A stretch of DNA of 64,000 bases from Streptomyces sp. Q6 (GTDB lineage Bacteria > Actinomycetota > Actinomycetes > Streptomycetales > Streptomycetaceae). Numbering within the stretch: position 1 is the first letter of the stretch; each line of letters begins with the position of its first letter. Positions 1 through 64,000 of the stretch are shown piece by piece. The notes under the pieces were generated by a model. It ran no database searches. It was not told the DNA's origin and was given only the letters and a program-made list of their open reading frames with translations. Both the position numbers and the translations under genes were made by a program. The DNA is taken from assembly GCF_036967205.1 (NCBI RefSeq), contig NZ_CP146023.1, positions 310,001-374,000 of the forward strand, written 5' to 3'.

Positions 1-1032
1 ACCGCGGAGTTCGGCCTCGCGCCGGTCGTGGGCTCCGCGCCGAACGTCGGTGTCGTCGGCTACACCCTCGGCGGGGGCCTCAGCCCGCTGCTCGGCCGGT
101 CCCGCGGATACGCTGCCGACCAGGTGCGCCGCCTGTCCGTGGTCACCGCCGACGGAGAACCGCGTGAGGTGACACCCGACAGCGAACCCGATCTGTTCTG
201 GGCGCTGTTGGGCGGCAAGGGAAACTTCGCGGTCGTGACCGGGATCGAGTTCGAGGTGTTTCCCGTCGCCCGTTTCTACGGGGGCGGCCTCTACTTCTCC
301 GGCGCACATCTGGCCGAGGTCCTGGAGGCGTGGCGCGCCTGGCTGCCCGGCACGGGCGAGGACATGACCTCCTCTCTCGCCGTCCAGCGACTGCCCGACG
401 TCCCGGTTCTCACGGACGCCCTGCGCGGCGCCTTCGTCCTGCACCTGAGGATCGGCTACCTCGGATCGGCCGCCGACGGTGCCGAACTGATCGCCCCGTT
501 GCGGGACTGCGCGCCCGTTCTGCTCGACCTCGTGGCGGAAAAGCCCTTCACCTCGATCGGGGAGATCCACATGGATCCTGTGTTCCCGATGCCGTACTTC
601 GATCGCAGCACGTGTCTCACCGAGTTCACCGAGAAGACGGCGCGGACCCTCGTCGACCTTGCGGGCACGGAGTCCGGGTGCACCCTGGCGAGTGTGGAGA
701 TTCGCGCGCTGGGCGGCGCGCTCGACCGGACGCCCGCAACGCCGAACGCGGTGTCGAGCCGCGGACTCCCGTACCTCGTCTTCGCGCTCGCGCCGGGCGG
801 CCCGGCTCAGGCCAACGAGATACGGGCGGAGCTCGACCGGGTCGTGGGCGGTCTCGCCCCCTGGGCCGCCGACCGTGGCATGGTCAACTTCCTCTCCCCG
901 GATGAGGCGACAAGCCCCAACGCGGTGCGCGAGGTATTCGGGGCGGAGCGGTACGACAGGCTCGCAGCGGTGAAGAGGCGCTACGACCCGGACAACGTCT
1001 TCCGGTTCAACCACAACATCACGCCCGCCTGA
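1..1032 (+). CDS. FAD-binding PCMH/BBE oxidoreductase, 5' truncated by window
   Basis: The reading frame is open from base 1, so the N-terminus lies outside the window. The visible part has the second half of a PCMH-type FAD domain: the glycine-rich GYTLGGGLSPLLGR stretch near the edge and the GGKGNFAVVT motif about 45 residues later, both typical of flavin-linked oxidases of the berberine-bridge/GlcD type. The end (RRYDPDNVFRFNHNI) is the classic BBE C-terminal motif. Such enzymes oxidise alcohols, sugars or phenolics with covalent or tight FAD, often in secondary metabolism; the substrate cannot be told. It ends about 130 bp before the next gene, so it is probably its own unit. Confidence 0.9.
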   Translation, partial: TAEFGLAPVVGSAPNVGVVGYTLGGGLSPLLGRSRGYAADQVRRLSVVTADGEPREVTPDSEPDLFWALLGGKGNFAVVTGIEFEVFPVARFYGGGLYFSGAHLAEVLEAWRAWLPGTGEDMTSSLAVQRLPDVPVLTDALRGAFVLHLRIGYLGSAADGAELIAPLRDCAPVLLDLVAEKPFTSIGEIHMDPVFPMPYFDRSTCLTEFTEKTARTLVDLAGTESGCTLASVEIRALGGALDRTPATPNAVSSRGLPYLVFALAPGGPAQANEIRAELDRVVGGLAPWAADRGMVNFLSPDEATSPNAVREVFGAERYDRLAAVKRRYDPDNVFRFNHNITPA

Positions 1033-1166
1033 CAGGAACGGTGACGGCGACCGTCAACTGACTGATGTGCACCATTTGCGCATCGGTCAGGCTGGCCACG
1101 GGGCCCAGGATCCGAGGGTTCCGGGCGGCACGCCCGCCGCGCCCGACACAGAGATGAGGACCTGAC

Positions 1167-2060
1167 GTGACATCGGTCGAGCAGCCGCGTGCGCTCAAGA
1201 GCAGCAACCCGATCCTGTCGCGGGAACAGTTCACGCGGCGCGGCGGACAGAAAACGGCGATCCGCGACCCGCAGACCGGGATCGCTGTCGTACGGGACCG
1301 TATCGGGGCGGGCACAGACCGAGATCTGGGCGGTCCCGGCAGGCGGGAGCCGCTGCCCGTCCTCGTCGGCGACCTGCTCACGATGGACGACGTCCTGCCC
1401 CGCGCGGCGTCGGCGCTCGGCGTCTGCGCCCTCACGGCCGTGCTGTCGTGGACAGTGTTCCCCCTCGCCGGCCTCCCCGCGGCCGTGTCGTACGCAGTCG
1501 CCGCCTGCGCCGCGGCTGTCGGTGCAGCACTCGTGGTGGCGCAGTGTCGCCGCAGCCGCTCCTCGTCCTGGCCGGCGCTGGCGTTCGCAGTGTGCGAGGG
1601 GTTGTTCCTGGGCGTGCTGTCCGCCACGGCCTCCAGTCACCTGTCATCGGGTGTCCTCGTCCAGATCGTGCTCGCCACGATGGCGACCTCCGCCGCAACG
1701 CTGTTCGCGCGGGCGCTGCACTGGATATGTGTGACCTCGCGGTGGTACGGACACGTGGGCGTGTCTCTGCTCGGCCTGGCCGTCCTCGCCTGGGCCGACT
1801 GGTTCCTCGTCTCCCTGCTGGGGCCCGACCGGCTAGGTCTGCGGCCTTTCGGCCTCGGCGCCGCCATGGGCGTTGTGGGCATCGTCCTGGCGGTGTCCTT
1901 CCTGCCCCTGCACTTCAAGCAGGTCGAGGCGGGCATCACCCACGGCACACCTCGTGACCAGGCGTGGCCGGCGGCGTTCGGGCTCACCCTGACGCTGGTC
2001 TGGCTGTACGTGGAGACCGTACGGCTGTTCGCGCTGTCTCCGACCGACGACGTGTACTGA
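1167..2060 (+). CDS. Bax inhibitor-1/YccA family membrane protein
   Basis: 297 residues with a soluble N-terminus of about 80 residues and six or seven hydrophobic segments. The family pattern is visible: an SSNPILSR start motif, an LTMDDVLPRAASALGV segment entering the first membrane helix, and the C-terminal pattern QVEAGITHGTPRDQAWPAAF followed by a last helix with LVWLYVETVRLFA. Bacterial members form small membrane channels or calcium-leak proteins of uncertain role. The GTG start at 1167 has a GAGGA ribosome site 6 bp upstream. The N-terminal tail is longer than usual. No neighbour suggests a pathway. Confidence 0.85.
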   Translation: MTSVEQPRALKSSNPILSREQFTRRGGQKTAIRDPQTGIAVVRDRIGAGTDRDLGGPGRREPLPVLVGDLLTMDDVLPRAASALGVCALTAVLSWTVFPLAGLPAAVSYAVAACAAAVGAALVVAQCRRSRSSSWPALAFAVCEGLFLGVLSATASSHLSSGVLVQIVLATMATSAATLFARALHWICVTSRWYGHVGVSLLGLAVLAWADWFLVSLLGPDRLGLRPFGLGAAMGVVGIVLAVSFLPLHFKQVEAGITHGTPRDQAWPAAFGLTLTLVWLYVETVRLFALSPTDDVY

Positions 2061-2096
2061 GGGAGCGTCGGCCCCTGGTCGGCTCCTCAGGGACGG

Positions 2097-2313
2097 GTCA
2101 GCAGGCGGTCAGTTCGATGACCTGGGTGACGAGGCGGGGTGGGGGACCGCGACGGGGTGTGAGGCGGTGGCCTCGGTGCTGCGGGCGTGGGCGCGCTCGG
2201 CCATGAACTGCCGGGCGGCCGCGGGGTGTTGAGGTCGTCGGTGGTGACGATGTCTCAGCTCGGCCTGGTTTACCAGGCAGTGCAGGTCGCCTCCACCTCA
2301 CCTCCAGTTCGGA
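2097..2313 (-). pseudogene. Decayed C-terminal remnant of an alpha/beta hydrolase
   Basis: On the minus strand, pieces in different frames give AAARQFMAERAHARSTEA, then SHPVAVPHP, then VTQVIELTAC and a stop. This resembles the end of the small alpha/beta hydrolases that finish with a 'QRFMAERAGA...SHAVAVSHP' pattern. At least two frameshifts break it. The N-terminal part of the same family lies on the same strand at 7790-7999, on the other side of the insertion-sequence array. I infer that the two are ends of one gene whose middle was lost. Confidence 0.5.
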
Positions 2314-2369
2314 CTAGGCGCTGTCTCTTTGAAGCCCTGACGCCTTGGAAGCGGGCCGATTACTCTGTC

Positions 2370-2678
2370 GTGGTGGCCAAGAGGATTGAGTCGGAGCTGG
2401 TAGTTGACCTGCGGGGGAGGCCCATCGAAACGCTCGATGACTTTTGGGACGCCCTGGCTGAGCCTTGCGGACTGCCGGAGTGGTTCGGTCGGAACACGGA
2501 AGCCTGGCGGGACACCATCCAGACGCGGGGCATCTCCGAGGTCATCGACAGCTACGACGTCCTGGTCGTGCATGTGGACAAGCGAGGAGTCTTCGCCGCC
2601 CGCAACCGTGAGGCCCGAGCCCTGCGAAGCGCCTTTTCGGGGCAGCAGTCGCGACTGGTCGTGCACGAGTTGCTCTGA
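2370..2678 (+). CDS. Barstar-like (barnase inhibitor) protein inside IS A
   Basis: About 102 residues from a GTG at 2370 or 2373; the frame stays open further upstream through the IS end, so the start is uncertain and no strong ribosome site is seen. The protein follows the barstar pattern: a first strand ESELVVDLRGRPIETLDDFW, then DALAEPCGLPEWFGRNTEAW, the family's signature of a short helix plus a G-L-P-x-WFGRN loop. Barstar proteins inhibit barnase-type ribonucleases. The stop is one base from the convergent transposase stop, so no IS end can lie between the two genes. It is probably a passenger gene or an immunity protein caught by the element. Confidence 0.7.
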   Translation: MVAKRIESELVVDLRGRPIETLDDFWDALAEPCGLPEWFGRNTEAWRDTIQTRGISEVIDSYDVLVVHVDKRGVFAARNREARALRSAFSGQQSRLVVHELL

Positions 2679-2679
2679 A

Positions 2680-3545
2680 TCACTGCGTCGAGCGGGACCA
2701 GATCAGGATGGCCGCCAAGTGCACAGCAGCCTCGTAGGCCAGGGCAAGCTTGTCCGTGCGCATTGCCAGACCGCGCCATTGCTTCAATCGGCTAATGCAC
2801 CGTTCGACGGTGTTGCGCTGCTTGTATGCCTCCGCATCGAAACCTGGCGGTCGGCCTCCAGCTCGCCCTCTCCGCAGACGGTGTCCGACCTGGTCGGCAG
2901 GCTGCGGGATGACGGCGCGAATGCCTCGCCGTCGGAGATGGCTGCGGATCGCGCGGGAAGAATAGGCGCGGTCCGCGAGGACGGTCTCCGGGCGAGTCCG
3001 GGGCCTACCGAGTCCGCGTCGCGGGACGCGGATCCTGGCCATGACGGCCTCGAATGCCGGAGCATCACCCGCCTGACCAGCGGTGACGTAGAGGGCCAAC
3101 GGCCGTGCCCGGTTGTCGCTGGCCAGATGTACTTTCGTACTCAGGCCGCCACGAGAACTTCCGAGTGCATGATCGTCGGGTTCGGACCGCCGCGCAGCCC
3201 CCTTTTCACAGCCCCAGCCGCGTGCTGATGGGCCCGGCAGATGGTGGAGTCCACCGAGACAGTCCATTCCACGTCGTCATCAGCGTCGGCGGTGGCCAGG
3301 ACGGCGGCAAGGATCCGTGCCCAGGTGCCGTCGACGGCCCACCTGATGAGACGTTTGTGGGCCGTCTGGAAGGAGCCAAGCTCCTCTGGCAGGTCCCGCC
3401 AGGGCGAACAGGTGCGGTACTTCCACGCAATGGCCTCAAGGGTGCGGCGGTGGTCGGCCCATCGCCGACCGCGGACCGGATCGGCCGGCATCAGCGGCTT
3501 GATCCGGGTCCACATCGCATCAGTGATCACTAACCGGATGGACAC
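2680..3545 (-). CDS. IS5-family transposase, two frames joined by -1 frameshift
   Basis: The first frame (3545 down to 3141) holds the N-terminal DUF4096-like part with ITDAMWTRIKPLMP and WRDLPEELG and the first catalytic Asp in VDSTICRAHQH. The second frame (about 3215 to 2680) continues with GGLSTKVHL, the second Asp in VLADRAYSSRA and the Glu in RNTVERCISRLKQWR. The switch lies at an A4G5 run (reverse strand of about 3202-3210), a typical -1 slippery site in this IS group, so the gene is likely active rather than broken. It lies inside IS A and is convergent with the barstar-like gene. Confidence 0.85.
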
Positions 3546-3586
3546 GTCCGATCAACTGGTCAGCCCACCAAAGAGACACGCTCTAG

Positions 3587-4966
3587 TAGGACTTTGTTAG
3601 GTGGTGTCGTAGGGCTGCCAGGGTGCGGGTTGGTGGCAGGTGGGGCAGTGTCCTGACCAGGTGGCGAGCGTCTGCTGGAGTTGTGCGAGGGCCTGGTAGA
3701 GGGTCAGGCCCCGGCAGGGGCTTTTGGGTCGGTGCGCTGTTCGGTGAGGAAGAGGTGGGCCGCGGTCACCAGGGTGGTGTGGCGGTGCCAGCCGTCCCAG
3801 GACCGGCCCTCGAAGTGGTCGAGACCGAGGGCGGTCTTCAGCTCGCGGTAGTCGTGCTCGATGCGCCAGCGGGTCTTGGCGAGGCGGACCAGGACCCGGG
3901 GTGGCAGATCGGCGGGCAGGTTGGAGAGCCAGTACCTGACCGGCTCGTCGGCGCCTTTGGGCCACTGGGCGATCAGCCAGCGCAGAGCGATGGTGCCATC
4001 GTCGGCGGGCCGGGGACGACGACCGGCCGGACGGACCCGCAGGAACACGAACCGGGCCTGCATCCGGCCCCGCGAGCCGCGTCGCCAGCCGACGGTGACG
4101 GCCTGGCCGGGGTCCGCGGCCCGGACGTGCTCGCGCAGGCTGACCGGGCGGGTCCGGTAGCGGGCAAGCGGGCGCGGGCCCAGTCCGCTGTAGGGCGGGG
4201 TGACCGGCTCGATATCTGCCGGGTAGGCCGTCAACTCGCCCTTGACCTGCAGCACATAGGCCAGCTGTCGCTCCTCCAGCCCCCTGCGGAAGGAGGCGTT
4301 GTTGCCGTATCCGGCGTCGGCGGCCACCACCGCGGGCCGCAGGCCGAGCCCGGCCAGCTCGTCGAGCATGTCGAAGGCCAGCTGCCACTTGGGCCGGTGA
4401 TGCACGTCTGTCGGGATGCGGCAGTGCCGGCGCTGCCGGGCGGCATCAGGCCCGTCCCAGCTCTCGGGCAGGAACAGCCGCCAGGCCAGCGGGCAGGATG
4501 CGCGGTCGGTGGCCGCGTGCACGCTCACTGCTACCTGGCAGTTGGCGGTCTTGCCCAGCGGCGGGCAGTACTGCGCGGCGACCGCGGGCGACAGGTCACC
4601 GTCCTTGGGGAAACCGGTGTCGTCCACCACCCACACCTCCGGCCGGACCACCGCCATCGCACGGCGGGCCAGCCGCTGCTGGACCGCGTTGGCGGGCCAG
4701 GTCGACGAGGTGACGAACTGCTGCAGCCGTTGATGATCGACGCCGAGTCGGCGGGCCATCGGCTGCATCGACTTGCGGCGACCGTCCAGGAGCAGGCCCC
4801 GCAGATACAGTCCGCCCTTGGCCCGCTGGTCCGACCGCACCAACGGCGCGAACACCTCCGCCGCAAAATCCTCCAGCCGGTCACGGCACCCGGCAAGCTC
4901 CTCCGGAGTCATACCCCCAGCGAACTACCGAGCCCTGAACCTGACCAGTCACCTAACAAAGTCCTA
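3587..4966. mobile_element. IS701-family insertion sequence
   Basis: Perfect 17-bp inverted repeats TAGGACTTTGTTAGGTG at both ends. CTAG lies at both junctions (3583-3586 and 4967-4970), which is the known target and duplication of the IS701 family. The element is 1380 bp with one complete transposase gene. It sits exactly between IS A and IS B, so it probably inserted into a CTAG made where those two met and is the youngest of the stack. Confidence 0.92.
3704..4912 (-). CDS. IS701-family transposase
   Basis: 402 residues, normal length for the family. The DDE triad is visible: Asp in VWVVDDTGFPKDG, Asp in VVAADAGYGNN, and Glu in RWRIEHDYRELKTALGLDHF followed by the conserved WDGWHRHTTLVTAAH. 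The N-terminal region with YLRGLLLDGRRKSMQPMA is also characteristic. The ATG at 4912 comes shortly after the right inverted repeat. No frameshift or missing catalytic residue is seen, so the element looks functional. Confidence 0.95.
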   Translation of the reverse strand: MTPEELAGCRDRLEDFAAEVFAPLVRSDQRAKGGLYLRGLLLDGRRKSMQPMARRLGVDHQRLQQFVTSSTWPANAVQQRLARRAMAVVRPEVWVVDDTGFPKDGDLSPAVAAQYCPPLGKTANCQVAVSVHAATDRASCPLAWRLFLPESWDGPDAARQRRHCRIPTDVHHRPKWQLAFDMLDELAGLGLRPAVVAADAGYGNNASFRRGLEERQLAYVLQVKGELTAYPADIEPVTPPYSGLGPRPLARYRTRPVSLREHVRAADPGQAVTVGWRRGSRGRMQARFVFLRVRPAGRRPRPADDGTIALRWLIAQWPKGADEPVRYWLSNLPADLPPRVLVRLAKTRWRIEHDYRELKTALGLDHFEGRSWDGWHRHTTLVTAAHLFLTEQRTDPKAPAGA

Positions 4967-4969
4967 CTA

Positions 4970-5867
4970 GGGCCTGTCTTCAAAGTAGCGGCGCGGGATG
5001 ATGGGTCTTGTGAGTCGCCGCTATGAACTGACCGATGAGGAATGGGAGTTGTTACGCCCGTTCCTACCGGCGGCATCGTTCGGTCGCCCGCGGGCGGACG
5101 ACCGGACGATGTTGAACGGGATCGTATGGAAGATCCGTGCGGGCGCCGCCTGGCGGGATGTGCCAGCCCGGTACGGGCCGTGGCAGTCGTTGTACACACG
5201 TTTCCGCAGGTGGGCCCTGGACGGCACGTTCACCCGCATGCTTGCCGCGGTCCAGGCCGACCGCGACGCGAACGCGGACGTGGACTGGCTGGTGGCCGTC
5301 GACTCCACTGTGGTCCGTGCCCATCAACACGCGGCCGGCGCGAAAAGGGGGGCCGGTCGAGGGACGAACCGGCAGATCACGCCCTCGGTCGATCCCGAGG
5401 TGGACTGACCACCAAGATCCATCTTGCCTGTGACGGCCGCGGCCGCCCGCTCTCGTTCACTCTCACTGGCGGTAACCGCAATGACTGCACCCAGTTCGGA
5501 CAGGTCATGGCGGGTATTCGCGTCGCTCGACTCGGCTCCGGTCGCCCCCGCACTCGCCCCGACCGGGTGGTCGCGGACAAGGGCTACTCGTCCCGGGCCA
5601 TCCGCACCCATCTGCGCCGACGCGGCATCAAGGCCACCATTCCCGAACGGGTCGACCAACTCGCCGGGCGAGCACGACGCCGTGAACGGCGATGCGGCTT
5701 CGACAAGGCTGCCTACCGGCGCCGCAACGTCGTCGAGCGCTGCTTCAACCGCCTCAAGCAATGGCGCGGCATCGCCACCCGATACGACAAGACCGCGACC
5801 TCCTTCGAAGCCGCGGTCACCCTCGCATCAACGCTCCTCTGGCTCCGCCCACTTTGAAGACAGGCCC
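4970..5867. mobile_element. IS5-type insertion sequence B
   Basis: Perfect inverted repeats GGGCCTGTCTTCAAAGT at 4970-4986 and its complement at 5851-5867. TA flanks both ends (4968-4969 and 5868-5869). It is 898 bp with a plus-strand transposase. Its left TA is part of the CTAG beside IS701 and its right TA is also the left flank of IS C. Confidence 0.92.
4998..5857 (+). CDS. IS5-family transposase, programmed -1 frameshift
   Basis: The first frame (4998-5408) carries the N-terminal domain (YELTDEEWELLRPFLP, WRDVPARYGPW) and the first Asp in VAVDSTVVRAHQH. After the run AAAAGGGGGG at 5343-5352 the frame shifts by -1 and continues to 5857 with GGLTTKIHLACDG, Asp in VVADKGYSSRA and Glu in RNVVERCFNRLKQWRG. 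All DDE residues are present when the frames are joined, so ribosomal frameshifting is the likely mode. The start may be either of two adjacent ATGs or the GTG just after them. Confidence 0.9.
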
Positions 5868-5869
5868 TA

Positions 5870-6740
5870 AAGCGTGTTGCACAAGGCGGTGTTCGGGCAG
5901 GTCAGGGTTAGTGAGGGCAGTCCTCTGGTCATGAGGCGAGGGCGAGGTTGTGCATCTGGGCGACGGCTTGGACGGCGTGGTGAAGGCCGTCGCCGTGCTG
6001 CCGGCAGTCGCGGAGGATCTTGTAGTTCTTCATCCGGCCGATCACATGCTCCACCCGGGCCCGCACCGTGCGATGGGCGGCGTTGTCGGCCTCCTCGCCC
6101 GCCAGCAGCTCGCGTCGGGGGCGTTTGCGGTGCGGGGTGACCATCCCGCAGTTGAGGTAGGCACCGTCGGCCAGCATGGTCACGCCCTGGCAGTGCTGGG
6201 CCAGGCCGGAGGCCCGCCAGGCGTGCGCGTCCGCGGTGGTGCCCGGCACCGGCCGGGCCGCGGCGATCACGAGACGGGTGTCGGCATCCACAATGACCTG
6301 CACGTTTGCGGAGAACCGGTAGTTGCGTGAGGAGGAGCCGACGTGCCGGTCGCGGACCGGGATGAGGGTGCCGTCCACGATCCACAACCGGTCCGCCGCG
6401 TCGGCCGGACGGGCCACCGGCTCCAGCGCGAGCAGCGGGCCGAGCTTCTGGATCACCCGGCACACGGTCGAGGAAGAGGTCCCGAACAGCGGCCCGAGCT
6501 GCCGCATGGTCAGGTTGGTGCGGTAGTACACGGCCACGATCAAGACCCGTTCGGCCAGCGGCAGACACCACGGACGGCCCCGCAGCGTGCCGTTGCCGCC
6601 TCGGTCACGGACCACCCTCAGCAGCCGCCCGAACTGCTCCATCGACAGCCCCGTGAACGTCTCCACCCACACCCGTTCAGCCCTCAACACCCCAGCCATA
6701 CACCGGATATGCCCAGTTCACGGCCTTGTGCAACACGCTT
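5870..6740. mobile_element. IS5-type insertion sequence C
   Basis: Inverted repeats AAGCGTGTTGCACAAGGC at 5870-5887 and its complement ending at 6740. TA lies on both sides (5868-5869, shared with IS B, and 6741-6742). It is 871 bp with one uninterrupted transposase gene on the minus strand. Confidence 0.92.
5929..6699 (-). CDS. IS5-family transposase (HTH_4/DDE_4 type)
   Basis: 256 residues in a single frame. The N-terminus has a helix-turn-helix (LTMRQLGPLFGTSSSTVCRV) and the catalytic domain shows Asp in LWIVDGTLIPVRD, Asp in TMLADGAYLNCGM and Glu in RARVEHVIGRMKNYKILRDC. It ends with the family's HHAVQAVAQMHNLAL tail. It lies wholly inside IS C and has the right length, so the element appears intact. 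Confidence 0.92.
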   Translation of the reverse strand: MAGVLRAERVWVETFTGLSMEQFGRLLRVVRDRGGNGTLRGRPWCLPLAERVLIVAVYYRTNLTMRQLGPLFGTSSSTVCRVIQKLGPLLALEPVARPADAADRLWIVDGTLIPVRDRHVGSSSRNYRFSANVQVIVDADTRLVIAAARPVPGTTADAHAWRASGLAQHCQGVTMLADGAYLNCGMVTPHRKRPRRELLAGEEADNAAHRTVRARVEHVIGRMKNYKILRDCRQHGDGLHHAVQAVAQMHNLALAS

Positions 6741-6742
6741 TA

Positions 6743-7789
6743 CGAGCTCGTGCACGGTAGGCGGTGAGACGTCGCGAACTTCGGTGCGACCCAGCTTCAC
6801 ATCTGCCATGTCGGGTTCAGGTCCGCGGTCTGCTGGTGGGACAGCAGGCCGGCGATGGCTTGGACGGTGTCGCTCATGTGCTCGCGGCGGCCGAGGTGGC
6901 GGGCCAGGGCCCGCCAGTTCTTCAGATGGGCGATGCCGTGCTCGACACGGATACGTCGTGATGAGTGCGCCTTGCGCTGGCGCTCGTGCATCTCTTCGTA
7001 CCAGTCCGGGGCGTTCTTCTTGAACTTGCGGTGCGGTGGTGTCACCACCCGGCCACCGGTCTGGGCGCCCAGTCCCTGGTAGCCGGCATCAGCCAGGATC
7101 TCGACTGCAGGCCCGTCGGCCAAGAGGTTGACCAGCCCTAACTGGCGGGCATGGGTGATGTCCGCGCAGCTTGCGGGACGGGCCGGGCTGCACCACAGCA
7201 CGCGGCCTTCGCCGTCCGTGACCACCATGGACTTGACGGCGTTCTGCTTGTTCTTGCCGGAGATGAACTTGTCGCGGTCCTTGCGTCCGGCAGCGGGCCG
7301 GCGGACCCGGATCTCGGTGCCGTCGACGATGCCGGTCGCCCCGCTCGCGCCGAGATGGTCGACAACCTCAGCGAGAGACCGCAGCCGCACGTCGGGGCTG
7401 ACGGTGCAGCCCCGCTCGGCGAGCAGGGGCCGCACCTCACCGATGGCCCGGGTGACGGTGGAACGGTCCGCTCCGAACCAGCAGGCCAGCACATCATGGG
7501 TGACCCCGTGACGAAGATGGACCAGCGTGGCCAGCAGCCGGTCGACGAACACCAGCCGGTACTTCGCGCCTGCGCCCACAGCCCTCTGCCGCGGGCGAGC
7601 GGCAAGCCTCGCCTGATGACGCTCATGCCACAACGGTCCGATCTCCTCGACGAGTTCAGCAATCACTCCGGCAGTCAGCCCCGTGATCCGCCGATTGCCG
7701 ATGATCACCGCGCGCGTCGAGTTCCCCACCACCCGACCATGATCAACCATCCAGGCTCGACGTCTCACCGCCTACCGTGCACGAGCTCG
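6743..7789. mobile_element. IS5-type insertion sequence D
   Basis: About 32-bp near-perfect inverted repeats starting CGAGCTCGTGCACGGTAGGC at 6743 and the complement ending at 7789. TTA flanks both ends (6740-6742 and 7790-7792). It is 1047 bp with a single minus-strand transposase gene. Its right end interrupts the alpha/beta hydrolase fragment. Confidence 0.92.
6797..7768 (-). CDS. IS5-family transposase of IS D
   Basis: 323 residues. It has an N-terminal HTH region (VLACWFGADRSTVTRAIGEV) and a DDE_4-type core: Asp in GIVDGTEIRVRRP, Asp in VEILADAGYQGLG and Glu in RRIRVEHGIAHLKNWRALAR. The lysine-rich insert GKNKQNAVKS is usual in this subgroup. The first codons overlap the right inverted repeat, so the true start may be the ATG at 7750 or a later GTG. 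Complete and likely functional. Confidence 0.9.
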   Translation of the reverse strand: MRRRAWMVDHGRVVGNSTRAVIIGNRRITGLTAGVIAELVEEIGPLWHERHQARLAARPRQRAVGAGAKYRLVFVDRLLATLVHLRHGVTHDVLACWFGADRSTVTRAIGEVRPLLAERGCTVSPDVRLRSLAEVVDHLGASGATGIVDGTEIRVRRPAAGRKDRDKFISGKNKQNAVKSMVVTDGEGRVLWCSPARPASCADITHARQLGLVNLLADGPAVEILADAGYQGLGAQTGGRVVTPPHRKFKKNAPDWYEEMHERQRKAHSSRRIRVEHGIAHLKNWRALARHLGRREHMSDTVQAIAGLLSHQQTADLNPTWQM

Positions 7790-7999
7790 TTAGGGGACGG
7801 GCCGCTGCGCGGCGGCCGTAATCGCGGCCTGGCCGAGGACGGTGCGCAGCGGGTTCGCCGCGGCACCGACCGGGTAGCCCGGCCTCCGCAGATCGGCGAT
7901 GACACCGTTCCAGCTGGAGCCGTCGTCGAAGGCGCCATGCTCCAGGACGAAGGTCGGCTGCGGGGCGCGGGCGGCGTTCTCGATCTGGGTGTTCTCCAC
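7790..7999 (-). pseudogene. N-terminal fragment of an alpha/beta hydrolase cut by IS D
   Basis: From a GTG at 7999 the frame gives APQPTFVLEHGAFDDGSSW and then NGVIADLRRPGYPVGAAANP, the oxyanion/HGxFxxGSSW start of small alpha/beta hydrolases. It then runs into the IS D junction and stops at the TTA duplication. The nucleophile elbow (GHSYGG) and everything after it are missing. The matching C-terminal remnant lies at 2097-2313 beyond the IS array on the same strand. Confidence 0.75.
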
Positions 8000-8071
8000 G
8001 ATGGCGGTGCCGTGAGCGCGAGGGGCGCGATGACACCTGTCCCGGTCACGACCCATGAAGGGGAGACTGCC

Positions 8072-8251
8072 ATGAACGAGCGACTCACCGACGCGTCCCG
8101 CCACACGCGTTTCGGAGTGCTTCCCGAGCGCGTCCGATTCGAGGACAGGACCGAGGAAGTGGAGACCGACCAGGGGCCCATCGGCGTGGCGTACATCCCC
8201 GAGGGCCCATGGAAGTACTACCCGTGCCTCGCGCTCGACATGGGGCTGTGA
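8072..8251 (+). CDS. Small hypothetical protein (59 aa)
   Basis: ATG at 8072 with an AGGGGAGA ribosome site 6-13 bp upstream gives a 59-residue acidic protein that starts MNERLTDASRHTRFGVLPER and ends PWKYYPCLALDMGL. There is no signal peptide or membrane segment, and I do not recognise a family. The strong ribosome site and the clean stop support it as a real gene. It is divergent from the hydrolase fragment. Confidence 0.5.
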   Translation: MNERLTDASRHTRFGVLPERVRFEDRTEEVETDQGPIGVAYIPEGPWKYYPCLALDMGL

Positions 8252-8849
8252 ACACCGCCGACACCCTCACGCTGACCTGACCTCACACGCGGCAGCCAGA
8301 GCAAGCTGCATGCCAAGTGCCTGGTTCCGTGTGGCCCGCTCCGCTGGGATGGAAGGGAGCACAGGAGCGCTCTCCGCCGACGGTGGTCAAGGCGGGGAGA
8401 GGCCGGTCACCTTCGATGACCTGAAGCGAGCGGAGCACCTTGCGGCGGGGGTCGAGTGCCGCTTCGAAGCGCTGCGCACCGTCCACCGCTCCGTCGCCGA
8501 GTAGAGCGATGTGACCTGCCAGTACGTCAGGGGAGAGGGGAGTGTGTGCACTTCGGGATACTCCGGCGGGCTTAGCGGCGGAAACGCCGTGCAGCAGGAG
8601 CATGATGCTGCGGCGTGAACCAGCACTGCGCATCTGGTGCAGTGCCGTGACCTGCTGTCTTCTGCGGCGCCGCCGGAACAAGGCCGGGCACGAGGCACTG
8701 TCCAATTGATCCACTGCGCGGACTGCGCAGTCGCGGCAGTCTTGGGTTCACGAGGCCGCCGCTCCTGCTGCGCAGATCGCACTACCGTGATCGACAAGCC
8801 GTGCAGCAGGGAGTTGAGCGAGGCTGCTGTATTCGGGGGAGGACTCCGC
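8252..8849. other. Non-coding or decayed stretch
   Basis: About 600 bp with no reading frame that has both a sensible ribosome site and protein-like composition. Short frames exist on both strands (for example 8310-8504 plus and 8283-8714 minus), but I cannot support them. The last part probably holds the promoter of the DUF3846-like gene. Confidence 0.4.
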
Positions 8850-9285
8850 ATGACCACTGCACTGCGCATCGACACCGATCTCACCGCCACCGTGATCGAC
8901 CTGCCTGCGGATCAGGGTGCGGAGGTCGGGCAGATCCGGGCGGTCGTCGGGGAGCGGTCAACCAGGCCGTGTTCCACCCCAGGCTCTGCTGCACGCCTAC
9001 GACGTGGCTGTGAGCGAGCGGTCGTTGAACCTGGGGGCGTGGACGTTGGCGAGTGCATGGCGGGGTACGGCGCTCTACCCGTTGCACGGCACGATCGTGG
9101 TCACCGGCCGCGACGAGGATGGTGAGATGGCCGCGCTTGGTTCGGAGATTTTGCGGCAGGCGCAGTTGGTCCTGGCGATGGTTGCCGTGGCGGTGCAGCG
9201 GTGGCGGGAGCGGCCGCCGGTTGTGAACGAGGTGGCGGCGCAGGGACTTCTCGTCTGTGCCGTCCGCGAGCTTGCCGCGTCCTGA
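8850..9285 (+). pseudogene. DUF3846-like protein with two frameshifts
   Basis: Starts ATG at 8850 with GGGGAGG ten bases upstream: MTTALRIDTDLTATVIDLPA. The coherent protein jumps frame near 8950 (to GAVNQAVFHP) and again near 8985 (to LLHAYDVAVSERSLNLGAW), then runs to 9285 with LHGTIVVTGRDEDGEMAAL. The pattern of an N-terminal 'TVIDLP' strand, a central Leu/Ala helix and 'GTVVVTG...DGE' fits DUF3846 proteins, which are common on actinobacterial plasmids and phages. Each break equals one lost base. Sequencing error is the main alternative. Confidence 0.6.
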
Positions 9286-9297
9286 ACCCCGCCGCCA

Positions 9298-12200
9298 TCA
9301 GGACGCGTTGAGGAGTTCGTCGATCAGGGCCTGGGTTTTCCGGTCGATGTGCGCGGCGGGCAGGTGGCGGGTGGCGTCGTGCCAGTACGCGATCGCTTTG
9401 TGGAGGCCGTTGTGGTTGCCGGCCGCGGCCTCGGTACGCATCAGGTCGCGGTGCAGCCATTCGCAGTACGCGTCGACGCTCAAGCCGATCGTGCACGCTT
9501 CCCGGGCGCTGGGGAAGTCCTGGTGCGGGCCGTCGGTGAGGCGGTAGGAGGCGACGGTGTGCGCCACCGACGTGATCTTCGTTTGCATCGTGGTGCGCAG
9601 CCCGGTCATCCATGAGGCGGGATGCTCGCCCAGTGGCATGCCGTTGACCAGGCCGAGCGCCCGCTCGAGGTGGCGCAGGCCGTCTTCCTCGCGGGTGAGG
9701 CCGAGTGCGGCCAGGCGCTCGAAGTCATGCCAGTCGCAGCGCACGGTGCCGGCGAGCGCGTACGGGGCGGACTTGCCGTTGCGCTGGGGCACATACAGGG
9801 TGCCGTCGGGGTCGGTGCCCAGTTCGGTGCGCAGTTCACGAAAGCGGGTGCCAAGGGTCTTGGTAGACCAGGGTTCGCTCTCGCCGAGGTCTTCGCACAG
9901 CCGCTCCGCGCTACTGCCGGGCTTGAGGAGCAGGTGCGCGGCGAGCTCGGTGAGCCGGGGCGAGAGTGAGCCGGAGGGGACATGGTCCATCGTCACCGTG
10001 CCCAGCATCCGCAGCCGGGGCGCGGTGTTGCGGGCGCCGGCCTCGGCCAGAGCGAGGTCGTCGTCGTTCAGGGGCACCGGAGCGGGCCGCTCGGCTTTGC
10101 GCAGCGCGTGCACCGGCGGGATCAGGAAGCGCCGGCCCTCCGGTGCGCCCGCAGGTTCTTCCTTGACCGACGCGGCCTGGGGGACCGCGTGCAGCGGCAT
10201 CTGGGCGGGGTCGGTTCCGGCCTCCAAGAACGCCTGGAACACCACCGGTTGGCCCGAGTCCGCATCGCCCCCGGCGCTTGTCACGGTGGCGGGGGTCGTG
10301 TGGCTTGTGCGGTCGCCGTCCGGGGCGTCGCTGTTGTCCGGTGCCGGGTGTGGGGCTGGCCGCACGGAGGAGGTCTCAAGGGTGGGGTGGGGTGCGGTGA
10401 TCGGCTCGGGTGGCACGTGTTCCCATACTCCGGTCGCGTCCTGGGCGGGGCGGCGGGCGTGCCGAAAGGCGCGGGCCAGTTCGGTGAGTGTGGCGGCGTT
10501 CAGGCGTTGGAGCGTGAGGTCGGTGCCGAGCGCATCGACGCGCTGCGGATCGTGCGTCTCGGCGTCGATGATTTCGGCATCGGGAAAGACTGTGTCGGCG
10601 GTGGCGGGCAGGACCAGGATGCACGGGGTCAGGTGGCGGGCCTGTTCCAGGATCTGGGCGAACTGCCGACAGGTGTCGTCGTCGACGTCGCCCGCGCACA
10701 TGACCAGATACGGCGCGCCCCGGTCGTCGGGGTTCTGGTGGGCTTCCAAAACCCGTTCGGCGAGCTCGCTCGCAGCCAGGCGGGGATCGGGCAGGTACTG
10801 CACGCCGAGCGCCTGCAGGTCCGCGCCTAGGGAGCCCATCGCGCAGGTGATGACCTCAAGGTGGTCGGCGTGCTCGCCGATGGCCAGCTCGGTGGCGAGC
10901 GCGGCCATCACCTCTTGGCGGCTGGTGGGGGAGCCGTCGACGAGGAGGACCTCCCAGGCGGGCAGGTTCGCCAACAGCAGGTCCCCGCTGCGGGAGGCGC
11001 CGAGAGTGACCAGCGCCGGATACGGGGACGCCGCTTCGACGGCGAGGGCGGGCAGTTCGGTGCTGTCGGGCAGGTCCCACCAGCCCGCCTTGGCCGAGGT
11101 GAACGGCGCCCGGGGCGGTGCGGTGACGTCGTCGGGCAGGACCTGGACGCTGCCCACGGTGATCCGCCCGGCCCGCAGCGCCGGCAACTCGGCTCCCTCG
11201 GCCTCTGCGGCTGCGGCTGCGGCCAGAGCGTGCAGGGCGACGTGCAGACGGCGCACGCCCGCCGCGCCGTCGTGCGCGATCTCCTCCAACTCCTCCTCCA
11301 CCGCAGCAGGTTCACTCTCCGGCACGCTCTGCCCGGGGCGCCGCGCGCGCCACTGCCACAGCCGCCGGGCGGCGAGAGCGGCGGTCAGAGCCCCGGCCAG
11401 GACCGCGAACGCCTGCACCGCTCTCGCGAGCGACACGGGCGACGACGTTTCCCGCAGTGGCGCCGAGGCAGACGGCGCAGCGGTAGGGGAGGCGGTCTGC
11501 CCGGGTACGGACGCGGACGCGGAAGGCGTGGCCGACGGGACGCCGGCGGAGGGCAGCGGCCGCGCGGACCTGCTGGGAGAGGCGGCAGCGCCGCCTTCGC
11601 GGGTCGGCGAGGGGCGCGGGGAGCGTGCGGTCGACGACGGGGAGCCAGTGGCCGTGGAGGCGGACGGTGCCGGTGACGCTGTCTGCTGCCCACCACTCGC
11701 CGGACTGGACGGCTCGGCGTCGTGGCCGGAGCCCGGTTGGTCCCGGTCGTCGTCAAGATCGCCGGGGGTGCGCGGCGTCGCCGGCTTGTCCCGGTCGTGG
11801 GATGCGGCGGGGGGATCGTGCGGGGTGGCGGCGGCCGGGATGGTGACCTGCTGACCGGGATGGATCAGATCCGGGTCGGTGATCCGCGGCAGACCGGAGG
11901 GCTGCCGGCCGCGGCTGGCCTCGTACAGGCGCGGCCAGTTCGCGGCATCGCCCGTCTCTACCTGGGCGATCTCGCTAATGGTCTCGCCGCCGCGCACCGT
12001 GTGCGCGCCCACCGCCTGATGCTGCGCGCCGGTTTGTGGCTGCAGCTGCTCGCCGGTTGCCGGGTGGGGCAGGTCGATCCGGGCCATGTGCGGGGGAAGG
12101 TGCAGAATCCAGCCGGGCTGGATCGGCGCATTCGCGTGGAAGGTACGCCCGTCGGCCATGGTCTTGCCCTCGTTGGCGTGGGCGAGGTGCGTGTACGCCT

Positions 12201-12807
12201 CGCCGTCGCCGTAGAGGTGCTCCGCGATCGACCACAGGCTCTCCGCCGGCCGCGTATCGCGCACCGTGTAGGTGTCCCGCGCCGTACGCTCAGCGTCGGC
12301 CGGCGTGGCTGCCGGTGCCGTGTGCGGCGCCGACTGCTGTGTCTGCCCGGGGCGTTGGGCGGCACTCGCCGTCGTGGTCGGGGCGCCCGGGGCGGCTTGG
12401 GCGGAGGGCGCGGCCGCGGCCAGCGCGGTGCCGGTCGGGGCGAGGACGAGGAGCGCACCGACCAGGGAGGCGGCCGCGCGCTGGCTGATCTGGAGCCCGG
12501 GAAGGCGGGGAGTCGTCCTCCCGCGCAGCTGCGCGGGGATCTCCAGCAGCACGGAGAGCAGGAAGGCGGCCCAGGCCGCCCAGCCGATGATGCAGACGAT
12601 CAGTACGGCGGCGCTGATGTCCTGCCGGGTGAAGACGTGTTGCAATGCGTCGAGACCGTCCGGGGCGACGCTGCGGGTGGCCTGCCACAACACGTACGGC
12701 ACGAGGAGCACCAGCACCGCGAGCACCGCGAGGGCGCCCAGGGCCCGCGCCAGTCGGCCGACGGTCGGGCGCCGCCTCGGGGCGCGGGGAGCGGGGGAGC
12801 GGGTCAT
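9298..12807 (-). CDS. Membrane-anchored LysM and BTAD-domain protein of the Tad locus
   Basis: 1169 residues. Three hydrophobic segments at about 21-43, 67-90 and 112-130; two LysM-like modules at about 178-236 (YTVRDTRPAESLWSIAEHLY) and 268-325 (HTVRGGETISEIAQVETGD); a long Ser/Thr/Pro/Ala linker; another helix at about 460-485; and a C-terminal bacterial transcriptional activator (BTAD/TPR-like) region at about 930-1169. Proteins of this design sit at the ends of Streptomyces Tad clusters; the role is unproven and may be wall anchoring or sensing of pilus assembly. Its ATG overlaps the stop of the TadG-like gene by 4 bp, so it is the last gene of the operon. Confidence 0.85.
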   Translation of the reverse strand: MTRSPAPRAPRRRPTVGRLARALGALAVLAVLVLLVPYVLWQATRSVAPDGLDALQHVFTRQDISAAVLIVCIIGWAAWAAFLLSVLLEIPAQLRGRTTPRLPGLQISQRAAASLVGALLVLAPTGTALAAAAPSAQAAPGAPTTTASAAQRPGQTQQSAPHTAPAATPADAERTARDTYTVRDTRPAESLWSIAEHLYGDGEAYTHLAHANEGKTMADGRTFHANAPIQPGWILHLPPHMARIDLPHPATGEQLQPQTGAQHQAVGAHTVRGGETISEIAQVETGDAANWPRLYEASRGRQPSGLPRITDPDLIHPGQQVTIPAAATPHDPPAASHDRDKPATPRTPGDLDDDRDQPGSGHDAEPSSPASGGQQTASPAPSASTATGSPSSTARSPRPSPTREGGAAASPSRSARPLPSAGVPSATPSASASVPGQTASPTAAPSASAPLRETSSPVSLARAVQAFAVLAGALTAALAARRLWQWRARRPGQSVPESEPAAVEEELEEIAHDGAAGVRRLHVALHALAAAAAAEAEGAELPALRAGRITVGSVQVLPDDVTAPPRAPFTSAKAGWWDLPDSTELPALAVEAASPYPALVTLGASRSGDLLLANLPAWEVLLVDGSPTSRQEVMAALATELAIGEHADHLEVITCAMGSLGADLQALGVQYLPDPRLAASELAERVLEAHQNPDDRGAPYLVMCAGDVDDDTCRQFAQILEQARHLTPCILVLPATADTVFPDAEIIDAETHDPQRVDALGTDLTLQRLNAATLTELARAFRHARRPAQDATGVWEHVPPEPITAPHPTLETSSVRPAPHPAPDNSDAPDGDRTSHTTPATVTSAGGDADSGQPVVFQAFLEAGTDPAQMPLHAVPQAASVKEEPAGAPEGRRFLIPPVHALRKAERPAPVPLNDDDLALAEAGARNTAPRLRMLGTVTMDHVPSGSLSPRLTELAAHLLLKPGSSAERLCEDLGESEPWSTKTLGTRFRELRTELGTDPDGTLYVPQRNGKSAPYALAGTVRCDWHDFERLAALGLTREEDGLRHLERALGLVNGMPLGEHPASWMTGLRTTMQTKITSVAHTVASYRLTDGPHQDFPSAREACTIGLSVDAYCEWLHRDLMRTEAAAGNHNGLHKAIAYWHDATRHLPAAHIDRKTQALIDELLNAS

Positions 12808-13298
12808 CGAATCTCGCCGTCCTCTGGGTGCGTGGTGCCGAACAACAGCCGGGCGCTGCTGGAGACCTGGTGGTGGAACGTGTGGGGCCAGAACTTGGCG
12901 TGGTAGCTGCCCGTCACGGTCACGGTGATACGGCGTCCGCCGTCCGTGATGCGGACGGTGCCCTGGGCGTCGGTCCGCGCCAGATAGCCGTTGGCGGCCG
13001 CCGTCGCCGCCACCGGATCGACCTTGACGCCGTGGGCGGGGATGAGTGAGTTCAGGTCGACGGCTTGCTGCGCGGCGCGGGCGGCCTCGATCGCTACCGC
13101 ATCGGCGTTCTCACGCGAGCGCAGACTGCCGAACGCATCCACTGTCAACAGCCCGGAGACCAGGATGAGCGGCCCGGTGATGATGGCGATGAGCAGGCTG
13201 ATCCCGCCCCGGTCGTCCCACGGCAACGTCCGCAGACGACGGGCGAGTCGGCTGCGAAGACGCGACATCGCGTGTGTGAGATGTGGGAGGTGGTTCAC
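12804..13298 (-). CDS. TadG-like pilus assembly protein
   Basis: 164 residues. A short basic N-terminus ending DDRGGISLLIAIITGPLIL is followed by one hydrophobic segment and an extracytoplasmic domain, the usual plan of TadE/TadG pseudopilins. A helix with ENADAVAIEAARAAQQAVD follows, typical of TadG-type 'putative Flp pilus assembly' proteins. It overlaps both neighbours by 4 bp (GTGA at 13295, ATGA at 12804). Probably a minor pilin or assembly factor processed by the A24 peptidase. Confidence 0.8.
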   Translation of the reverse strand: MNHLPHLTHAMSRLRSRLARRLRTLPWDDRGGISLLIAIITGPLILVSGLLTVDAFGSLRSRENADAVAIEAARAAQQAVDLNSLIPAHGVKVDPVAATAAANGYLARTDAQGTVRITDGGRRITVTVTGSYHAKFWPHTFHHQVSSSARLLFGTTHPEDGEIR

Positions 13299-13765
13299 GT
13301 GCGGCTCCGGAACGCGTCGACAACGGACGTGAACGTACTGGTCACGGTACGGACGCCAGGGCCCCCGCCGCCGAACAGCATCAGATCACCGACCGGGACC
13401 CGGCACTCCACGGTCACGGTGACCGCCGACACCGTGCCGACCGGCACCGCCAGCCCCGCGGTGTCGGCGCGCACTGCCACGCTGGTGCAGGCCTGCTGCT
13501 CGCCCGACAGGGCCTGCCGCGCGGCGCGTTGGGCCGCGTCCTGACCTTGTCCGGGGGTGCGCTCCAGGGACGCGGCCCGGGCGGCGGCCTCGGCGGCCGC
13601 GTCGGTCTTCTGTCCGGCCAGCGACAGGCGGGCACCTGCGACGAACAGCAGCACCAGCATGATCAGGACCGGGACGGTGATCGCCGCTTCGATCGCCGTG
13701 TTCCCCCGCTCGTCCCGCGATCTGGCGCGAAGGCGTGGGATAACGCCCCTGCCGAACGAGGTCAC
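13295..13765 (-). CDS. TadE-like minor pilin
   Basis: 156 residues. The segment SRDERGNTAIEAAITVPVLI gives the typical TadE motif: a charged stretch, a Gly before the cleavage point, then Thr/Ala/Ile-Glu-Ala and about 20 hydrophobic residues. A helix rich in AAAEAAARAAS follows, then a beta-rich part. Glu at position +5 of the mature chain is conserved in type IV pilins. It is the second of three TadE/G genes and overlaps both neighbours by 4 bp. Confidence 0.85.
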   Translation of the reverse strand: MTSFGRGVIPRLRARSRDERGNTAIEAAITVPVLIMLVLLFVAGARLSLAGQKTDAAAEAAARAASLERTPGQGQDAAQRAARQALSGEQQACTSVAVRADTAGLAVPVGTVSAVTVTVECRVPVGDLMLFGGGGPGVRTVTSTFTSVVDAFRSRT

Positions 13766-14154
13766 TTGGCCCCCTGAACGGTGAACCGCTCGATGGGACC
13801 GGTGACCGTGGCATTCACCGTCAGATGGAAGCCAGGCAACATGGTCAGGGCCCGCCCGCTGACATGTACACGCATCGTCTGGTTACTGCTGCCGGCGGTG
13901 CTGATGGCGGAGTCGCGCAGCACGTTGCCCGCCAGATCATCCAGCGCTTGTTGGGCGCGCGCCTGCCCGTCGGCCGGAGATGCGTCGTAGGTGCGGCCGG
14001 CCATCACCCCGGAACGGGCCGCGGTGTAGGCGATGTTGCGGGCGTAGGCCCACAGCACGCCCTGGATCAGCAGAAAGCAGATGAGGATCACGGCCGGGAA
14101 GATGATGGCGGCCTGGATGGGGGACGATCCCCTGTCGTCCCGCAGGTTTCTCAT
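13762..14154 (-). CDS. TadE-like minor pilin
   Basis: 130 residues from the ATG at 14154 (earlier in-frame starts would overlap the upstream gene). The N-terminus MRNLRDDRGSSPIQAAIIFP carries a processing-like Gly-Ser site and a hydrophobic helix FPAVILICFLLIQGVLWAYA, then a helix with ARSGVMAGRTYDAS. Gln replaces the usual +5 Glu. It lies 11 bp after the small pilin-like gene and overlaps the next gene by 4 bp, so it belongs to the tad operon. Confidence 0.8.
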   Translation of the reverse strand: MRNLRDDRGSSPIQAAIIFPAVILICFLLIQGVLWAYARNIAYTAARSGVMAGRTYDASPADGQARAQQALDDLAGNVLRDSAISTAGSSNQTMRVHVSGRALTMLPGFHLTVNATVTGPIERFTVQGAK

Positions 14155-14165
14155 CAGTCGCCGGC

Positions 14166-14405
14166 TCAGTCTCCGAGGTCGACGTTGTCGACCTTCGTGG
14201 ACGCCCGGTTGCCGAGCGCGACCAGCGCCGCCACGATCGTGATCGCGATCCCGATCCCGGCCACCCACAAGATGACGGTCACGATCGGGTTGTCGCCCCG
14301 CTCGCCTTCCTCGCGGATCTGGCGGCGGGCCTCGCTCAGGCGGCGCGAGAGCGCGGCGGGGAAGTGGGCGAGGCGCATGCTCGCCTTCAAGAACACGTCG
14401 GACAT
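14166..14405 (-). CDS. Small single-helix protein, candidate Flp-type pilin
   Basis: 79 residues: a positively charged N-terminal helix of about 40 residues, then EEGERGDNPIVTVILWVAG, one long hydrophobic segment and a short tail ASTKVDNVDLGD. The position between tadC and the tadE genes is where flp pilin genes often lie. The charged-Gly-Asp-then-hydrophobic layout resembles a prepilin site, though it lacks the usual Glu-Tyr pair, so it could instead be another membrane component. I choose the ATG at 14405 because upstream codons run through tadC. Confidence 0.65.
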   Translation of the reverse strand: MSDVFLKASMRLAHFPAALSRRLSEARRQIREEGERGDNPIVTVILWVAGIGIAITIVAALVALGNRASTKVDNVDLGD

Positions 14406-14425
14406 GGTGCTCTCCAGACTCGGAT

Positions 14426-15328
14426 TCAGGTCGACAGGTTGAACGCGTTGATCAGGGCGGGAAAGGCCATCGCGGCCAGCACCAGGACGCACATCACCCC
14501 GATCGGGCCGTGCATCTTCTCGGTGTCGGCATTCGCCCCGGCCGCTTCCGCGGAGAGCTGCTCGCTGCGCAGGCTCTGCGCGCGGTGGCGCACCGGTTCG
14601 TAGACGGAGGCGCCTTCCTCGGAGGACATCCGGGCGAAGTCGGCAATGTCGGCGAGCACGCCGAGTTCGAGGCGGGAGCCCAGGTGGCGCAGGGCTTCCC
14701 ACTGGGCGGTGCGCTCGACGCGGGAGGCCATCAGGGCGTCCTGCAGGCGCAGGAACACCCAGCCGCGGCCCGCGAACGCGGCCTGTTCCAGAGCGGCTTC
14801 GATGGCGATGCCGGCCGCCAGGCGCAGCGCGACCAGCTCGAGGTAGACGGCGATGCCGTGGGCGGCCTCGGCGCGCGCCTTGCCCGCGTCCCGGCGCAGC
14901 ATCAGGTCGGGGACGAACCAGCACACCACGGCGAGGATCAGGCCGACGACCGCAGGCGCGTACAGCGGCACACTGATGCCCAGCAGCACCCAGGCGGCCA
15001 CGAACACCGACGGAGCGAACAGGCCCACCACCACCAGCACCGTCTTGTTGAACAAGAACTCCTCGGCGCTGTGGCCCAGCAGGTCCAGGTCGCGCCGCGG
15101 CAATGTGAGCGGAACCTTGCGCAGCAGCCACTGCCCGAGCTGGGCCTGCGCCCGCACCTGCACGGTGGAGGCGGGCTGCACGGCCGCCTGCGGCGGGGCC
15201 GGGGGAGGGTTGAGGCGGGCGAGCGCCGGGCCCAACTTGGGTGCGGCCGGCAGCAGTTCATTGACCAATAGGGCCAGTCCGCCACCGCCGAGCGCGGCAG
15301 AGACGATCACGATGCCGAGTGCGTTCAT
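14426..15328 (-). CDS. TadC-like inner membrane platform protein (T2SS F domain)
   Basis: 300 residues from the ATG at 15328, which overlaps the TadB stop as ATGA. Membrane segments lie near residues 5-25, 95-130 and the C-terminus. The T2SSF region is seen in HGIAVYLELVALRLAAGIAI followed by EAALEQAA. With TadB it forms the membrane platform that transmits ATPase work to pilin assembly. The N-terminus has a Pro-rich loop. Complete and in the expected order. Confidence 0.9.
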   Translation of the reverse strand: MNALGIVIVSAALGGGGLALLVNELLPAAPKLGPALARLNPPPAPPQAAVQPASTVQVRAQAQLGQWLLRKVPLTLPRRDLDLLGHSAEEFLFNKTVLVVVGLFAPSVFVAAWVLLGISVPLYAPAVVGLILAVVCWFVPDLMLRRDAGKARAEAAHGIAVYLELVALRLAAGIAIEAALEQAAFAGRGWVFLRLQDALMASRVERTAQWEALRHLGSRLELGVLADIADFARMSSEEGASVYEPVRHRAQSLRSEQLSAEAAGANADTEKMHGPIGVMCVLVLAAMAFPALINAFNLST

Positions 15329-16263
15329 GAGGTCCCCCACACCGGCTCTGCCGCAGCGAACCCGTCCTCGTCACTCTCGGGACGGGACGCCACCCGCACA
15401 GGGCTCTTACGGTCGGGCACCAGGACCCGGGCACTGCGCCCGCGGGTGGCGTAGCTGCGGCCCCACACCAGGGTGGCGACGAAGCCGCCGGTGAGCAGGG
15501 CGAGGACGAGCTGGCCCAGGGCTCCGGCGTAGACGCCGGTGTAGGAGGGGACGGTGAAGCCGAGGCCGACCAGCACCAGGGCGACGATGGTCAGCCCCCG
15601 CACCGTCGTGCGCACGCTCTGCCGCTTGGCCTCGATATCGCGGCGCATCTTGACCTCCTCGCGCACCGAGGCCGCCAGGTCCTCCATGGCCTGGGCCAGG
15701 CCCGGGCCCGGATCCTGCGCCGCCATGATCAGCGCAGCGCACACCTTGTCGCCGGTCACGTCGTCCAGCGCGCGGGCGAAGTCGGCGAGCGCCTCGTGCG
15801 CCGGCCACCCGGCCTGGATCTTGTCGGACAGATCGGTGACCTCGCCCGCGAGCGCCAGCGGGGCGTGCTTGCGGGAGGCGATCAGACAGCGCTCCAGGGC
15901 ATTGCCCAACCGCACCATCTCCGACAGGCGCTGCGCCCAGTCGGCCAGCGCCTCGCGCCGGGCGATCTGCGTCTTGTTCACCGCCTGCCCGGACAGCAGC
16001 CACGGCCCGCCGACGATCACCGAGGCGACGATCACCCCGGCCATCACCACCCCGGTCAGCAGCCACACCACCAGCAGGGCCACGCCCGCGACGGCGAGGA
16101 GCACGCGGCGCTGCGCGGCGAACTGGCGGGCCATCGTGCCGCGTTCGCCGCGCCAGGGCAGCGGCTTCTTCGGCTCGGTGGTCCCCACCAGCCCCGCCAC
16201 CGCCAGTACGACGCCGATCCCGCCCAGGGCGCCGGTGACGATCCACCACACGGACGTGATCAT
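15325..16263 (-). CDS. TadB-like inner membrane platform protein
   Basis: 312 residues. ATG at 16263 overlaps the TadA stop (ATGA). Two membrane segments near the start (WWIVTGALGGIGVVLAVAGL and VLLAVAGVALLVVWLLTGVV), a cytosolic T2SSF domain with EMVRLGNALERCLIASRKHA and GPGLAQAMEDLAASVREEV, and two C-terminal helices. The typical TadB partner of TadC. A tail of about 40 residues past the last helix is charged. Confidence 0.9.
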   Translation of the reverse strand: MITSVWWIVTGALGGIGVVLAVAGLVGTTEPKKPLPWRGERGTMARQFAAQRRVLLAVAGVALLVVWLLTGVVMAGVIVASVIVGGPWLLSGQAVNKTQIARREALADWAQRLSEMVRLGNALERCLIASRKHAPLALAGEVTDLSDKIQAGWPAHEALADFARALDDVTGDKVCAALIMAAQDPGPGLAQAMEDLAASVREEVKMRRDIEAKRQSVRTTVRGLTIVALVLVGLGFTVPSYTGVYAGALGQLVLALLTGGFVATLVWGRSYATRGRSARVLVPDRKSPVRVASRPESDEDGFAAAEPVWGTS

Positions 16264-17753
16264 GCGGGCCCTCCGTAGAGGTAGGACACGGCCTGCGCCG
16301 ACAGGAGATCGGCGGACAGGCCGGCGGCGGTGAGCTGCCGCATCCGCGGCGCGCTCATCCGGTCTCTGGGCACCGCGGGCCCGGTGAAGCCGTCGGACGG
16401 ACCGAAGATCTCGTTGTGGCCGGGCCGCCCGTCCGGCGTGACACCGGTGACCTCCCAGATGTGGGTCAGGCGCCGTACACCGTGGTCGTCGACCGACAAG
16501 TGGGCAATGAAGTGGACCCCGTTGGCGATCTGCCGGTAGGCCAGGCGCTCGGAGAAGTTCTCCTGCGCGCGCAGATACAGCTCGGCGACCCGGTCGAAGA
16601 CCGCGGACGGGTCGGCGGCGTGAATGGTGCACATGTTGCCGCGCCGTTCACTGGTCATCACGTCCATCATCGCGGTGATCTCCGCGCCGCGGACCTCGCC
16701 GACGATCGTGCGCGTCAGCGACATCCGCTTGGCCGCCTTGATCAGGTCGGTGAGCGTGATCTCGCCCGCCGCCCGGCCGCCGCTGCCGCGCTCGCCGTTG
16801 GTGAACCGCTCCTGCATCGGCACCACATGCGGGTGGAAAGCGGGGCTGGTCAGCGACTCGAACGTGGTCTCCGCGGTGCCGAACCGCTCCTCGCGGTCGA
16901 TCTCCTTGAGCAGCGCCCGCAGGAACGTCGTCTTCCCGGCCGCGGCCTCCCCGGACACCATGACGTTGAAGCGGCCACGGACCGCGGCCGCCAGCACGTC
17001 CGCGGCCTCCTGCGTCACCGTGCCCAGCTGCACCAGCTTGGGCAGGGACGCATCCAGGTAGCGGTGGCGGCGGATCGTCACGTGGGTGCGCCCGTCAGTG
17101 ATCTCCGGGCCCATCGCCTGCAGCCGCGACCCGTCCCGCATCTCCAGCTCGACCTGCGGAGAGTGCGTGGAGAACTGCCGGTTGTGCCCCGACGCAGAGA
17201 TCAAGTCCCGCACCAGCTCGTGCAGTTCGGCCTCCGAGTCGGCGACCCGTTCCACCTGCACGGCCTTGGGCCGGCCGGCGTACTTGAGGAAGACCCGCTC
17301 AAAGCCCTCGATCCAGATGTCCTCGACCTGCTCGTCATCAAGGTAGCGCTGCAGCCGCCCGGCACGGAAACACATGTCGAAGGCGAGCGAGGCCAACTCC
17401 CGCTCGAGCGCGGGATCGACCAATCCGCCGACGGCCACGCCGTGCCCGTCCGCCCAGATCGCCACCTGCTCGTTGATCAGCGAGCGGCCCCGCTGCTCCT
17501 TCGCCTCCTGCGACAGCGGCGCCGTCCGGTGCTCGCCCTCCTTGCGCAGCTGCTCCAGGACGACCTTCTTGATGCTGCGCGCCGGACGGAAGATCCCAGT
17601 CCGCTGCTCCTGGAAGGCGCTCGGGCCGGGTAGTTCGGGCGGCGGGCCGAACTGCCCGTGAGGACTCGGGTGGGCGGCCGCGGCCGGCGACTGGAGCGGC
17701 ACGGCGGGCCGCCGCCGCGCAGGCGGCCCGTTGTAGGCGGGTTCAGCGCGCAC
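16260..17753 (-). CDS. TadA/CpaF secretion ATPase
   Basis: 497 residues. An N-terminal proline-rich leader of about 60 residues is followed by the CpaF domain. The Walker A loop GEAAAGKT is at about 268-275, the Walker B/Asp-box region TIVGEVRGAEI at 349-359 and the His box MCTIHAADP near 375-383. It powers Tad/Flp pilus extension, perhaps retraction. The P-loop has Ala in place of the usual Gly-Ser-Gly but keeps GKT. It overlaps the CpaE-like gene by 11 bp and TadB by 4 bp, so translation is coupled. Confidence 0.93.
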   Translation of the reverse strand: MRAEPAYNGPPARRRPAVPLQSPAAAAHPSPHGQFGPPPELPGPSAFQEQRTGIFRPARSIKKVVLEQLRKEGEHRTAPLSQEAKEQRGRSLINEQVAIWADGHGVAVGGLVDPALERELASLAFDMCFRAGRLQRYLDDEQVEDIWIEGFERVFLKYAGRPKAVQVERVADSEAELHELVRDLISASGHNRQFSTHSPQVELEMRDGSRLQAMGPEITDGRTHVTIRRHRYLDASLPKLVQLGTVTQEAADVLAAAVRGRFNVMVSGEAAAGKTTFLRALLKEIDREERFGTAETTFESLTSPAFHPHVVPMQERFTNGERGSGGRAAGEITLTDLIKAAKRMSLTRTIVGEVRGAEITAMMDVMTSERRGNMCTIHAADPSAVFDRVAELYLRAQENFSERLAYRQIANGVHFIAHLSVDDHGVRRLTHIWEVTGVTPDGRPGHNEIFGPSDGFTGPAVPRDRMSAPRMRQLTAAGLSADLLSAQAVSYLYGGPA

Positions 17754-18594
17754 GACGCACCTCCGAGAGCCGCTGCTGCATCGGCGAGGTCAGACGCGAG
17801 CGCCGCATCAGCACCAGCTGACGCAGCGGCGGGCACGCCTCCCGCGCGGCTTTCATCAGCGCGGACTTGGCGAACTTCCTCGGCTCGGGCGCCCCGTCGG
17901 ACAACACGGCCGCCTCCTCGGGCCGGTAGGGCAGCGTGGCGATCACCCGGGTCTCCAGCTCGCTCTCGACCTCCCGCTTGCCGTACGACCCCTCCGTGAT
18001 CAGAAGAATGCCCAGCGACGGGCTCGGCCCGCCGTGCCCCTCCTCCAGCGCGGCGTGCACCATGGGGATCCGCGACTTCGCGGCGTGCAGGCCGCGAAGC
18101 GTGCCGCGCATCACCAGCAGCACCAGATCGGCGCGCTGCGCCAGGACCCGGGTGGGCCCGTAGATGCCGCTGCGGCCGAGGTCGATCAGCACGTCATGCG
18201 GATGGTTGGGCATCCGGTCGATCCCGACGAACAGGTCGGCCAGCGCCGGCCACTCCGGCTTCAACGCCGCTGCCAGGGACGGGTCGGGCAGCCCGGGCAG
18301 CAGCACGTGCCGCTCGCTGGCTGCCCCGTTGTCGTCACCCAGGCGCACCAGCTGGGTCCAGAACGCCTGCGGCAGCGGCTGTTCACCCCGCCGGGACACG
18401 GCCAGGTTCTGCAGCCCGATGTCCGCCCGCAGGCTGCTCTGCAGGGCTCCGGCCAGCACCGCGCCGCCGTCGGGATCGCACTCGGCCAGGAGCGTGCGCC
18501 GGTCGCCCTCCAGCGGCCAGCTCTGCAGCAGGGCGAGCCCCGTTGTCGTCACGCCGGGTGCCCCGGGCAGACCGGCCAACGCGATGACCGCCAT
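17743..18594 (-). CDS. CpaE-like MinD-family protein with changed P-loop
   Basis: 283 residues from the ATG at 18594 (overlaps the CpaB stop). The fold matches MinD/CpaE: the start MAVIALAGLPGAPGVTTTGL, then LLAECDPDGG, then DVLIDLGRSGIYGP and a late strand LGILLITEGSYGKREVE. CpaE proteins localise the Tad machine. The P-loop reads GAPGVTTTG and lacks both lysines of the deviant Walker A motif, so ATP hydrolysis is doubtful; many actinobacterial CpaE homologues vary here. The N-terminal receiver-like domain is missing, and a stand-alone copy of such a domain lies at 62900-63277. Confidence 0.8.
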   Translation of the reverse strand: MAVIALAGLPGAPGVTTTGLALLQSWPLEGDRRTLLAECDPDGGAVLAGALQSSLRADIGLQNLAVSRRGEQPLPQAFWTQLVRLGDDNGAASERHVLLPGLPDPSLAAALKPEWPALADLFVGIDRMPNHPHDVLIDLGRSGIYGPTRVLAQRADLVLLVMRGTLRGLHAAKSRIPMVHAALEEGHGGPSPSLGILLITEGSYGKREVESELETRVIATLPYRPEEAAVLSDGAPEPRKFAKSALMKAAREACPPLRQLVLMRRSRLTSPMQQRLSEVRRAR

Positions 18595-19289
18595 CAGCCC
18601 CCCGCCCCGTTCACCGCCAGCGCCACGTCGCCGGCTGCGGCCTGGGCCGCCAGCTTCGGGCCCTGCGCCTTGTCCACGGCCACATCCACGACCTGCTCGC
18701 CGGAGGATTCCGGCGCCGCACCGACCCACACCACGCGGACGGTGACGGTCTGCGGATTGCTCGGGTCTTCGCTCTTGGCGGCGCCGGACGACGACGCGAC
18801 GTCCCCGGTGAACACGACCTGCACCGTGTCCGCCGGTTTCAGCTGTGGCATCTGGCCCGACTTCAGCGCGATCCGGACCTTCTGCTCCCCGGCCTTCACC
18901 AGGGACCTGCGGGTGACTTCCTGCGGGTGCAGCAACGCGCCCGCACGCAGTGTGGACACCGCCCGCATGCCGACCACCTCGCCGCGCTGCTGGACGCCGA
19001 CCACCTTCATCGATGGATCCAGCGCCACCGAGGCCGCCTGCAGATCCCTGTCCTTGATCACATGTCCGGCCGGTACGTCACGGGCCAGCTCCAGGACCTG
19101 CTGACGCTCCCCGTTCTGCGTCCAGTACCACCAGTTGCCCGCCACGCACACGGCGATACACGCCACCGCGGCCGCGAGCATGCCCGGCCGGCGCCGCCGC
19201 ACCTGCCACCGCGCCTGTGCACCCGCTCTTGGTGCCACCACCTGGGCCTGCGGCGCCGCCGCCTGGGCGGGCACATCCGTCCTGCTCAC
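18594..19289 (-). CDS. CpaB/RcpC-like SAF-domain protein
   Basis: 231 residues. A basic N-terminal tail, one membrane segment (MLAAAVACIAVCVAGNWWYW) and a SAF domain with ARDVPAGHVIKDRDLQAASV and RAGALLHPQEVTR. CpaB/RcpC proteins help outer or periplasmic steps of Flp pili; in Gram-positives they probably work at the wall side. GTG start at 19289 with AAAGG about 10 bp upstream. It begins the tightly packed tad operon. Confidence 0.85.
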   Translation of the reverse strand: MSRTDVPAQAAAPQAQVVAPRAGAQARWQVRRRRPGMLAAAVACIAVCVAGNWWYWTQNGERQQVLELARDVPAGHVIKDRDLQAASVALDPSMKVVGVQQRGEVVGMRAVSTLRAGALLHPQEVTRRSLVKAGEQKVRIALKSGQMPQLKPADTVQVVFTGDVASSSGAAKSEDPSNPQTVTVRVVWVGAAPESSGEQVVDVAVDKAQGPKLAAQAAAGDVALAVNGAGG

Positions 19290-19328
19290 CTCACGTGTGC
19301 CTTTCTCCTACGAGAACCCGCGGAGCCA

Positions 19329-20204
19329 TCAGTCGCCCACGGCCTGCAACTCACCCACGGTGAACGCCACATCGGTCTCACGCGTAGTCGGAATCTGTCC
19401 CTGCTCGCCCGTGTTCGCCTGCCACGTCACATCCCAGTACGAGACGGCGCTCAGGTGGTACTTCGTCCCGGGCTCCTGCGTGGAGGGCTCCTGGTAGACG
19501 TGACCGCAGTCCGGCGACTCGATGCCCTTGCTCGTGTTCTTGAACGGCGTTCCGGGCCCGTTGCACACGACCTTCTCGCCGTCCCCCATCGACCACACGA
19601 TCTTGGAGACCTCGGCTGTCGCGGTCACCGTGACACCGCCCGCCGTCACCGACGTCGAGTTCGGGCCGAACGTCGTCGCGCTCGGCGTCACCCACAGCCA
19701 CATCGGCGCACCCACCACGTACTTCGCGTTTGCCCGCGGGCTCGCGATCGCCGGTCCGGTCAGTTTCATCTTGCTCACGGCCTGGAGCGCGACCTCTGCA
19801 GGGTCAACGGTGGGGCCGGCTTGTCCGGGAGGCGCCGCGAAGTGGGTGGTGGTGCCGCCGGGGCAGGTCCGCTCGTACGCGACCTTCCCCTCGCCCGGGT
19901 AGAACATCGTGCCCGGCGGCGGCTGCGGGTCCATCCTCGTCACGGTGCACTTGGGCGCGCTGCCCTTGCCTTTTGCCTTGCTGTGCCGGGCTGCACTGCT
20001 GTCCGATGACGTGCTGCCGCCAGCGGGATCGGTGTCGGCGTTGCACTGCACGAACAGGCCGCCCTGGCTGCACTTGCCGCCCGTGGGCGCTCCGGCGTGC
20101 GCGGGAACGACGCCGAGGCCTGCTAAGACGACCGCACCCAGGACGATGGTCAGCAGGGGTCTTGCGACAGCTTGATCTCGATGATCTTCCACGACTTCCC
20201 CCAA
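19329..20204 (-). CDS. Secreted protein of unknown function next to the tad operon
   Basis: Up to 291 residues. A signal peptide is clear (LLTIVLGAVVLAGLGVVPAH, then AGA). The mature part has paired cysteines (GGKCSQGG, FVQCN, PKCTVTRMD, ERTCPGG) and beta-rich blocks such as WLWVTPSATTFGPNSTSVTA and a PKD-like VSKIVWSMGDGEKVVCNGPG. The start is unclear (TTG at 20204 or GTG at 20192) because it overlaps the lipoprotein gene. Similar proteins are found beside Streptomyces Tad genes and may coat or anchor the pilus. Confidence 0.7.
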   Translation of the reverse strand: MGEVVEDHRDQAVARPLLTIVLGAVVLAGLGVVPAHAGAPTGGKCSQGGLFVQCNADTDPAGGSTSSDSSAARHSKAKGKGSAPKCTVTRMDPQPPPGTMFYPGEGKVAYERTCPGGTTTHFAAPPGQAGPTVDPAEVALQAVSKMKLTGPAIASPRANAKYVVGAPMWLWVTPSATTFGPNSTSVTAGGVTVTATAEVSKIVWSMGDGEKVVCNGPGTPFKNTSKGIESPDCGHVYQEPSTQEPGTKYHLSAVSYWDVTWQANTGEQGQIPTTRETDVAFTVGELQAVGD

Positions 20205-20794
20205 ACCTCGGCCTGAGCGGTCATGTAGTAGCGCGGCAGCCGCGTGCTCGGCATCGGCACCGGCTTGCCGGTCTTGGCGTACAAGTACTTCCAGTGCGTG
20301 GTGTCGAGGCAGTCCTTGACCTTCGCCGAAGCCGCTTTCGTGCCACGGGGCTTGAACTCCGTGATCTTTGCGGAGTGGGTGGGAGCGCCCTTGGTCACGA
20401 TGCCCTTCGACCGCAGGTCCGCGAGATCGTTAGTGATGCTGGTCTTGGCGAGCGCGACGGCGTACGTGTCGAACTCCGTCCCGCTCGTTGACCCCTTGGC
20501 GTAGGCCTTGGCCTGCTCCGCCCACATGCGCCCGTACGCATCGAGGGCGGCCGCTTTGTCGCCGGCATGGGGGTCGGTCTGGCTGGGGCTCGGCGTGGCG
20601 TTGTCCGTGCTCGAGGCCGACGTGCTCGGATCCTTGGGATCGAGGGTCGCCTCGGGGCCCTTGTTCTCGCTGCCGGAGCACGCGGTGAGCAGCGATGCGG
20701 CGAGCACCGCGGAGCTCAGCGCGACGCCGATTGAGCGGCCGCTTTTTCGCTTGCGAAGGCCGGAATATGCCGGGTGCCGTGCTGCTCGTGTCAT
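20150..20794 (-). CDS. Lipoprotein
   Basis: 214 residues from the ATG at 20794 with a GGGGAGAG ribosome site. The lipobox is VLAASLLTACSGSE after a basic N-terminus, so it should be lipid-anchored outside the membrane. A Ser/Thr/Pro linker follows, then a domain with AALDAYGRMWAEQAKAY and ending AQAEVWGKSWKIIEIKLSQ, which resembles the NTF2/SnoaL-like C-terminal fold of many actinobacterial lipoproteins. It overlaps the secreted protein's start and is first in the tad-side transcript. Confidence 0.8.
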   Translation of the reverse strand: MTRAARHPAYSGLRKRKSGRSIGVALSSAVLAASLLTACSGSENKGPEATLDPKDPSTSASSTDNATPSPSQTDPHAGDKAAALDAYGRMWAEQAKAYAKGSTSGTEFDTYAVALAKTSITNDLADLRSKGIVTKGAPTHSAKITEFKPRGTKAASAKVKDCLDTTHWKYLYAKTGKPVPMPSTRLPRYYMTAQAEVWGKSWKIIEIKLSQDPC

Positions 20795-21413
20795 GCGCTC
20801 TCCCCGTCGGCGTGAGGCGATCTGCGGCTTCGCGAGTAGGTGGTGCGGTCGGGTACGTCGCCCTGGTGACTCCGTCGCCTCACGAAGTCTGATCTGCCGC
20901 AACCGCTCCATCTGTACCCATACACACATCTTTGTGATGAGGCGGTTCCGGTTCCTCGCTGACACGTACATTAGGCCACTCTCTGTCAACGGGCTATATC
21001 GTTCCGGTAGTTGAACCGTCCAGGTTCGCTGTCCGCTCCTCACGTGTCCGTCCAGGTCAGGGCGCAGGTGGAGGGTTGCGGCCTGGTGAAAAGCGTTGGC
21101 CATGTCCGGAACGCACCATTACGGACTGTGCGGGCATGGTGATGTGAGGTCTGCACCCCCGCAGAACTCGCCTTGACCAGCTGGAGATTGAGGTGAGAGT
21201 GCAGATGCACACGTTCAGGTGATGATCGCTCAGGTGGGAGGACGTGGTGGCAGGCGCGTGGACCGCGCCGAATCCGGTCTACCGGCCGGCCGCTGGGGCG
21301 ACCGTGCAGGTCTCCTTCGCGCCGCCGAATCCCGGCGTGCGCCGCATCGCCGTGGCGATCGCCCCGATGCGGCTGGTCCCGCGCTCCGAGTACGAGTACG
21401 TGCCTGTGGCCGG
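20795..21413. other. Intergenic region upstream of the lipoprotein/tad transcript
   Basis: About 620 bp between the end of the secretion operon and the lipoprotein start. It has a locally AT-richer part (20920-21010) that could carry the promoter for the minus-strand tad genes. No reading frame on either strand is convincing. Confidence 0.45.
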
Positions 21414-22331
21414 TCACAGGTCGGTCCAGGGCCGCTGCGCGCCGCGGGTGCGCAGGCAGTGCCAGACCGGAGCGTCGACGCCGAGCGTCTCGATGTCCTC
21501 GAGGACGGCGGCCCCGATCGGGATGGTCCGGGCCATGGCCGCGACGGTGGGGTGCTCGCGGACCATCGTGGCGAGGTCCTCGATGCGGTGGCCGAGCGCG
21601 GTGGGCCCGGCGCCGGTGAGGATGAACAGGACACGCGGGAAAGCGGGGTACCAGCGCAGCCACGCCGGTCCGCCGAGCGCGTCGGTGCGGGAGCGGCGGG
21701 CGGCGCCGACGATCTGGGGTTCGTAGATGAACAGGCGGGCGTAGTCGATGAGTTTCGCGGCCAGCCGCTCGCTGCTCATGGTGGCCCGGTCGACCTCCAC
21801 GAACGCCCGAAGCTTCGTGCGCTGCCCGCCAGGGGTGTGGTGGGTGTAGTAGAGGAGGGCGTCGGCGATGAGGCGTTCGCCGTCGCCGACGTTGTGAGCG
21901 ACCTCGGGGATCCAGTCCCAGGGGCCGTGCTCGTCGCCTCGGGCGCGGGCGGTGGTGGCGAACGCGGCATGGGCCCGTACCACCGTGAGGGTGTGCGCGG
22001 TGCGCAGGGAGGCGGCGCTGGTCGAGGTCATCGGATAGGGCGGCCGGTCCTGGAGCTGGGGCAGGTGGCGGGTGATGTCGGCTCCCGTCTCGGTGAGGTG
22101 CCAGGCGCGGGTGCCGTGCGAGGCGGGCAGCACGATGGAGTCGGCGACGCCCTCGCGGCGCAGTCGGGCCAGGGCGCGGGAGATGTGCTCGCGGCGCTGC
22201 CCGGGCAGCAGGACCTGGTGCAGCAGATTCACGGTGACCATGCGGTGCTGGGCGATCATGCCGAGGATCTGGTGAGGGAGGCCCTCAGCGGTGGCGGGGA
22301 TGAACGAGGTGGCCTTGGGGGTAGTGGTCAC
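21414..22331 (-). CDS. Replication-relaxation family protein (Replic_Relax)
   Basis: 305 residues. An N-terminal winged helix (HQILGMIAQHRMVTVNLLHQ; REHISRALARLRREGV) is followed by the Replic_Relax signature: SLRTAHTLTVVRAHAAFA, then WDWIPEVAHNVGDGERLIAD and the acidic strand LRAFVEVDRATMSSERLAAK, then YPAFPRVLFILTGAG. Proteins of this family accompany VirD4-like genes on actinobacterial plasmids and integrative elements and may act at the transfer or replication origin. ATGA overlap with the VirD4-like gene. It is the last gene of the transfer operon. Confidence 0.85.
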   Translation of the reverse strand: MTTTPKATSFIPATAEGLPHQILGMIAQHRMVTVNLLHQVLLPGQRREHISRALARLRREGVADSIVLPASHGTRAWHLTETGADITRHLPQLQDRPPYPMTSTSAASLRTAHTLTVVRAHAAFATTARARGDEHGPWDWIPEVAHNVGDGERLIADALLYYTHHTPGGQRTKLRAFVEVDRATMSSERLAAKLIDYARLFIYEPQIVGAARRSRTDALGGPAWLRWYPAFPRVLFILTGAGPTALGHRIEDLATMVREHPTVAAMARTIPIGAAVLEDIETLGVDAPVWHCLRTRGAQRPWTDL

Positions 22332-24955
22332 GACTGGTATCCCTTGGTCATGTCGACGGTGGCGTGCGGAGTGAGCGAGGCCACCAGGGCGCGTACGGCG
22401 TTGAGTTGGGCGGCGGCGCTGGCCGCGGCCTCGGGCAGCGGCCGTCCGCCGGCCGCCCGGTGGGCTCGGGCGTGGAGGGTCTTGACCTGGGTGGGGCGGG
22501 CGAGGTCGTGGAAGTCGTCATCGAGGTGCACGCCGGAGATGCGTACCGGGCCGACCCGTTGGCCGCCGACGGTGAATGAGGCGTAGTGCTCGTACAGGGG
22601 CAGGGCGATGACCTGGTCTTCGCTGGGGCGCTCGCCCCACTCCTCGGTCATGACCTTGATGACCCGGCGGGTGCCGGTGGTGGTGGCCAGGGTGGAGGAG
22701 TTCTGCAGCAGCGCTTCGCGGACGGCCTGGGGCAGGCGGGTCAGGGACTGGGACATGCCGTGGATGTGGACCTTGGACTTGCGGAGGTCTTCGAACATGG
22801 AGGCCACGGACTCGGGGGCGCTGCCCGCGATGGTGATCAGCTCGTCGAGGTAGCCGCGGAAGTCGATGCGGTCCCCGGGCGCCGTGTCGCGCCGCGAGCG
22901 TCCGGCACGCAGCAGTTCGTGGGCGATCAGGCTGGAGACGAGCCGGTCGTTGGGCCCGTTGCCCGCGGTGCAGATCCACACAATGCGCCGGGTGTCCATG
23001 GCCTGACGCAAGTTGAGGCGACCCTGCGCCTGGCCGAGGAAGGCGTGGTAGACGGGGTTTTGTGACAGCCGGGTCAGCGGGTTGAGGACGATGCCGAACG
23101 CCTCATAGGAGAGCGTCGGGAAGATCGTGTCCCACCAGGTGATCGCCTCTGCTCCGAGGTCGGCGCGAACGACCTGAAGCGCGGCGGTGCGGAAATTGGG
23201 GTCGGTCAGCAGGGCGCTGATGTGGAACACCGTGGCCTGGGCCTCGGGCTGTCCCGCGGCACAGGCCTTGGCGTTCAGGGCGGTCAGCACCTGCACGCAG
23301 TTGGTGAGGATGGTGATGCCGCGCGGCGTGTTGGAGTCGTCCCACTTCATGCCGGCGGCCAGGCCGTCGACGACGGCGTCGGTGACCTCGTGGCGCGGCT
23401 GCCCGTGACTCATGTCGAGCAGATTCCACGCGGCGACCGGCCGGGTGCCGTCGGCCGGTTTGAGGTCGACGACCTGCACCCGGCCCATGATCATGGGGTG
23501 GGCGAGGTAGGGGGAGGCACGGTGCCAGGAGTCGCCGTGCGGGTCGACGTAGAGCAGCCCGCCCCCGGCGTGCGCGACCGCGATCGCCTGGGCCACGGCG
23601 CGTTCGGTCTTCCCGGCGCCGGACTTGCCGAGACCGGTCTCGAACAGCGTCTCTGCGGCGTGCGTGGCCACCAGCCGCCGCGTCCCATCGCCCTCCACCA
23701 GGACGCCCTGCAGCAGCAGACCGGGATTGCCGTGCTCGAACGTGGGCAACTGGGCAGGCAGCAGCGGGAGTTGACAGTGCCGGGTCGGCGGCTTGAGCAG
23801 CCCCGTCAGCTCGGTCAGCCGGGCGAGGTTCGCCCCGGAGGGCCGGCACTGCCCCGTCTCCCAACGCCGCTGCCAGCTGCGCCGCCACGGCCACTGATCG
23901 GGCCCCCACCACCAGGCGAACAACCGCAGCCCGCGCGGCGCGAGCCGCGCCTCGTGCGAGAACACGGTGAAGCCGCCCTGCACCTGGGAGAGCAGGGCCC
24001 GTGCGCGGCCCTCGCGGTTGGAGGCGCAGCGGATCAGGATCTGTACCCGGGCCAGCGCGGTGTCGTCGGCCAGCTTGCCCAGCGCCTTGTCCTTGTCGAC
24101 ACGGCGCGCGTGCGGCACCACCAGCGGGGCCGCGGCCTGGTTGCGGCCCTGGGCGAGGGTGCGCAGCGAATCGGCGGCTGCGGCCACGTCCTGGCGCATC
24201 CACCGTGAGGCGGCCCGGGCCTCAGCATGCTCCTCTCCGCGGGCCCTTTGCATCATCTGCCACCGCTTCACGCGCACCGCCGTGCGCGGCGCGGGCTGCA
24301 GATCGATGGTGACCTCCACCAGATCGCCCAGATCACTCTTCAGCGAGGCCACGGCGTCCACGATCGGCTGCAGCGGATCCGGGTCCAGGGGCACCTCGCG
24401 CAGGTAGGAGGCTGGATTGCCGCGCAGAACCATCTCGCCGCGCACCTCGAACTCCCGCTGATCGCCGCCCTGTTCGCCGTCACCGCGGTCACGCTCGGCG
24501 TCATCGGACGACAGAACGCTTAGGGCCACGGCGTTGCCGAACCCGCTCACCCGCAGGAACTTCTCCGCGCCCGCCGGTCCTTCCATCTGGTAGGAGAGCG
24601 GGTGCGTCTGGTCCGAGCGCAGCCGGATCCGTACCGCCCGCGAGCGTTTGGGGGCCCACCACGGCAGGGCGTTCGCGGCCTGCAGCAGCTTCAGCCCCTG
24701 GCGCAGGACGCGTTCCTCGTCCGGGTCGAAGTACGGCGCGGGCGTCACCCTGAGCACGCACCGCTGCATCGAGGCCCGCGCGGCCAGCCGTGCACTGATC
24801 AACTCCCAGACGAGCCACCCCGTCACGGCGAGGAGCAGGGGCACGAACCAGTGCGCGACGAGCCACCATGCGGCCTGGCCCAGGGCGAAGGCGGCATCGG
24901 CGAAGCCGGGCAGTGCCTGCGGCGTCATGAGGCGGTGGGAGGAAGAGGTGTCCAT
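22328..24955 (-). CDS. VirD4/TraG-like type IV coupling ATPase
   Basis: About 875 residues. One or two membrane segments near the start (FVPLLLAVTGWLVWELISA), a long N-terminal soluble region, Walker A GKSGAGKT at about 443-450 followed by GGGLLYVDPHGDSW, and C-terminal motifs RIVWICTAGNGPNDRLV and GYLDELITIAGSAPESVASM with Walker-B-like acidic residues. Coupling proteins bring DNA or protein to the secretion channel. The start is the ATG at 24955 (after AAGAGAG) or the one at 24928, which overlaps the upstream stop. Confidence 0.9.
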   Translation of the reverse strand: MDTSSSHRLMTPQALPGFADAAFALGQAAWWLVAHWFVPLLLAVTGWLVWELISARLAARASMQRCVLRVTPAPYFDPDEERVLRQGLKLLQAANALPWWAPKRSRAVRIRLRSDQTHPLSYQMEGPAGAEKFLRVSGFGNAVALSVLSSDDAERDRGDGEQGGDQREFEVRGEMVLRGNPASYLREVPLDPDPLQPIVDAVASLKSDLGDLVEVTIDLQPAPRTAVRVKRWQMMQRARGEEHAEARAASRWMRQDVAAAADSLRTLAQGRNQAAAPLVVPHARRVDKDKALGKLADDTALARVQILIRCASNREGRARALLSQVQGGFTVFSHEARLAPRGLRLFAWWWGPDQWPWRRSWQRRWETGQCRPSGANLARLTELTGLLKPPTRHCQLPLLPAQLPTFEHGNPGLLLQGVLVEGDGTRRLVATHAAETLFETGLGKSGAGKTERAVAQAIAVAHAGGGLLYVDPHGDSWHRASPYLAHPMIMGRVQVVDLKPADGTRPVAAWNLLDMSHGQPRHEVTDAVVDGLAAGMKWDDSNTPRGITILTNCVQVLTALNAKACAAGQPEAQATVFHISALLTDPNFRTAALQVVRADLGAEAITWWDTIFPTLSYEAFGIVLNPLTRLSQNPVYHAFLGQAQGRLNLRQAMDTRRIVWICTAGNGPNDRLVSSLIAHELLRAGRSRRDTAPGDRIDFRGYLDELITIAGSAPESVASMFEDLRKSKVHIHGMSQSLTRLPQAVREALLQNSSTLATTTGTRRVIKVMTEEWGERPSEDQVIALPLYEHYASFTVGGQRVGPVRISGVHLDDDFHDLARPTQVKTLHARAHRAAGGRPLPEAAASAAAQLNAVRALVASLTPHATVDMTKGYQS

Positions 24956-25632
24956 GCGGTGCTCTCTTTGGTGGGGCGGGTGAAGGGGATGTCGGCCAGG
25001 CGGCCGTCGGTGTAGGTGCCGCCGCGGTCGGCCGCCGCCCACACCAGATGCACGACCGCCCGATGCGGCCGGATGGGATCGTGGCGGGCGATCGCGGCCT
25101 GGATACGGAACCGGGTGAACGCCGGGGCGACGGCGTCGCCGTGCACAGCGGCGGGAAACGCGGTCGGGAACGCCGCTTGGCCCCGTCCCGTCACGTCCGC
25201 GCGCAGCACCCGGGACGCCGTCGTGAGGAGCTGTGCGGTCTGCGCGGCGGGCAGGTCGGCAGGCCAAGACCGCTCGAGCAGCTGCTGAATGGCCCGGTCC
25301 CCGGCCCTGCCCTCGCCCCGCGGCGGCAATTCGCCCGCGGGCGACGGTGTTGGCGAGGAGCGCGGCCCGGGCGCAGAGGGGGAGGAGCGCGGCGCCGCCG
25401 GCGTGTGCCGCGTGGCGACCTCGTCTGTGCTCGGCGCCGCAGCCACCGCACTGCTGGTGGCCCGAGGCGCAGGTGCCGTCGGCGTGGAGGACGGGGAGGT
25501 GAAAGGGGACGACAGCAGAGGCCAGCCGATCACGGCGCATACGGCGGACAGCGCGAGCAGCAGCCACGGGAACGCCGGCCGTTGCCCTGCCGCCGCGGAC
25601 GTCGTGCGAGGACTGAAGGTCATCTGGGTCAC
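24925..25632 (-). CDS. Membrane-anchored hypothetical protein of the transfer operon
   Basis: 235 residues: one helix close to the N-terminus (FPWLLLALSAVCAVIGWPLL), an Ala/Pro/Ser-rich extracellular spacer and a folded end with VLRADVTGRGQAAFPTAFP, then RFRIQAAIARHD and AVVHLVWAAADRGGTYTDGR. That end looks like a conserved beta-rich domain, but I cannot name it. GTGA overlap with the upstream cell-wall hydrolase and an overlap of about 30 bp with the VirD4 gene show it is part of the transfer operon. Confidence 0.75.
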   Translation of the reverse strand: MTQMTFSPRTTSAAAGQRPAFPWLLLALSAVCAVIGWPLLSSPFTSPSSTPTAPAPRATSSAVAAAPSTDEVATRHTPAAPRSSPSAPGPRSSPTPSPAGELPPRGEGRAGDRAIQQLLERSWPADLPAAQTAQLLTTASRVLRADVTGRGQAAFPTAFPAAVHGDAVAPAFTRFRIQAAIARHDPIRPHRAVVHLVWAAADRGGTYTDGRLADIPFTRPTKESTAWTPLPPTAS

Positions 25633-26861
25633 AGGAGACGCGCCCCTCCCGCGTAGCCGGACATGGCGTCGACCGGGTCGAGGCGTACGACGGTGCCAGG
25701 CCGCGCAGCGTTGATCATCTGCCCGCCGCCGACGTAGATACCGACGTGGTAGATCGTCAAGTCCCGGCCCGGCGCGTATGCGAAGAACACCAAGTCACCC
25801 GGCTGCAGGGCGCCTTGACCGGCCGAGACGGTGATGCGGTGGCCGCGCGCAGCCTGCGCGGCCGCGGTGCGCGGCAGCCGGATGCCCGCCTGGGCGTACG
25901 CGTACGAGGTGAGCCCCGAGCAGTCGAACCCGGTGATCGACGCCCCGGACTTGCCGCTCGGCGAGCAGCAACTGCCCGTGGTCGGTCCGTTGGCTGACCC
26001 GCCGCCCCAGGAGTAGGACACCCCGCGCTGGGACAGTGCCGCCGTGAGCACGGTACGGGCCTTGCCCGAGACGCCCCTCAGGTTCACGGCGCCAGAGGAT
26101 GCCCTGGAGGCCGCCGTGTACTGGCTGATCCACTTCATGACATTGCTGACGTAGGCGTCCGATTGGTTGTACGCGAAGATCGCGGAGCGCAGCTGCGTGT
26201 TGACCCCGAGGTTGCGGCCGTCGCCGCACAGGTACGCGGCGGCGGCGAGCGCGGCGTCGTCGGCGTTGTGCGGATCCTTGGCACCGTCCTTGTTGCCGTC
26301 CTGGCCCTGCGACTCCCAGGTGGCGGGCATGAACTGGAAAGGCCCGACGGCACGTTCCCCGGACGCGAGGGCGTCCCACCGGCCGCCGTCGGTGTCGGCG
26401 AACACGGTCTTGTTGCCGCCCGCCCCGGAGCCGTTGAGCAGGACGCCGTAAATCTTCGGACGGACGTCGCCGTTGGCGGCGATGGTCCGGCCTGCGGCGT
26501 GGTTGGATTCGACCTTCGCGATCCCGGCGAGGACCGGCCACCGCATCCCCTTGCAGGCGGGCACGACACCGTGGATCCTCCCGACGGCGTTCTTGTAGGC
26601 CTGCAGCATCCGGGGCGGGACGTCCGCGCTGCTGCCCGCCCCGGCGAGCCCGATGTCCGCCTCGTCGCCGTTCTGCTGGGCGAGGACGGCGAGGCGGCCG
26701 GCCGCACCCGTCACGGTGGCCATGCAGCTCATCGCCAGACCGAGCAACACGAGGATGATCAGGCCCCACTTCAGGCCGCGGCGGCCCGGGCGCAGCCGAC
26801 GCTGATTGCGTGCGGGACGCCGGCCGGCCGGCCGCATCGGCGCGATAGGGAGGGTGCTCAC
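25629..26861 (-). CDS. Bifunctional lytic transglycosylase / NlpC-P60 peptidase (VirB1-like)
   Basis: 410 residues. One helix near residues 32-52, then a lysozyme-like SLT domain (LAGIAKVESNHAAGRTIAA with the catalytic Glu; AVGPFQFMPATWESQGQDGN), then an NlpC/P60 domain with Cys in SITGFDCSGLTSYAYAQAG and His in IYHVGIYVGGGQMIN. It cuts glycan and peptide bonds of peptidoglycan so the secretion channel can cross the wall. This pair of domains is standard in Gram-positive conjugation systems (Tn916 Orf14/CwlT type). GTGA overlap with the VirB6-like gene. Confidence 0.93.
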   Translation of the reverse strand: MSTLPIAPMRPAGRRPARNQRRLRPGRRGLKWGLIILVLLGLAMSCMATVTGAAGRLAVLAQQNGDEADIGLAGAGSSADVPPRMLQAYKNAVGRIHGVVPACKGMRWPVLAGIAKVESNHAAGRTIAANGDVRPKIYGVLLNGSGAGGNKTVFADTDGGRWDALASGERAVGPFQFMPATWESQGQDGNKDGAKDPHNADDAALAAAAYLCGDGRNLGVNTQLRSAIFAYNQSDAYVSNVMKWISQYTAASRASSGAVNLRGVSGKARTVLTAALSQRGVSYSWGGGSANGPTTGSCCSPSGKSGASITGFDCSGLTSYAYAQAGIRLPRTAAAQAARGHRITVSAGQGALQPGDLVFFAYAPGRDLTIYHVGIYVGGGQMINAARPGTVVRLDPVDAMSGYAGGARLL

Positions 26862-29635
26862 GGGGCCTCACCCCCGTCGTCGCCCTGGTCGGGGCGGCGG
26901 GCGTTGTTGTCCAGGATCCGGCGGAACATCGCCTCCGCGTCCCGCCGAGCGGCTACCGAGCGGCTCGGCCCGTACGAGGGACGGGAGCGCGGCTGCGGCC
27001 GCGGCACGCGGGAGGCGCTGCCCTGCGGCGGGGGCGTGGCGGCCGGTCCCGCACTGCTGGGCGGCGCAGCCGAGGCCGGGCGGCCGGAGGGCGCTGCCCC
27101 TTGCCCGCTCCCGCCCGGCGTGACGGGCGGCCGGGGAGGCGGCGCAGTCGGCCGCAGCCCCGGCATCCCAGTGACCGGCCTCGGTGACCGTGCGCCGGCC
27201 ACACCGCTACCCGCCGACACTCCCGAGGCCGGAGTGCCCCAAGGAGCAGGACCGGCGGCCGACCCGGTGGAGGTCGGCGCGGGACTCATCCGGCGCCCGC
27301 TCGCCGTCGGCCCGCTGCCCGCGGGCTGGTGCAGCATGCTCGTCCAGGCCCGGCCGTCCTGGCGCAGGGTGTTGCCCCACACGCGCAGCTGCTGACGCGC
27401 GTCGGCCGTAGCCGTCGACGTCCCCGACGCCGCGGTGCGCGCCGTGGAGGGCAGCGCCATGGTGGCGCCGTAGAGCACCCGCCCGCCCTGGTAGGCCAGG
27501 CGGTAACCCCGCAGCCGAATGAGCGAGTTGTGCGCGCGGGTCGACAGCAGCGTCCGGTCCACGTTCTGGTCGTGCAGGGTCGCGCCGGTGTCCGGGTCCT
27601 TGATCTCGCCGTTCTCGTCGCGATAGCGGTCCGCGGGCCCGCCTGCCGGCCCGTTCGGGCCGAGCCGCCCGCCACCGGGGCCGCCGCCCGGGCCTGCGCC
27701 ACCCGGCCCCATCCCGGCGGCAGCGGTCGGGTCGTCGCCCGCAGCGGTCGGCTTGCGCAGCGACGCCAACTTCGCGCCGTCGGGCCGCTTCCCGACCAGG
27801 AGGCCGAAGGCCGCGCCCGCCGCGAGGCGGCCTCCGGCCACCGCGAGACCGAACGGGGCGAGACCGCGCGAGGCCTCGGCGTTCGCGTCCGCGAGAAGGC
27901 GCCTGGGGTCCCCGGGCATCCCCGCACCGTCGGTCAGACCACCGTGCACCCCCTGCATCAACGAGGACGTGGTCAGTCCCAGTCCGGTGGCGCCGCGGCC
28001 ACGCAGGGACCCGGTGGCCAGGTATCCGCCGGCGCCGCCGCTCATGGCCAGGGCAGCGCCGAGCTGGGAGTCACCGGCCAGGTGGCTGCCGCCGACACTC
28101 GCGTACCGCATCCGCAGCGTCATCCGCTGCCCGAAGCTGGTGATCAGCACCAGCAGCCGACGGTGGAAGGCGATCCCGACCAACGCCAGCACATCGATGA
28201 GGAGCAGGCGTTCGGCCAGCAGATCGGGACCGTCGGTCAAGATCACGTCGATGGTGATGCCGACGGCCGGAATGAACGTGGCGATCGCGAGGATGATGGC
28301 CATCGAGATCCCGAACAGCGCCAGCCACCGCCACACCACCGAACGCGACGGCCCCGGCAGCATGCCCCACACCCACGTGATGCCGCCCGCCGCCGCGGCT
28401 CCGGCACAGACCGCGGCCACGCCGGTCAGGGCGACGGCCGCGGACAGCAGCAACGCGATGATCAACAGGGCGGCGATGAACACCATCCCGACCGCGGACA
28501 CCCGCCACCAGGAGGGCGCGGCCGCGTACGCCGCGCACTTCTTGCCGACCGGCCCGGACTTCTTCAAATCCTCAAGGAACGCGCCGAACTCCTGGTCGTC
28601 CTTGGAGACGATGGGCATGAGCGCACTGAACGCATCGCTGCCGAGGGTGATCTTCGGGTAGTCGTTGGGGTTGAAGGGCTTCTGGCCGCGTTCGCAGTAC
28701 TTGTGCGCAGGCCCGTGGATCTTGCGGCACGGATCGTTCTTGTCCGTGTTCTTCGGGGTCGCCACCTTGTAGCCGCCGGAGACCCACTTGAGGTGCACGG
28801 CGTACGCGGCGCGGTCCGCGGGCTTGGACGGGTCCAGGATCCGGCCGTACTCGAGGAGCATGAACGGCTTGACGACCATGGCGTTGGTGACGGCGTCCTG
28901 AATCGGCTTCGCGATCTTCTCGGCGTCCGGCGTCGTGGCCTCCTGCACGCCGTAGCACTTGTTCATGGCGTTGCCGACCAGCCCGGAACACGGATCGTCG
29001 GAGGCGATCTTGCCGCCCCACGAGTAGGAGCTGACCGTCTTCTGCGCGATCTCCGCTGCCGCGGACTGCGTCTGCAGCAGCGGACCGTCCTTGCCGAGCA
29101 GGAAGTTCGGCGTGACGAACACGGAAGCGGCGACGGCGCCGATCACCAAAGTGAGCGCGATCTCGCCCCAGCCCTTGGCGTGCTTGCCGCGCATCACCAT
29201 CACCAGGCCGAACACGAACGCCCAGGCCAGCAGCGTCGATTTGAGATCGAGCTCGTTGACGACCGTGTCGGTGTAGAGCTCGGACAGCCGCTGGGCGGGC
29301 GCCGCCAGGAGCTTCAGCAGGGGGAAGCGGTAGGCGACCTCGATCGCCCAGCACGCCAGACCGATCCCCACCCGGATCACGGTGAACAGCCCGCTGAGCA
29401 CCATCACCTGCAGGTTGCCGGCGAAGTTCATCAGGCTGCCGCTCTGCGCCCCGAGCTCATAGTTCTTGATCGAGACGCCCTCGGAGGTCGTGATCTCCAG
29501 CGGCGACAGCAGCCCGTCGCTCGAGCCTGCCGCATCGGCGCCGTAGGCGACCGAGGTGTTGACGGTCAAGAACACCGTCATCAGCAGCGCCGTGAAGCCG
29601 GCGGCACGCAGCGTTCCGCGATCCGGGCGCCGCAT
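26858..29635 (-). CDS. VirB6/TrbL-like polytopic membrane protein
   Basis: 925 residues. A signal-like helix at the start, then about 8 membrane segments including LLAWAFVFGLVMVMRG and VFIAALLIIALLLSAAVALT, with a large extracellular loop containing three CxnC-like pairs (DDPCSGL, MNKCYGV, NDPCRKIHG, KYCERG). The last 350 residues are Gly/Pro/Ala-rich and probably cytosolic. Size, topology and position between VirB4 and the hydrolase match the VirB6-like channel of Gram-positive type IV systems. ATGA overlaps on both sides. Confidence 0.82.
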   Translation of the reverse strand: MRRPDRGTLRAAGFTALLMTVFLTVNTSVAYGADAAGSSDGLLSPLEITTSEGVSIKNYELGAQSGSLMNFAGNLQVMVLSGLFTVIRVGIGLACWAIEVAYRFPLLKLLAAPAQRLSELYTDTVVNELDLKSTLLAWAFVFGLVMVMRGKHAKGWGEIALTLVIGAVAASVFVTPNFLLGKDGPLLQTQSAAAEIAQKTVSSYSWGGKIASDDPCSGLVGNAMNKCYGVQEATTPDAEKIAKPIQDAVTNAMVVKPFMLLEYGRILDPSKPADRAAYAVHLKWVSGGYKVATPKNTDKNDPCRKIHGPAHKYCERGQKPFNPNDYPKITLGSDAFSALMPIVSKDDQEFGAFLEDLKKSGPVGKKCAAYAAAPSWWRVSAVGMVFIAALLIIALLLSAAVALTGVAAVCAGAAAAGGITWVWGMLPGPSRSVVWRWLALFGISMAIILAIATFIPAVGITIDVILTDGPDLLAERLLLIDVLALVGIAFHRRLLVLITSFGQRMTLRMRYASVGGSHLAGDSQLGAALAMSGGAGGYLATGSLRGRGATGLGLTTSSLMQGVHGGLTDGAGMPGDPRRLLADANAEASRGLAPFGLAVAGGRLAAGAAFGLLVGKRPDGAKLASLRKPTAAGDDPTAAAGMGPGGAGPGGGPGGGRLGPNGPAGGPADRYRDENGEIKDPDTGATLHDQNVDRTLLSTRAHNSLIRLRGYRLAYQGGRVLYGATMALPSTARTAASGTSTATADARQQLRVWGNTLRQDGRAWTSMLHQPAGSGPTASGRRMSPAPTSTGSAAGPAPWGTPASGVSAGSGVAGARSPRPVTGMPGLRPTAPPPRPPVTPGGSGQGAAPSGRPASAAPPSSAGPAATPPPQGSASRVPRPQPRSRPSYGPSRSVAARRDAEAMFRRILDNNARRPDQGDDGGEAP

Positions 29636-30066
29636 CACAGCCTCCGGCGGCGACGGGACAGGACGTACAGCGTGCCCAGGCCGAGTGCGAGGGCGCCCAC
29701 GGGCCAGGAGCGGGCGAGGGTGATCCCCTGCGCTGAAGCGCTCGCTTCCTGACCGCGCAGGCAGTAGGCGTGAGCCGGGCCGACGATGGTGTCGCACACG
29801 CTCGAGTCGCTGGGGGCGGCGGGCCGGGCGCTGTCCTCGGTCTGCCCGGGAGCCGCCCCCTGCGGTGCGGTGACCGCTTCGGCGGCGCGCGCGGAGGGGG
29901 AGGTGGGGGAGGCGGCGAAGGCGCCTCCGGTCTGCGGCCACCAGGCCGCCGGCACCCCAGGGGCGCAGATCACGAACACGATCGCCGTGATGAGCAGGGC
30001 GATGACGGCGAACAGCAGGCTGAGGGAGCCGAGTTGACGGCGGAGGTCGACGAAGCGCTGGTTCAT
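29635..30066 (-). CDS. Small membrane protein of the transfer operon
   Basis: 143 residues. One helix near the N-terminus (LSLLFAVIALLITAIVFVIC), an Ala/Pro/Ser-rich extracellular spacer, a CDTIVGPAHAYCLRG pair of cysteines and a second helix followed by a basic RRRRR tail. The phrase GPAHAYC echoes GPAHKYCERG in the neighbouring VirB6-like protein, so the two may share a small Cys motif. I do not recognise a family. It overlaps both neighbours by 4 or fewer bp. Confidence 0.75.
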   Translation of the reverse strand: MNQRFVDLRRQLGSLSLLFAVIALLITAIVFVICAPGVPAAWWPQTGGAFAASPTSPSARAAEAVTAPQGAAPGQTEDSARPAAPSDSSVCDTIVGPAHAYCLRGQEASASAQGITLARSWPVGALALGLGTLYVLSRRRRRL

Positions 30067-32750
30067 GCCAAGACTCCCTGACCGGGGGCGGGGGTGTGCT
30101 CGCCGGGGGTGGTGCGGATGTGGTCGTCGATCCGTGGCACCGCCGGAATGCGGACCTTGATACGGCCGGTGTTCTGCCGCGGGCCTGTCAGCAGGAACTC
30201 GCCCGCGCGCTCGCGGTGCCCGACCGGCGAGAGTTCGGTCGTCACGGTGCGCAGCAGGTCCTCGTCCCTGCCGTCCAGGCCGATGAAGTTCAGGCCGCGG
30301 CGGGCCGAGTCCCGGTCGGCGGTGCGCCCCAGGAGCTTGTAGGCGAACAGGTTGGCGTCCTCGCCCAGTTCCTTTGCGTCATGGGCCGCCGCGATGAGGC
30401 CCGCGTTGTGCTTGCGGCCGTCGTGCAGGATCTCGTGGACGAGCGCGCTTCCCTCGGCGGAGCTGGTCAGCCAGTACATCTCGTCGGTGACCACGGCACA
30501 GAACCGGTCCAGGTCACTGAACGCCGCCTGCCGGGCCATGGCCGCGATCAGGTAGAGCACGGCCCGGCCGATCAGCGCTTCGAGCGGCTGGTGCTGCAAG
30601 ATCTCCGGCTTCTCGAACGCCACCCGGGGTGGCAGGACCAGCCCGGTCGTGGTGATGACGAGCAGGTCGGCGGTCGCATCCCCATCGAGCCGGGCGACGG
30701 GCAACTCCGGGTCGAAGATCATCGCGGCGAGCGGGTTGGTGGTGACCAGGCGGAGCATGCCGACCAGGGTCTTGGCGGCATCGGTGCGCTCCCCGGACCC
30801 GTCGGCCGCGGTCTGCGCGAGGATCTCCACGACGCCGGACATGGACGGCTCGGGCACGGATGCGGCCTGCTCCACGGCGTGGTGCAGGACCTCGCCCTGC
30901 ACGCTCATCAGCGGGATTCCCAGCTGCAGGCTCAGGTAGTTCAGGGCGTAGCGGCGCCCCTCGGGGCCGGGGAACAGACGCAGCGGGTCGATGGACAGCT
31001 CGGCGCGGGCGGCGTCGATGATCTGGTAGCGGCCCGGGGCGGAGCCGCGGGCGAAGCGGGCCCATTCGCGGGCCGGGGTACGGTCGATACAGATCGCGCG
31101 GCCGCCGCGGTCCACGACCGCGCTCTCGACCAGCTTCCCGAACGCGCTCTTCCCGCCGCCCAGATCACCGATCGCGGCCACCGACGCGGACGCGTCGCGC
31201 TTGGGCGCGTCGGAGACGTTGATCAGCACGGGGCGGGTGGTGCCGCAGTCCAGATCGCGGCCCAGCAGCATCCCGGTCGGATCGCCGACCTCGCTGCGGG
31301 TGAACGCGCCGGACATCGCCCAGTCCTCGCCGAGCTGGTTCTGGCGGAACTCCCGCACCGCATACGGGCGGACGCTGCCGGGCAGCCCGAGCGTGAACAG
31401 ATCACTCTGCAGCCCGGTCGGCCGCAGCATCCGGTAGTCACACCCGGCGAGCAACTTCTCCAGAGCGCGCGCCCGCGCGTCGCACAGCTCCGGGCTCGGC
31501 GCCCACACAGTGAGCACGGTGACCGCCTGCACCTCGACCTCGGCCGAGGTCCGCGCCAGGCGGGTGTCCTCCTCGTCCAGGTCCCGCTCGGCCTCGGGGA
31601 TCGCGCGCGGCGCACCGGTGGGGCGCGCCGCGTACTGATCGACCTGGTCGACGAGCTCACTGCGCTTCGCCTGGATCTTGCGGCGGGCCTCGGCGGAGTC
31701 GATCAGGCCGAGGCTCACGGTGAAGTCGACCGGAAAGTCGAGGACTTCGAGCTGCGCGAAGAGATCGGCGGCCTGCTGCGAGACGGCCGGCGGGGCCTCG
31801 GCGAGCACCAGGTGCGCCTGATAGCCGGTCCCGGCGGGGGACTCGACCTGCAGCCACTGACGCCGGATCGGGGAGGTGGCCTCCTTCCACCACTGCCGTG
31901 TGGTGCGCCGTGATGAGGCCCGCTTCGTACGGGAGGGCCCAGCCCGCCATCCGCGGGCCTTCGCCTCCGTGGTCGCCACGGCGGCCGTGCGGGGGCGGCC
32001 GCCTTCCTCGAGGCGGATCTGTCCGAGGTCGGCGTAACTGGGCGAGTGCAGCGCACCGTCACGGACCCGGCCCGCATACAAGGGGGAGGCGGACGCATCG
32101 GCCAGAAGGGGTTCACGCAGGCCGCGGTGCACCGCGTGCTGCACCAGCCACACGATCTCGGCCGGCGTGGCGGGCCGGAACGGCACCGAACCGGTCATCT
32201 GCGCCTCGACCTGATGGGCCGTCTCCTGCGCCTGACGCACCTCGGTCTCACTGACCGGTGACGGCGTCAGGCCGAGCGCGTCCACATACTCGCCCCATGC
32301 ACCCCAGGTGATGCCGCGGGTCAGCAACGACGTCTTCGCCGCCCGCTCCTGTGTGTTGAGCGGCACCGCGAGCCACAGGGTGCGGGTGTGCATCTCCCGG
32401 CCGTCCAGCTCGTCCAGGGCGGCCTCGACGTGCTCGAGCCACGGACGCGCGCCCGGCTGCAGTTCACCGTCCGCGTCGTGCAGGCCCTCGAGCATCCGCC
32501 AGGCGATCTCGGACGGATCTAGCTGAGCGCACACCCCGAACAGGCGCGGCTCACCGGACAGCGAGCGCACCAGCTGGGTGATGCGCTGCAGCTGCTCCTC
32601 GCGCACCGCAGCGGACACGTAGGCGCCGGTGACCGCCTCAGCGCTGTGACCGCGCTCGCCCGCAGCGGGGTGGAGCCGGTAGACGGCCCAGGTGTGCCCC
32701 TCGGTGGACCACAGCAGATGACCGGCAAGGTGTTGCATCGGAACGCGCAT
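30063..32750 (-). CDS. VirB4/TraC-like ATPase
   Basis: 895 residues from the ATG at 32750. The N-terminal half is the VirB4-type docking region of actinobacterial systems (SCO6880-like). Walker A is GDLGGGKS at about 528-535, with the second acidic motif in FCAVVTDEMYWLTSS and a conserved HDGRKHNAGLIAAAHDAKEL near the end. It energises assembly and substrate passage of the type IV channel. ATGA overlaps with the PrgI-like gene and with the small membrane gene. Confidence 0.92.
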   Translation of the reverse strand: MRVPMQHLAGHLLWSTEGHTWAVYRLHPAAGERGHSAEAVTGAYVSAAVREEQLQRITQLVRSLSGEPRLFGVCAQLDPSEIAWRMLEGLHDADGELQPGARPWLEHVEAALDELDGREMHTRTLWLAVPLNTQERAAKTSLLTRGITWGAWGEYVDALGLTPSPVSETEVRQAQETAHQVEAQMTGSVPFRPATPAEIVWLVQHAVHRGLREPLLADASASPLYAGRVRDGALHSPSYADLGQIRLEEGGRPRTAAVATTEAKARGWRAGPSRTKRASSRRTTRQWWKEATSPIRRQWLQVESPAGTGYQAHLVLAEAPPAVSQQAADLFAQLEVLDFPVDFTVSLGLIDSAEARRKIQAKRSELVDQVDQYAARPTGAPRAIPEAERDLDEEDTRLARTSAEVEVQAVTVLTVWAPSPELCDARARALEKLLAGCDYRMLRPTGLQSDLFTLGLPGSVRPYAVREFRQNQLGEDWAMSGAFTRSEVGDPTGMLLGRDLDCGTTRPVLINVSDAPKRDASASVAAIGDLGGGKSAFGKLVESAVVDRGGRAICIDRTPAREWARFARGSAPGRYQIIDAARAELSIDPLRLFPGPEGRRYALNYLSLQLGIPLMSVQGEVLHHAVEQAASVPEPSMSGVVEILAQTAADGSGERTDAAKTLVGMLRLVTTNPLAAMIFDPELPVARLDGDATADLLVITTTGLVLPPRVAFEKPEILQHQPLEALIGRAVLYLIAAMARQAAFSDLDRFCAVVTDEMYWLTSSAEGSALVHEILHDGRKHNAGLIAAAHDAKELGEDANLFAYKLLGRTADRDSARRGLNFIGLDGRDEDLLRTVTTELSPVGHRERAGEFLLTGPRQNTGRIKVRIPAVPRIDDHIRTTPGEHTPAPGQGVLA

Positions 32751-33391
32751 CAGCGCTCTCCCTTCATACGCTGGGCGGCGAGCAGCGCGGCCTCCACCGG
32801 GGACAGCACTCGCCGCCCCGCAGCCGTGGCGGTCGGCTCGCCGGCCGGCCGCGCGTGCGGGCCCGGCCCGACGGGGCGCCGCGTACGGCGCACTGGGCGC
32901 ATCCGCTCGGCACCAACCGGGCTCTCGGCCTGCTGCGCGCGCCGGTTCGAGGACGGTGCGGACGGCTTCGTGGTGGTGCACGCACCATTGGAGGGCAGGG
33001 GCTCGAGGGACTGCAGGGTGAAGGTGCCGGTGAGCTTCTGGGGGCGCCGATCCCGGGCGGGGCGCCCGCCGATCCGGCCCCCGGCCGGCTGCGCGAGGCG
33101 GGCCGCGACACCGAGGAGCGCGCCGACGGGGGTGCGGCCCGCAATCCGGTGCTTGCGGCACAGGAAGATCAGCGCCAGCCAGGCGATCACCGGAACCGGG
33201 CCGAGTACCGGCCACCACAGCGAGGCGCTCTTGACCAGGACCAGCCCGCCCAGCGACATCAGCGCAACCTGGACGGCGTTGAACGGGCCGAGCGGGATGC
33301 GCCAGTCACCAAACTTCCCGATCACCCAGGGCAGTTGGCGCGCCATCGTGTAGAAGCGGGCGACGCGCACCGGCGTGGTCCCCGCGCTCAT
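32750..33391 (-). CDS. PrgI/VirB3-like membrane protein (SCO6880 type)
   Basis: 213 residues. The N-terminus VRVARFYTMARQLPWVIGKF and GDWRIPLGPFNAVQV is typical of the actinobacterial PrgI-like proteins encoded just before VirB4. Two membrane segments (VALMSLGGLVLVKSASLWW; VPVIAWLALIFLCRKH) follow and the C-terminal half is basic and disordered. VirB3/PrgI proteins recruit VirB4 to the membrane. ATGA overlaps on both sides. Confidence 0.85.
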   Translation of the reverse strand: MSAGTTPVRVARFYTMARQLPWVIGKFGDWRIPLGPFNAVQVALMSLGGLVLVKSASLWWPVLGPVPVIAWLALIFLCRKHRIAGRTPVGALLGVAARLAQPAGGRIGGRPARDRRPQKLTGTFTLQSLEPLPSNGACTTTKPSAPSSNRRAQQAESPVGAERMRPVRRTRRPVGPGPHARPAGEPTATAAGRRVLSPVEAALLAAQRMKGER

Positions 33392-33738
33392 GCCGCACCT
33401 CGCCCAAGGCCCGCACCCCGAACGCCCGGCGCCAGCTCCTGGCCGCCCTCGCCGTAGGGCACATGGAGCACGGGAGCGCCCTTGGTCGGGTTGTTGACCT
33501 CGTCCTCGACCTTGTCCGCCATCTGCTCGCGGGCGTTGTACAGGCCGAGCGCGAGAATCATCATCAACAGGGCGCCGACGCCGGCCTTCAGGCTGAACCG
33601 GGTGACCAGCACGTAGACGACGATGATGGCGAGCGCCACCTTGAGCGCCCCGTCGGCCCAGCCCTTGAACATGCCGATCCAGGAGTTGCCGAGATCGTTC
33701 AACTCACCGGCCAGCACCACCTGGTGCAGGGTGTTCAC
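33388..33738 (-). CDS. VirB2/TcpD-like small two-helix membrane protein
   Basis: 116 residues. Start MNTLHQVVLAGELNDLGNSW, then two hydrophobic stretches (LKVALAIIVVYVLVTRF; AGVGALLMMILALGLYN) and a short soluble end with a Gly-rich tail. Position between TcpC and PrgI fits the small VirB2- or TcpD-like component; with no sequence signature this is inferred from order and topology. ATGA overlap with both neighbours. Confidence 0.7.
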   Translation of the reverse strand: MNTLHQVVLAGELNDLGNSWIGMFKGWADGALKVALAIIVVYVLVTRFSLKAGVGALLMMILALGLYNAREQMADKVEDEVNNPTKGAPVLHVPYGEGGQELAPGVRGAGLGRGAA

Positions 33739-34637
33739 TGCTCCTCACCGCCGCCCGAGGTGAGCGCGGCGATCTCCCACCGGCCGCCGCGCGCGGCGAG
33801 GGTCAGCTCGTACGACAGCGGCCACCGGCCCGCGGCGCTGTGCGCTGTCGCGGAGGCCTGGACGTGCACGCGGGTGCCGTCACCGGGCACCTGCTGACCG
33901 GCGGTGGCCTGCTCGCGGCCGCTGACCGTCTCGAGGCCGACCTGATCGGCGACCGCCGGGGTGACCGCCGCCAACTCGGTGCGCGGGGCGAGGTAGCGCT
34001 CGACCTCGCCGCTGCCCGACAGATACGCGGACAGGAAGTCGCCGACCGTCTCGGTCAGCGGCCCCTGCGGCACGTCGACCGTGTAACGCGACGCCGCGGT
34101 CTTCACCGTGCCCGGGCCCGCGACGAGCGCCGGCGTCCCGAGCACCGTCACCGCGGAGCCCGAGGACGACGCGGAGACAGGAACGGCGAAGTAGCGCACC
34201 GCATCGGTGTCCTGGACGGCGACGGTCACCGACCACAGGCCGTGCGCGCCCCGCACGCTGCGCACCGCGCTCACCCGCTGCGGCGCCTTCGCTCCGTCGA
34301 CCGGCTCGGGCAGCTGCACGTTGGGGCCGAGCTGCTGCGCACGCAGGGCGAAGCGGCTCTCCGGCCGGCTGGCATCCGCGCGCAGCCAGGCGTCGATGAA
34401 CTCGGCGGCATATCCGCCCGGATCGACGGCGACGGACGCCTGCGTGGTGCGGACCGGCGCCGGGGTGGCTTGCGCGACGACCCGCACGTTCGGCTGGGTC
34501 ACGGTGAAGGCGAGAGCGAGGGGACCGGCGACCAGGCAGGCCCACACCCCCGCCCGCCCCATCCGCACCCGCCGTCGGGTGCGCTCCAGATCGAGGCCGG
34601 CCACGGTCGGCGGACCCTCGTGTGGTGATGCTGGCAT
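33735..34637 (-). CDS. TcpC/VirB8-like conjugal transfer protein, first gene of the operon
   Basis: 300 residues from the ATG at 34637, which has a perfect AGGAGAA ribosome site. One membrane helix (AGVWACLVAGPLALAFTV) is followed by two tandem NTF2-like domains: AAEFIDAWLRADASRPESRF and later VGDFLSAYLSGSGEVERYLA. This is the TcpC layout of Gram-positive conjugation (structural relative of VirB8). The gene starts the 13-kb minus-strand transfer operon; tandem half-sites at 34691-34714 lie about 55 bp upstream. Confidence 0.88.
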   Translation of the reverse strand: MPASPHEGPPTVAGLDLERTRRRVRMGRAGVWACLVAGPLALAFTVTQPNVRVVAQATPAPVRTTQASVAVDPGGYAAEFIDAWLRADASRPESRFALRAQQLGPNVQLPEPVDGAKAPQRVSAVRSVRGAHGLWSVTVAVQDTDAVRYFAVPVSASSSGSAVTVLGTPALVAGPGTVKTAASRYTVDVPQGPLTETVGDFLSAYLSGSGEVERYLAPRTELAAVTPAVADQVGLETVSGREQATAGQQVPGDGTRVHVQASATAHSAAGRWPLSYELTLAARGGRWEIAALTSGGGEEQ

Positions 34638-34690
34638 CGGCGTTCTCCTGTGCAGCAAAAGCGGTTGATGCCATGACGAAACCCGGCAGC

Positions 34691-34714
34691 GCGCACCGGT
34701 TTACGCACCGGTTT
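34691..34714. promoter_or_regulatory. Tandem 12-bp direct repeat near the tcpC-like start
   Basis: GCGCACCGGTTT followed at once by ACGCACCGGTTT (11 of 12 identical). It lies about 55 bp upstream of the first gene of the transfer operon. The heptamer GCGCACC is a one-base variant of the complement of GGTACGC, so it may be the same half-site in the other direction. Confidence 0.65.
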
Positions 34715-34749
34715 TGGGGGGCTGCGATTGCGAAAGCGTCACGATGGAG

Positions 34750-34773
34750 CCGGTACGCAATCCGGTACGCGCT
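34750..34773. promoter_or_regulatory. Paired GGTACGC half-sites, 12-bp spacing
   Basis: CCGGTACGCAAT followed by CCGGTACGCGCT: two GGTACGC heptamers (34752-34758 and 34764-34770) on the same face of the helix. Same arrangement as at 35429 and 35940. Confidence 0.65.
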
Positions 34774-35428
34774 CTCGCCGGGCCACAGCCGAACGCGCAC
34801 CGGGCGACGGTCCGGCACAACGGGCGGTGCACCGCTGCAACGAAGAGGCGACGACGGCCGCGCGCACCCGTGAGGCCCCTCGGCGCATCCCTGTGCCGGC
34901 ACCTGACGGTGGCCACTGAACGTCACGGACGGCCGCGTGCGCACCGAGCGATCGCCTACCGCGCACCGGGGCGTGGTCCATCTCGGATCGGGCTGCGCAC
35001 CGATCACGTCGGGCGGGCGCAAGGACGGCATCCCGGCCCCGCATACGAGCGGGCGCGGCTCCGGATCGGGTACTGCGCACCCGCCGCCGGGACAGCGCAC
35101 GCTCAGCCTGCGCAGCACCTGGCCCGGACGTCGGCGCACCGGGCGGGCCCCGACATGGGACTGCGCAGTCCCAGCGAGAGGACACACCTGCGCAGCCTCC
35201 GGCCCTCAGCGGAGCACCCACCCAGCGGCCACCGGACGACGGCTGCGCACCGAACTCGACCACCGGTGCCGCAATGCCCGCGACGACCGGTACCCCCGCC
35301 CCGAGCCCCCCCCCGCCGCGAACGCGTACCGGTCACCGCCACCCCACCTCATGGGGCGAGTGCGACGCCCGCCCCGGCGGGGGAATCTGCATCCTCGCCA
35401 GGGCCGTGACCTGGGCAGAGCAACCACT

Positions 35429-35447
35429 GGTACGCGTTTTGGTACGC
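35429..35447. promoter_or_regulatory. Paired GGTACGC half-sites, 12-bp spacing (middle of region)
   Basis: GGTACGC at 35429-35435 and 35441-35447, separated by GTTTT. Two single complementary GCGTACCGG sites lie nearby at about 35323 and 35469. Confidence 0.6.
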
Positions 35448-35868
35448 CCTTAGAAGCGCCCCGGAAAACGCGTACCGGCCACCGCGACGGCCGGCCGGCC
35501 CGGACCCGTCCTGGACATCTGGGCGCCCCCCAGAGGGCGCCGACATGGGGCCGGTGCGCGTCTGGAAAACAAACGCGCACCACCGGCCGGCCTTGCGCAG
35601 TAGCTGCGACAGAGCGCCCAACTCTCTGCACAACCCGCGCTGCACATCCGCCACGCACCCACTGCGCACCACAGACTGCGCACCTCCTCGGTGCGCTGCG
35701 CGAACCCTCAGACCGCATCCTGCGCAGCACCCCGCGTGCGCCGCTGCGCACCCGCAGCGCCCGTTCGCCGCGCAGCACTCCGCTGCCCCCTGCGCAGCCG
35801 CCGCCCGCTCGGTGCGCACCTGGCGCCACGCCACACCGGCGCCACGCGTCCTCTACCGACGTCGAGAC

Positions 35869-35892
35869 GCGCACCGGTCTGCGCACCGGCCA
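35869..35892. promoter_or_regulatory. Tandem 12-bp direct repeat upstream of winged-helix gene
   Basis: GCGCACCGGTCT followed by GCGCACCGGCCA. This mirrors the pair at 34691-34714 on the other side of the region. It lies about 145 bp before the start of the winged-helix gene. Confidence 0.65.
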
Positions 35893-35939
35893 CTTGGTGA
35901 CGCACTGTGATGGAACCGTGATCGCGCCGCCGGGGAATC

Positions 35940-35958
35940 GGTACGCGATCCGGTACGC
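35940..35958. promoter_or_regulatory. Paired GGTACGC half-sites upstream of winged-helix gene
   Basis: GGTACGC at 35940-35946 and 35952-35958 with GATCC between. It lies about 80 bp before the GTG start at 36037, a good place for an operator of an autoregulated gene. Confidence 0.65.
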
Positions 35959-36036
35959 CCCGCCGGGTCAACTCCGTCATGAACAACGATCTACGGCCTG
36001 CCGTGGCGTACGGATCCCGGACGGGGGAGTGAACAG

Positions 36037-37149
36037 GTGAGCCAAGCACCCAGGCGCTTCGGCGGGTTGATTCAGCGTGGCCCGATGGCCATCGATGTGA
36101 TCGGCGCCCACTACACGACGGTCTTCAACCACGCCGTCCGCGACCGCCGACTGTCCCGCCGCGCGCGTGGCCTTCTGGTCGAGCTGCTCAGCCACCGCGA
36201 CGGCTTCGGCATCTCGCTGGTGATGCTGCTGCGAGGCGGGCCCGAGGGGAAGGACGCACTGAGCGCGGCGCTCCGCGAACTCGAGCAGCACGGCTACCTT
36301 CACCGCGAGCGAGAGCGCGATGCCCGCGGCCGCCTGGGCGAGGCCCGCTACTACCTCACCGACATGCCCGAGGGGCTCGCGATCGCTGCTCAGACCCCAT
36401 GGCAGCCGGCCGCGCACGGCAGTGCGCGGCCGGACGGCGACGGCTCACCGCCCGATGCGCGTCGTCGCAGGCCAGCACCTGAGCCGGAAAATCCGCTGCT
36501 GGAGGAGCCAGGGCAAACGGCCAGGTCAGAACCTGAGTCGGGTTTTCCTGCGCAGGCTGACCCAGGGCAGGGGAATCTGCCCCCTAAGAAGAACAACTCC
36601 AACAAGACCACCGAGCAGAACACCATCCCCATCCCTCCGTCCGCGACATCCGGGCCGTGCTCGCCCCCGACGCGGTCGCCGAGATCTGACGCCGCGGCCG
36701 CCGCACGGGGGGAGCAGGTGCTGCTGTCGATCGGCCGTCACCACCCCGAACTGCACGCCGCGTTGGCCACCGGCCACACCCTCGCCGATCAAGCCCCGCT
36801 CGTCGGCCGCCTTCTGGAAAGCGGAGTGAGCCGCGAGCACATCCGCGAGACGCTCGTCGGCCGTCCCTACCCGGCACCGCACGAGCGGACCCACTCGCTG
36901 GCCGCGCTCGTCGGCGCGCGCCTCAAGCAGCTCGCGCTTCTCGCCGCGGCCGACCGGACTCGCGAACCGGGGCCAGCGCACCAGCCCCCAGCCTCCGCGG
37001 CTCCACCGACGGGCAGGACGGCGCTCGACACCGTCGCGATCCGGCACGAGTGCCCGGGGCAGGACGGGATGTGCGGGCGCCCCGTCGGCGCGCCCGGCGA
37101 GCTCTGCCCGCTCTGCACCCGCCTGACCGCGGACTCTTCAACTGCCTGA
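36037..37149 (+). CDS. Winged-helix DNA-binding protein, possible replication initiator or transfer regulator
   Basis: 370 residues, GTG start with GGGGGAG upstream. The N-terminal 115 residues form a winged helix: VRDRRLSRRARGLLVELLSH, then GKDALSAALRELEQHGYLHR with the wing GEARYYLTD. A Pro/Ser-rich linker of about 100 residues follows, then a helical part (GRHHPELHAALATGHTLADQ) and a Cys-containing end (HECPGQDGMCG, LCPLCTRL) that could bind zinc. Such helix-turn-helix proteins are common on Streptomyces plasmids and integrative elements. The operator-like pairs upstream suggest self-regulation. Confidence 0.75.
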   Translation: MSQAPRRFGGLIQRGPMAIDVIGAHYTTVFNHAVRDRRLSRRARGLLVELLSHRDGFGISLVMLLRGGPEGKDALSAALRELEQHGYLHRERERDARGRLGEARYYLTDMPEGLAIAAQTPWQPAAHGSARPDGDGSPPDARRRRPAPEPENPLLEEPGQTARSEPESGFPAQADPGQGNLPPKKNNSNKTTEQNTIPIPPSATSGPCSPPTRSPRSDAAAAARGEQVLLSIGRHHPELHAALATGHTLADQAPLVGRLLESGVSREHIRETLVGRPYPAPHERTHSLAALVGARLKQLALLAAADRTREPGPAHQPPASAAPPTGRTALDTVAIRHECPGQDGMCGRPVGAPGELCPLCTRLTADSSTA

Positions 37150-37187
37150 TCCACAATGGGAATCACACAGCGGCGGGGGAGACACAG

Positions 37188-37925
37188 ATGCTGGCAGTGA
37201 TCGTGGCCGCGGCCGCGTGGGGAGCGGTGACCGGCTGGTGCGCCCAGGCGGCGCTCTACCGCCTCTCGGTCCCGGTCGGCGACCCCTGGCAATCCACCTG
37301 CCCCGCTGGCCATCGCCTGCCCAGCGGCGCCCGCACCTGGCTCCTGCCCGTGTGCCCGGCCGGCGGGCACCACTACGGTGACCGACGCTCGGTGGGCGTG
37401 GTCTGCGCTGCCGCGGCCGCGATCTGCGGCGTCCTCGCCTCAGCCACTGGAGCCCGCCCTGAGCTGGTCGCCTGGCTGCTTCTGGCTCCGCCCGCGCTCG
37501 TCCTCGGCCTCATCGACGCCCGCGTACACCGGCTCCTCGACAGACTTACCCTGCCGCTCGCCGCCGCGGTCCTCCTACTGCTCGCCGCCGCCAGCCTGTT
37601 GCCGGATTCGGCCGGCTCGCTCCCCACCGCGGCGCTCGGCTGTGTGGTTCTCGGCGCCGTGTTCTCGGTGATGTTCTTCATCAGCCCCCGCGCCATGGGC
37701 TTCGGCGACGTGAAGCTCGGCCTGTTCATCGGCGCGACGCTCGGCTGGTACGGCTGGAGCACCCTGCTGTACGGCGTACTCGTCGGCCACATCCTCGCCG
37801 CCGGGTACGGCATCGTGCTCATCGCCCGGGGCAAGGCCACAGCGAAGACGCCCATCGCGCTCGGACCACCTCTGCTCCTCGGTGCACTCCTCGCGCTCGC
37901 GGCAGGCGCCGCTGCCGTGCACTGA
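37188..37925 (+). CDS. A24 family prepilin peptidase
   Basis: 245 residues from the ATG at 37188 with GGGGGAGA upstream. About seven membrane segments. The two catalytic Asp sites are visible: LVLGLIDARVHRLLDRLTLP and the hallmark GFGDVKL at about 171-177. It cuts and possibly methylates prepilins; here the likely substrates are the TadE/G proteins and the small pilin-like protein of the minus-strand tad operon, although the gene lies on the other side of the transfer operon. A cytosolic Cys pair (STCPAGHRLP...LPVCPAG) is present as in long-form enzymes, though incomplete. Confidence 0.88.
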   Translation: MLAVIVAAAAWGAVTGWCAQAALYRLSVPVGDPWQSTCPAGHRLPSGARTWLLPVCPAGGHHYGDRRSVGVVCAAAAAICGVLASATGARPELVAWLLLAPPALVLGLIDARVHRLLDRLTLPLAAAVLLLLAAASLLPDSAGSLPTAALGCVVLGAVFSVMFFISPRAMGFGDVKLGLFIGATLGWYGWSTLLYGVLVGHILAAGYGIVLIARGKATAKTPIALGPPLLLGALLALAAGAAAVH

Positions 37926-38345
37926 TTGTCCGCGAGCCCCGCCGTCAACGGCTGGCACCTTCTGGCCACACGATCAGGACCGGGGTGCCGGTGCGCTCCA
38001 AATCAGCCCGTGCCCAGCGAGCGTCGCTGGCGCGATGGCAGACACCTCACGCTGCCCTCACGAAGACCACCGGTTAGACGCAGTCAAGCGGCCGGGACTG
38101 CCACTCGGCCATGCCTTCATCACCTTGTCGATGATCGTGGAGTTGGTCTGCTTGAACACAAGCGGCAGCGGCGCCTGGCCGGCGTCGACGAGATGGTGCT
38201 CTCGCTGTCGCCGAAGGGCCTCACGCACCTGCGCCCCGTACACCACGGCCAGATATCTCCCCGTGCGGGCCGCTCCGCTGATCGGGCCGGAACCTGCTGT
38301 GCTCAGGTCTCTGCCTCAGGGTTCGCCTTGAGACGTGGGGAGATG
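37926..38345. other. Intergenic region without a supported gene
   Basis: About 420 bp between two convergent genes. Short frames exist on both strands, but none has a convincing ribosome site and a protein-like sequence. Confidence 0.4.
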
Positions 38346-39422
38346 TCAGCCGTGGTCTTCCCATTCCTGTTGGCAGAACCGTGCTTCGCTGATCATGGTG
38401 TCTCCGGCTCTGGTGGCCCGGACATACATGTTGAGACCGTCGGGGCCGAGGTCTCCGCCGCAGCCTACGACCAGCTGAATGCCGTGCCTTTCGACGTGCT
38501 GTATCAGGGCGTTGTCCACGGTGGTGACCGGTCGGCCGATCAGTTGGATGCCCGCGTACGCGACCTGAGGACCGGTGCGTCCGTGCACGGTGACGGCGCC
38601 GAGGACGGGCGGGAAGCTGAAACCGCTGGAGTAGTGCGCGCTCACTCCGGCCTGGGTGAACCGGTCCTCCGTCAGGATCCACTGGCCGATCCCTTCCCAG
38701 GACTGGCCGAAGGGGTAGCGGCCGTGGCGGTCGGCCGGCTCTTCGCCGAGCGCGGCAGCCACTTCGTGCGGTGTCATGCCGAACCGGAGCGGGCCGATCT
38801 GCTGCAGGGGAGTCCAGTCCCACCGCGGTCGGTCCGCGGCGGGCTTGACTGGCCAGGAACCTGGGTTGGTCGCCCTGGCGCCGATGTCGAAGTACTGATT
38901 GACGGGCTCAGCCGCGTAAGGATCGTGAGCGAGGGCGGGCGCGACGAAGAGGGCGTCGGTGATGCTCGTGTCCAGCCGCTGCAGATACCCCTCGGCGGAC
39001 AGCACCAGTTCCTGTGTCGTTCCCATCGACAGGCCCCATGCCGGAACTTCCGGATCACCGTTCCAGTTCGTTCGCACCTGCGCGCCCTCCTGCCGCGCGC
39101 GGTCGTGGAGTTGAGCGCGTACCGCGGAAGGAGTCTGGGCGATCAGTTGGACGTTCCGCAGCCGTACCTGCGGGCCGCCCATGGCCTCCACCGCGACGGC
39201 CACAAGGTCCGCGTCCTCGCCAAAGAACGCGGTCACCCCCCAGTCGGTGTACTGTCCCCACCCCAGCGGCTTTCCCAATCCGCTGGAGACGTAGGCGATC
39301 GCGCCGTCCAGGGCGGCTGCCACCTGGTCGGCATCCATCCCAAACCGCAGCGGCCCCACAGCTGCCAGCGGCTCCAGCTCCCACTGAGGCCTCGTCCCGG
39401 GCTCCCTGTTCCACCAGGACAC
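38346..39422 (-). CDS. Hypothetical protein with an internal duplication
   Basis: About 358 residues from a GTG at 39422 (GGGGG ribosome site; a TTG four codons earlier is possible). Two homologous halves: the first has PLAAVGPLRFGMDADQVAAA, the second PLQQIGPLRFGMTPHEVAAA about 185 residues later, each followed by a glycine-rich beta region (VAVEAMGGPQVRLRNVQLI; VHGRTGPQVAYAGIQLI). No signal peptide or membrane helix. I do not recognise the family; the domain looks like those found among actinobacterial immunity-like proteins. Confidence 0.7.
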   Translation of the reverse strand: MSWWNREPGTRPQWELEPLAAVGPLRFGMDADQVAAALDGAIAYVSSGLGKPLGWGQYTDWGVTAFFGEDADLVAVAVEAMGGPQVRLRNVQLIAQTPSAVRAQLHDRARQEGAQVRTNWNGDPEVPAWGLSMGTTQELVLSAEGYLQRLDTSITDALFVAPALAHDPYAAEPVNQYFDIGARATNPGSWPVKPAADRPRWDWTPLQQIGPLRFGMTPHEVAAALGEEPADRHGRYPFGQSWEGIGQWILTEDRFTQAGVSAHYSSGFSFPPVLGAVTVHGRTGPQVAYAGIQLIGRPVTTVDNALIQHVERHGIQLVVGCGGDLGPDGLNMYVRATRAGDTMISEARFCQQEWEDHG

Positions 39423-39861
39423 ACCAACCCCCAAAGAATCGCGTCACCGGCTCGTGGCGCCGGTGAGCTCACGACGGTCACCCTAGGCGTGAGCTGTGAC
39501 AACGCGGCTCGAGGCGAAGGATCGGGGCCGTGCCGTGGGGCGGCGCGGTTCTCCCGGAGTGACGATCAAAGAGATCGTGGGTGCGGCAGGTAAGTCCAGT
39601 GATCGGCCCGGAGGTTCACCTGTTGAAGTCAGCTCTTCTTCCGTTCGTGCCGCCGACGGACTGACCGCCCGAACTGGGTCCACTACCGAGTTGCTTCCTC
39701 CAGCCAGAGCACGGTGATGGGGACGCCGACAAGCCGGCAGGCACGCTGCGCACGGTGGACGAGGCAGCGTCGTGGCCGATCTCCCCCCGGTGCCGCCGCG
39801 GATCTGGACCGCGCCCTGATATGTCAGAGCATCCCCTGGTGAGGCCGCTCGACGGCCAGGC
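39423..39861. other. Intergenic region without a supported gene
   Basis: About 440 bp between divergent genes (38346-39422 minus and 39862 plus), so it should hold both promoters. A plus-strand frame at 39496-39717 starts plausibly but soon becomes low in protein character, and I do not call it. Confidence 0.4.
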
Positions 39862-40875
39862 ATGATCGGACGCATGCGCATCCTCCTCCTCGGCGGAACC
39901 TGGTTCCTGGGCCGAGCCATCGCCCAGAGGGCACTCCTGAGTGGGCACGACGTCACCACGTTCAACAGGGGCCGCAGTGCGCCAGATCTGCACGGCATCG
40001 CGGTGGTGCGCGGCGACCGAACTGATGAAGACGATGTGCGGAGGCTGGCGTCCCACGGCCCTTGGGACGTGGTCGTCGACACGTCAGCGTCCGAGATGGC
40101 GCCGTATCAGGTACAAGCCGCAGCACGGATGCTGGCCGGTGTCGCTGACCGTTACGTGTACCTGTCCACGGTGAACGCGTACACGGGCTGGCCGCATGAG
40201 CCGTTGGACGAGAGCAGCCCCACGTACTATGCCCCGCCCAACTCGGGCCGTGACTTCGGAGCTGAACAGGGCACAACGATCCACTACGGCATGCAGAAGG
40301 CTGGATGCGAGAACGCGGTACGGGACGCTTTCGGGGAATACGCCACGATTCTTCGCCCCGGCGTGATCCTGGGGCCCGGCGAGTACGTGGGCCGCCTGCC
40401 GTGGTGGCTGCGCAGGTCAGAGCGCGGCGGTGCCATTCTTGCGCCAGGGAGGCCCGTGCAGTCCATTCAGCCGGTCGACGTACGGGACGTCGCCGCGTTC
40501 GCCCTCGATGCACCCCTGGGTGACTTCAACGTTGCCGCACCACAAGGGAGGGCCACGATGGGCGACTTCCTCACGGCCTGCCTTGAGGCAACTGGCGGTC
40601 GTGGTCGCCTGGTGTGGGCGCCGGATGGCCTCCTCAAAAAGTTCGGTGTCCGCGAGTGGACCGAGATGCCGTTGTGGCGTACCGCGCATGGTGCTTGGGC
40701 GGTCGATTCCCGGCGCGCTGTGGGCGCCGGGCTGTCGTGCAGGCCGTTGGAGCAGACGGTGGCGGACACGTGGGCGTGGCTGGTCTCCGGCCAGGAGCCG
40801 GTTAAGCACCCCCGCTGGGACGACCACGGCATCGACTCCGAGAAGGAACAGAAGATCCTTGCCGTGCTGGGTTAG
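39862..40875 (+). CDS. NAD-dependent epimerase/dehydratase family protein
   Basis: 337 residues. The Rossmann start MRILLLGGTWFLGRAIAQ is typical of the atypical SDR group near mycobacterial and plant 'GGTWFLG' epimerases. Further landmarks are VRGDRTDEDDVRRLA, VDTSASEM, YVYLSTVNAYTGWP and a Tyr-x3-Lys variant in HYGMQKAGCENAV. Substrate unknown. Start is the ATG at 39862 or the one at 39874 that homologues use. It ends in a 4-bp stop-to-stop overlap with the convergent regulator gene. Confidence 0.88.
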   Translation: MIGRMRILLLGGTWFLGRAIAQRALLSGHDVTTFNRGRSAPDLHGIAVVRGDRTDEDDVRRLASHGPWDVVVDTSASEMAPYQVQAAARMLAGVADRYVYLSTVNAYTGWPHEPLDESSPTYYAPPNSGRDFGAEQGTTIHYGMQKAGCENAVRDAFGEYATILRPGVILGPGEYVGRLPWWLRRSERGGAILAPGRPVQSIQPVDVRDVAAFALDAPLGDFNVAAPQGRATMGDFLTACLEATGGRGRLVWAPDGLLKKFGVREWTEMPLWRTAHGAWAVDSRRAVGAGLSCRPLEQTVADTWAWLVSGQEPVKHPRWDDHGIDSEKEQKILAVLG

Positions 40876-42194
40876 CCCTCTATGGCTAGCCGACTGCCAG
40901 GAAGGGGGCGGGCCGCAGCCCGGGCCACGAAGTCTTCGATGATCTCGCCCAGCGCGCGAGCTGGTGTGGCGGAGGCGACTTCCGGCCGGGTGAGTTGGGC
41001 GCGCAGGTGTGTCACCCGGTCGACGAGGCCGATCGTGCGCCACTCGACCGGCGTGGCGAAGACGGGAACCAATGCCTCGTCAGCGCCTTCCAGTTCGCCG
41101 CGCAGCAGGCGGGCGCGGGCCAAATCGACCGTCACCTGGATCTGCACCTGGCGGTCGACGTCGGGGTCGGCTTCGAGGAGCGTCAGTGCGTGTTCGGCCG
41201 CCGCTTCGGCGTGGTGGGAGTCCCCGAGGACGAGGTAGGTCGTCGCGTGGCTCATCGCTGCTCGCGCCGGAGGGAATCCGAACTCCCCTCCTACCGCGTC
41301 ATGAAGGTCGTCAAGGCCGGAGCCGTGGGGTTCGAGGGCGGCCTGGATGCTGCGTTCGGCTTCCTGGGTCTGGCCGAGGTGGGCGTGGGCGCGGGCCGCG
41401 ATCGAGGCGAGGCGCACCTGTCCCATGTCGCCGACGCCCGCGAACGATTTGGCGATCTGGATGTTGCGCAGGGCGCTCGAGGGGCGGTTGTCCCAGTAGG
41501 CGAGGTAGCCGAGCACGCCGTGCGCGTAAGCCTGCAGGGGGCCGTGCTCGATGGTCTGCCCGTACATGGCGGAGGTCCGCGCGAACTGCACGGCTGGGCC
41601 CAGCATTCCCAGGTCGAACGATGCGACGGCTAGGAGGGCTCCCGCCTGTCCGGCCGCAAGGTACAACCGCTCCTGCTGGCGCGGGCGTTGAGTACGTTCC
41701 AGCATTTCCTGAACGTCCAGGAGTAGGACCTCGGCCCTGCGGAACGCGGTCACCGGGTCAGTCGTCTCGTAGTCCACGGCGAGTGCCCGAACGTCGTCCT
41801 CAACCTGGTCGAGGGTCATGTCGGGGAGGTGGGCGGAGGCGGCGGTCCCGGCGTGGGCCGCAGCGTCACGAGCAGTCATGGCAATGTCGCTTTCGTCGAG
41901 CACGGGGTGCAGGGTCACCGAAATCTGCGGCGGGGGTCCGAACAGTTCCCGTGCCGGTCTGCTGAACATCCGTTCCAGGATGCGTGGTGCCGGAGCGTTG
42001 GGCAGGCTGCGCATTCGGCCGCTCGTCCACCGCCGCCACGTCGGCTCCGAGACGTCCGCCGTGCGGTACAGGTCCTCGCTCAGCTCATTCCCGAGCTCGG
42101 CCCCGCCCCTCCGGTACTCGGCGGCGGCCTCTGCGTACGTCCACGATCGTGCGAGAACCAGGGCATGGAGCAGGTTCCGAGGCTGCGGCGCCAT
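40872..42194 (-). CDS. Transcriptional regulator with TPR-like repeats
   Basis: 440 residues from the ATG at 42194 with a GGAGGGA ribosome site. The N-terminal part resembles a helix-turn-helix (YRTADVSEPTWRRWTSGRM). Most of the rest is helical repeats, e.g. ERLYLAAGQAGALLAVASFD, QAYAHGVLGYLAYWDNRPS and HATTYLVLGDSHHAEAAAEH, a TPR pattern common in Streptomyces XRE-type regulators. The divergent neighbour is an RsbW-like ATPase, a pairing often seen in developmental and antibiotic regulation in the genus. Confidence 0.75.
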   Translation of the reverse strand: MAPQPRNLLHALVLARSWTYAEAAAEYRRGGAELGNELSEDLYRTADVSEPTWRRWTSGRMRSLPNAPAPRILERMFSRPARELFGPPPQISVTLHPVLDESDIAMTARDAAAHAGTAASAHLPDMTLDQVEDDVRALAVDYETTDPVTAFRRAEVLLLDVQEMLERTQRPRQQERLYLAAGQAGALLAVASFDLGMLGPAVQFARTSAMYGQTIEHGPLQAYAHGVLGYLAYWDNRPSSALRNIQIAKSFAGVGDMGQVRLASIAARAHAHLGQTQEAERSIQAALEPHGSGLDDLHDAVGGEFGFPPARAAMSHATTYLVLGDSHHAEAAAEHALTLLEADPDVDRQVQIQVTVDLARARLLRGELEGADEALVPVFATPVEWRTIGLVDRVTHLRAQLTRPEVASATPARALGEIIEDFVARAAARPLPGSRLAIEG

Positions 42195-42380
42195 GATCCC
42201 TCCAGATCGAGTCGCAGCCGGCACAGACAGCCGGACAGCACTTTGACTATCCCCAGAACCTGGCTCCGAGCAAAGGGAGTTGGCGAGATGACACCTACGT
42301 GATGCCCCGCCGCCGACAGTGACACGTCGGTGATACCCCCGACGCATGGTGCGCACCCTTCACGCCAGCAACGCTGATGG

Positions 42381-42884
42381 ATGACGAACAAAGCCAGCCT
42401 GAGGGGACCAGCGACCGTGAACACACTGGACACGACGCCCACGGTGGCGGAGAACGTCATCCACGACTGGTCCATGAGCTACTCGATGGTGCCTCGAGCG
42501 GTGTCATTGATGCGTGTCCATGTCCGCCGTCGACTGCTCATGTGGGCGTGGGACGGCGATCAGGAGGACGCGACGGTCATCGCCTCCGAACTCGTTACCA
42601 ACGCCGTCCGCTACTCGCGGGTCGCCGGGCATCTCCTTGACGTGCGGCTCGCGTTGCTCGAGGGCGGTGCGCTTCTCATCGACGTCAGCGATCCGGTAGG
42701 TGCGTTCCCCGGGTTCCGCGAGCACCTCATCCCAAGCAGTGACGACGAACAGGGGAGAGGCTTGCCGCTGATCCGCGCGCTGGGCGGGGAACTCTCCCTG
42801 ACTTTGCTCGCCAACGGGGGGAAGACCGTGCGCGCCCATCTGCCTGCTACGGCGGCGGTCCCGGAGGGGCGTTCGCAGCCCTGA
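42381..42884 (+). CDS. RsbW-like ATP-binding regulator (HATPase_c_2)
   Basis: 167 residues from the ATG at 42381, or 155 from a GTG at 42417 that has the better GAGGGG site. N-box ASELVTNAVRYS, the Asp in LLIDVSDPVG and the G-box GRGLPLIRALGGE identify the anti-sigma-factor kinase fold. Streptomyces carries dozens of such proteins; few have known partners. It is divergent from the TPR-type regulator and probably works with it. Confidence 0.85.
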   Translation: MTNKASLRGPATVNTLDTTPTVAENVIHDWSMSYSMVPRAVSLMRVHVRRRLLMWAWDGDQEDATVIASELVTNAVRYSRVAGHLLDVRLALLEGGALLIDVSDPVGAFPGFREHLIPSSDDEQGRGLPLIRALGGELSLTLLANGGKTVRAHLPATAAVPEGRSQP

Positions 42885-43094
42885 TCGAGGCCGTCAGCCT
42901 GAGCGGGCCCCTTTACGTGGGGTCTCCTCCTGGTCGTGAGGACCGGCGCGCCCGTACGCGGTGTGTCCCGAGACCTGCTCATTGAGGAGATGGCGCCCTG
43001 ATCCCGCGCCCCGGCCGCACGTTCCGTGGGGGAGCTCGCGGTCGGCCCACTGCACACCCCGCCCGCTGTCGGCGGCGGGCGGGCGCTCAACCTG

Positions 43095-43126
43095 GCGGCC
43101 GGCCCCGACCCTTGGGACCGGCCGCC
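43095..43126 (+). terminator. Hairpin 1 upstream of the dehydratase
   Basis: Arms GGCGGCCGG (43095-43103) and CCGGCCGCC (43118-43126) with a 14-base loop. No T-run follows, as is usual for Streptomyces terminators. Could end the upstream transcript or be part of a leader structure. Confidence 0.45.
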
Positions 43127-43132
43127 GGATAC

Positions 43133-43169
43133 CCCGTGCGGGGCGAAGCCCTGCTTCGCCCCGCACGGG
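43133..43169 (+). terminator. Hairpin 2, 16-bp perfect stem before the sugar operon
   Basis: Arms CCCGTGCGGGGCGAAG (43133-43148) and its exact complement (43154-43169) with a 5-base loop. The stem is very stable and ends 38 bp before the ATG at 43208. It may be a terminator or an attenuator of the downstream operon. Confidence 0.6.
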
Positions 43170-43207
43170 AGACCTGCTCCGACCATCCACAACGATTGGT
43201 CAGGCCC

Positions 43208-44233
43208 ATGGACAACATCCTGGTCACCGGCGGTGCCGGTTTCATCGGCTCGCACTTCGTGAAGCGGCTTCTGGAGCGTGACGACGTTGCCACGGTGACC
43301 GTCCTGGACACGCTCACCTACGCCGGTCACAAGGCGAACCTGTCGGACTCCTTCATCTCCCCGAAGCTCAACTTTGAGCGCGGCAACATCCTCGACCAGC
43401 AGCTGGTCGACGAGCTCGTGCAACGCCACGACTATGTCGTCAACTTCGCGGCGGAGTCGCACGTCGACCGGTCCTTCTTCGAGGCCGGAACCTTCCTGGC
43501 GACCAACGTCCTGGGCACCCACGTCCTCCTCGATGCCGCCCACCGCAAGGGCATCGAGCGGTTCGTGCACGTCTCCACCGACGAGGTGTACGGGCCGCTG
43601 CCAAAGGGGCATGCGAGCGAGGCGTACCCGCTGCGGCCCACGGTGCCGTATGCGGCATCGAAGGCGGCGAGCGACCTCATCGCGCTCTCCTACCACCAGA
43701 CCTTCGGCGTACCGGTCTGCGTCACCCGCTCCAGCAACAACTACGGGCCCGCACAGCACCCCGAGAAGGTCATCCCACGGTTCATCAGCCACCTCCTCAA
43801 CGGCGAGCCGTGCACGTTGCACGGCAGCGGCCAGCACATCCGGAACTGGCTGCATGTCGAGGACAACTGCCAGGGCATCGAACTCGTCCTGCGCGAGGGC
43901 ACCCCCGGGGAGGTCTACAACATCGGCGGCGGCACCGACCTGACGAACAAGGACCTGACCGGGCTGATCCTGAGCGCCTGCGGCGCCGACTGGAGCCAGG
44001 TCAGCTATGTCGAGGACCGGCGGTCCAACGACGTCCGCTACGCCATGGACTGGTCCAAGGTGCGCGAGCTGGGCTACCGGCCGCGGCGGGACATGGAAGA
44101 AGGGCTGGCCGAGACCGTGCAGTGGTACCGGGACCACCCCGAGCGGCGGGCGCCGGCGCTGCGCGACCCCGAATCGACGCTGCCGGAGATCAGCCTCGCG
44201 AAGGCCGCGGAGAGGGGCATCACCCATGTCTGA
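43208..44233 (+). CDS. dTDP-glucose 4,6-dehydratase-like protein (RfbB family)
   Basis: 341 residues. NAD-binding TGGAGFIGSH at 7-16, the STDEVYG motif with Thr124-Asp125-Glu126 and the YAASK catalytic pair (Tyr148, Lys152) are all present, followed by TRSSNNYGPAQHPEKVIP and NWLHVEDNCQGI. The enzyme makes 4-keto-6-deoxy-glucose nucleotides, the entry to deoxy and amino sugars. No glucose-1-phosphate thymidylyltransferase lies nearby, so the precursor may come from elsewhere. It overlaps the ATP-grasp gene by 8 bp. Confidence 0.93.
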   Translation: MDNILVTGGAGFIGSHFVKRLLERDDVATVTVLDTLTYAGHKANLSDSFISPKLNFERGNILDQQLVDELVQRHDYVVNFAAESHVDRSFFEAGTFLATNVLGTHVLLDAAHRKGIERFVHVSTDEVYGPLPKGHASEAYPLRPTVPYAASKAASDLIALSYHQTFGVPVCVTRSSNNYGPAQHPEKVIPRFISHLLNGEPCTLHGSGQHIRNWLHVEDNCQGIELVLREGTPGEVYNIGGGTDLTNKDLTGLILSACGADWSQVSYVEDRRSNDVRYAMDWSKVRELGYRPRRDMEEGLAETVQWYRDHPERRAPALRDPESTLPEISLAKAAERGITHV

Positions 44234-45239
44234 GACTGGAATCATCCCGCCCAAGCGGATCGTGGTCACCGGGGTCGGCGCCGCTCCCGGCTTCGACCTC
44301 GCGCGGCATCTGCAACGCCTCCAGCACCATGTCATCTGCACGGACGCGCAACCGCTGGCGCCCGGCCTCCTCCTGCCGAGGGTGACGGCGCGCGTCACGC
44401 CGCGCGCCGACCACCCCGCCTACGCGGCGGCGATGGTGCAGCTCTGCCGACAGCTGCGTCCCGACGCCCTCATGGTCGGGATCGAGAACGACCTGCTCCC
44501 GCTGCTGGAGATCCGAGAAGACCTGGCTCGTGTGGGCGTGCGCCTGTGGCTGCCGGACGCGGCCTCGGTCGAAGCCTGCCTGGACAAGGCGGCCTTCCAC
44601 GAGGTCCTGGTCAAGGCAGGCGTCCCCACCGCCCGGACGGTGCTGCCCGAGCAGCTCGACGAGGTGCCCGAGGGCGAGGGCGCGCTGGTGGTCAAGCCGC
44701 GGCGCGGGCACGGCGCGCAGCACGTCCACATCTGCTCGACACACGAACAGGCCCGCGTGCTGTGTGAGCTGGTGCCCGAGCCGATGATCCAAGAGCGGCT
44801 GCTGGGCTACGAGTTCACGGCCGACTGCCTCGTGGACCGAACCGGCCGGGCCGCGGCGGTCCTGCGGTACCGCGCCCTGGTCAAGTCCGGGCTGTCGATG
44901 GTGTCCACGACCTTCCACGACGAACAGGTCGACGCGGTGGTGCGGCAGACCCTCGCGGCCGCCGGAGCCATGGGCCTGTGCTGCGTCCAGGGCTTCGTCG
45001 ACGACGCGCACCCCCAGCGGGTGCGCATCACCGAACTCAACGTGCGCATCGCCGGGGGCTTCGCCCTGGCCGAGGCCGCGGGCGCCGAACTGATCGGGCA
45101 GAGTCTGAACGCCATGTTCGGCCGCCACGTCGACCACTCCCGCCTCGCCTACCGGCCCGGCATCTTCCTGACCAAGTACGTCGAGACGCTGGCGAGCGGC
45201 GACCAGACCCTGCTGCCCGCACTGTCGGAGGTGTGCTGA
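44226..45239 (+). CDS. ATP-grasp ligase
   Basis: 337 residues. Rossmann-like start RIVVTGVGAAPGFDLARHL (pre-ATP-grasp), LMVGIENDLLPLLEIRE, then ATP-grasp motifs EACLDKAAFHEVLVKAGVP, GALVVKPRRGHGAQHV, PMIQERLLGYEFTADC and the metal-binding RITELNVRIAGGF. The fold joins a carboxylate to an amine or thiol via acyl-phosphate. In this operon it may attach an amino acid or acid to an amino sugar. Its stop overlaps the aminotransferase ATG (TGATG). Confidence 0.9.
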   Translation: MSETGIIPPKRIVVTGVGAAPGFDLARHLQRLQHHVICTDAQPLAPGLLLPRVTARVTPRADHPAYAAAMVQLCRQLRPDALMVGIENDLLPLLEIREDLARVGVRLWLPDAASVEACLDKAAFHEVLVKAGVPTARTVLPEQLDEVPEGEGALVVKPRRGHGAQHVHICSTHEQARVLCELVPEPMIQERLLGYEFTADCLVDRTGRAAAVLRYRALVKSGLSMVSTTFHDEQVDAVVRQTLAAAGAMGLCCVQGFVDDAHPQRVRITELNVRIAGGFALAEAAGAELIGQSLNAMFGRHVDHSRLAYRPGIFLTKYVETLASGDQTLLPALSEVC

Positions 45240-46378
45240 TGACCCGTGCGACTGCCCGGCCGGACGCCACCCGCAACGCCAGCCCCTACCTGTACGGGGG
45301 CGAGCAGGCCGCCGTGGACCAGATCCTCGCCAGCGGCCACTACGGGCACGGGCGGGCCACCGAGGACTTCGAGGAAGGCGTCGCCCGCTTCCTCGGCGTC
45401 GCCGACACGGTCGCCGTCAGCTCCGGAACCGCCGCCCTGCACCTGGCGCTCCTCGCCGCCGACCTGCGGCCGGACAGCGAGGTGATCGTGCCGTCGCTGA
45501 CCTTCTGCGCCACGATCCACGCGATCCTCGCCGCCGGCGCCCGGCCCCGTTTCGTCGACGTCCACCCGCACACCCTGTGCATCACCCCCGAGATCGTCGA
45601 AGCGGCCCTCACGCCGGCCACCGCCGCCGTCGTGCCCGTCCTGTTCGGCGGCCGGGCCGTGGACCTGACGCCGTTGCACGGCACGCTCGACCGGCGGGGG
45701 ATCACGGTCGTGGAGGACGCCGCGCACGCCTTCGGCTCCCGCTGCGGCACCCGCTGGGTGGGCTCCACGGGGGAGTTGACCTGCTTCAGCTTCGGCCCGA
45801 TCAAGAACATCACGTGCGGCCAGGGCGGCATGATCGTGCCCCGCACCCCGGCCGAGGCCGCCCGGCTACGCGGCCTGCGTTCCCTGGGTGTGCCCGCCTC
45901 GGCCGACCGCCGTGCGGCGGCCACCACCTACGAGGTGACGACGGTCGGATTCCGCGCCCACATGTCCACGCTCAACGCCGCGATCGGCACCGTCCAGCTC
46001 GCCCACTTCGCGGTCGCCGAGAGCACCCGCAAGCACCTGTGGCGGCAGTACGAGGCGGCGCTGAAGCCCATGCAGGGTGTCGATCTGGTGGACGTGGACG
46101 TGGACAACTCCGTACCACACCTGGCCGTGGTGAAGGTCCAAGACCGCGACCGGGTCTGGGAGTTCATGCACGCGCGCGGCATCGGCGTGGGCGTGCACTA
46201 CCCGCCCAACCACACCCAGCCCGCCTTCCGGCCCTGGCACCGGCCGCTGCCCGCCACCGAGCGCCTCGGCGAGGAGATCATGACGCTGCCCTTCCACCAG
46301 CACCTCGGCCCCGAGGACATCCACCGCGTGGTGGACACCCTGCAACAGGCCCTGGCCGCCGCCGGAGCAGGACGATGA
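45239..46378 (+). CDS. DegT/DnrJ/EryC1/StrS family aminotransferase
   Basis: 379 residues. PLP lysine in SFGPIKNITCGQGG (Lys189), the Asp in VVEDAAHAFGS (Asp160), SSGTAALHLAL at 61-71 and a late VHYPPNHTQPAF confirm the family of sugar aminotransferases. It likely aminates the keto sugar made by the dehydratase. ATGA overlap with the phosphatase gene shows one transcript. Confidence 0.92.
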   Translation: MTRATARPDATRNASPYLYGGEQAAVDQILASGHYGHGRATEDFEEGVARFLGVADTVAVSSGTAALHLALLAADLRPDSEVIVPSLTFCATIHAILAAGARPRFVDVHPHTLCITPEIVEAALTPATAAVVPVLFGGRAVDLTPLHGTLDRRGITVVEDAAHAFGSRCGTRWVGSTGELTCFSFGPIKNITCGQGGMIVPRTPAEAARLRGLRSLGVPASADRRAAATTYEVTTVGFRAHMSTLNAAIGTVQLAHFAVAESTRKHLWRQYEAALKPMQGVDLVDVDVDNSVPHLAVVKVQDRDRVWEFMHARGIGVGVHYPPNHTQPAFRPWHRPLPATERLGEEIMTLPFHQHLGPEDIHRVVDTLQQALAAAGAGR

Positions 46379-46803
46379 CCGGCCGGCCGCGCCGCATCCT
46401 GACCGTGTGTCTGGGCAACTACTGCCGCAGCCCCCTGGCCGCCCGCATCCTCGCCGACCGGGCCGGGGACGCGGCCGAGGTCCGCTCAGCGGGCCTGGTC
46501 GACAAGTGGGTCGGCCACACCGCCCACCCGGACATGATCGCCGCCGCAGCGGTGCGCGGCTACGACCTCCTGGACCACGCGCCCGCCCCCGTCGACCGGG
46601 CCGCGCTCGACTGGGCCGACCTCGTCCTCGCGATGGACCATTCCGTGCTGGAGAAGCTGCTCCTCATCGCAGACGACAACGCGCACAAGATCCGCCTCTA
46701 TCTCGACGGCCAGGACGTGCCCGACCCGATCGGCCAGCCGATGGCCGCCTTCACCCGCTGCGCGCAGATCATCGAGACCGGAGCCGCACGCCACCTCCGC
46801 TAA
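46375..46803 (+). CDS. Low-molecular-weight protein tyrosine phosphatase-like protein
   Basis: 142 residues. P-loop VCLGNYCRSP with Cys12 and Arg18, and the general acid Asp in VPDPIGQ (about Asp117; Tyr/Trp of the usual DPY is replaced by Ile). In polysaccharide loci these enzymes oppose tyrosine kinases; in some biosynthetic clusters relatives act on sugar phosphates. It is the last gene of the plus-strand set and its TAA overlaps the stop of the convergent MurG-like gene. Confidence 0.9.
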   Translation: MTGRPRRILTVCLGNYCRSPLAARILADRAGDAAEVRSAGLVDKWVGHTAHPDMIAAAAVRGYDLLDHAPAPVDRAALDWADLVLAMDHSVLEKLLLIADDNAHKIRLYLDGQDVPDPIGQPMAAFTRCAQIIETGAARHLR

Positions 46804-47969
46804 CGGCCGGCAACCGACAGGACGAGATCCACCAGCCGCTCGGCGGCATCGGGACGCCCCTGCGTGCGGGCCTGCGCGGCCATCTGCGTGCGCCGGCCCG
46901 GGTCGGCGAGCAGCGGAGCGACTGCCTCGCGCAACCGCTCGGCGGTGACCTCGCCCGTCAGCGCGAGCGCCGCGCCGACCTTCTCCAGATGCTCGGCGTT
47001 GTGGGCCTGCTCGTTCCCGGCCGAAGTCGCCAGCGGCACCAGCACGGACGCCTTGCCCAACGCGGTGAGTTCGGCGATCGTGCCCGCACCACTGCGGGAG
47101 ATCACGACGTCGGCGAGCGCAAGCACGTCGGGCAGCTCGGGCCCGACGTACGCGGTCAGATGGTGGCGCGCGGCGAGCTGCGGGGCGAGCGCCGCCGCAC
47201 TGCGGCGCAGCTCGTCGACGTGGTCGGGGCCGCACTGGTGGATGACGTTCGCCCGCTCCAGGAGCCAGGGCAGCAGATCGCGTACGAGGGTGTTGATCTG
47301 GAGCGAGCCCTGGGCCCCTCCGGTGACGTACACGGTGGGCAGCCGCCGGTCGAAGCCGCCCAGCCCGAGGGCCTGTACGGCCTTGTCCGGCTGCCCGGAC
47401 AACACCTCGGGCCGCACCGGGTTGCCGGTGACCACCGCGCGGTCGCGAACGCCTTCGGGCAGCAGCGACAGACTGGACTCGGAGGACACAGCGATCCCAC
47501 TGGCGGCACCGGCGAGCGTCTTGTTGGCCAGGCCCAGCCGCACGGTCTGCTCGTGCACAACGAGCGGGACGCGGCACAGCCGGGTGGCGGCGATCCCGAC
47601 CGGGACAGCCACATAGCCGCCGGTCGCCAGCACCACATCCGGGCGGAAGTTGTTGATCGCCTTGCGGGCCTGCATGACACCGAGCGGCACGCGGCTCATA
47701 TCGGCGACGTTCGCAGGCGACGCCATCTTGATCGGGTTCTTCGAGCGACGGATCTTGCCCACCGCCACCGAGGCGAACGCGATGCCCTCACCAGCGGCGA
47801 CCCGCTCCTCCAGGCTGTCGGCCTTGCCCACCCACAGGACGTCAAGGCCACCGCCCACGGCCGTCAACCGGGCCTGAAGCGTGCGCACCGCGGTGAGGGC
47901 CGGATAGGTGTGCCCGCCGGTCCCGCCACCGGTCACGATCAGGCGAAGCGGGGGGTGAACGCTGCTCAC
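46800..47969 (-). CDS. MurG-like glycosyltransferase (GT28 family)
   Basis: 389 residues from a GTG at 47969. N-terminal GGGTGGH loop at about 14-20, VLATGGYVAVPVGIAATRL, and C-terminal nucleotide-sugar motifs VYVTGGAQGS, NVIHQCGPDH and ISRSGAGTIAELTALGK. MurG moves GlcNAc to lipid I. There is no cell-wall cluster here, so it is a second copy probably recruited to transfer the sugar made by the facing operon. It shares a 2-base stop overlap with the phosphatase gene and lies on the opposite strand. Confidence 0.9.
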   Translation of the reverse strand: MSSVHPPLRLIVTGGGTGGHTYPALTAVRTLQARLTAVGGGLDVLWVGKADSLEERVAAGEGIAFASVAVGKIRRSKNPIKMASPANVADMSRVPLGVMQARKAINNFRPDVVLATGGYVAVPVGIAATRLCRVPLVVHEQTVRLGLANKTLAGAASGIAVSSESSLSLLPEGVRDRAVVTGNPVRPEVLSGQPDKAVQALGLGGFDRRLPTVYVTGGAQGSLQINTLVRDLLPWLLERANVIHQCGPDHVDELRRSAAALAPQLAARHHLTAYVGPELPDVLALADVVISRSGAGTIAELTALGKASVLVPLATSAGNEQAHNAEHLEKVGAALALTGEVTAERLREAVAPLLADPGRRTQMAAQARTQGRPDAAERLVDLVLSVAGR

Positions 47970-48399
47970 AGGAACGGCTCCAGTCGCTCTCGAACCTTGC
48001 TGGGGATCGGGCCGTCTCCGCGCCCGGATGACGCCGAGCCTGCCACGCTGAACTCCAGGACACCGAATCCACGCAAGCAGCACAGGCGTTTTGCGGAATC
48101 CGGTCGATTCCGGGCCGGAGACCCGGCTGCCTGTGTGGACAGTGACGTAGTAGCTCCACGTCTCACCCAACAGGGTGGTCTCCGGGAGCGGTGCCACGGC
48201 TGCACGGTCCCCGAAGGGTACTTTTGTCCCAGCCTGGCCCGAGCGAGGGGCCAGTTCCGGGCGCCTCATCCGACCTGCGGGCGTCGTCGGGAAACCTTCT
48301 TCGCCGTTACACCTTCCCAACTCGGTTTCCGCACTTCCTGCACCAACAACACCGCGTTGTTCAGAGCCCGGTCGGGGGCCAGTGCCGAAAGGACACGCG
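47970..48399. other. Divergent intergenic region
   Basis: About 430 bp between the MurG-like gene and the 48400 gene. It should contain both promoters. I see no protein-like frame. Confidence 0.45.
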
Positions 48400-50301
48400 A
48401 TGTTGCTGCATGACGTTGCTTCCGCGCGCGCGGACTTCACCAAGGAGTCACTCGAAGGAGTCCGCGCCCGCGTGGGCGAACTACCCGGCTACTCCCGGCT
48501 GGTGCCCGCGGCGCGCAGTCGACAGGCCCTGCTGGAATCCCTGCTGCTCGGCGCGCTGACAGCGCCCGCGGGTGGCCTGGCGGCCTTCTGTATCGCCCAG
48601 GTCGTCCCGCAGGAGCAGCGCCTCGACGTCCACCTCACGCACGGCGAGGCATTTCTCCCCTTCTTCGACCTGCTGCCCTCACGGGACCAGGACAAGACGA
48701 TCCACGGGGTCGGCGGCCTGCGGGCACAGCCCGCCGGGCGGGGTATCGATGTCTGGTTCGACGGCCAGGAAGGCAGCGCCCTGTTGCATGTGTCCTGCCG
48801 CGGCGTCGACATGATCCCCCTGCTTAGCGACCACGAAAGCACCGAAAAGGCCCTAGGCCGACGCCCGTTGTGGACCCACAGCACACCGCCGCCGCGCGCC
48901 GCACGGGGCGGGCGGCCCCGTACGCGGCGCCGCGACGCTCCGATTACCCCGCCGACCCTCACTGAGCGCCACGGCACTTCCATGTACCTGGCCAGCGCCC
49001 TGTTGCGCCGGCCCGGTCTGTGGGAACGCCTCGCCGGGCATCAAGGGGTCCGTGTCGTCAGCGAGGAAGCTGATCACGGACTGGACTGGCACGTGCGCCG
49101 GAGGGTGGGGCCGGAGGTGCCACCGCACGACGACCGGCTTGCCGCCGTGCTGGAGAACACGCTCGCCGGCCCCGGCCTCGTGATGGACCGCACGACGCAC
49201 GAGTGTGGGCCGAGCGCGTGCCACATGCGTTTCATCCCCCGCCTCCACGGCGACGGCTGGGACGGCATCCTGACCGTGACCACCACCAGCGTCCCCTCCG
49301 ATACCCCCGTGCCGGCGACACGCCGCCCCCGCCCCTTCTCTGTTCTTGGTGAGCAACAGACCGCCGACGGCCCCGCTTGCCTCCCCCCACTCCGACCGAA
49401 CGCCCCCGGCCGGGTGCTGCAGTTGGAGATGCCGCCGATGACCTCGGACAACTTCACGCCCCGGCGGTTCGCCGAACAGTTGGGCGCCGCCTGGGCACTG
49501 CACGGTGAGCGGGTACTGCTTGTCGGATCCGCACGCAGCACAGTGCCCCGACGACCTTGGCGCTCCGTCCCGCAGTGGCCTCATACGGAGCGGCCCAAAG
49601 CACCTACATCAGGGACTCTTTGGCAACCCGCGCGTCTGGTGTCTGGTGCGGGCGCGCTGTACGAGCACGTGAGCGACCTGTCCCTCGAGGCGTTGGCAGA
49701 TCTCGTTGCCTGGGCACGGGTGCACTTCGACTGGATCCTCCTTGCGGACGACTGGATCCACAATCACCTGTGCCCGGGGTCGCTTGAGGGCATCGCCGAC
49801 GAGTATCTGCTGCTGAGTAACGACCAGGGGTTCGAGGTCAATGTCTCGGTGAGCCATCCGCGACACCGGACGGCCACGGGAGAAGGGATCCCGCTCACGC
49901 CGGCGGAGGCCGCCATGGTGTGGCGGGAGAGAACCCTGCGCCACGTTCCGGTGGACACGATCCCCGTGACCGGCGTTCTCCTCATGGCCGACGAGGCCGA
50001 AGAGCCCCAACTGCACCGCGCGTTCGTTGCCGAAGCCGACCGCGTTCTCGCCCGGCTGGGGACACCCGTACTGGGACGCTTTCCCGCCCGCCTGGTTCGA
50101 GGAGGGCGCACGGTTCTGGACCACGAGCCGGAGGAAGCCGATGGGAGCCTGTGTGACGTCGCGCGAGCCGTGGCGATCGAGATGAAGGCCACGCTCTCGG
50201 CTCCTGAGGGAACGAGAACAGACTCCCCAGTACGGCCGTGCGGGTGTTTGTCCAGTTCGTGCGGATGCACCCCGACGTCGGCCCTCGTTGCCCGGGCATG
50301 A
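48400..50301 (+). CDS. Large hypothetical protein, possible ParA-like fold without P-loop
   Basis: 633 residues, ATG at 48400 with AAAGGA upstream. An N-terminal domain (LVPAARSRQALLESLLLGAL; VSCRGVDMIPLLS), a middle domain (MYLASALLRRPGLWERLAGH) and a C-terminal half with the strand order of a ParA/MinD protein: GERVLLVGSARSTVP, FDWILLADDW, YLLLSNDQ, TIPVTGVLLMADEAEEPQL. The P-loop is absent. It ends in Cys-rich CGCLSSSCGC. The fold assignment is tentative. ATGA overlap with the next small gene. Confidence 0.65.
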   Translation: MLLHDVASARADFTKESLEGVRARVGELPGYSRLVPAARSRQALLESLLLGALTAPAGGLAAFCIAQVVPQEQRLDVHLTHGEAFLPFFDLLPSRDQDKTIHGVGGLRAQPAGRGIDVWFDGQEGSALLHVSCRGVDMIPLLSDHESTEKALGRRPLWTHSTPPPRAARGGRPRTRRRDAPITPPTLTERHGTSMYLASALLRRPGLWERLAGHQGVRVVSEEADHGLDWHVRRRVGPEVPPHDDRLAAVLENTLAGPGLVMDRTTHECGPSACHMRFIPRLHGDGWDGILTVTTTSVPSDTPVPATRRPRPFSVLGEQQTADGPACLPPLRPNAPGRVLQLEMPPMTSDNFTPRRFAEQLGAAWALHGERVLLVGSARSTVPRRPWRSVPQWPHTERPKAPTSGTLWQPARLVSGAGALYEHVSDLSLEALADLVAWARVHFDWILLADDWIHNHLCPGSLEGIADEYLLLSNDQGFEVNVSVSHPRHRTATGEGIPLTPAEAAMVWRERTLRHVPVDTIPVTGVLLMADEAEEPQLHRAFVAEADRVLARLGTPVLGRFPARLVRGGRTVLDHEPEEADGSLCDVARAVAIEMKATLSAPEGTRTDSPVRPCGCLSSSCGCTPTSALVARA

Positions 50302-50492
50302 GTACGGACACCGACCACCTCGTTCCCGCGCAGGGCGCGCTCGCCCGCCGCCTGGAGATGCTCACGCTGGAGGAGACGCGCGACCTGCTGCAGCTACTCC
50401 AGATGATCACCGGTGTCGTGAGAAGCCGAGAACCCTGCTGCAGGCAAAGCCGGTTGGTCCCGGGCGTTGCGCGGACGGCAGTTCGATGCTGA
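50298..50492 (+). CDS. Small helical protein coupled to the 48400 gene
   Basis: 64 residues. The ATG at 50298 overlaps the upstream stop as ATGA. The first 40 residues are helical and Leu-rich (MLTLEETRDLLQLLQMITGV). The end is basic with Cys residues. It shares 7 bases with the start of the next gene, so all three are translated together. No family recognised. Confidence 0.55.
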   Translation: MSTDTDHLVPAQGALARRLEMLTLEETRDLLQLLQMITGVVRSREPCCRQSRLVPGVARTAVRC

Positions 50493-51151
50493 CGGCCGAG
50501 GGAGAGTTCTTCGCCGGCCTGGCCGACCGGTATCCCGGCACCTATTACCTCGTCCCTGACGTGGAGCGCGTCGATGATCTGCGGCGGGTGCGCGGCGAGC
50601 TGCCCGCAGCCCCGTGGCGCACGCTTGTCGCAGACATGCTGCGGCTGCACGTCGCCGACGACGCGGAGGTCCTGGAGCAGCGGCCGGCAGCGGACTTGTT
50701 GCCCGGAGACATGCTGCCCGGGTGGCCCGAAGGCACCGTGACCGCAGTGCCCTGTCCCTGCTGGCGGTGGGGCTCGGCCGTGTCGGACGACCCCGTGCTG
50801 AGCCAACCCGATCACCGGCATCTGATCGAGATCAACCACGAGGACGTCGGCATCTCGGCAGACGAACTCCTGCTGGTGGTCGAACACCGCCTCACGTTCC
50901 TGTTCTGCGACGAAGTGCTGGTGCTGTCCGCATGTGTTCCCGGACTCGACATCGACGTGATCATGGCGGCGAAAGGCGAGTTGCCGACCGTGTACACGCC
51001 GTTCGAAACCCTCTACTCCGCCGCTTTCCACGACGCCGTGGCTCACGCGGTGTGGGAGACCGCCCAGGACGAGCCGGCGCCAGGAGCCGAACGCGCACAC
51101 CCCTTGATCCTGGGCCTGCTGGAACTGGTGGAAGCGGGCTGCGTGCCGTAA
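50486..51151 (+). CDS. Hypothetical protein, third gene of the coupled set
   Basis: 221 residues from the ATG at 50486, inside the end of the previous gene. Composition is that of a folded soluble protein: EFFAGLADRYPGTYYLVPDV, RHLIEINHEDVGISADELLL, VEHRLTFLFCDEVLVLSACV. No motif I can name. Coupling to the two preceding genes suggests that the three form a complex. Confidence 0.65.
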   Translation: MLTAEGEFFAGLADRYPGTYYLVPDVERVDDLRRVRGELPAAPWRTLVADMLRLHVADDAEVLEQRPAADLLPGDMLPGWPEGTVTAVPCPCWRWGSAVSDDPVLSQPDHRHLIEINHEDVGISADELLLVVEHRLTFLFCDEVLVLSACVPGLDIDVIMAAKGELPTVYTPFETLYSAAFHDAVAHAVWETAQDEPAPGAERAHPLILGLLELVEAGCVP

Positions 51152-51263
51152 AGAGGCAGTGCGCCGGGATGCTCTGGGCGCGGTGAGGGTCGGCCCCGGG
51201 TGTGCGACCGCCCCTCACGCTGACCTGACGTGGCCGCGCCGTCACGAGGGCAGGCCCCGCCGC

Positions 51264-51560
51264 TCAGACGTCCGGCCCTCCGGCCGAGTTGTCGGTGCTC
51301 GCGGCGCTGTCGACCTCCAGTACGGAGCGCAACCGCGCGGTGCCGCCGGGATGAAGCTCAAGGTCGTTGGCCCGATTGATGAGCGCACGGCGCCCCGGAT
51401 AGGCGCGCTCGGCGACCTGCACGTCCCGCTCGTCGAACTCGCCGTAGAAGTACACGACGCCGTCGATCATCTCGGTCTTCCAGGCGCCCGTGGGCCAGCG
51501 GGCGAGGAACGCCTCGAAGGTCATCGGCTCGGAGGCCGGTGGCAGATCAGGTCCGAACAC
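51264..51560 (-). CDS. Small protein resembling the start of Uma2 proteins
   Basis: 98 residues, GTG at 51560. MTFEAFLARWPTGAWKTEMI then DGVVYFYGEFDERDVQVAER resembles the N-terminal strand-loop-strand of Uma2-like nucleases, but the catalytic part is missing. It could be a small immunity-type protein instead. The gene stands alone. Confidence 0.5.
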   Translation of the reverse strand: MFGPDLPPASEPMTFEAFLARWPTGAWKTEMIDGVVYFYGEFDERDVQVAERAYPGRRALINRANDLELHPGGTARLRSVLEVDSAASTDNSAGGPDV

Positions 51561-51764
51561 AGTTGCCTCATCGTGAGCTGATCGACGGGAGTGCGCGGCG
51601 CGGGCCGTAAGTATGTGGCTCGTCGGACCCGCACCGCGGCCACACCCTATGCCGCAGGACCGGATCGGCCGAACACGAAGCGGAGCGAGACCTGCGGCTG
51701 CCGGTGGCGCCGAATGCGCGGGATACGGCGAGGCCGACCATGGGTCAGCGGCCTCGGGTCGCCC

Positions 51765-52004
51765 CTACTCTCCGGGAGCAGAGGCATCGACGGATGTGTC
51801 GTCCGGCCATGCATCGATGACGGTCTCGTTCGCCGTGTCGTACAGCTCAACGCGGACGTCCGTCTTCCCGTACAGGCCGATCCAGTCGCCGGACTTCTTG
51901 GCGGCGACGGCTGGTTCGTCCCACCAGCCGGTCTTTGCGTCGCGGTCGGCGAAGGCGACGACGACGCGGTACCGGCCCGGTGGAACGCTCATGACGGAGA
52001 TCAT
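51765..52004 (-). CDS. Small hypothetical protein (79 aa)
   Basis: ATG at 52004 with GACAGG upstream. Beta-rich and acidic: SVPPGRYRVVVAFADRDAK, IGLYGKTDVRVELYDTANET. It looks like the C-terminal half of a larger small-protein family whose N-terminus is lost, or a short immunity-like protein. No helix or signal. Confidence 0.45.
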   Translation of the reverse strand: MISVMSVPPGRYRVVVAFADRDAKTGWWDEPAVAAKKSGDWIGLYGKTDVRVELYDTANETVIDAWPDDTSVDASAPGE

Positions 52005-52081
52005 GTCAGAACCTGTCTTTGAACCCTGGGCGTTGGGACATGCATGTAGAGACTGGGCAGAGCGTCAAGGAAGGCGGCTAG

Positions 52082-52306
52082 GTGTCGGAATCACACGACG
52101 GCCGTTGCCACGGGCGTCAGCCCAAGGCATGGGGTCTCGTAGCTGCTGGAGTGCTCGTTGTAGCGCTGGGGTACGCGATCGACCGCTTACTGGTCGTGGG
52201 GACTGGCGAAACCGTCGACACCATGGCGTGGCTTATCAGTGGAGCGGGCCTGACGATGACCCTTGTGGGCGCATTCCGGCTCGTGCGATCCGTGGAGCGC
52301 CCCTGA
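52082..52306 (+). CDS. Small two-helix membrane protein
   Basis: 74 residues, GTG at 52082 with GGAAGG about 8 bp upstream. Two membrane segments (AWGLVAAGVLVVALGYAID; AWLISGAGLTMTLVGAFRLV) with a short basic tail. No family recognised. Confidence 0.5.
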   Translation: MSESHDGRCHGRQPKAWGLVAAGVLVVALGYAIDRLLVVGTGETVDTMAWLISGAGLTMTLVGAFRLVRSVERP

Positions 52307-52418
52307 CGAAGCTCGGAACCGAACTCGCCCGCGTAAGTTGAGGCGTTGGCATCGTGAGGTGTCTGCGTTGAAACGACGTCGCGACCCACGCACATAGCCA
52401 CAGCGGCAAAGCGGTGGC

Positions 52419-52663
52419 TTAGCCCGCGTACGCGAGCGCGAGCACAGTGACCGTGCTCGTCGGCTGGCCGATCAGGATGACGACGGTGCGCGGCCGCGGG
52501 CGACCGTACGCACGATGCCGTCGTCCTCGCCGTACGGCTCGCTGGCCGCCAGCGGATCCTGCAAGGCGTCGACGAGGCACACGGCGATGTCGCGGCGCGC
52601 GTCGTCACCGAGTTGCTTATAGACGTCGTACTGGTCGGGCGGGAAGCGCAGACGGAACGTCAC
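52419..52663 (-). pseudogene. RelE-like toxin gene with a frameshift
   Basis: The frame begins MTFRLRFPPDQYDVYKQLGD, runs through CLVDALQDPLAASEPYGEDD and breaks after VRTVARGR near 52490. In the next frame it continues TVVILIGQPTSTVTVLALAY to a stop at 52419. The complete pattern (strand, two helices, 'DP', Arg-rich strand, hydrophobic strands) fits RelE/ParE toxins. The ATG overlaps the upstream gene by 4 bp as in toxin-antitoxin operons. Confidence 0.6.
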
Positions 52664-52953
52664 GCAGCGCCTCGCCGGTGCCCGGCGTCCCGCGCGATGT
52701 CACCGGTCAGGTCGGCTGCGTCGGCGTACTGGGGCGGCAGCTCGCCGTGCTCCTTGAAGTGGGCGCGCGCCGCCTCGATCTGAGGCCGGGCGGCCTGCAG
52801 TTGTTCCACGGCGCGGGCCCACCCGCCCAGAACGTGCGGGAGTTCGTCAACGGGGGTGGTGTTCACGTCCTGGACGAGCTGGGCGCGGTTGGCCGAGTGC
52901 GGCAGGGCGACGTGGAGGCGGTCGACGTTCCACTCCGGCGGCTGGTTCGTCAT
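52660..52953 (-). CDS. Possible antitoxin partner
   Basis: 97 residues, mostly helical (VDELPHVLGGWARAVEQLQA; RPQIEAARAHFKEHGELPPQ). It directly precedes the RelE-like frame with an ATGA overlap, the usual order antitoxin then toxin. No DNA-binding motif is obvious, so the role is inferred only from position. Confidence 0.5.
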   Translation of the reverse strand: MTNQPPEWNVDRLHVALPHSANRAQLVQDVNTTPVDELPHVLGGWARAVEQLQAARPQIEAARAHFKEHGELPPQYADAADLTGDIARDAGHRRGAA

Positions 52954-53137
52954 GACCTCGCTCCTCCTGGCCTATGTCACGTCCGTCGCTGTCCTGTACT
53001 CAGCGTACCGGCTCGGGCGGAGGCGGGAAGGAGGAAGACCGCGGCCCAGGCGGGGCCGGGGGGCGCCGCGTCCGGATGTGGCCCGGGGCATTGTGGTACC
53101 TCGGTGAGAACTCATCTCTGACCCTCACCACGCGGTC

Positions 53138-53950
53138 CTACTCAAGGCAGTGGCAGCCCATACACACCAGGCAGCAGCGACACGCGGTGCACTGCTCGCT
53201 CTCCAGGTCGCCGCACGGCTGGAACGTGTCGTCCGTCGGTCCCGGGCAGAAGCACTCGCAGCACGATCCGCACCGGCCGTGCACCCGGTCGACGCGGCGG
53301 CCGTCGAGCACGGTGGTCTCGCGGCTTCCGCAGTCCCGGCACTCCACAGGCACCACCACCTCCGGATCCGGCAGCGTGTCCATCTCCTGCGCCCACATCC
53401 GCAGCGTCTCCAGGTCGGCCGCGGTGACTCCGACGGCGGGGTCGACGGGGTGTGCGAGCAGCGGTCCAACCGGGGACAGATAGGCGGTGGTGCGGCGGGT
53501 CTGCGCCTGGTGCCGGTCTCCGCCGCGTACTCACGCCACTGGGCGGTCGTGGGTACGGGCCCAGGAGATGACCTCCTCGGCCCGCCAGTGCAGGCCGTTC
53601 TCCGCGTCGGGAGACCGGCCGGGGTCGTCCACGCGCATGTAATGGATGCGCCCGGTGTGGCGCATCGGCACCAGTGGCGGCACCTTCTCCCAGCCGAGTG
53701 CGGGCAGCAGCGGCTCCAGTTCGGCGGCGGTGTAGCTGGAGACCAGTACAAGGTCCGCCGGGAGGTCCGCGAGAGCCCGGCCGACGTCCGGGTTGAGAGC
53801 GAGCCGCAGGACGCGCGGCCGGGGGTAGACCATGGCGGCCCACTCCCGCCACGCAGCCGACTCCACATCGTGCACGTCATACCCCGAGGGCAGCTGGTCC
53901 CCGTACGGGGCGAGCACTCCATCAATCTCAACTGCAACGAAAGGACGCAT
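53138..53950 (-). pseudogene. HAD-like protein with in-frame TGA and a Cys-rich tail
   Basis: From the ATG at 53950: MRPFVAVEIDGVLAPYGDQL (HAD motif I-like), VLVSSYTAAELEPLLPALGW (motif II-like), EEVISWARTHDRPVA, then TGA at 53531-53533. The same frame goes on with TTAYLSPVGPLLAHPVDP and VGVTAADLETLRMWAQEM, the usual end of this HAD family, and a tail with 14 Cys (VECRDCGSRE, CGSCCECFCPG, CTACRCCLVCMGCHC). Relatives have Trp (TGG) where the TGA lies, so a nonsense change is likely. Confidence 0.65.
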
Positions 53951-54220
53951 AGCGTTACGATAAGCCGCAAATTGCCGCGATAATTGCCAAATGCTGTTAT
54001 TTCAAACGGAGTTGACGGCGTGCCCTGCCCTCATCAGGCGTCGCTGCCGACGGGCACCCATCAAGAACAGCTCAGGGGAGCGGGAAGGGCCGACGGCCGG
54101 TCCCGCGGAGCGGGGCTCTGCGGGGGAGGGGTGGTTAGTCCCTCACGGCCGGCCGTCGGTGTGGCAGTCGGGCCGCCGGGGTGTTCGTCGTACCCCTCAT
54201 CCCGTCTGTCACGGCACAGG

Positions 54221-55129
54221 TTAGCCCTCCGGTTCGGGGGCTTTCGCACGCTGGCGTGCGAGCTCCTCGAGGCGGGAGCGGTGCCAGCGGCGCTGTTGGG
54301 GCGGGCCGTCGCTGCCCTGCCGGGTCTCGTGGGCGTCGGGTTCCGCGAGTTCAGGCAGGTGCCCGTGGTACAGGGCGCTCGTGAAGCTGGTGGAACTGGC
54401 GTAGCCGAGGATCCGCGCTGCTTCCGCGGCGCCGACCAGATCCTGGTCCGGCGAGGGAGGCAGCGTGCCGCGCTCGCGCGCGGCTGCGATCAAGGTGGAG
54501 CGCCGCCACAGCTTCTTCGCGCCGCGCCCGGGCGTGAACGGGGCGTCGGGCTCGGGCAGTTGGGGGACGAGGCCTTGATGCAGAGCGCTGGAGAAGCTGG
54601 CCCGGCTGGAGTAGCCGAGCAGGGCGGCGGCGTGTGCGGTGCCCAGCAGCTCGTCGGGATCGCCGTCGACGTCCACTTCCGGCAGGGGCGCGGCCGGGCG
54701 CGCCGGTGTGTCGGTGCGCCGGCCCTTGCCGGGACGTGCCTTGACCCAGTCGACGACGGTGCCGCGCCGCCACAGCGGCTTGTCGATGTCCTCGTCGGGC
54801 TCGGGGAAGTAGCCGGGCCGGTCGCGGCGGTAGCCGTCGATGACCGTGGTCGACTTGTACCCGAGAAGCTGGGTGACTTCGCGCTTGGTGAGGAGCTCGT
54901 CCTGGTCGGCCTCGAGGACGGAGGCCGGCAGGGTGCGGGCGGGCTTGGCGCGGTGGGCGAAGAACGCGGCGACCTTGTCGTGCTCCCAGAACTTCTTGCG
55001 GCCCTCGGTGTGGTGCACCGGCGGGAAGCCGCTGTCGGGATCGTTGGACCAGGCGCTGACGCGGGGCTTGCTCGTGGCGAACTCGTCCACGATCTGCGCG
55101 GTGTCCACGAGCCGTACGGCCTCAGACAT
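54221..55129 (-). CDS. DNA-binding protein with three MerR/excisionase-like repeats
   Basis: 302 residues from the ATG at 55129 with AAGGGG upstream. After an N-terminal HTH-like part (FATSKPRVSAWSNDPDSGFP), three similar units follow: DELLTKREVTQLLGYKST, DELLGTAHAAALLGYSSRAS and DLVGAAEAARILGYASSTS, each ending in 'W-R-R/H-x-S/T-L' (KPLWRRGTVVDW, KKLWRRSTLIAA, QRRWHRSRLEEL). Each unit looks like a MerR-type winged helix. It probably reads several adjacent half-sites. Confidence 0.75.
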   Translation of the reverse strand: MSEAVRLVDTAQIVDEFATSKPRVSAWSNDPDSGFPPVHHTEGRKKFWEHDKVAAFFAHRAKPARTLPASVLEADQDELLTKREVTQLLGYKSTTVIDGYRRDRPGYFPEPDEDIDKPLWRRGTVVDWVKARPGKGRRTDTPARPAAPLPEVDVDGDPDELLGTAHAAALLGYSSRASFSSALHQGLVPQLPEPDAPFTPGRGAKKLWRRSTLIAAARERGTLPPSPDQDLVGAAEAARILGYASSTSFTSALYHGHLPELAEPDAHETRQGSDGPPQQRRWHRSRLEELARQRAKAPEPEG

Positions 55130-55339
55130 CACAACCCCTTCAGGCGGCCTCGAGCGGCGCGCACCCGGACCCGAGCGCGACATGTTCGATAATGCCAAAG
55201 GAGGGGTTGGGGTGTCCAGCCTGCCGGGCGACTTCACGAGTATCGCGCGGCCCGGTCCGTCCCCGACGGTGCCACGCAGCCGGGCAGTCAGCCATCTGCG
55301 ATGAGGCACTACAGCACTGTCAGGTGTACCGGAAGCGTG

Positions 55340-55624
55340 CGGTTCACCCTGTTGGCGTTCTTCGACTTCCCCGCCGAGCACTGGATCCACCTGCGGACCA
55401 CGAACCCGATCGAGTCGACCTTCGCCACTGTGCGCCTGCGGACCAAGGTCACCAAGGGTGCCGGCAGCCGGGCCGCCGCCCTGGCCATGATCTTCAAACT
55501 CATCGAGTCAGCCCAGCAACGCTGGCGGGCCGTGAACGCACCCCACCTCGTCGCACTGGTCCGGGCCGGCGCCCGCTTCGAGCGGGGCGTCCTGGTCGAG
55601 CCATCCGAGGCCCGCGCGGCATGA
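55340..55624 (+). pseudogene. IS256-family transposase C-terminal fragment
   Basis: LLAFFDFPAEHWIHLRTTNP then IESTFATVRLRTKVTKGAGS is the well-conserved end of IS256/mutator transposases, with the catalytic Glu in NPIEST. The frame ends normally (ARFERGVLVEPSEARAA). Everything before about residue 300 is missing. I see no inverted repeat, so it is a remnant. Confidence 0.85.
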
Positions 55625-55692
55625 ACACCACCGCCTGCCGCCGGTCGGAAAATCAGTGGCAGGCCCGGCCTGCCCGTGGTGAAGATCGCGGC

Positions 55693-56253
55693 ATGCCCAA
55701 CTTCCTGGAGACCGGCCGGCTCGTCCTGCGCGCGTTCACGGCGGCCGACATCGACCACCTGCTCGCCCTGGACAACGATCCCGAGGTCATGCGCTTCATC
55801 AACGGTGGCCGCCCCACAAGTCGGGAGTCGATCGAGACGCGGACCCTGCCGCGGCTCCTGCACGACTACCCGTGCTGGGAGACCCGCGGTTACTGGGCCG
55901 CGCAGGAGAGGATCACCGGCACGTTCCTGGGCTGGTTCGAGTTCCGGCCGTTGGAGGAGCACAGCCCCGCCGTGGTCGAACTCGGCTACCGGTTGAACCA
56001 AGCGGCATGGGGGCGCGGCTATGCGACCGAGGGATCCCGGGCCCTGGTCCACAAGGGGTTCGCGGAACTCGGGGTCGAGCGGGTCACCGCAAACACCATG
56101 GCCGTCAACACCCGCTCCCGTCGCGTCATGGAGAAATCGGGCCTGTCTTTCGTCCGGAACTTCACCGGGGACTGGCCGGAGGCGATCGAGGGCTCCGAGC
56201 ACGGTGAAGTCGAGTACGAACTCACCCGGACCGAGTGGGAGCAGCCTCGATAG
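55693..56253 (+). CDS. GNAT family N-acetyltransferase (RimJ/RimL type)
   Basis: 186 residues, ATG at 55693. Start FLETGRLVLRAFTAADIDHL, then ELGYRLNQAAWGRGYATEGS (acetyl-CoA loop with GRGYATE) and ERVTANTMAVNTRSRRVMEK, typical of the RimJ/L group. It acetylates an amine from acetyl-CoA; the target is unknown. It lies right after the IS256 fragment and may be cargo. Confidence 0.88.
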   Translation: MPNFLETGRLVLRAFTAADIDHLLALDNDPEVMRFINGGRPTSRESIETRTLPRLLHDYPCWETRGYWAAQERITGTFLGWFEFRPLEEHSPAVVELGYRLNQAAWGRGYATEGSRALVHKGFAELGVERVTANTMAVNTRSRRVMEKSGLSFVRNFTGDWPEAIEGSEHGEVEYELTRTEWEQPR

Positions 56254-56448
56254 ACATCAACGACTCAATCCACAACTCTTGACAATTACTCCGCCGGGGC
56301 AGTCGGCCTCGGGCTGGGTGCCCTCGCCCTGTCGGCTGGCACCGTCGCCGAGGACGTCGGTAGTGGAGGCGTAGGCATCGCAGACGACCTCATCTCCTTC
56401 GGCGCCGCCGGCGGCATGGTGAAATCGGCATGGGCACTGGTGGCATGA
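56254..56448 (+). pseudogene. Hydrophobic C-terminal fragment without a start
   Basis: In the same frame as the GNAT gene, after its stop, the sequence reads AGAVGLGLGALALSAGTVAE and then IADDLISFGAAGGMVKSAWA with a stop at 56446. It looks like real protein, but no ATG, GTG or TTG precedes it, so it is probably the end of a lost gene or is read through from the GNAT gene. Confidence 0.35.
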
Positions 56449-56519
56449 GTTAGGACGAGCCATGGCGGGCGGAGCGGCTGGGTCCACTCCGCCCGCCATG
56501 ACCGAGAAGGCAGAACACC

Positions 56520-57470
56520 ATGCAGCAAGACACCTCCCGCTACCGCAACGCCATGCTTGACGTCGATCACGCGGACGACGACCGCTTCATCGCCGCAGCT
56601 GCGGAGTGGCTTATCGGAGCTGCCTCCGTTGTGGCCCCCCACCTGTGGATGCGTGCCCAGCAGGCCCAACCGTTCACTAACCCGCAGACGTGGGACGAGC
56701 CCCACGGAGCTCCAGGCGCTCCCTGGGGCAACGTGCACGTCTGGAATCCGGTGAGGGGCCTGGCTGAAGAGTCGGCCAAGATGGCCACGCGCCCGCTCTC
56801 CCCGGAATCGCTCAACTGGCTTGTACGGGAGCTGAACAACAGGCCTGTGGAGGCCACGGTCTCCCTGCACGTGCTCAACTCCCTCGGGCTGCCCGACGAA
56901 GGAGGGGAGAACACGATACGGATCAGCCTCACAGTTGACGAAGAGCGTCCGACGATTGCCCAGCTGCAAATGACCTCCAGCCTGCCACTTCGCGAAGAGA
57001 GCGGCCCTGAAAGCTCCGAAGCCAGTTCCTCGTGCCGTTGGGCGGCCGTTGTCCGAGATGTCGCCGATCGCGTCGACCCGACTTTTGGCCACATCTGCGA
57101 CGACCTGCTCAATCCGCGCTACACCGGTCGGGACACGGCTGGCGGGCGACGTGGGGTACGTCGGTCCATCAGGCTGGGGCGGGAAATCCTACGCGGCTAC
57201 TCATGGGTGACCGTGGTACCTCGAGAGCTGGCTGATTCTCTGGGTGGCGCGGCGGCACTGCGCAAAAAGAGCGCGTTTAGTGAGGTCATCGAGCTCAAGT
57301 CCGGCGCGGTGTGGCTGCGTGCCGCCGAGGCCATCGACGGTTACAACGAAGCGGCCATGGAGCAGGTCTTCCGAGCCCTTGCAGTGGTACTGCCGAAGGG
57401 GGAACCAAAGCCCAACCCAGGTCTCCAACGCCAGCCACGGTTGATCTGGCGCGACGCTGCGCACGCCTAA
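56520..57470 (+). CDS. Hypothetical protein, immunity-like
   Basis: 316 residues, ATG at 56520 after GAGAAGG. Layout: a Trp-rich start (FIAAAAEWLIGAASVVAPHL), a central ELNNRPVEATVSLHVLNSLG with strands TIRISLTVDEERPTIAQLQM, and a later VELADS-like part ILRGYSWVTVVPRELADSLG and FSEVIELKSGAVWLRAAEAI. The order of a beta core followed by 'P-R-E-L-A' and 'LPKG' resembles type VI-like immunity proteins (Imm52/DUF3396 group), but this is only a resemblance. No toxin gene is near. Confidence 0.6.
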   Translation: MQQDTSRYRNAMLDVDHADDDRFIAAAAEWLIGAASVVAPHLWMRAQQAQPFTNPQTWDEPHGAPGAPWGNVHVWNPVRGLAEESAKMATRPLSPESLNWLVRELNNRPVEATVSLHVLNSLGLPDEGGENTIRISLTVDEERPTIAQLQMTSSLPLREESGPESSEASSSCRWAAVVRDVADRVDPTFGHICDDLLNPRYTGRDTAGGRRGVRRSIRLGREILRGYSWVTVVPRELADSLGGAAALRKKSAFSEVIELKSGAVWLRAAEAIDGYNEAAMEQVFRALAVVLPKGEPKPNPGLQRQPRLIWRDAAHA

Positions 57471-57475
57471 GGGCT

Positions 57476-57841
57476 GCCCCGTAAATGATCTTCGTGATGG
57501 TCGGAGTGCGGCTGTCCGTTGAGGGGCCTGCCGTCTATCCGGCGAGGTTGAGGTTGTGCAGACGGGCAATGCCGAGCATCGCGTGATGGACGCCGTCACC
57601 CTTCAGGCGGCAATCCCGCAGGATCTTCCAGCACTTCATGCGGGCGAAGACGTGCTCGACGCGGGCGCGGACCTGTTTGTGGGAGGTGTTGTGCGTCTTC
57701 TGCCAGTCGGCCAATTCTTCGCCTTTGCGGCGGCGGTGCGGCATCACCAGGCCGGTGTGGGCGAGCAATCCGCAGATGGGAACTCGGCAGCGCATCCGCA
57801 GGCCTCGACGCGCCACCGCCAACCATGCATGAGCTCGTTAG
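57476..57841. mobile_element. IS5-type remnant
   Basis: The right end CCATGCATGAGCTCGTTAGG resembles that of IS D (CCGTGCACGAGCTCGTTAGG). The left part, GCTGCCCCGTAAATGATC, is unlike IS D. The transposase is cut short at its N-terminus. So this is an internally deleted or fused IS. Confidence 0.7.
57535..57822 (-). pseudogene. Truncated IS5-family transposase
   Basis: Only the C-terminal part remains: GLLAHTGLVMPHRRRKGEEL, then RARVEHVFARMKCWKILRDC (catalytic Glu) and HHAMLGIARLHNLNLAG. It is close to the IS C transposase end (RARVEHVIGRMKNYKILRDC) but not the same element. N-terminal HTH and both Asp residues are missing. Confidence 0.85.
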
Positions 57842-57992
57842 GGTGTACTTGAGGCTCACCTTCTCGCTGACGGGCTACACCTCGACCTCAGGATCGTGGG
57901 ACATACCTGGCCGGTCCCCGGGCTGACTGACGGCCGCGGCCCTGAGTGCCTCTCGCACGGGTGGACCGTGGCGTCGTCACCCCCTTCTCGGA

Positions 57993-58349
57993 TCATTCGA
58001 TGGTCTCGGCGACTAGGCTGACGCCGAAATGTGAGGCGCGGGCCTCGAGTTCGGTGTAGGCGATGGCGGCCGGCGAGTTGTTCCACAGCTCGAACGCCAG
58101 GTTCCCGAGCGCCTCGCTGCGTGCTGTGCCCGGCTCCCACGGTACGTCAGCGGCCGCACAGCGCGCCCGGAGCGCCTCGTCGTCGAGCGATTGGCACTGC
58201 TGGTGCACCTCGGTGCGTACCTGCGCGATGCCGGCGCACCATGCGTTGTGTGCGCGGCGCAGTAGCTGCTTCAACTCGGCTGTGACGTAGGTGTCTTGGG
58301 CTCGGGCGGCCAGGGCGAGCAGCAGGGCGGTCGGGTTCGTTTCAGACAC
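57993..58349 (-). CDS. Hypothetical protein, end of the plasmid-type gene run
   Basis: 118 residues, GTG at 58349 with AAAGGGA upstream. Mostly helical: ALLLALAARAQDTYVTAELK, IAQVRTEVHQQCQSLDDEAL, ALGNLAFELWNNSPAAIAYT. No family recognised. It is the last gene of the minus-strand run that starts near the SSB. Confidence 0.6.
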   Translation of the reverse strand: MSETNPTALLLALAARAQDTYVTAELKQLLRRAHNAWCAGIAQVRTEVHQQCQSLDDEALRARCAAADVPWEPGTARSEALGNLAFELWNNSPAAIAYTELEARASHFGVSLVAETIE

Positions 58350-58552
58350 GGCTCGGGATCCCTTTGATCGGTGTGGGGGCCGGGGCGTACCGCAGGCCTG
58401 GCACGTGGCCCAGGCTGCGTTCGGGGCCGTGCACTGGCTGCTGGTCCAACTCACGCTCATCATCTCTTTCTTGTAAGCGCGGTGGTGACGCTGTTCGTTC
58501 GCGGTCTGCGACGACCGCCCAGGGGAGCGGGCGGTGCGGCCCGCTCTCCCGC

Positions 58553-58723
58553 TCAACCGCTTGTGACTTGGGGGCGATGCTCTGTCCTGACGGCGATCGA
58601 GACGTGGCCGGAGATCTTGGGGTGGTGCTGGTAGTCGTTGCGGGTGCGTTCGGCGTCGGTCTTGTCATGTGCGACGGCGAGTTCGATGAGGCCCTGGCCT
58701 GTCCAGGTGAAGACGCTCCACAT
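58553..58723 (-). CDS. Small hypothetical protein (56 aa)
   Basis: ATG at 58723 with a perfect AAGGAGGG ribosome site. MWSVFTWTGQGLIELAVAHD then KTDAERTRNDYQHHPKI: a short soluble protein of one strand pair and a helix. Unknown function; the strong site makes it a real gene. Confidence 0.65.
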   Translation of the reverse strand: MWSVFTWTGQGLIELAVAHDKTDAERTRNDYQHHPKISGHVSIAVRTEHRPQVTSG

Positions 58724-58767
58724 GGTGCCCTCCTTGCTTCTGGCAGTCCGACGGTCTGGGTGTTGCG

Positions 58768-59214
58768 TCAGAACAGCGTGTTCTGGGGTGCGGGGCGGTC
58801 TGCCTGTGTCGCAGGGTTCTTGTTCGTTGCGCGGCGCGTGCTGTTGGTGGGGACGTGCGTGATCGGTTTCGTATGGGGGGTGAGCGGCCCGTCTTTGGGG
58901 CACGGGCACCGGCACCACCAGGCGCAGATCTCGCCGCGGGGCCGGGGTATGTGGCGGGCGATGTATCGGCCGTGCTGGTTGTACAGCCAGTCGGTGTTGT
59001 CGTCGACGTGTGGGCCGCCCTTTTGGCGGTGCACGCACAGGTCGCACCGGCTCGCGAGGCAGTTGCGGCAGGTTCCCCGTTCGCAGGTCGACCAGCGCAC
59101 GAACCCCCACGGGTACTTGTGGTCCAGGTCCTGGAGGTGGCGGGGCCAGACGTGTTCGCGCACCCATGCTCCTTCCGCCTCGCTCATGGGGGAGGGGTTG
59201 GGTACGGGGTGCAC
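58768..59214 (-). CDS. DUF6248-like Cys-rich protein
   Basis: 148 residues from a GTG at 59214 or 139 from the ATG at 59187. SEAEGAWVREHVWPRHLQDL and the Cys cluster WSTCERGTCRNCLASRCDLC, then GEICAWWCRCPCPKDGP, match the layout of DUF6248 proteins seen on Streptomyces plasmids. Probably binds zinc. Function unknown. Confidence 0.65.
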   Translation of the reverse strand: MHPVPNPSPMSEAEGAWVREHVWPRHLQDLDHKYPWGFVRWSTCERGTCRNCLASRCDLCVHRQKGGPHVDDNTDWLYNQHGRYIARHIPRPRGEICAWWCRCPCPKDGPLTPHTKPITHVPTNSTRRATNKNPATQADRPAPQNTLF

Positions 59215-59235
59215 GATCCCGAGGATCAGGGCGCC

Positions 59236-59373
59236 TTACAGGTTCAGCAGGGCGGTGCGGCGTACGACTTCGTGTTCTGCGGGGGTGAGCGTGCGCTGGG
59301 GGCGGCGCAAGGGCGCGGGCGGGTCGTGTTGCGCCGCAGGCTTGTGGCGGGCGTGGGAGGGGGCGTCGTTCAT
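59236..59373 (-). CDS. Very small hypothetical protein (45 aa)
   Basis: ATG at 59373 with CGGAGAA upstream. A basic start (MNDAPSHARHKPAAQ), then LRRPQRTLTPAEHEVVRR and TALLNL. It lies between two genes of the run in the same direction with short gaps. Support comes from the ribosome site and the ordered end. Confidence 0.5.
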   Translation of the reverse strand: MNDAPSHARHKPAAQHDPPAPLRRPQRTLTPAEHEVVRRTALLNL

Positions 59374-59428
59374 CGGGTTCTCCGGACGGTGGGGAGGTTC
59401 GCCCTGTCCGTGGGGCAGGGCGAAGGAC

Positions 59429-59791
59429 TCAGTGCGGGCGGTGGGGCCGGGCTGTGCGGGGGCCGCGGATGCGCACCTGACGCTCGTGGTGCTCGTCGAG
59501 GAGGCGGCAGGGCAGCCGGTCGTGGCCCTCGCGCAGGGCGCGGTGGAGGCGGTGCCGGCCGTCGATGAGGAGGACGCTGTGGTCGAGTTCGGCGACGGTG
59601 ACCAGGAGCAGTGGCCGGTTCAGGTCGGCGTGGGCGGCGTGCTCGGGGTCGATGCGGATCAGCGGCAGCGCCGCAGCCAGCGGTTGGGTGGCGGTGTGCC
59701 GCACGGGCCGCGCGGCGGCCAGGTCGAGTGCGGCAGTGACATCCCACTGGTAGGCGAGGAACTGGAACTTCTCGCGCTCGGCGGCGGTCAT
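59429..59791 (-). CDS. ParB/sulfiredoxin-like small protein
   Basis: 120 residues. LNRPLLLVTVAELDHSVLLI and then DGRHRLHRALREGHDRLPCR match the ParB-N/Srx fold, in which 'DGRHRL.A' lines the nucleotide pocket. There is no HTH, so it is not a full ParB; such short forms occur often on Streptomyces plasmids. ATG at 59791 overlaps the upstream stop. Confidence 0.7.
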   Translation of the reverse strand: MTAAEREKFQFLAYQWDVTAALDLAAARPVRHTATQPLAAALPLIRIDPEHAAHADLNRPLLLVTVAELDHSVLLIDGRHRLHRALREGHDRLPCRLLDEHHERQVRIRGPRTARPHRPH

Positions 59792-60195
59792 CGGCGGCCG
59801 CCCGGGTGCGGTTGGGTGTCTGTGCGGTGGGCCGCGGACCGGAGAGCGGCGGGGACGATCAGGGCGAGTTGGTCGACGGGCCAGGGGTCGCAGCTGTTCC
59901 ACGGATCGCCGTTGGAGAGCACGACGTGTTCGCCGTCGGCGGGCTCGATGTCGTCGCACACGCCGCATCCGCAGGCGGGGTCGAAGGGCTCGGGGCGGGC
60001 GGTGTCGGGGGTAGGGAAGTAGTCGGCGGCGTGGGTCGGGTCGGCCACGGCCAGGATCAGGTCGCCGGCGCTGATGTGGCGGGCGCGGCTGATGCGGACG
60101 GCGGCCTCGTCGACCGGCAGCGGCGGAAGGTCTTCGGTGGGGGTGAAGCGGAGCGGGCCGACGGTGAAGAACTCGATCTCGGTTCCGGTGTGCAC
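59788..60195 (-). CDS. Hypothetical protein of the plasmid-type run
   Basis: 135 residues, GTG at 60195 with AAAGGAG. Start HTGTEIEFFTVGPLRFTPTE, a Cys set DPACGCGVCDDIEPADGEHV and an end PVDQLALIVPAALRSAAHRT. It may bind zinc. Its stop overlaps the ParB-like start, so the two are coupled. Confidence 0.65.
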   Translation of the reverse strand: MHTGTEIEFFTVGPLRFTPTEDLPPLPVDEAAVRISRARHISAGDLILAVADPTHAADYFPTPDTARPEPFDPACGCGVCDDIEPADGEHVVLSNGDPWNSCDPWPVDQLALIVPAALRSAAHRTDTQPHPGGRR

Positions 60196-60272
60196 GGGGG
60201 CTCCTTTGCGGTGGGGCTGCGGGCGCGGCCCCACGACTGAACGGGGGTGGTTGTGGTTGGGAGGGGCGGGGG

Positions 60273-60504
60273 TCACACGGCGCGGCGGACTTCGGCCGCG
60301 AAGGCGAGGACGACGGCGTCGTCGCGGACGTGCACGCGGATGACGTCGCCGGGGACGGGGGCGTCGCGGCGGAGGCTGGTTACCTCGCGCCAGGCGAGCC
60401 GGGCCGCGGTCAGGGCGGCTTCGAGGTCGTCGCTGGTGGCGCCGGACGGGCCGGCGGGGACGATCCAGCGGTGTTCGGTGCGGGTGGATGGTGAACGACG
60501 GCAT
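60273..60504 (-). pseudogene. Small conserved protein with a single-base frameshift
   Basis: The frame from the ATG at 60504 reads MPSFTIHPH, then loses sense. Removing one C near 60480 (CATCCACCC to CATCACCC) joins it to a full protein: TRTEHRWIVPAGPSGATSDD, then LEAALTAARLAWREVTSLRR, DVIRVHVRDDAVVLAFAAEV and a stop at 60273. So one inserted base breaks a 75-residue protein. Confidence 0.65.
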
Positions 60505-60506
60505 GG

Positions 60507-61534
60507 TCAGCCCTTCTTCGGGGCGGTGAGACGGGTGATCTCATCGGGGGTGGCGCGGCCGGTGACGTTGTCGTACGGGACGCGTCCGGTGCTGGTGGCG
60601 TGGTCGGTGGTGACGATGGGGCGGCGCTCGACGCAGACCGAGACGGCGAGGGATTTGGTGTTGACGCGCAGGACTTCGACCCAGCGCCCGCCCACGCGGG
60701 CGAAGTCGCCGGCGGTGAAGTCGGCGGGGCGCCAGATCTTGGCGCTGCCGTCTTCGGCCGCCGCGATGACGTGCTGCCAGTAGCCGATCTGGTCGGTCAG
60801 GTCGTGGTGGCGCCGGTCGAGCTCGGCGAGCGCGTCCACCAGTGCCTCGGGGGTGAGCCGCCCGGCTGTGGCGCGCGACACCTCGGTGCTCTGCCGGCAC
60901 TCGGTGCGGCGGAGTTCGGCCTCGAGACGCTGGATGCGGCGCAGGGTGGTGCCGGGGTGGGTGCGGTGGGCGGTGTAGTGGCCGGCGAGCTCGGCGCACC
61001 GGGCCCACTCGCGGGCGCGCTGGGCGTCCGGTGGCCGGTCTCGAAGTGGCGGCGCATCCGCTCGCGGAAGCGGATCTCACGGTTCGCGCTGTAATGGTCG
61101 ATGAGGATCGGCTGGCCGGGCGGGATCGACTTCAGCATCCGGCGCGCCTGGGCGAGATGGTCCTGGCTGGAGGCGGCCGCGCTGTCGCGGTAGCGGGTGT
61201 AGCGCTCGGCGCGGCGGGCGGCGGCCTGGGTGCGGTCGGCCTCGGCCGCGGCGAACGAACGGCGTTGGTCGTCGTCGACGGTGACGGTCACGGTGTGCCC
61301 GTCGGCGCGCAGGGCTTCGGCGGTGCGCGCCAGCAGGCGTTCGTCGGCGCAGGTGCCGCGGCTGCGCGGGACGAACCAGAAGCCGCGGCGGCGGGCGAGG
61401 CGGAAGCTCAGGGCGTGCAGCACGGGCGCGGCGCCGTCGCCGGGGGCGGTGCCGGTCAGGCGGGTGCCTTCGGCGCGGGTGTGGGTCAGCAGCAACTCGG
61501 CCACGGTCGGCCTCCGTTCGGGCAAGGCGGTCAA
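60507..61534 (-). pseudogene. DUF3560 protein with a single-base frameshift
   Basis: First frame from 61534: LLLTHTRAEGTRLTGTAPGD, then RRRGFWFVPRSRGTCADERL and LIDHYSANREIRFRERMRRH. After ETGHR near 61025 it leaves the protein frame; one base more would join DAQRAREWARCAELAGHYTA, LRRIQRLEAELRRTECRQS and IGYWQHVIAAAEDGSAKIWR to a stop at 60507. The N-terminal 'HTRAEGT' and 'W.PRSR' patterns fit DUF3560, common on plasmids. The second part (60507-60881) may still be translated from its own ATG. Confidence 0.75.
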
Positions 61535-61551
61535 GGGGAGCGGGCGGTGGA

Positions 61552-62124
61552 TCAGGGGGAGGGGCGGCGCGCGACGTGGGCGGCGTACGCGGCGAGGACT
61601 GCTTCGGTGGTGGCCGCGTCGATATAGCGCAGCGTCACGTTGGCGATGCCGTTGCAGAGCAGGTGCGCCTGCGCGCGGACCAGGTCGGGGCCGTCGTGCT
61701 CGACGATGAACGACGGATCGTCGCGGACGATGCCCGCGTCGGGCATCAGCGCGAGGAGGCGGTCGGCCCGCGCGCGGTCGGCCGCGATCTCCTGGGCGCG
61801 CTGCGCGTTGCGGGCGAGGACCTTCGGATACGTCTCGTCGTAGGCCGGAAGCAGTTTGGTCACGATCACGCGCGCCAGCGCTTGTGCGCTGCGGTCGCCG
61901 CGGAACTCGGTCACCGGCCGGTGGGCGGTGGTCAGGGTGAAGGAGGTGTCGGGGTAGACGGGGTGCACGACGACGTAGCCGGTGCGGCGGGCGGCCTCGA
62001 TGCGGATCCGGCGGCCGTCATGGTGGGTGAGGCAGACGCCACGGTCGCTGTCGGGCACCGCGCCCCACGGCCCGCCGGGGAGCAGGACCGCGGTTTGGAC
62101 GGCGAGGGGATAGGGGTCAACCAT
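61552..62124 (-). CDS. Hypothetical protein of the plasmid-type run
   Basis: 190 residues, ATG at 62124 with GGGGAA upstream. Start VLLPGGPWGAVPDSDRGVCL, then IEAARRTGYVVVHPVYPDTS and VLARNAQRAQEIAADRARAD. A mixed alpha-beta soluble protein. I do not recognise the family; it lies between the SSB and DUF3560 genes. Confidence 0.7.
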   Translation of the reverse strand: MVDPYPLAVQTAVLLPGGPWGAVPDSDRGVCLTHHDGRRIRIEAARRTGYVVVHPVYPDTSFTLTTAHRPVTEFRGDRSAQALARVIVTKLLPAYDETYPKVLARNAQRAQEIAADRARADRLLALMPDAGIVRDDPSFIVEHDGPDLVRAQAHLLCNGIANVTLRYIDAATTEAVLAAYAAHVARRPSP

Positions 62125-62164
62125 GGGGGATTCCCCGGGAGTTGTGCGGGGCGTGGGCGGGGTG

Positions 62165-62566
62165 TCAGGCGGCGGCGCGGGCCGGCGGCTGTCCGGCCAG
62201 GACGCCGGGCAGGGTGGCGTCGATGTAGGCGACGTGGTGGGTGAGGTCGATGCCGACGCGGGCGTGGTCGAGGTAGAGCTGCTGCTGGCCGGGTGCGTGC
62301 GGGCTGGGCGTGATCCGCAGGTCTCCGGTGGCCATCACGTGGACGTCGTCGGTGAGCGTCTCGGCGGCGTGGCGGGCGGCGGCCCCGTGCACGGTGCAGA
62401 TGACGGGGACGAGCGCGCCGTCGGTCCACTGGCGGGCGCGGTGGTCGTAGACGCGGGGGAGGTGGTGGAGCCAGAAGCGGGCGACGGGGGTGCCGGTCTC
62501 GGTGTGGCGCAGCTGCACGGTGCCGTGCACGCGTCCGGTGAAGACGGCGGCGGTCTGTCCGGTCAT
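62165..62566 (-). CDS. Single-stranded DNA-binding protein-like (SSB)
   Basis: 133 residues from the ATG at 62566 with GGAGGAAG. OB-fold pattern: FTGRVHGTVQLRHTETGTPV then ARFWLHHLPRVYD, PVICTVHGAAARHAAETLTD and HVMATGDLRI. The acidic C-terminal tail of housekeeping SSB is lacking. Plasmid SSBs protect DNA during transfer or replication. A promoter-like pair lies just upstream. Confidence 0.75.
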   Translation of the reverse strand: MTGQTAAVFTGRVHGTVQLRHTETGTPVARFWLHHLPRVYDHRARQWTDGALVPVICTVHGAAARHAAETLTDDVHVMATGDLRITPSPHAPGQQQLYLDHARVGIDLTHHVAYIDATLPGVLAGQPPARAAA

Positions 62567-62899
62567 GACTTCCTCCCTGGCGGTGTGGGTGGGTTGGGGG
62601 GGGGCAGGGGCGACCACCGGTCACCCCTGCATGTTCCATAATACTCACTTAGTGGGTGGTGTCACGCGGTTTTCCGAATTCGGCTGCGGCGCCTGGTCGT
62701 TCGGCGACCGCTCGGGCCAACCGACCGCGCCGCGGACCAGATCCGCGGTGTGGGGCGTGCCCTGGTCGTCGGCGACCGTGACCGCGTCCCGCAGACGTGG
62801 GCCGGGGCGCGCATGGGCTCCTCGGTGTCGGGGGCGGCCGGACGCGGGGTGAGAGCGTCGACCTCGGTTGGTCCGGTGACGGTGCGGTGCGTCATGGCC
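62567..62899. other. Intergenic region before the ssb-like gene
   Basis: About 330 bp. It has a poly-G stretch (62594-62606), a local AT-rich patch at 62630-62650 and a likely promoter. No supported gene. Confidence 0.5.
62638..62665 (-). promoter_or_regulatory. Probable promoter of the ssb-like operon
   Basis: On the minus strand: GTGACA (-35-like, 62660-62665), 16 bases, then TATTAT (-10-like, 62638-62643), about 70 bp upstream of the ATG at 62566. The AT-rich -10 stands out against the surrounding GC. Confidence 0.5.
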
Positions 62900-63277
62900 T
62901 CATGCGTCGGCCCCGAAGACGTGCTCCCACTGCACCTGCTGGGTCCAGACGAGGGTGAGCGCGTGCAGCTTGAGCATGTCGTCGCTGACGTGGGCTGCTT
63001 CGGTGGCGCCAAGGACGGCGGCGCGACGGAAGACGCCGGCGTCGTCGCGGTCGCTGTAGAGGGCAACGACGCGTCCGCCCCGGCTCGGCAGACGCCGGCC
63101 GAGCAGCTGGGTGATGTGCCGGTCGTCGACCACGACCATCGGCGCGGCGGACCAGTCCTGCTCGGTCACCGTGTCGGTGGTGGCGTAGGCGAGCGGGGCG
63201 CCCAGCGGCGGCAGGTCGAGGGCGTCGGCGGCGCCGCGCGGCCCGGTGATGACGAGTACGGGCAACAGGCTGGTCAT
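62900..63277 (-). CDS. Stand-alone Ssd/CpaE receiver-like domain protein
   Basis: 125 residues. LPVLVITGPRGAADALDLPP, WSAAPMVVVDDRHITQLLGR and then VALYSDRDDAGVFRRAAVLG match the N-terminal pseudo-receiver part of actinobacterial Ssd/CpaE proteins, in which 'W-R-x-A' and 'DDAGVWRRAV' are typical. No ATPase domain follows. It overlaps the DUF3263 gene by 4 bp. The CpaE-like protein of the tad locus lacks just this domain. Confidence 0.6.
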   Translation of the reverse strand: MTSLLPVLVITGPRGAADALDLPPLGAPLAYATTDTVTEQDWSAAPMVVVDDRHITQLLGRRLPSRGGRVVALYSDRDDAGVFRRAAVLGATEAAHVSDDMLKLHALTLVWTQQVQWEHVFGADA

Positions 63278-63711
63278 GGTGCGGGCCTTTCCTCGCGGGC
63301 GGTGCGCTGCGCTTCGCGGATGCGGCGCAGCCGGTTGACGGTGACCGGGGCCAGGCGCAGCGCGTCGGCCTGGTCGATGGCGGCGTTGAGCAGGAGGAAG
63401 TAGAGGGTGGGGCTGAGGCCGAGCTCCTCGCGGATGGCTCTGTCGCGCGCCGCTCGTGTTGCGTAGTTGCGTGCGGCGACGGCCAGCAGGTAGCGCAGGC
63501 CGAGCGCGGTCAGCGCCGCCGGTGCGGCGAGCGCCGGGGCGGTCGGCGGCTCTGGTTCGGTGAAGTCGAAGCGCTCCAGCCAGGTTTCGACGGCCGCGAC
63601 GACGTCGGCGCCGGGCAGTTCACCGCGGCGCTCGACGATGCAGTTCAGCTCGTCCCGGAGGTCCACGATGGCCGCACCCTCGGGACGGGTACGGTCCGGG
63701 CGCATCGTCAT
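63274..63711 (-). CDS. DUF3263 domain protein
   Basis: 145 residues from the ATG at 63711, which overlaps the next gene's stop. The C-terminal 60 residues, RDRAIREELGLSPTLYFLLL then NAAIDQADALRLAPVTVNRL and RRIREAQRTA, are the DUF3263 helix-turn-helix-like signature. Probably a small DNA-binding protein. Confidence 0.75.
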   Translation of the reverse strand: MTMRPDRTRPEGAAIVDLRDELNCIVERRGELPGADVVAAVETWLERFDFTEPEPPTAPALAAPAALTALGLRYLLAVAARNYATRAARDRAIREELGLSPTLYFLLLNAAIDQADALRLAPVTVNRLRRIREAQRTAREERPAP

Positions 63712-63968
63712 GGCGTATCGCCGGTGGTGCGCGGCCGCGGGATGCGCGGGCACGTGCCCGCATCGTCCACGGGGCCCGTGGCCGACGGCTCCGAGGGCCG
63801 GGACGGGGCGGCGCTGTCCGGCCCGGCCGGTCCGGAATCGGTGGGCGGGTGCGCGTCCTCGCACTCGTGGCAGACGGCCTCGACGGGCACGCCGCGGTGT
63901 GCGAGGTTGAGGTGAACCCACCTCAGGGTGCGGCAGTTGGCACAGGTCAGCGGCAGCGTGCGGGACAT
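63708..63968 (-). CDS. Small zinc-ribbon-like protein
   Basis: 86 residues. LPLTCANCRTLRWVHL and VEAVCHECEDAH give two CxxC pairs about 27 residues apart, so it could bind zinc. The second half is Pro/Ser-rich and disordered. ATG at 63968; ATGA overlap with the DUF3263 gene. Confidence 0.6.
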   Translation of the reverse strand: MSRTLPLTCANCRTLRWVHLNLAHRGVPVEAVCHECEDAHPPTDSGPAGPDSAAPSRPSEPSATGPVDDAGTCPRIPRPRTTGDTP

Positions 63969-64000
63969 GCTGTGCGGGGTGACGGGCTCGGTGTAGGGCA

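Follow-up and report, generated by a model that had tools for sequence, protein, structure and literature searches.

A TGCGCA palindrome array at the head of a Tcp-type tra operon in Streptomyces sp. Q6 as a candidate MOBC-type transfer origin merged with tra promoters

The stretch of DNA analysed here (the window, 64,000 nucleotides of Streptomyces sp. Q6) corresponds to positions 310001–374000 of contig C2 (385,579 bp including 978 N), which is accompanied by an 8.57-Mb contig, C1. At the right end of C2, the final 280 bp fold as a tandem of hairpins (z −4.4) resembling a Streptomyces telomere; C2 is thus a probable linear plasmid, with the feature under study ~40 kb from this end. A matching inverted repeat was not found at the left end of C2, and that end may be incomplete. 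Within the window, a gene-free gap of 1378 bp (34659–36036), a candidate transfer origin and divergent promoter region, lies between a Tcp-type tra operon running leftward and a gene running rightward from position 36037. The operon opens with tcpC (33735–34658, minus strand, as are all operon genes given here; VirB8-like, PF12642). The other operon genes encode a VirB4/TcpF-like ATPase (30063–33218; PF12846, with a partial match to NF052333 far below cut-off), a large protein lacking Pfam and NCBIfam matches that by its position may be a membrane subunit (26858–29941), a cell-wall hydrolase of NlpC/P60 plus transglycosylase type (25629–26861), a 1079-aa protein lacking a Pfam match, a putative coupling ATPase by position only (22328–25567), and, adjoining the latter, a Replic_Relax protein (21414–22331; PF13814, E 4.9e-24), the candidate MOBC-type relaxase. 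At locus L027, the neighbor of Replic_Relax is annotated as ATP/GTP-binding. TcpC/VirB8-like protein, VirB4/TcpF-like ATPase, and NlpC/P60 hydrolase share one operon, as befits a Tcp-type type IV secretion system (T4SS), and the Replic_Relax gene carries the only PF13814 match in the genome. The rightward gene (36037–37149, plus strand) encodes a winged-helix DNA-binding protein with a C-terminal Cys motif. A T2SSE-type ATPase (16260–17753) and a prepilin peptidase (Peptidase_A24; 37050–37925) are also found near the tra genes, which suggests a Tad-like pilus on the plasmid.

The gap holds a dense field of short repeats. Direct counting in 34691–35892 (1202 bp) yielded 16 copies of GCGCACC, 3 of its inverse GGTGCGC, and 15 TGCGCA palindromes, exactly the numbers that the preliminary description had given as approximate; the array reaches slightly past these coordinates within the gap. 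Dinucleotide shuffles of the same stretch (n = 500) gave means of 1.18, 0.39, and 0.79 and maxima of 6, 4, and 4, respectively, and the earlier expectation of fewer than one copy each was thus nearly right, holding for GGTGCGC and TGCGCA and slightly exceeded for GCGCACC. A count over the whole replicon, as had been proposed, identified the array as the densest peak of both motifs on C2, with 18 copies of GCGCACC on either strand in the top 1200-bp stretch against 6 in the runner-up, and 15 against 6 for TGCGCA. TGCGCA density amounts to 10.9/kb in the array gap compared with 0.56/kb across the 81 other C2 gaps of at least 500 bp between genes called in the present analysis, the next-richest of which reaches 6.2/kb. 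That second-richest gap (window 8105–8916, 5 copies in 812 bp) is located downstream of tra/Tad genes. In a chromosome control of 400 kb, taken as 20 even samples out of 8.57 Mb, maxima per 1202 bp were 4 for TGCGCA and 6 for GCGCACC/GGTGCGC. The same density in other gene-free regions, which would have spoken against a specific feature, was found neither among the 81 C2 gaps nor in the chromosome sample.

The reported strand bias is real inside the array (16 versus 3) but absent from C2 as a whole (133 GCGCACC versus 146 GGTGCGC). It recurs in the nearest relative, L022 from Streptomyces sp. SID14478 (protein 79% identical, layout alike), whose gap contains 17 TGCGCA, GCGCACC at 10:1, and the words GGTACGC/GCGTACC. 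The array of a second relative, L155, holds 7 direct and 6 inverted copies. As the bias is missing there despite being shared by L022, it is probably dispensable.

The motif composition of the gap required a revision of the repeat unit. GCGCACC had been regarded as the unit; two motifs are present instead, TGCGCA and GCG[T/C]ACC, which overlap in TGCGCACC. A one-motif reading was given up for one with two, a TGCGCA array and a replicon-specific heptamer that occurs in 12-bp pairs. The palindromes form a left block of seven (34938–35249; at 34938, 34994, 35074, 35109, 35162, 35189, and 35244) and a right block of eight (35594–35885; at 35594, 35663, 35677, 35721, 35745, 35791, 35813, and 35880). 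Heptamer pairs of the form GGTACGC-N5-GGTACGC are positioned on the plus strand on the side of tcpC (34752–34770), in the middle (35429–35447, with single GCGTACC words at 35324 and 35470), and upstream of the winged-helix gene (35940–35958); these three are the only exact pairs on C2. GCGCACC is a one-letter variant of the heptamer word and likewise forms pairs with 12-bp spacing at both gap edges, GCGCACC-N5-ACGCACC near tcpC (34691–34709, plus strand) and GCGCACC-N5-GCGCACC near the winged-helix gene (35869–35887, plus strand). Close to each promoter, the heptamers are adjoined in constant orientation by a core, NTCGTGAYC with variants, which reads CATCGTGACGC toward tcpC (34736–34746, minus strand, ~80–90 bp upstream of the tcpC start) and ACCGTGATCG toward the winged-helix gene (35915–35924, plus strand, ~115–120 bp upstream of its start). 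The latter core has an equivalent position in L022 and L155.

We compared this layout across 20 tcpC loci, namely 18 that were hand-picked from hit lists comprising 196 tcpC-matching plasmid records, plus the window and L022. The gap table covers loci other than L023, L027, and L035; in L045 and L048 the gap is bounded by the tblastn match instead of an annotated tcpC start, in L051 and L052 two small genes lie between tcpC and the gap used, and genes in unannotated stretches were called by a GC-position script. In 13 of the 20 loci, the gap preceding tcpC contains at least 7 copies of TGCGCA, against an expectation of 0.16–0.98; three gaps hold 2–4 copies and four hold none. TGCGCA is absent from the gaps before five winged-helix relatives without an annotated adjacent tcpC, and the array therefore tracks tcpC, not gene 36037. 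Remote plasmids with the gene order tcpC, gap, winged-helix gene retain TGCGCA in most cases, and their heptamer word is replaced by CCGACCA/TGGTCGG or CCCTCCA/TGGAGGG. The exchange of the word keeps its grammar, direct heptamer-N5-heptamer pairs at 12 bp. DNA similarity searches among plasmids returned just one 49-bp match (E 9e-3) for the window gap and no match for the L022 gap.

Several of these loci show further peculiarities. TGCGCA clusters extend into the tcpC reading frame in L152–L154, L156, and L157, and the sole cluster of L152 lies inside the frame. In L156 and L157, a Replic_Relax protein 56–57% identical to that of the window is encoded ~11 kb from tcpC. The L049 gap (2452–3527), upstream of tcpC and with zero TGCGCA, contains 18 copies of CGGTCAC on either strand at 38–39-bp spacings. 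An inverted repeat is situated just upstream of tcpC in L024, L028, L032, and L047; its arms vary (AGGTCAG/CTGACCT versus CAGGTAG/CTACCTG) and complementarity is kept, so a hairpin or attenuator is possible.

The 12-bp rule holds in 18 of 21 gaps (the 20 tcpC gaps and one split winged-helix gap, several of them related), compared with at most 8 in 200 shuffles, for a rule that was found post hoc. Exact heptamer repeats at 12 bp also occur in 25 of the 81 unrelated C2 gaps and in 2 of 8 other control gaps, and the shuffle null is therefore too kind. The spacing profile is a stronger sign than the shuffles: in eight chosen representatives, 56 matches fall at 12 bp, 35 at the next spacing, and the median is 7 over spacings of 8–60 bp. 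TGCGCA spacings in nine loci favor a period of 11.0 bp (R 0.37, jitter p 0.0005); since these loci are partly homologous, helical phasing was given no weight.

Array and edge modules are separated in nature. Locus L155 (G060) resembles the window (tcpC 64% and winged-helix protein 61% identical), but other genes, including a Mutator transposase and pentapeptide- and trypsin-like genes, lie between the two. Its array of 14 TGCGCA (8910–9507) is separated by 5.2 kb from tcpC and by 6.5 kb from the winged-helix gene, and both genes retain a core with exact or near-exact 12-bp heptamer pairs. Conversely, L099 (G041) and L100 (G012) carry 9 and 11 TGCGCA per 500 bp, directly from the 3′ terminus of a solitary Replic_Relax gene onward, and tblastn (E 1e-6) revealed no tcpC, VirB4, or winged-helix match in 18 kb at either locus. 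Among 29 sampled Replic_Relax loci, these arrangements are rare: an array is present within ~1.5-kb flanks in two. The heptamer-core module also occurs on its own, without the array, ~70 bp before Replic_Relax (SAP1; a 70-kb plasmid without a TcpC match), and heptamer-plus-core elements mark Replic_Relax promoters in SAP1, L063, L081, and L096. Heptamer-bearing stretches in L064, L065, and L066 have no annotated Replic_Relax in the stretch fetched. Such a distribution of the heptamer-core element is equally compatible with a regulon and with an oriT. Because the two parts are separable, the edge modules can be likened to promoters within a transfer regulon, and the array to an independent cis site accompanying conjugation genes. 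Architecture, recurrence, association with tcpC or Replic_Relax, and separation from the promoters are properties of the loci themselves.

Could the whole gap be an operator, a divergent control region for the tra operon and gene 36037 in which the repeats are sites for the winged-helix protein or a host factor? Heptamer pairs and core stand in fixed orientation ~70–150 bp upstream of tcpC, the winged-helix gene, and four Replic_Relax genes, and there is good evidence in these positions that the edge modules are promoter elements. The array itself does not follow this logic. It is intact in L155 at 5–6.5 kb from both genes, in L099 it lies where a solitary Replic_Relax gene ends, ahead of a called gene that is convergent to it, and in the window 15 palindromes spread over ~950 bp, far more than operators usually need. 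We therefore regard control of transcription alone as an unlikely function for the gap.

Near-end copies of the heptamer-core element were recorded as well. The SAP1 locus L098 (75238–94287) is subtelomeric and encodes two Replic_Relax proteins, a sigma factor, an ATP-dependent ligase, and a DEAD/DEAH helicase near the end, with the core element 68 bp before one Replic_Relax gene. In 23 of 41 plasmid records, counted irrespective of topology, the best heptamer-core match lies within 20 kb of an end of the record, and some of these plasmids also carry the element at tcpC. This may reflect a role near the telomeres or an association with transfer genes at the ends.

A scan of 61 Streptomyces genomes with a triple-TGCGCA pattern matched in 19 of them, and the reversed control in 26; single matches are thus at chance level and only rich clusters count. 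The pattern misses the array of C2 itself, in which spacings are wider than allowed, and is unusable as a density control. At least 10 TGCGCA within ~3 kb were found in five places among the matches listed: a tcpC relative is adjacent in G025 and G050, tcpC lies 5.2 kb off in G060, and a solitary Replic_Relax is the neighbor in G041 and G012:C5. Including three further places in G012, all with tcpC relatives, the eight places accompany a tcpC relative in six cases, one of them fragmentary, and a solitary Replic_Relax in two. The remaining pattern matches gave no tblastn match to the eight query proteins within 3-kb loci.

Replication was another function suggested for the field, in which the array would be a vegetative origin (oriV) and the 36037 product its iteron-binding initiator. 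Distant relatives of 36037 directly precede DnaB-type helicase genes (annotated dnaB in L037 and L038, a DnaB N-domain in L025), and iteron-plus-Rep origins are known in Streptomyces, as described for pWTY27 (PMC3583192). Unlike these relatives, 36037 has no dnaB downstream, DnaB_C has no match on C2, and TGCGCA is lacking in the gaps of the five relatives that have no tcpC next to them, three of which precede DnaB-type genes. C2 moreover contains a second repeat field near mid-contig, from 185,201 (L012:5201–5900), with 13 ACGGGAC in 1200 bp. This field precedes a prim-pol-like frame (read from its translation, with no model match) and then a D5_N helicase gene (PF08706, E 3e-30), and a ParA gene (177,995–178,933) lies ~6–7 kb away. 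The second field is likely the real replication origin of C2; the GC skew of C2 did not show a clean origin. The pWTY27 repAB region, as reported, resembles the array in its dense direct and inverted short repeats in non-coding DNA beside a gene for a DNA-binding protein, but as a primase/polymerase-plus-iteron locus its origin role better fits the 185-kb field next to the D5-helicase gene (PMC3583192). In 15 fetched linear plasmids, the median distance between the tcpC locus and the nearest end is 0.13 of the plasmid length, L024 and L049 being near-middle exceptions, which also argues against an origin of replication. With the second field, its D5-helicase gene, and ParA at hand, an oriV was rejected as the main reading and appears very improbable. 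In 14 of the same 15 plasmids tcpC is directed away from the nearest end, the exception being L028.

A further alternative is a centromere-like partition site. Centromeric repeat arrays serve several partition types according to the account in PMC13245405, which also gives the parS of SCP1 as three copies each of 13-bp and 19-bp inverted repeats around parAB operons. In a search of C2 with PF02195 and PF13614, adjacent parAB genes were missing: the sole AAA_31 (ParA-type) match at 178 kb is 166 kb from the array and the sole ParB_N match at 376 kb is 30 kb from it. An array is furthermore present beside a solitary Replic_Relax inside a 10.46-Mb contig. Partition was rejected on the missing parAB genes and is, to our judgment, very improbable.

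The setting of the array points to conjugation. It heads a tra operon that also holds the Replic_Relax gene. We favor a site acting in cis for conjugation; most probably, it is where the relaxase binds within an oriT at the head of the Tcp-type T4SS operon, a reading that we hold to be somewhat better than even. For the gap as a whole, the best reading combines a MOBC-type transfer origin with promoters of the tra genes. Of the functions envisaged in the preliminary description (replication, partition, transfer, or a large operator), transfer is retained as the best fit together with operator-like edges, and replication, partition, and a pure operator are disfavored. At this locus, short repeats make up a candidate cis site in the neighborhood of relaxase and tra genes; such an array is missing in 4 of the 20 tcpC gaps and in 27 of the 29 Replic_Relax flanks. 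The distance of 12.3 kb between the array and the relaxase gene of the window also counts against an oriT, as do the TGCGCA clusters that extend into tcpC at other loci.

PF13814 is described as the MobC (MOBC) relaxase domain of streptococcal mobilizable elements, used by CONJscan (PMC5357655), and serves as a relaxase model elsewhere too (PMC11104534, PMC12479173). The MOBC prototype, TraX of the Enterococcus plasmid pAD1, is reported to combine a winged-helix N-terminus with a restriction-type catalytic domain (PD-(D/E)XK-type active site) and to bind five direct repeats in oriT, 70–120 bp from nic (PMC12857230). Six aligned Replic_Relax proteins share an invariant D157...E179-x-D181...K193, similar in order, as we read the motif, to the TraX active site, and the N-terminus gives a weak match to MarR winged helices (E 0.012); Replic_Relax may have both a winged-helix N-terminus and D/E-type catalytic residues. 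Its structure prediction (mean pLDDT 36.4) was too poor for a fold comparison, and relatives were not found in viral contigs. The likeness to pAD1 consists in a PF13814-type relaxase candidate and a binding site built of repeats. In contrast to the five direct repeats described there, 15 palindromic hexamers are spread over ~950 bp of a high-GC actinobacterial, probably linear plasmid, far from the relaxase gene.

An alternative within conjugation is a clt-like site for a double-strand-DNA translocase of TraB/FtsK type, in place of an oriT for a nicking relaxase. Streptomyces clt loci are described as short-repeat fields (pWTY27, pJV1, pIJ101, pSVH1; PMC3583192), and an FtsK-type gene on pSTRVI01 (L065) is followed on its 3′ side by a stretch bearing the heptamer. 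The operon in the window is nevertheless a T4SS with a Replic_Relax gene, and neither the genes flanking the array nor nine tra-side genes yielded an FtsK match above cut-off; the sole match among the latter is sub-threshold (E 0.029), in the T2SSE-type ATPase, and 22328–25567 and 26858–29941 lacked any Pfam match in this comparison. We consider a clt-like site improbable.

The winged-helix protein offers a candidate for the heptamer pairs. The 36037 product itself has no Pfam or NCBIfam match; its relatives match HTH_36, and homology to the L024 protein is evident (E 2e-42). A PDB profile search with the relatives gave no E below 0.78, and the structure prediction of 36037 (mean pLDDT 42.5) was too poor for fold comparison. 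In the clostridial pCW3, which likewise has a Tcp-type T4SS (TcpC, TcpF-like) and a winged-helix gene beside a repeat-bearing site, the accessory protein TcpK is reported to bind a 9-nt oriT repeat (PMC6137059), and we liken it to 36037 by fold class. The pCW3 relaxase differs, as TcpM is described as tyrosine-recombinase-like (PMC5357655). The oriT sites of the pWBG749 family with SmpO resemble the gap in that an unvarying core is accompanied by accessory sites that keep their spacing but are specific to the subtype and differ between plasmids, so that oriT specificity is switched around the core; as described, SmpO is a ribbon-helix-helix protein, the relaxase is another, and the site is much shorter (PMC8136818).

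By analogy with these systems, Replic_Relax would load onto the TGCGCA array, and the 36037 protein would bind the replicon-specific 12-bp heptamer pairs (GGTACGC; variant GCGCACC) bordering the array and both promoters. Binding of the heptamers by 36037 might provide specificity and tune the tra operon as well as its own expression, and the nicked strand would be passed to the T4SS via the operon ATPases. This assignment of proteins to motifs, with nicking and transfer, is what we infer from sequence. The 36037 protein may act as a relaxosome accessory, a regulator, or both.

A broader picture is conceivable, and we put it forward tentatively. Large linear Streptomyces plasmids may carry a MOBC-type origin of a new format, in which a long array of TGCGCA palindromes is combined with interchangeable heptamer pairs that hold plasmid identity, each read by its own winged-helix protein; the origin would lie at ~0.1 of the length from one telomere, facing inward, and chromosomal relaxase-plus-array cassettes might mobilize other replicons. 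Transfer initiation in Streptomyces plasmids with a Tcp-type T4SS is seemingly undescribed in the literature searched: titles listed for TGCGCA with Streptomyces, for T4SS/oriT with linear plasmid, and for TcpC with transfer origin included no oriT for such plasmids. Current typing classes 142 of the 196 tcpC-matching plasmid records as non-mobilizable. A candidate oriT and relaxase would make the conjugation of these plasmids directly testable, and their mobility typing could be corrected. The heptamer switch would be a natural system for changing transfer or regulatory specificity at kept spacing and, if the transfer origin is confirmed, big Streptomyces plasmids would gain a testable starting point for conjugation.
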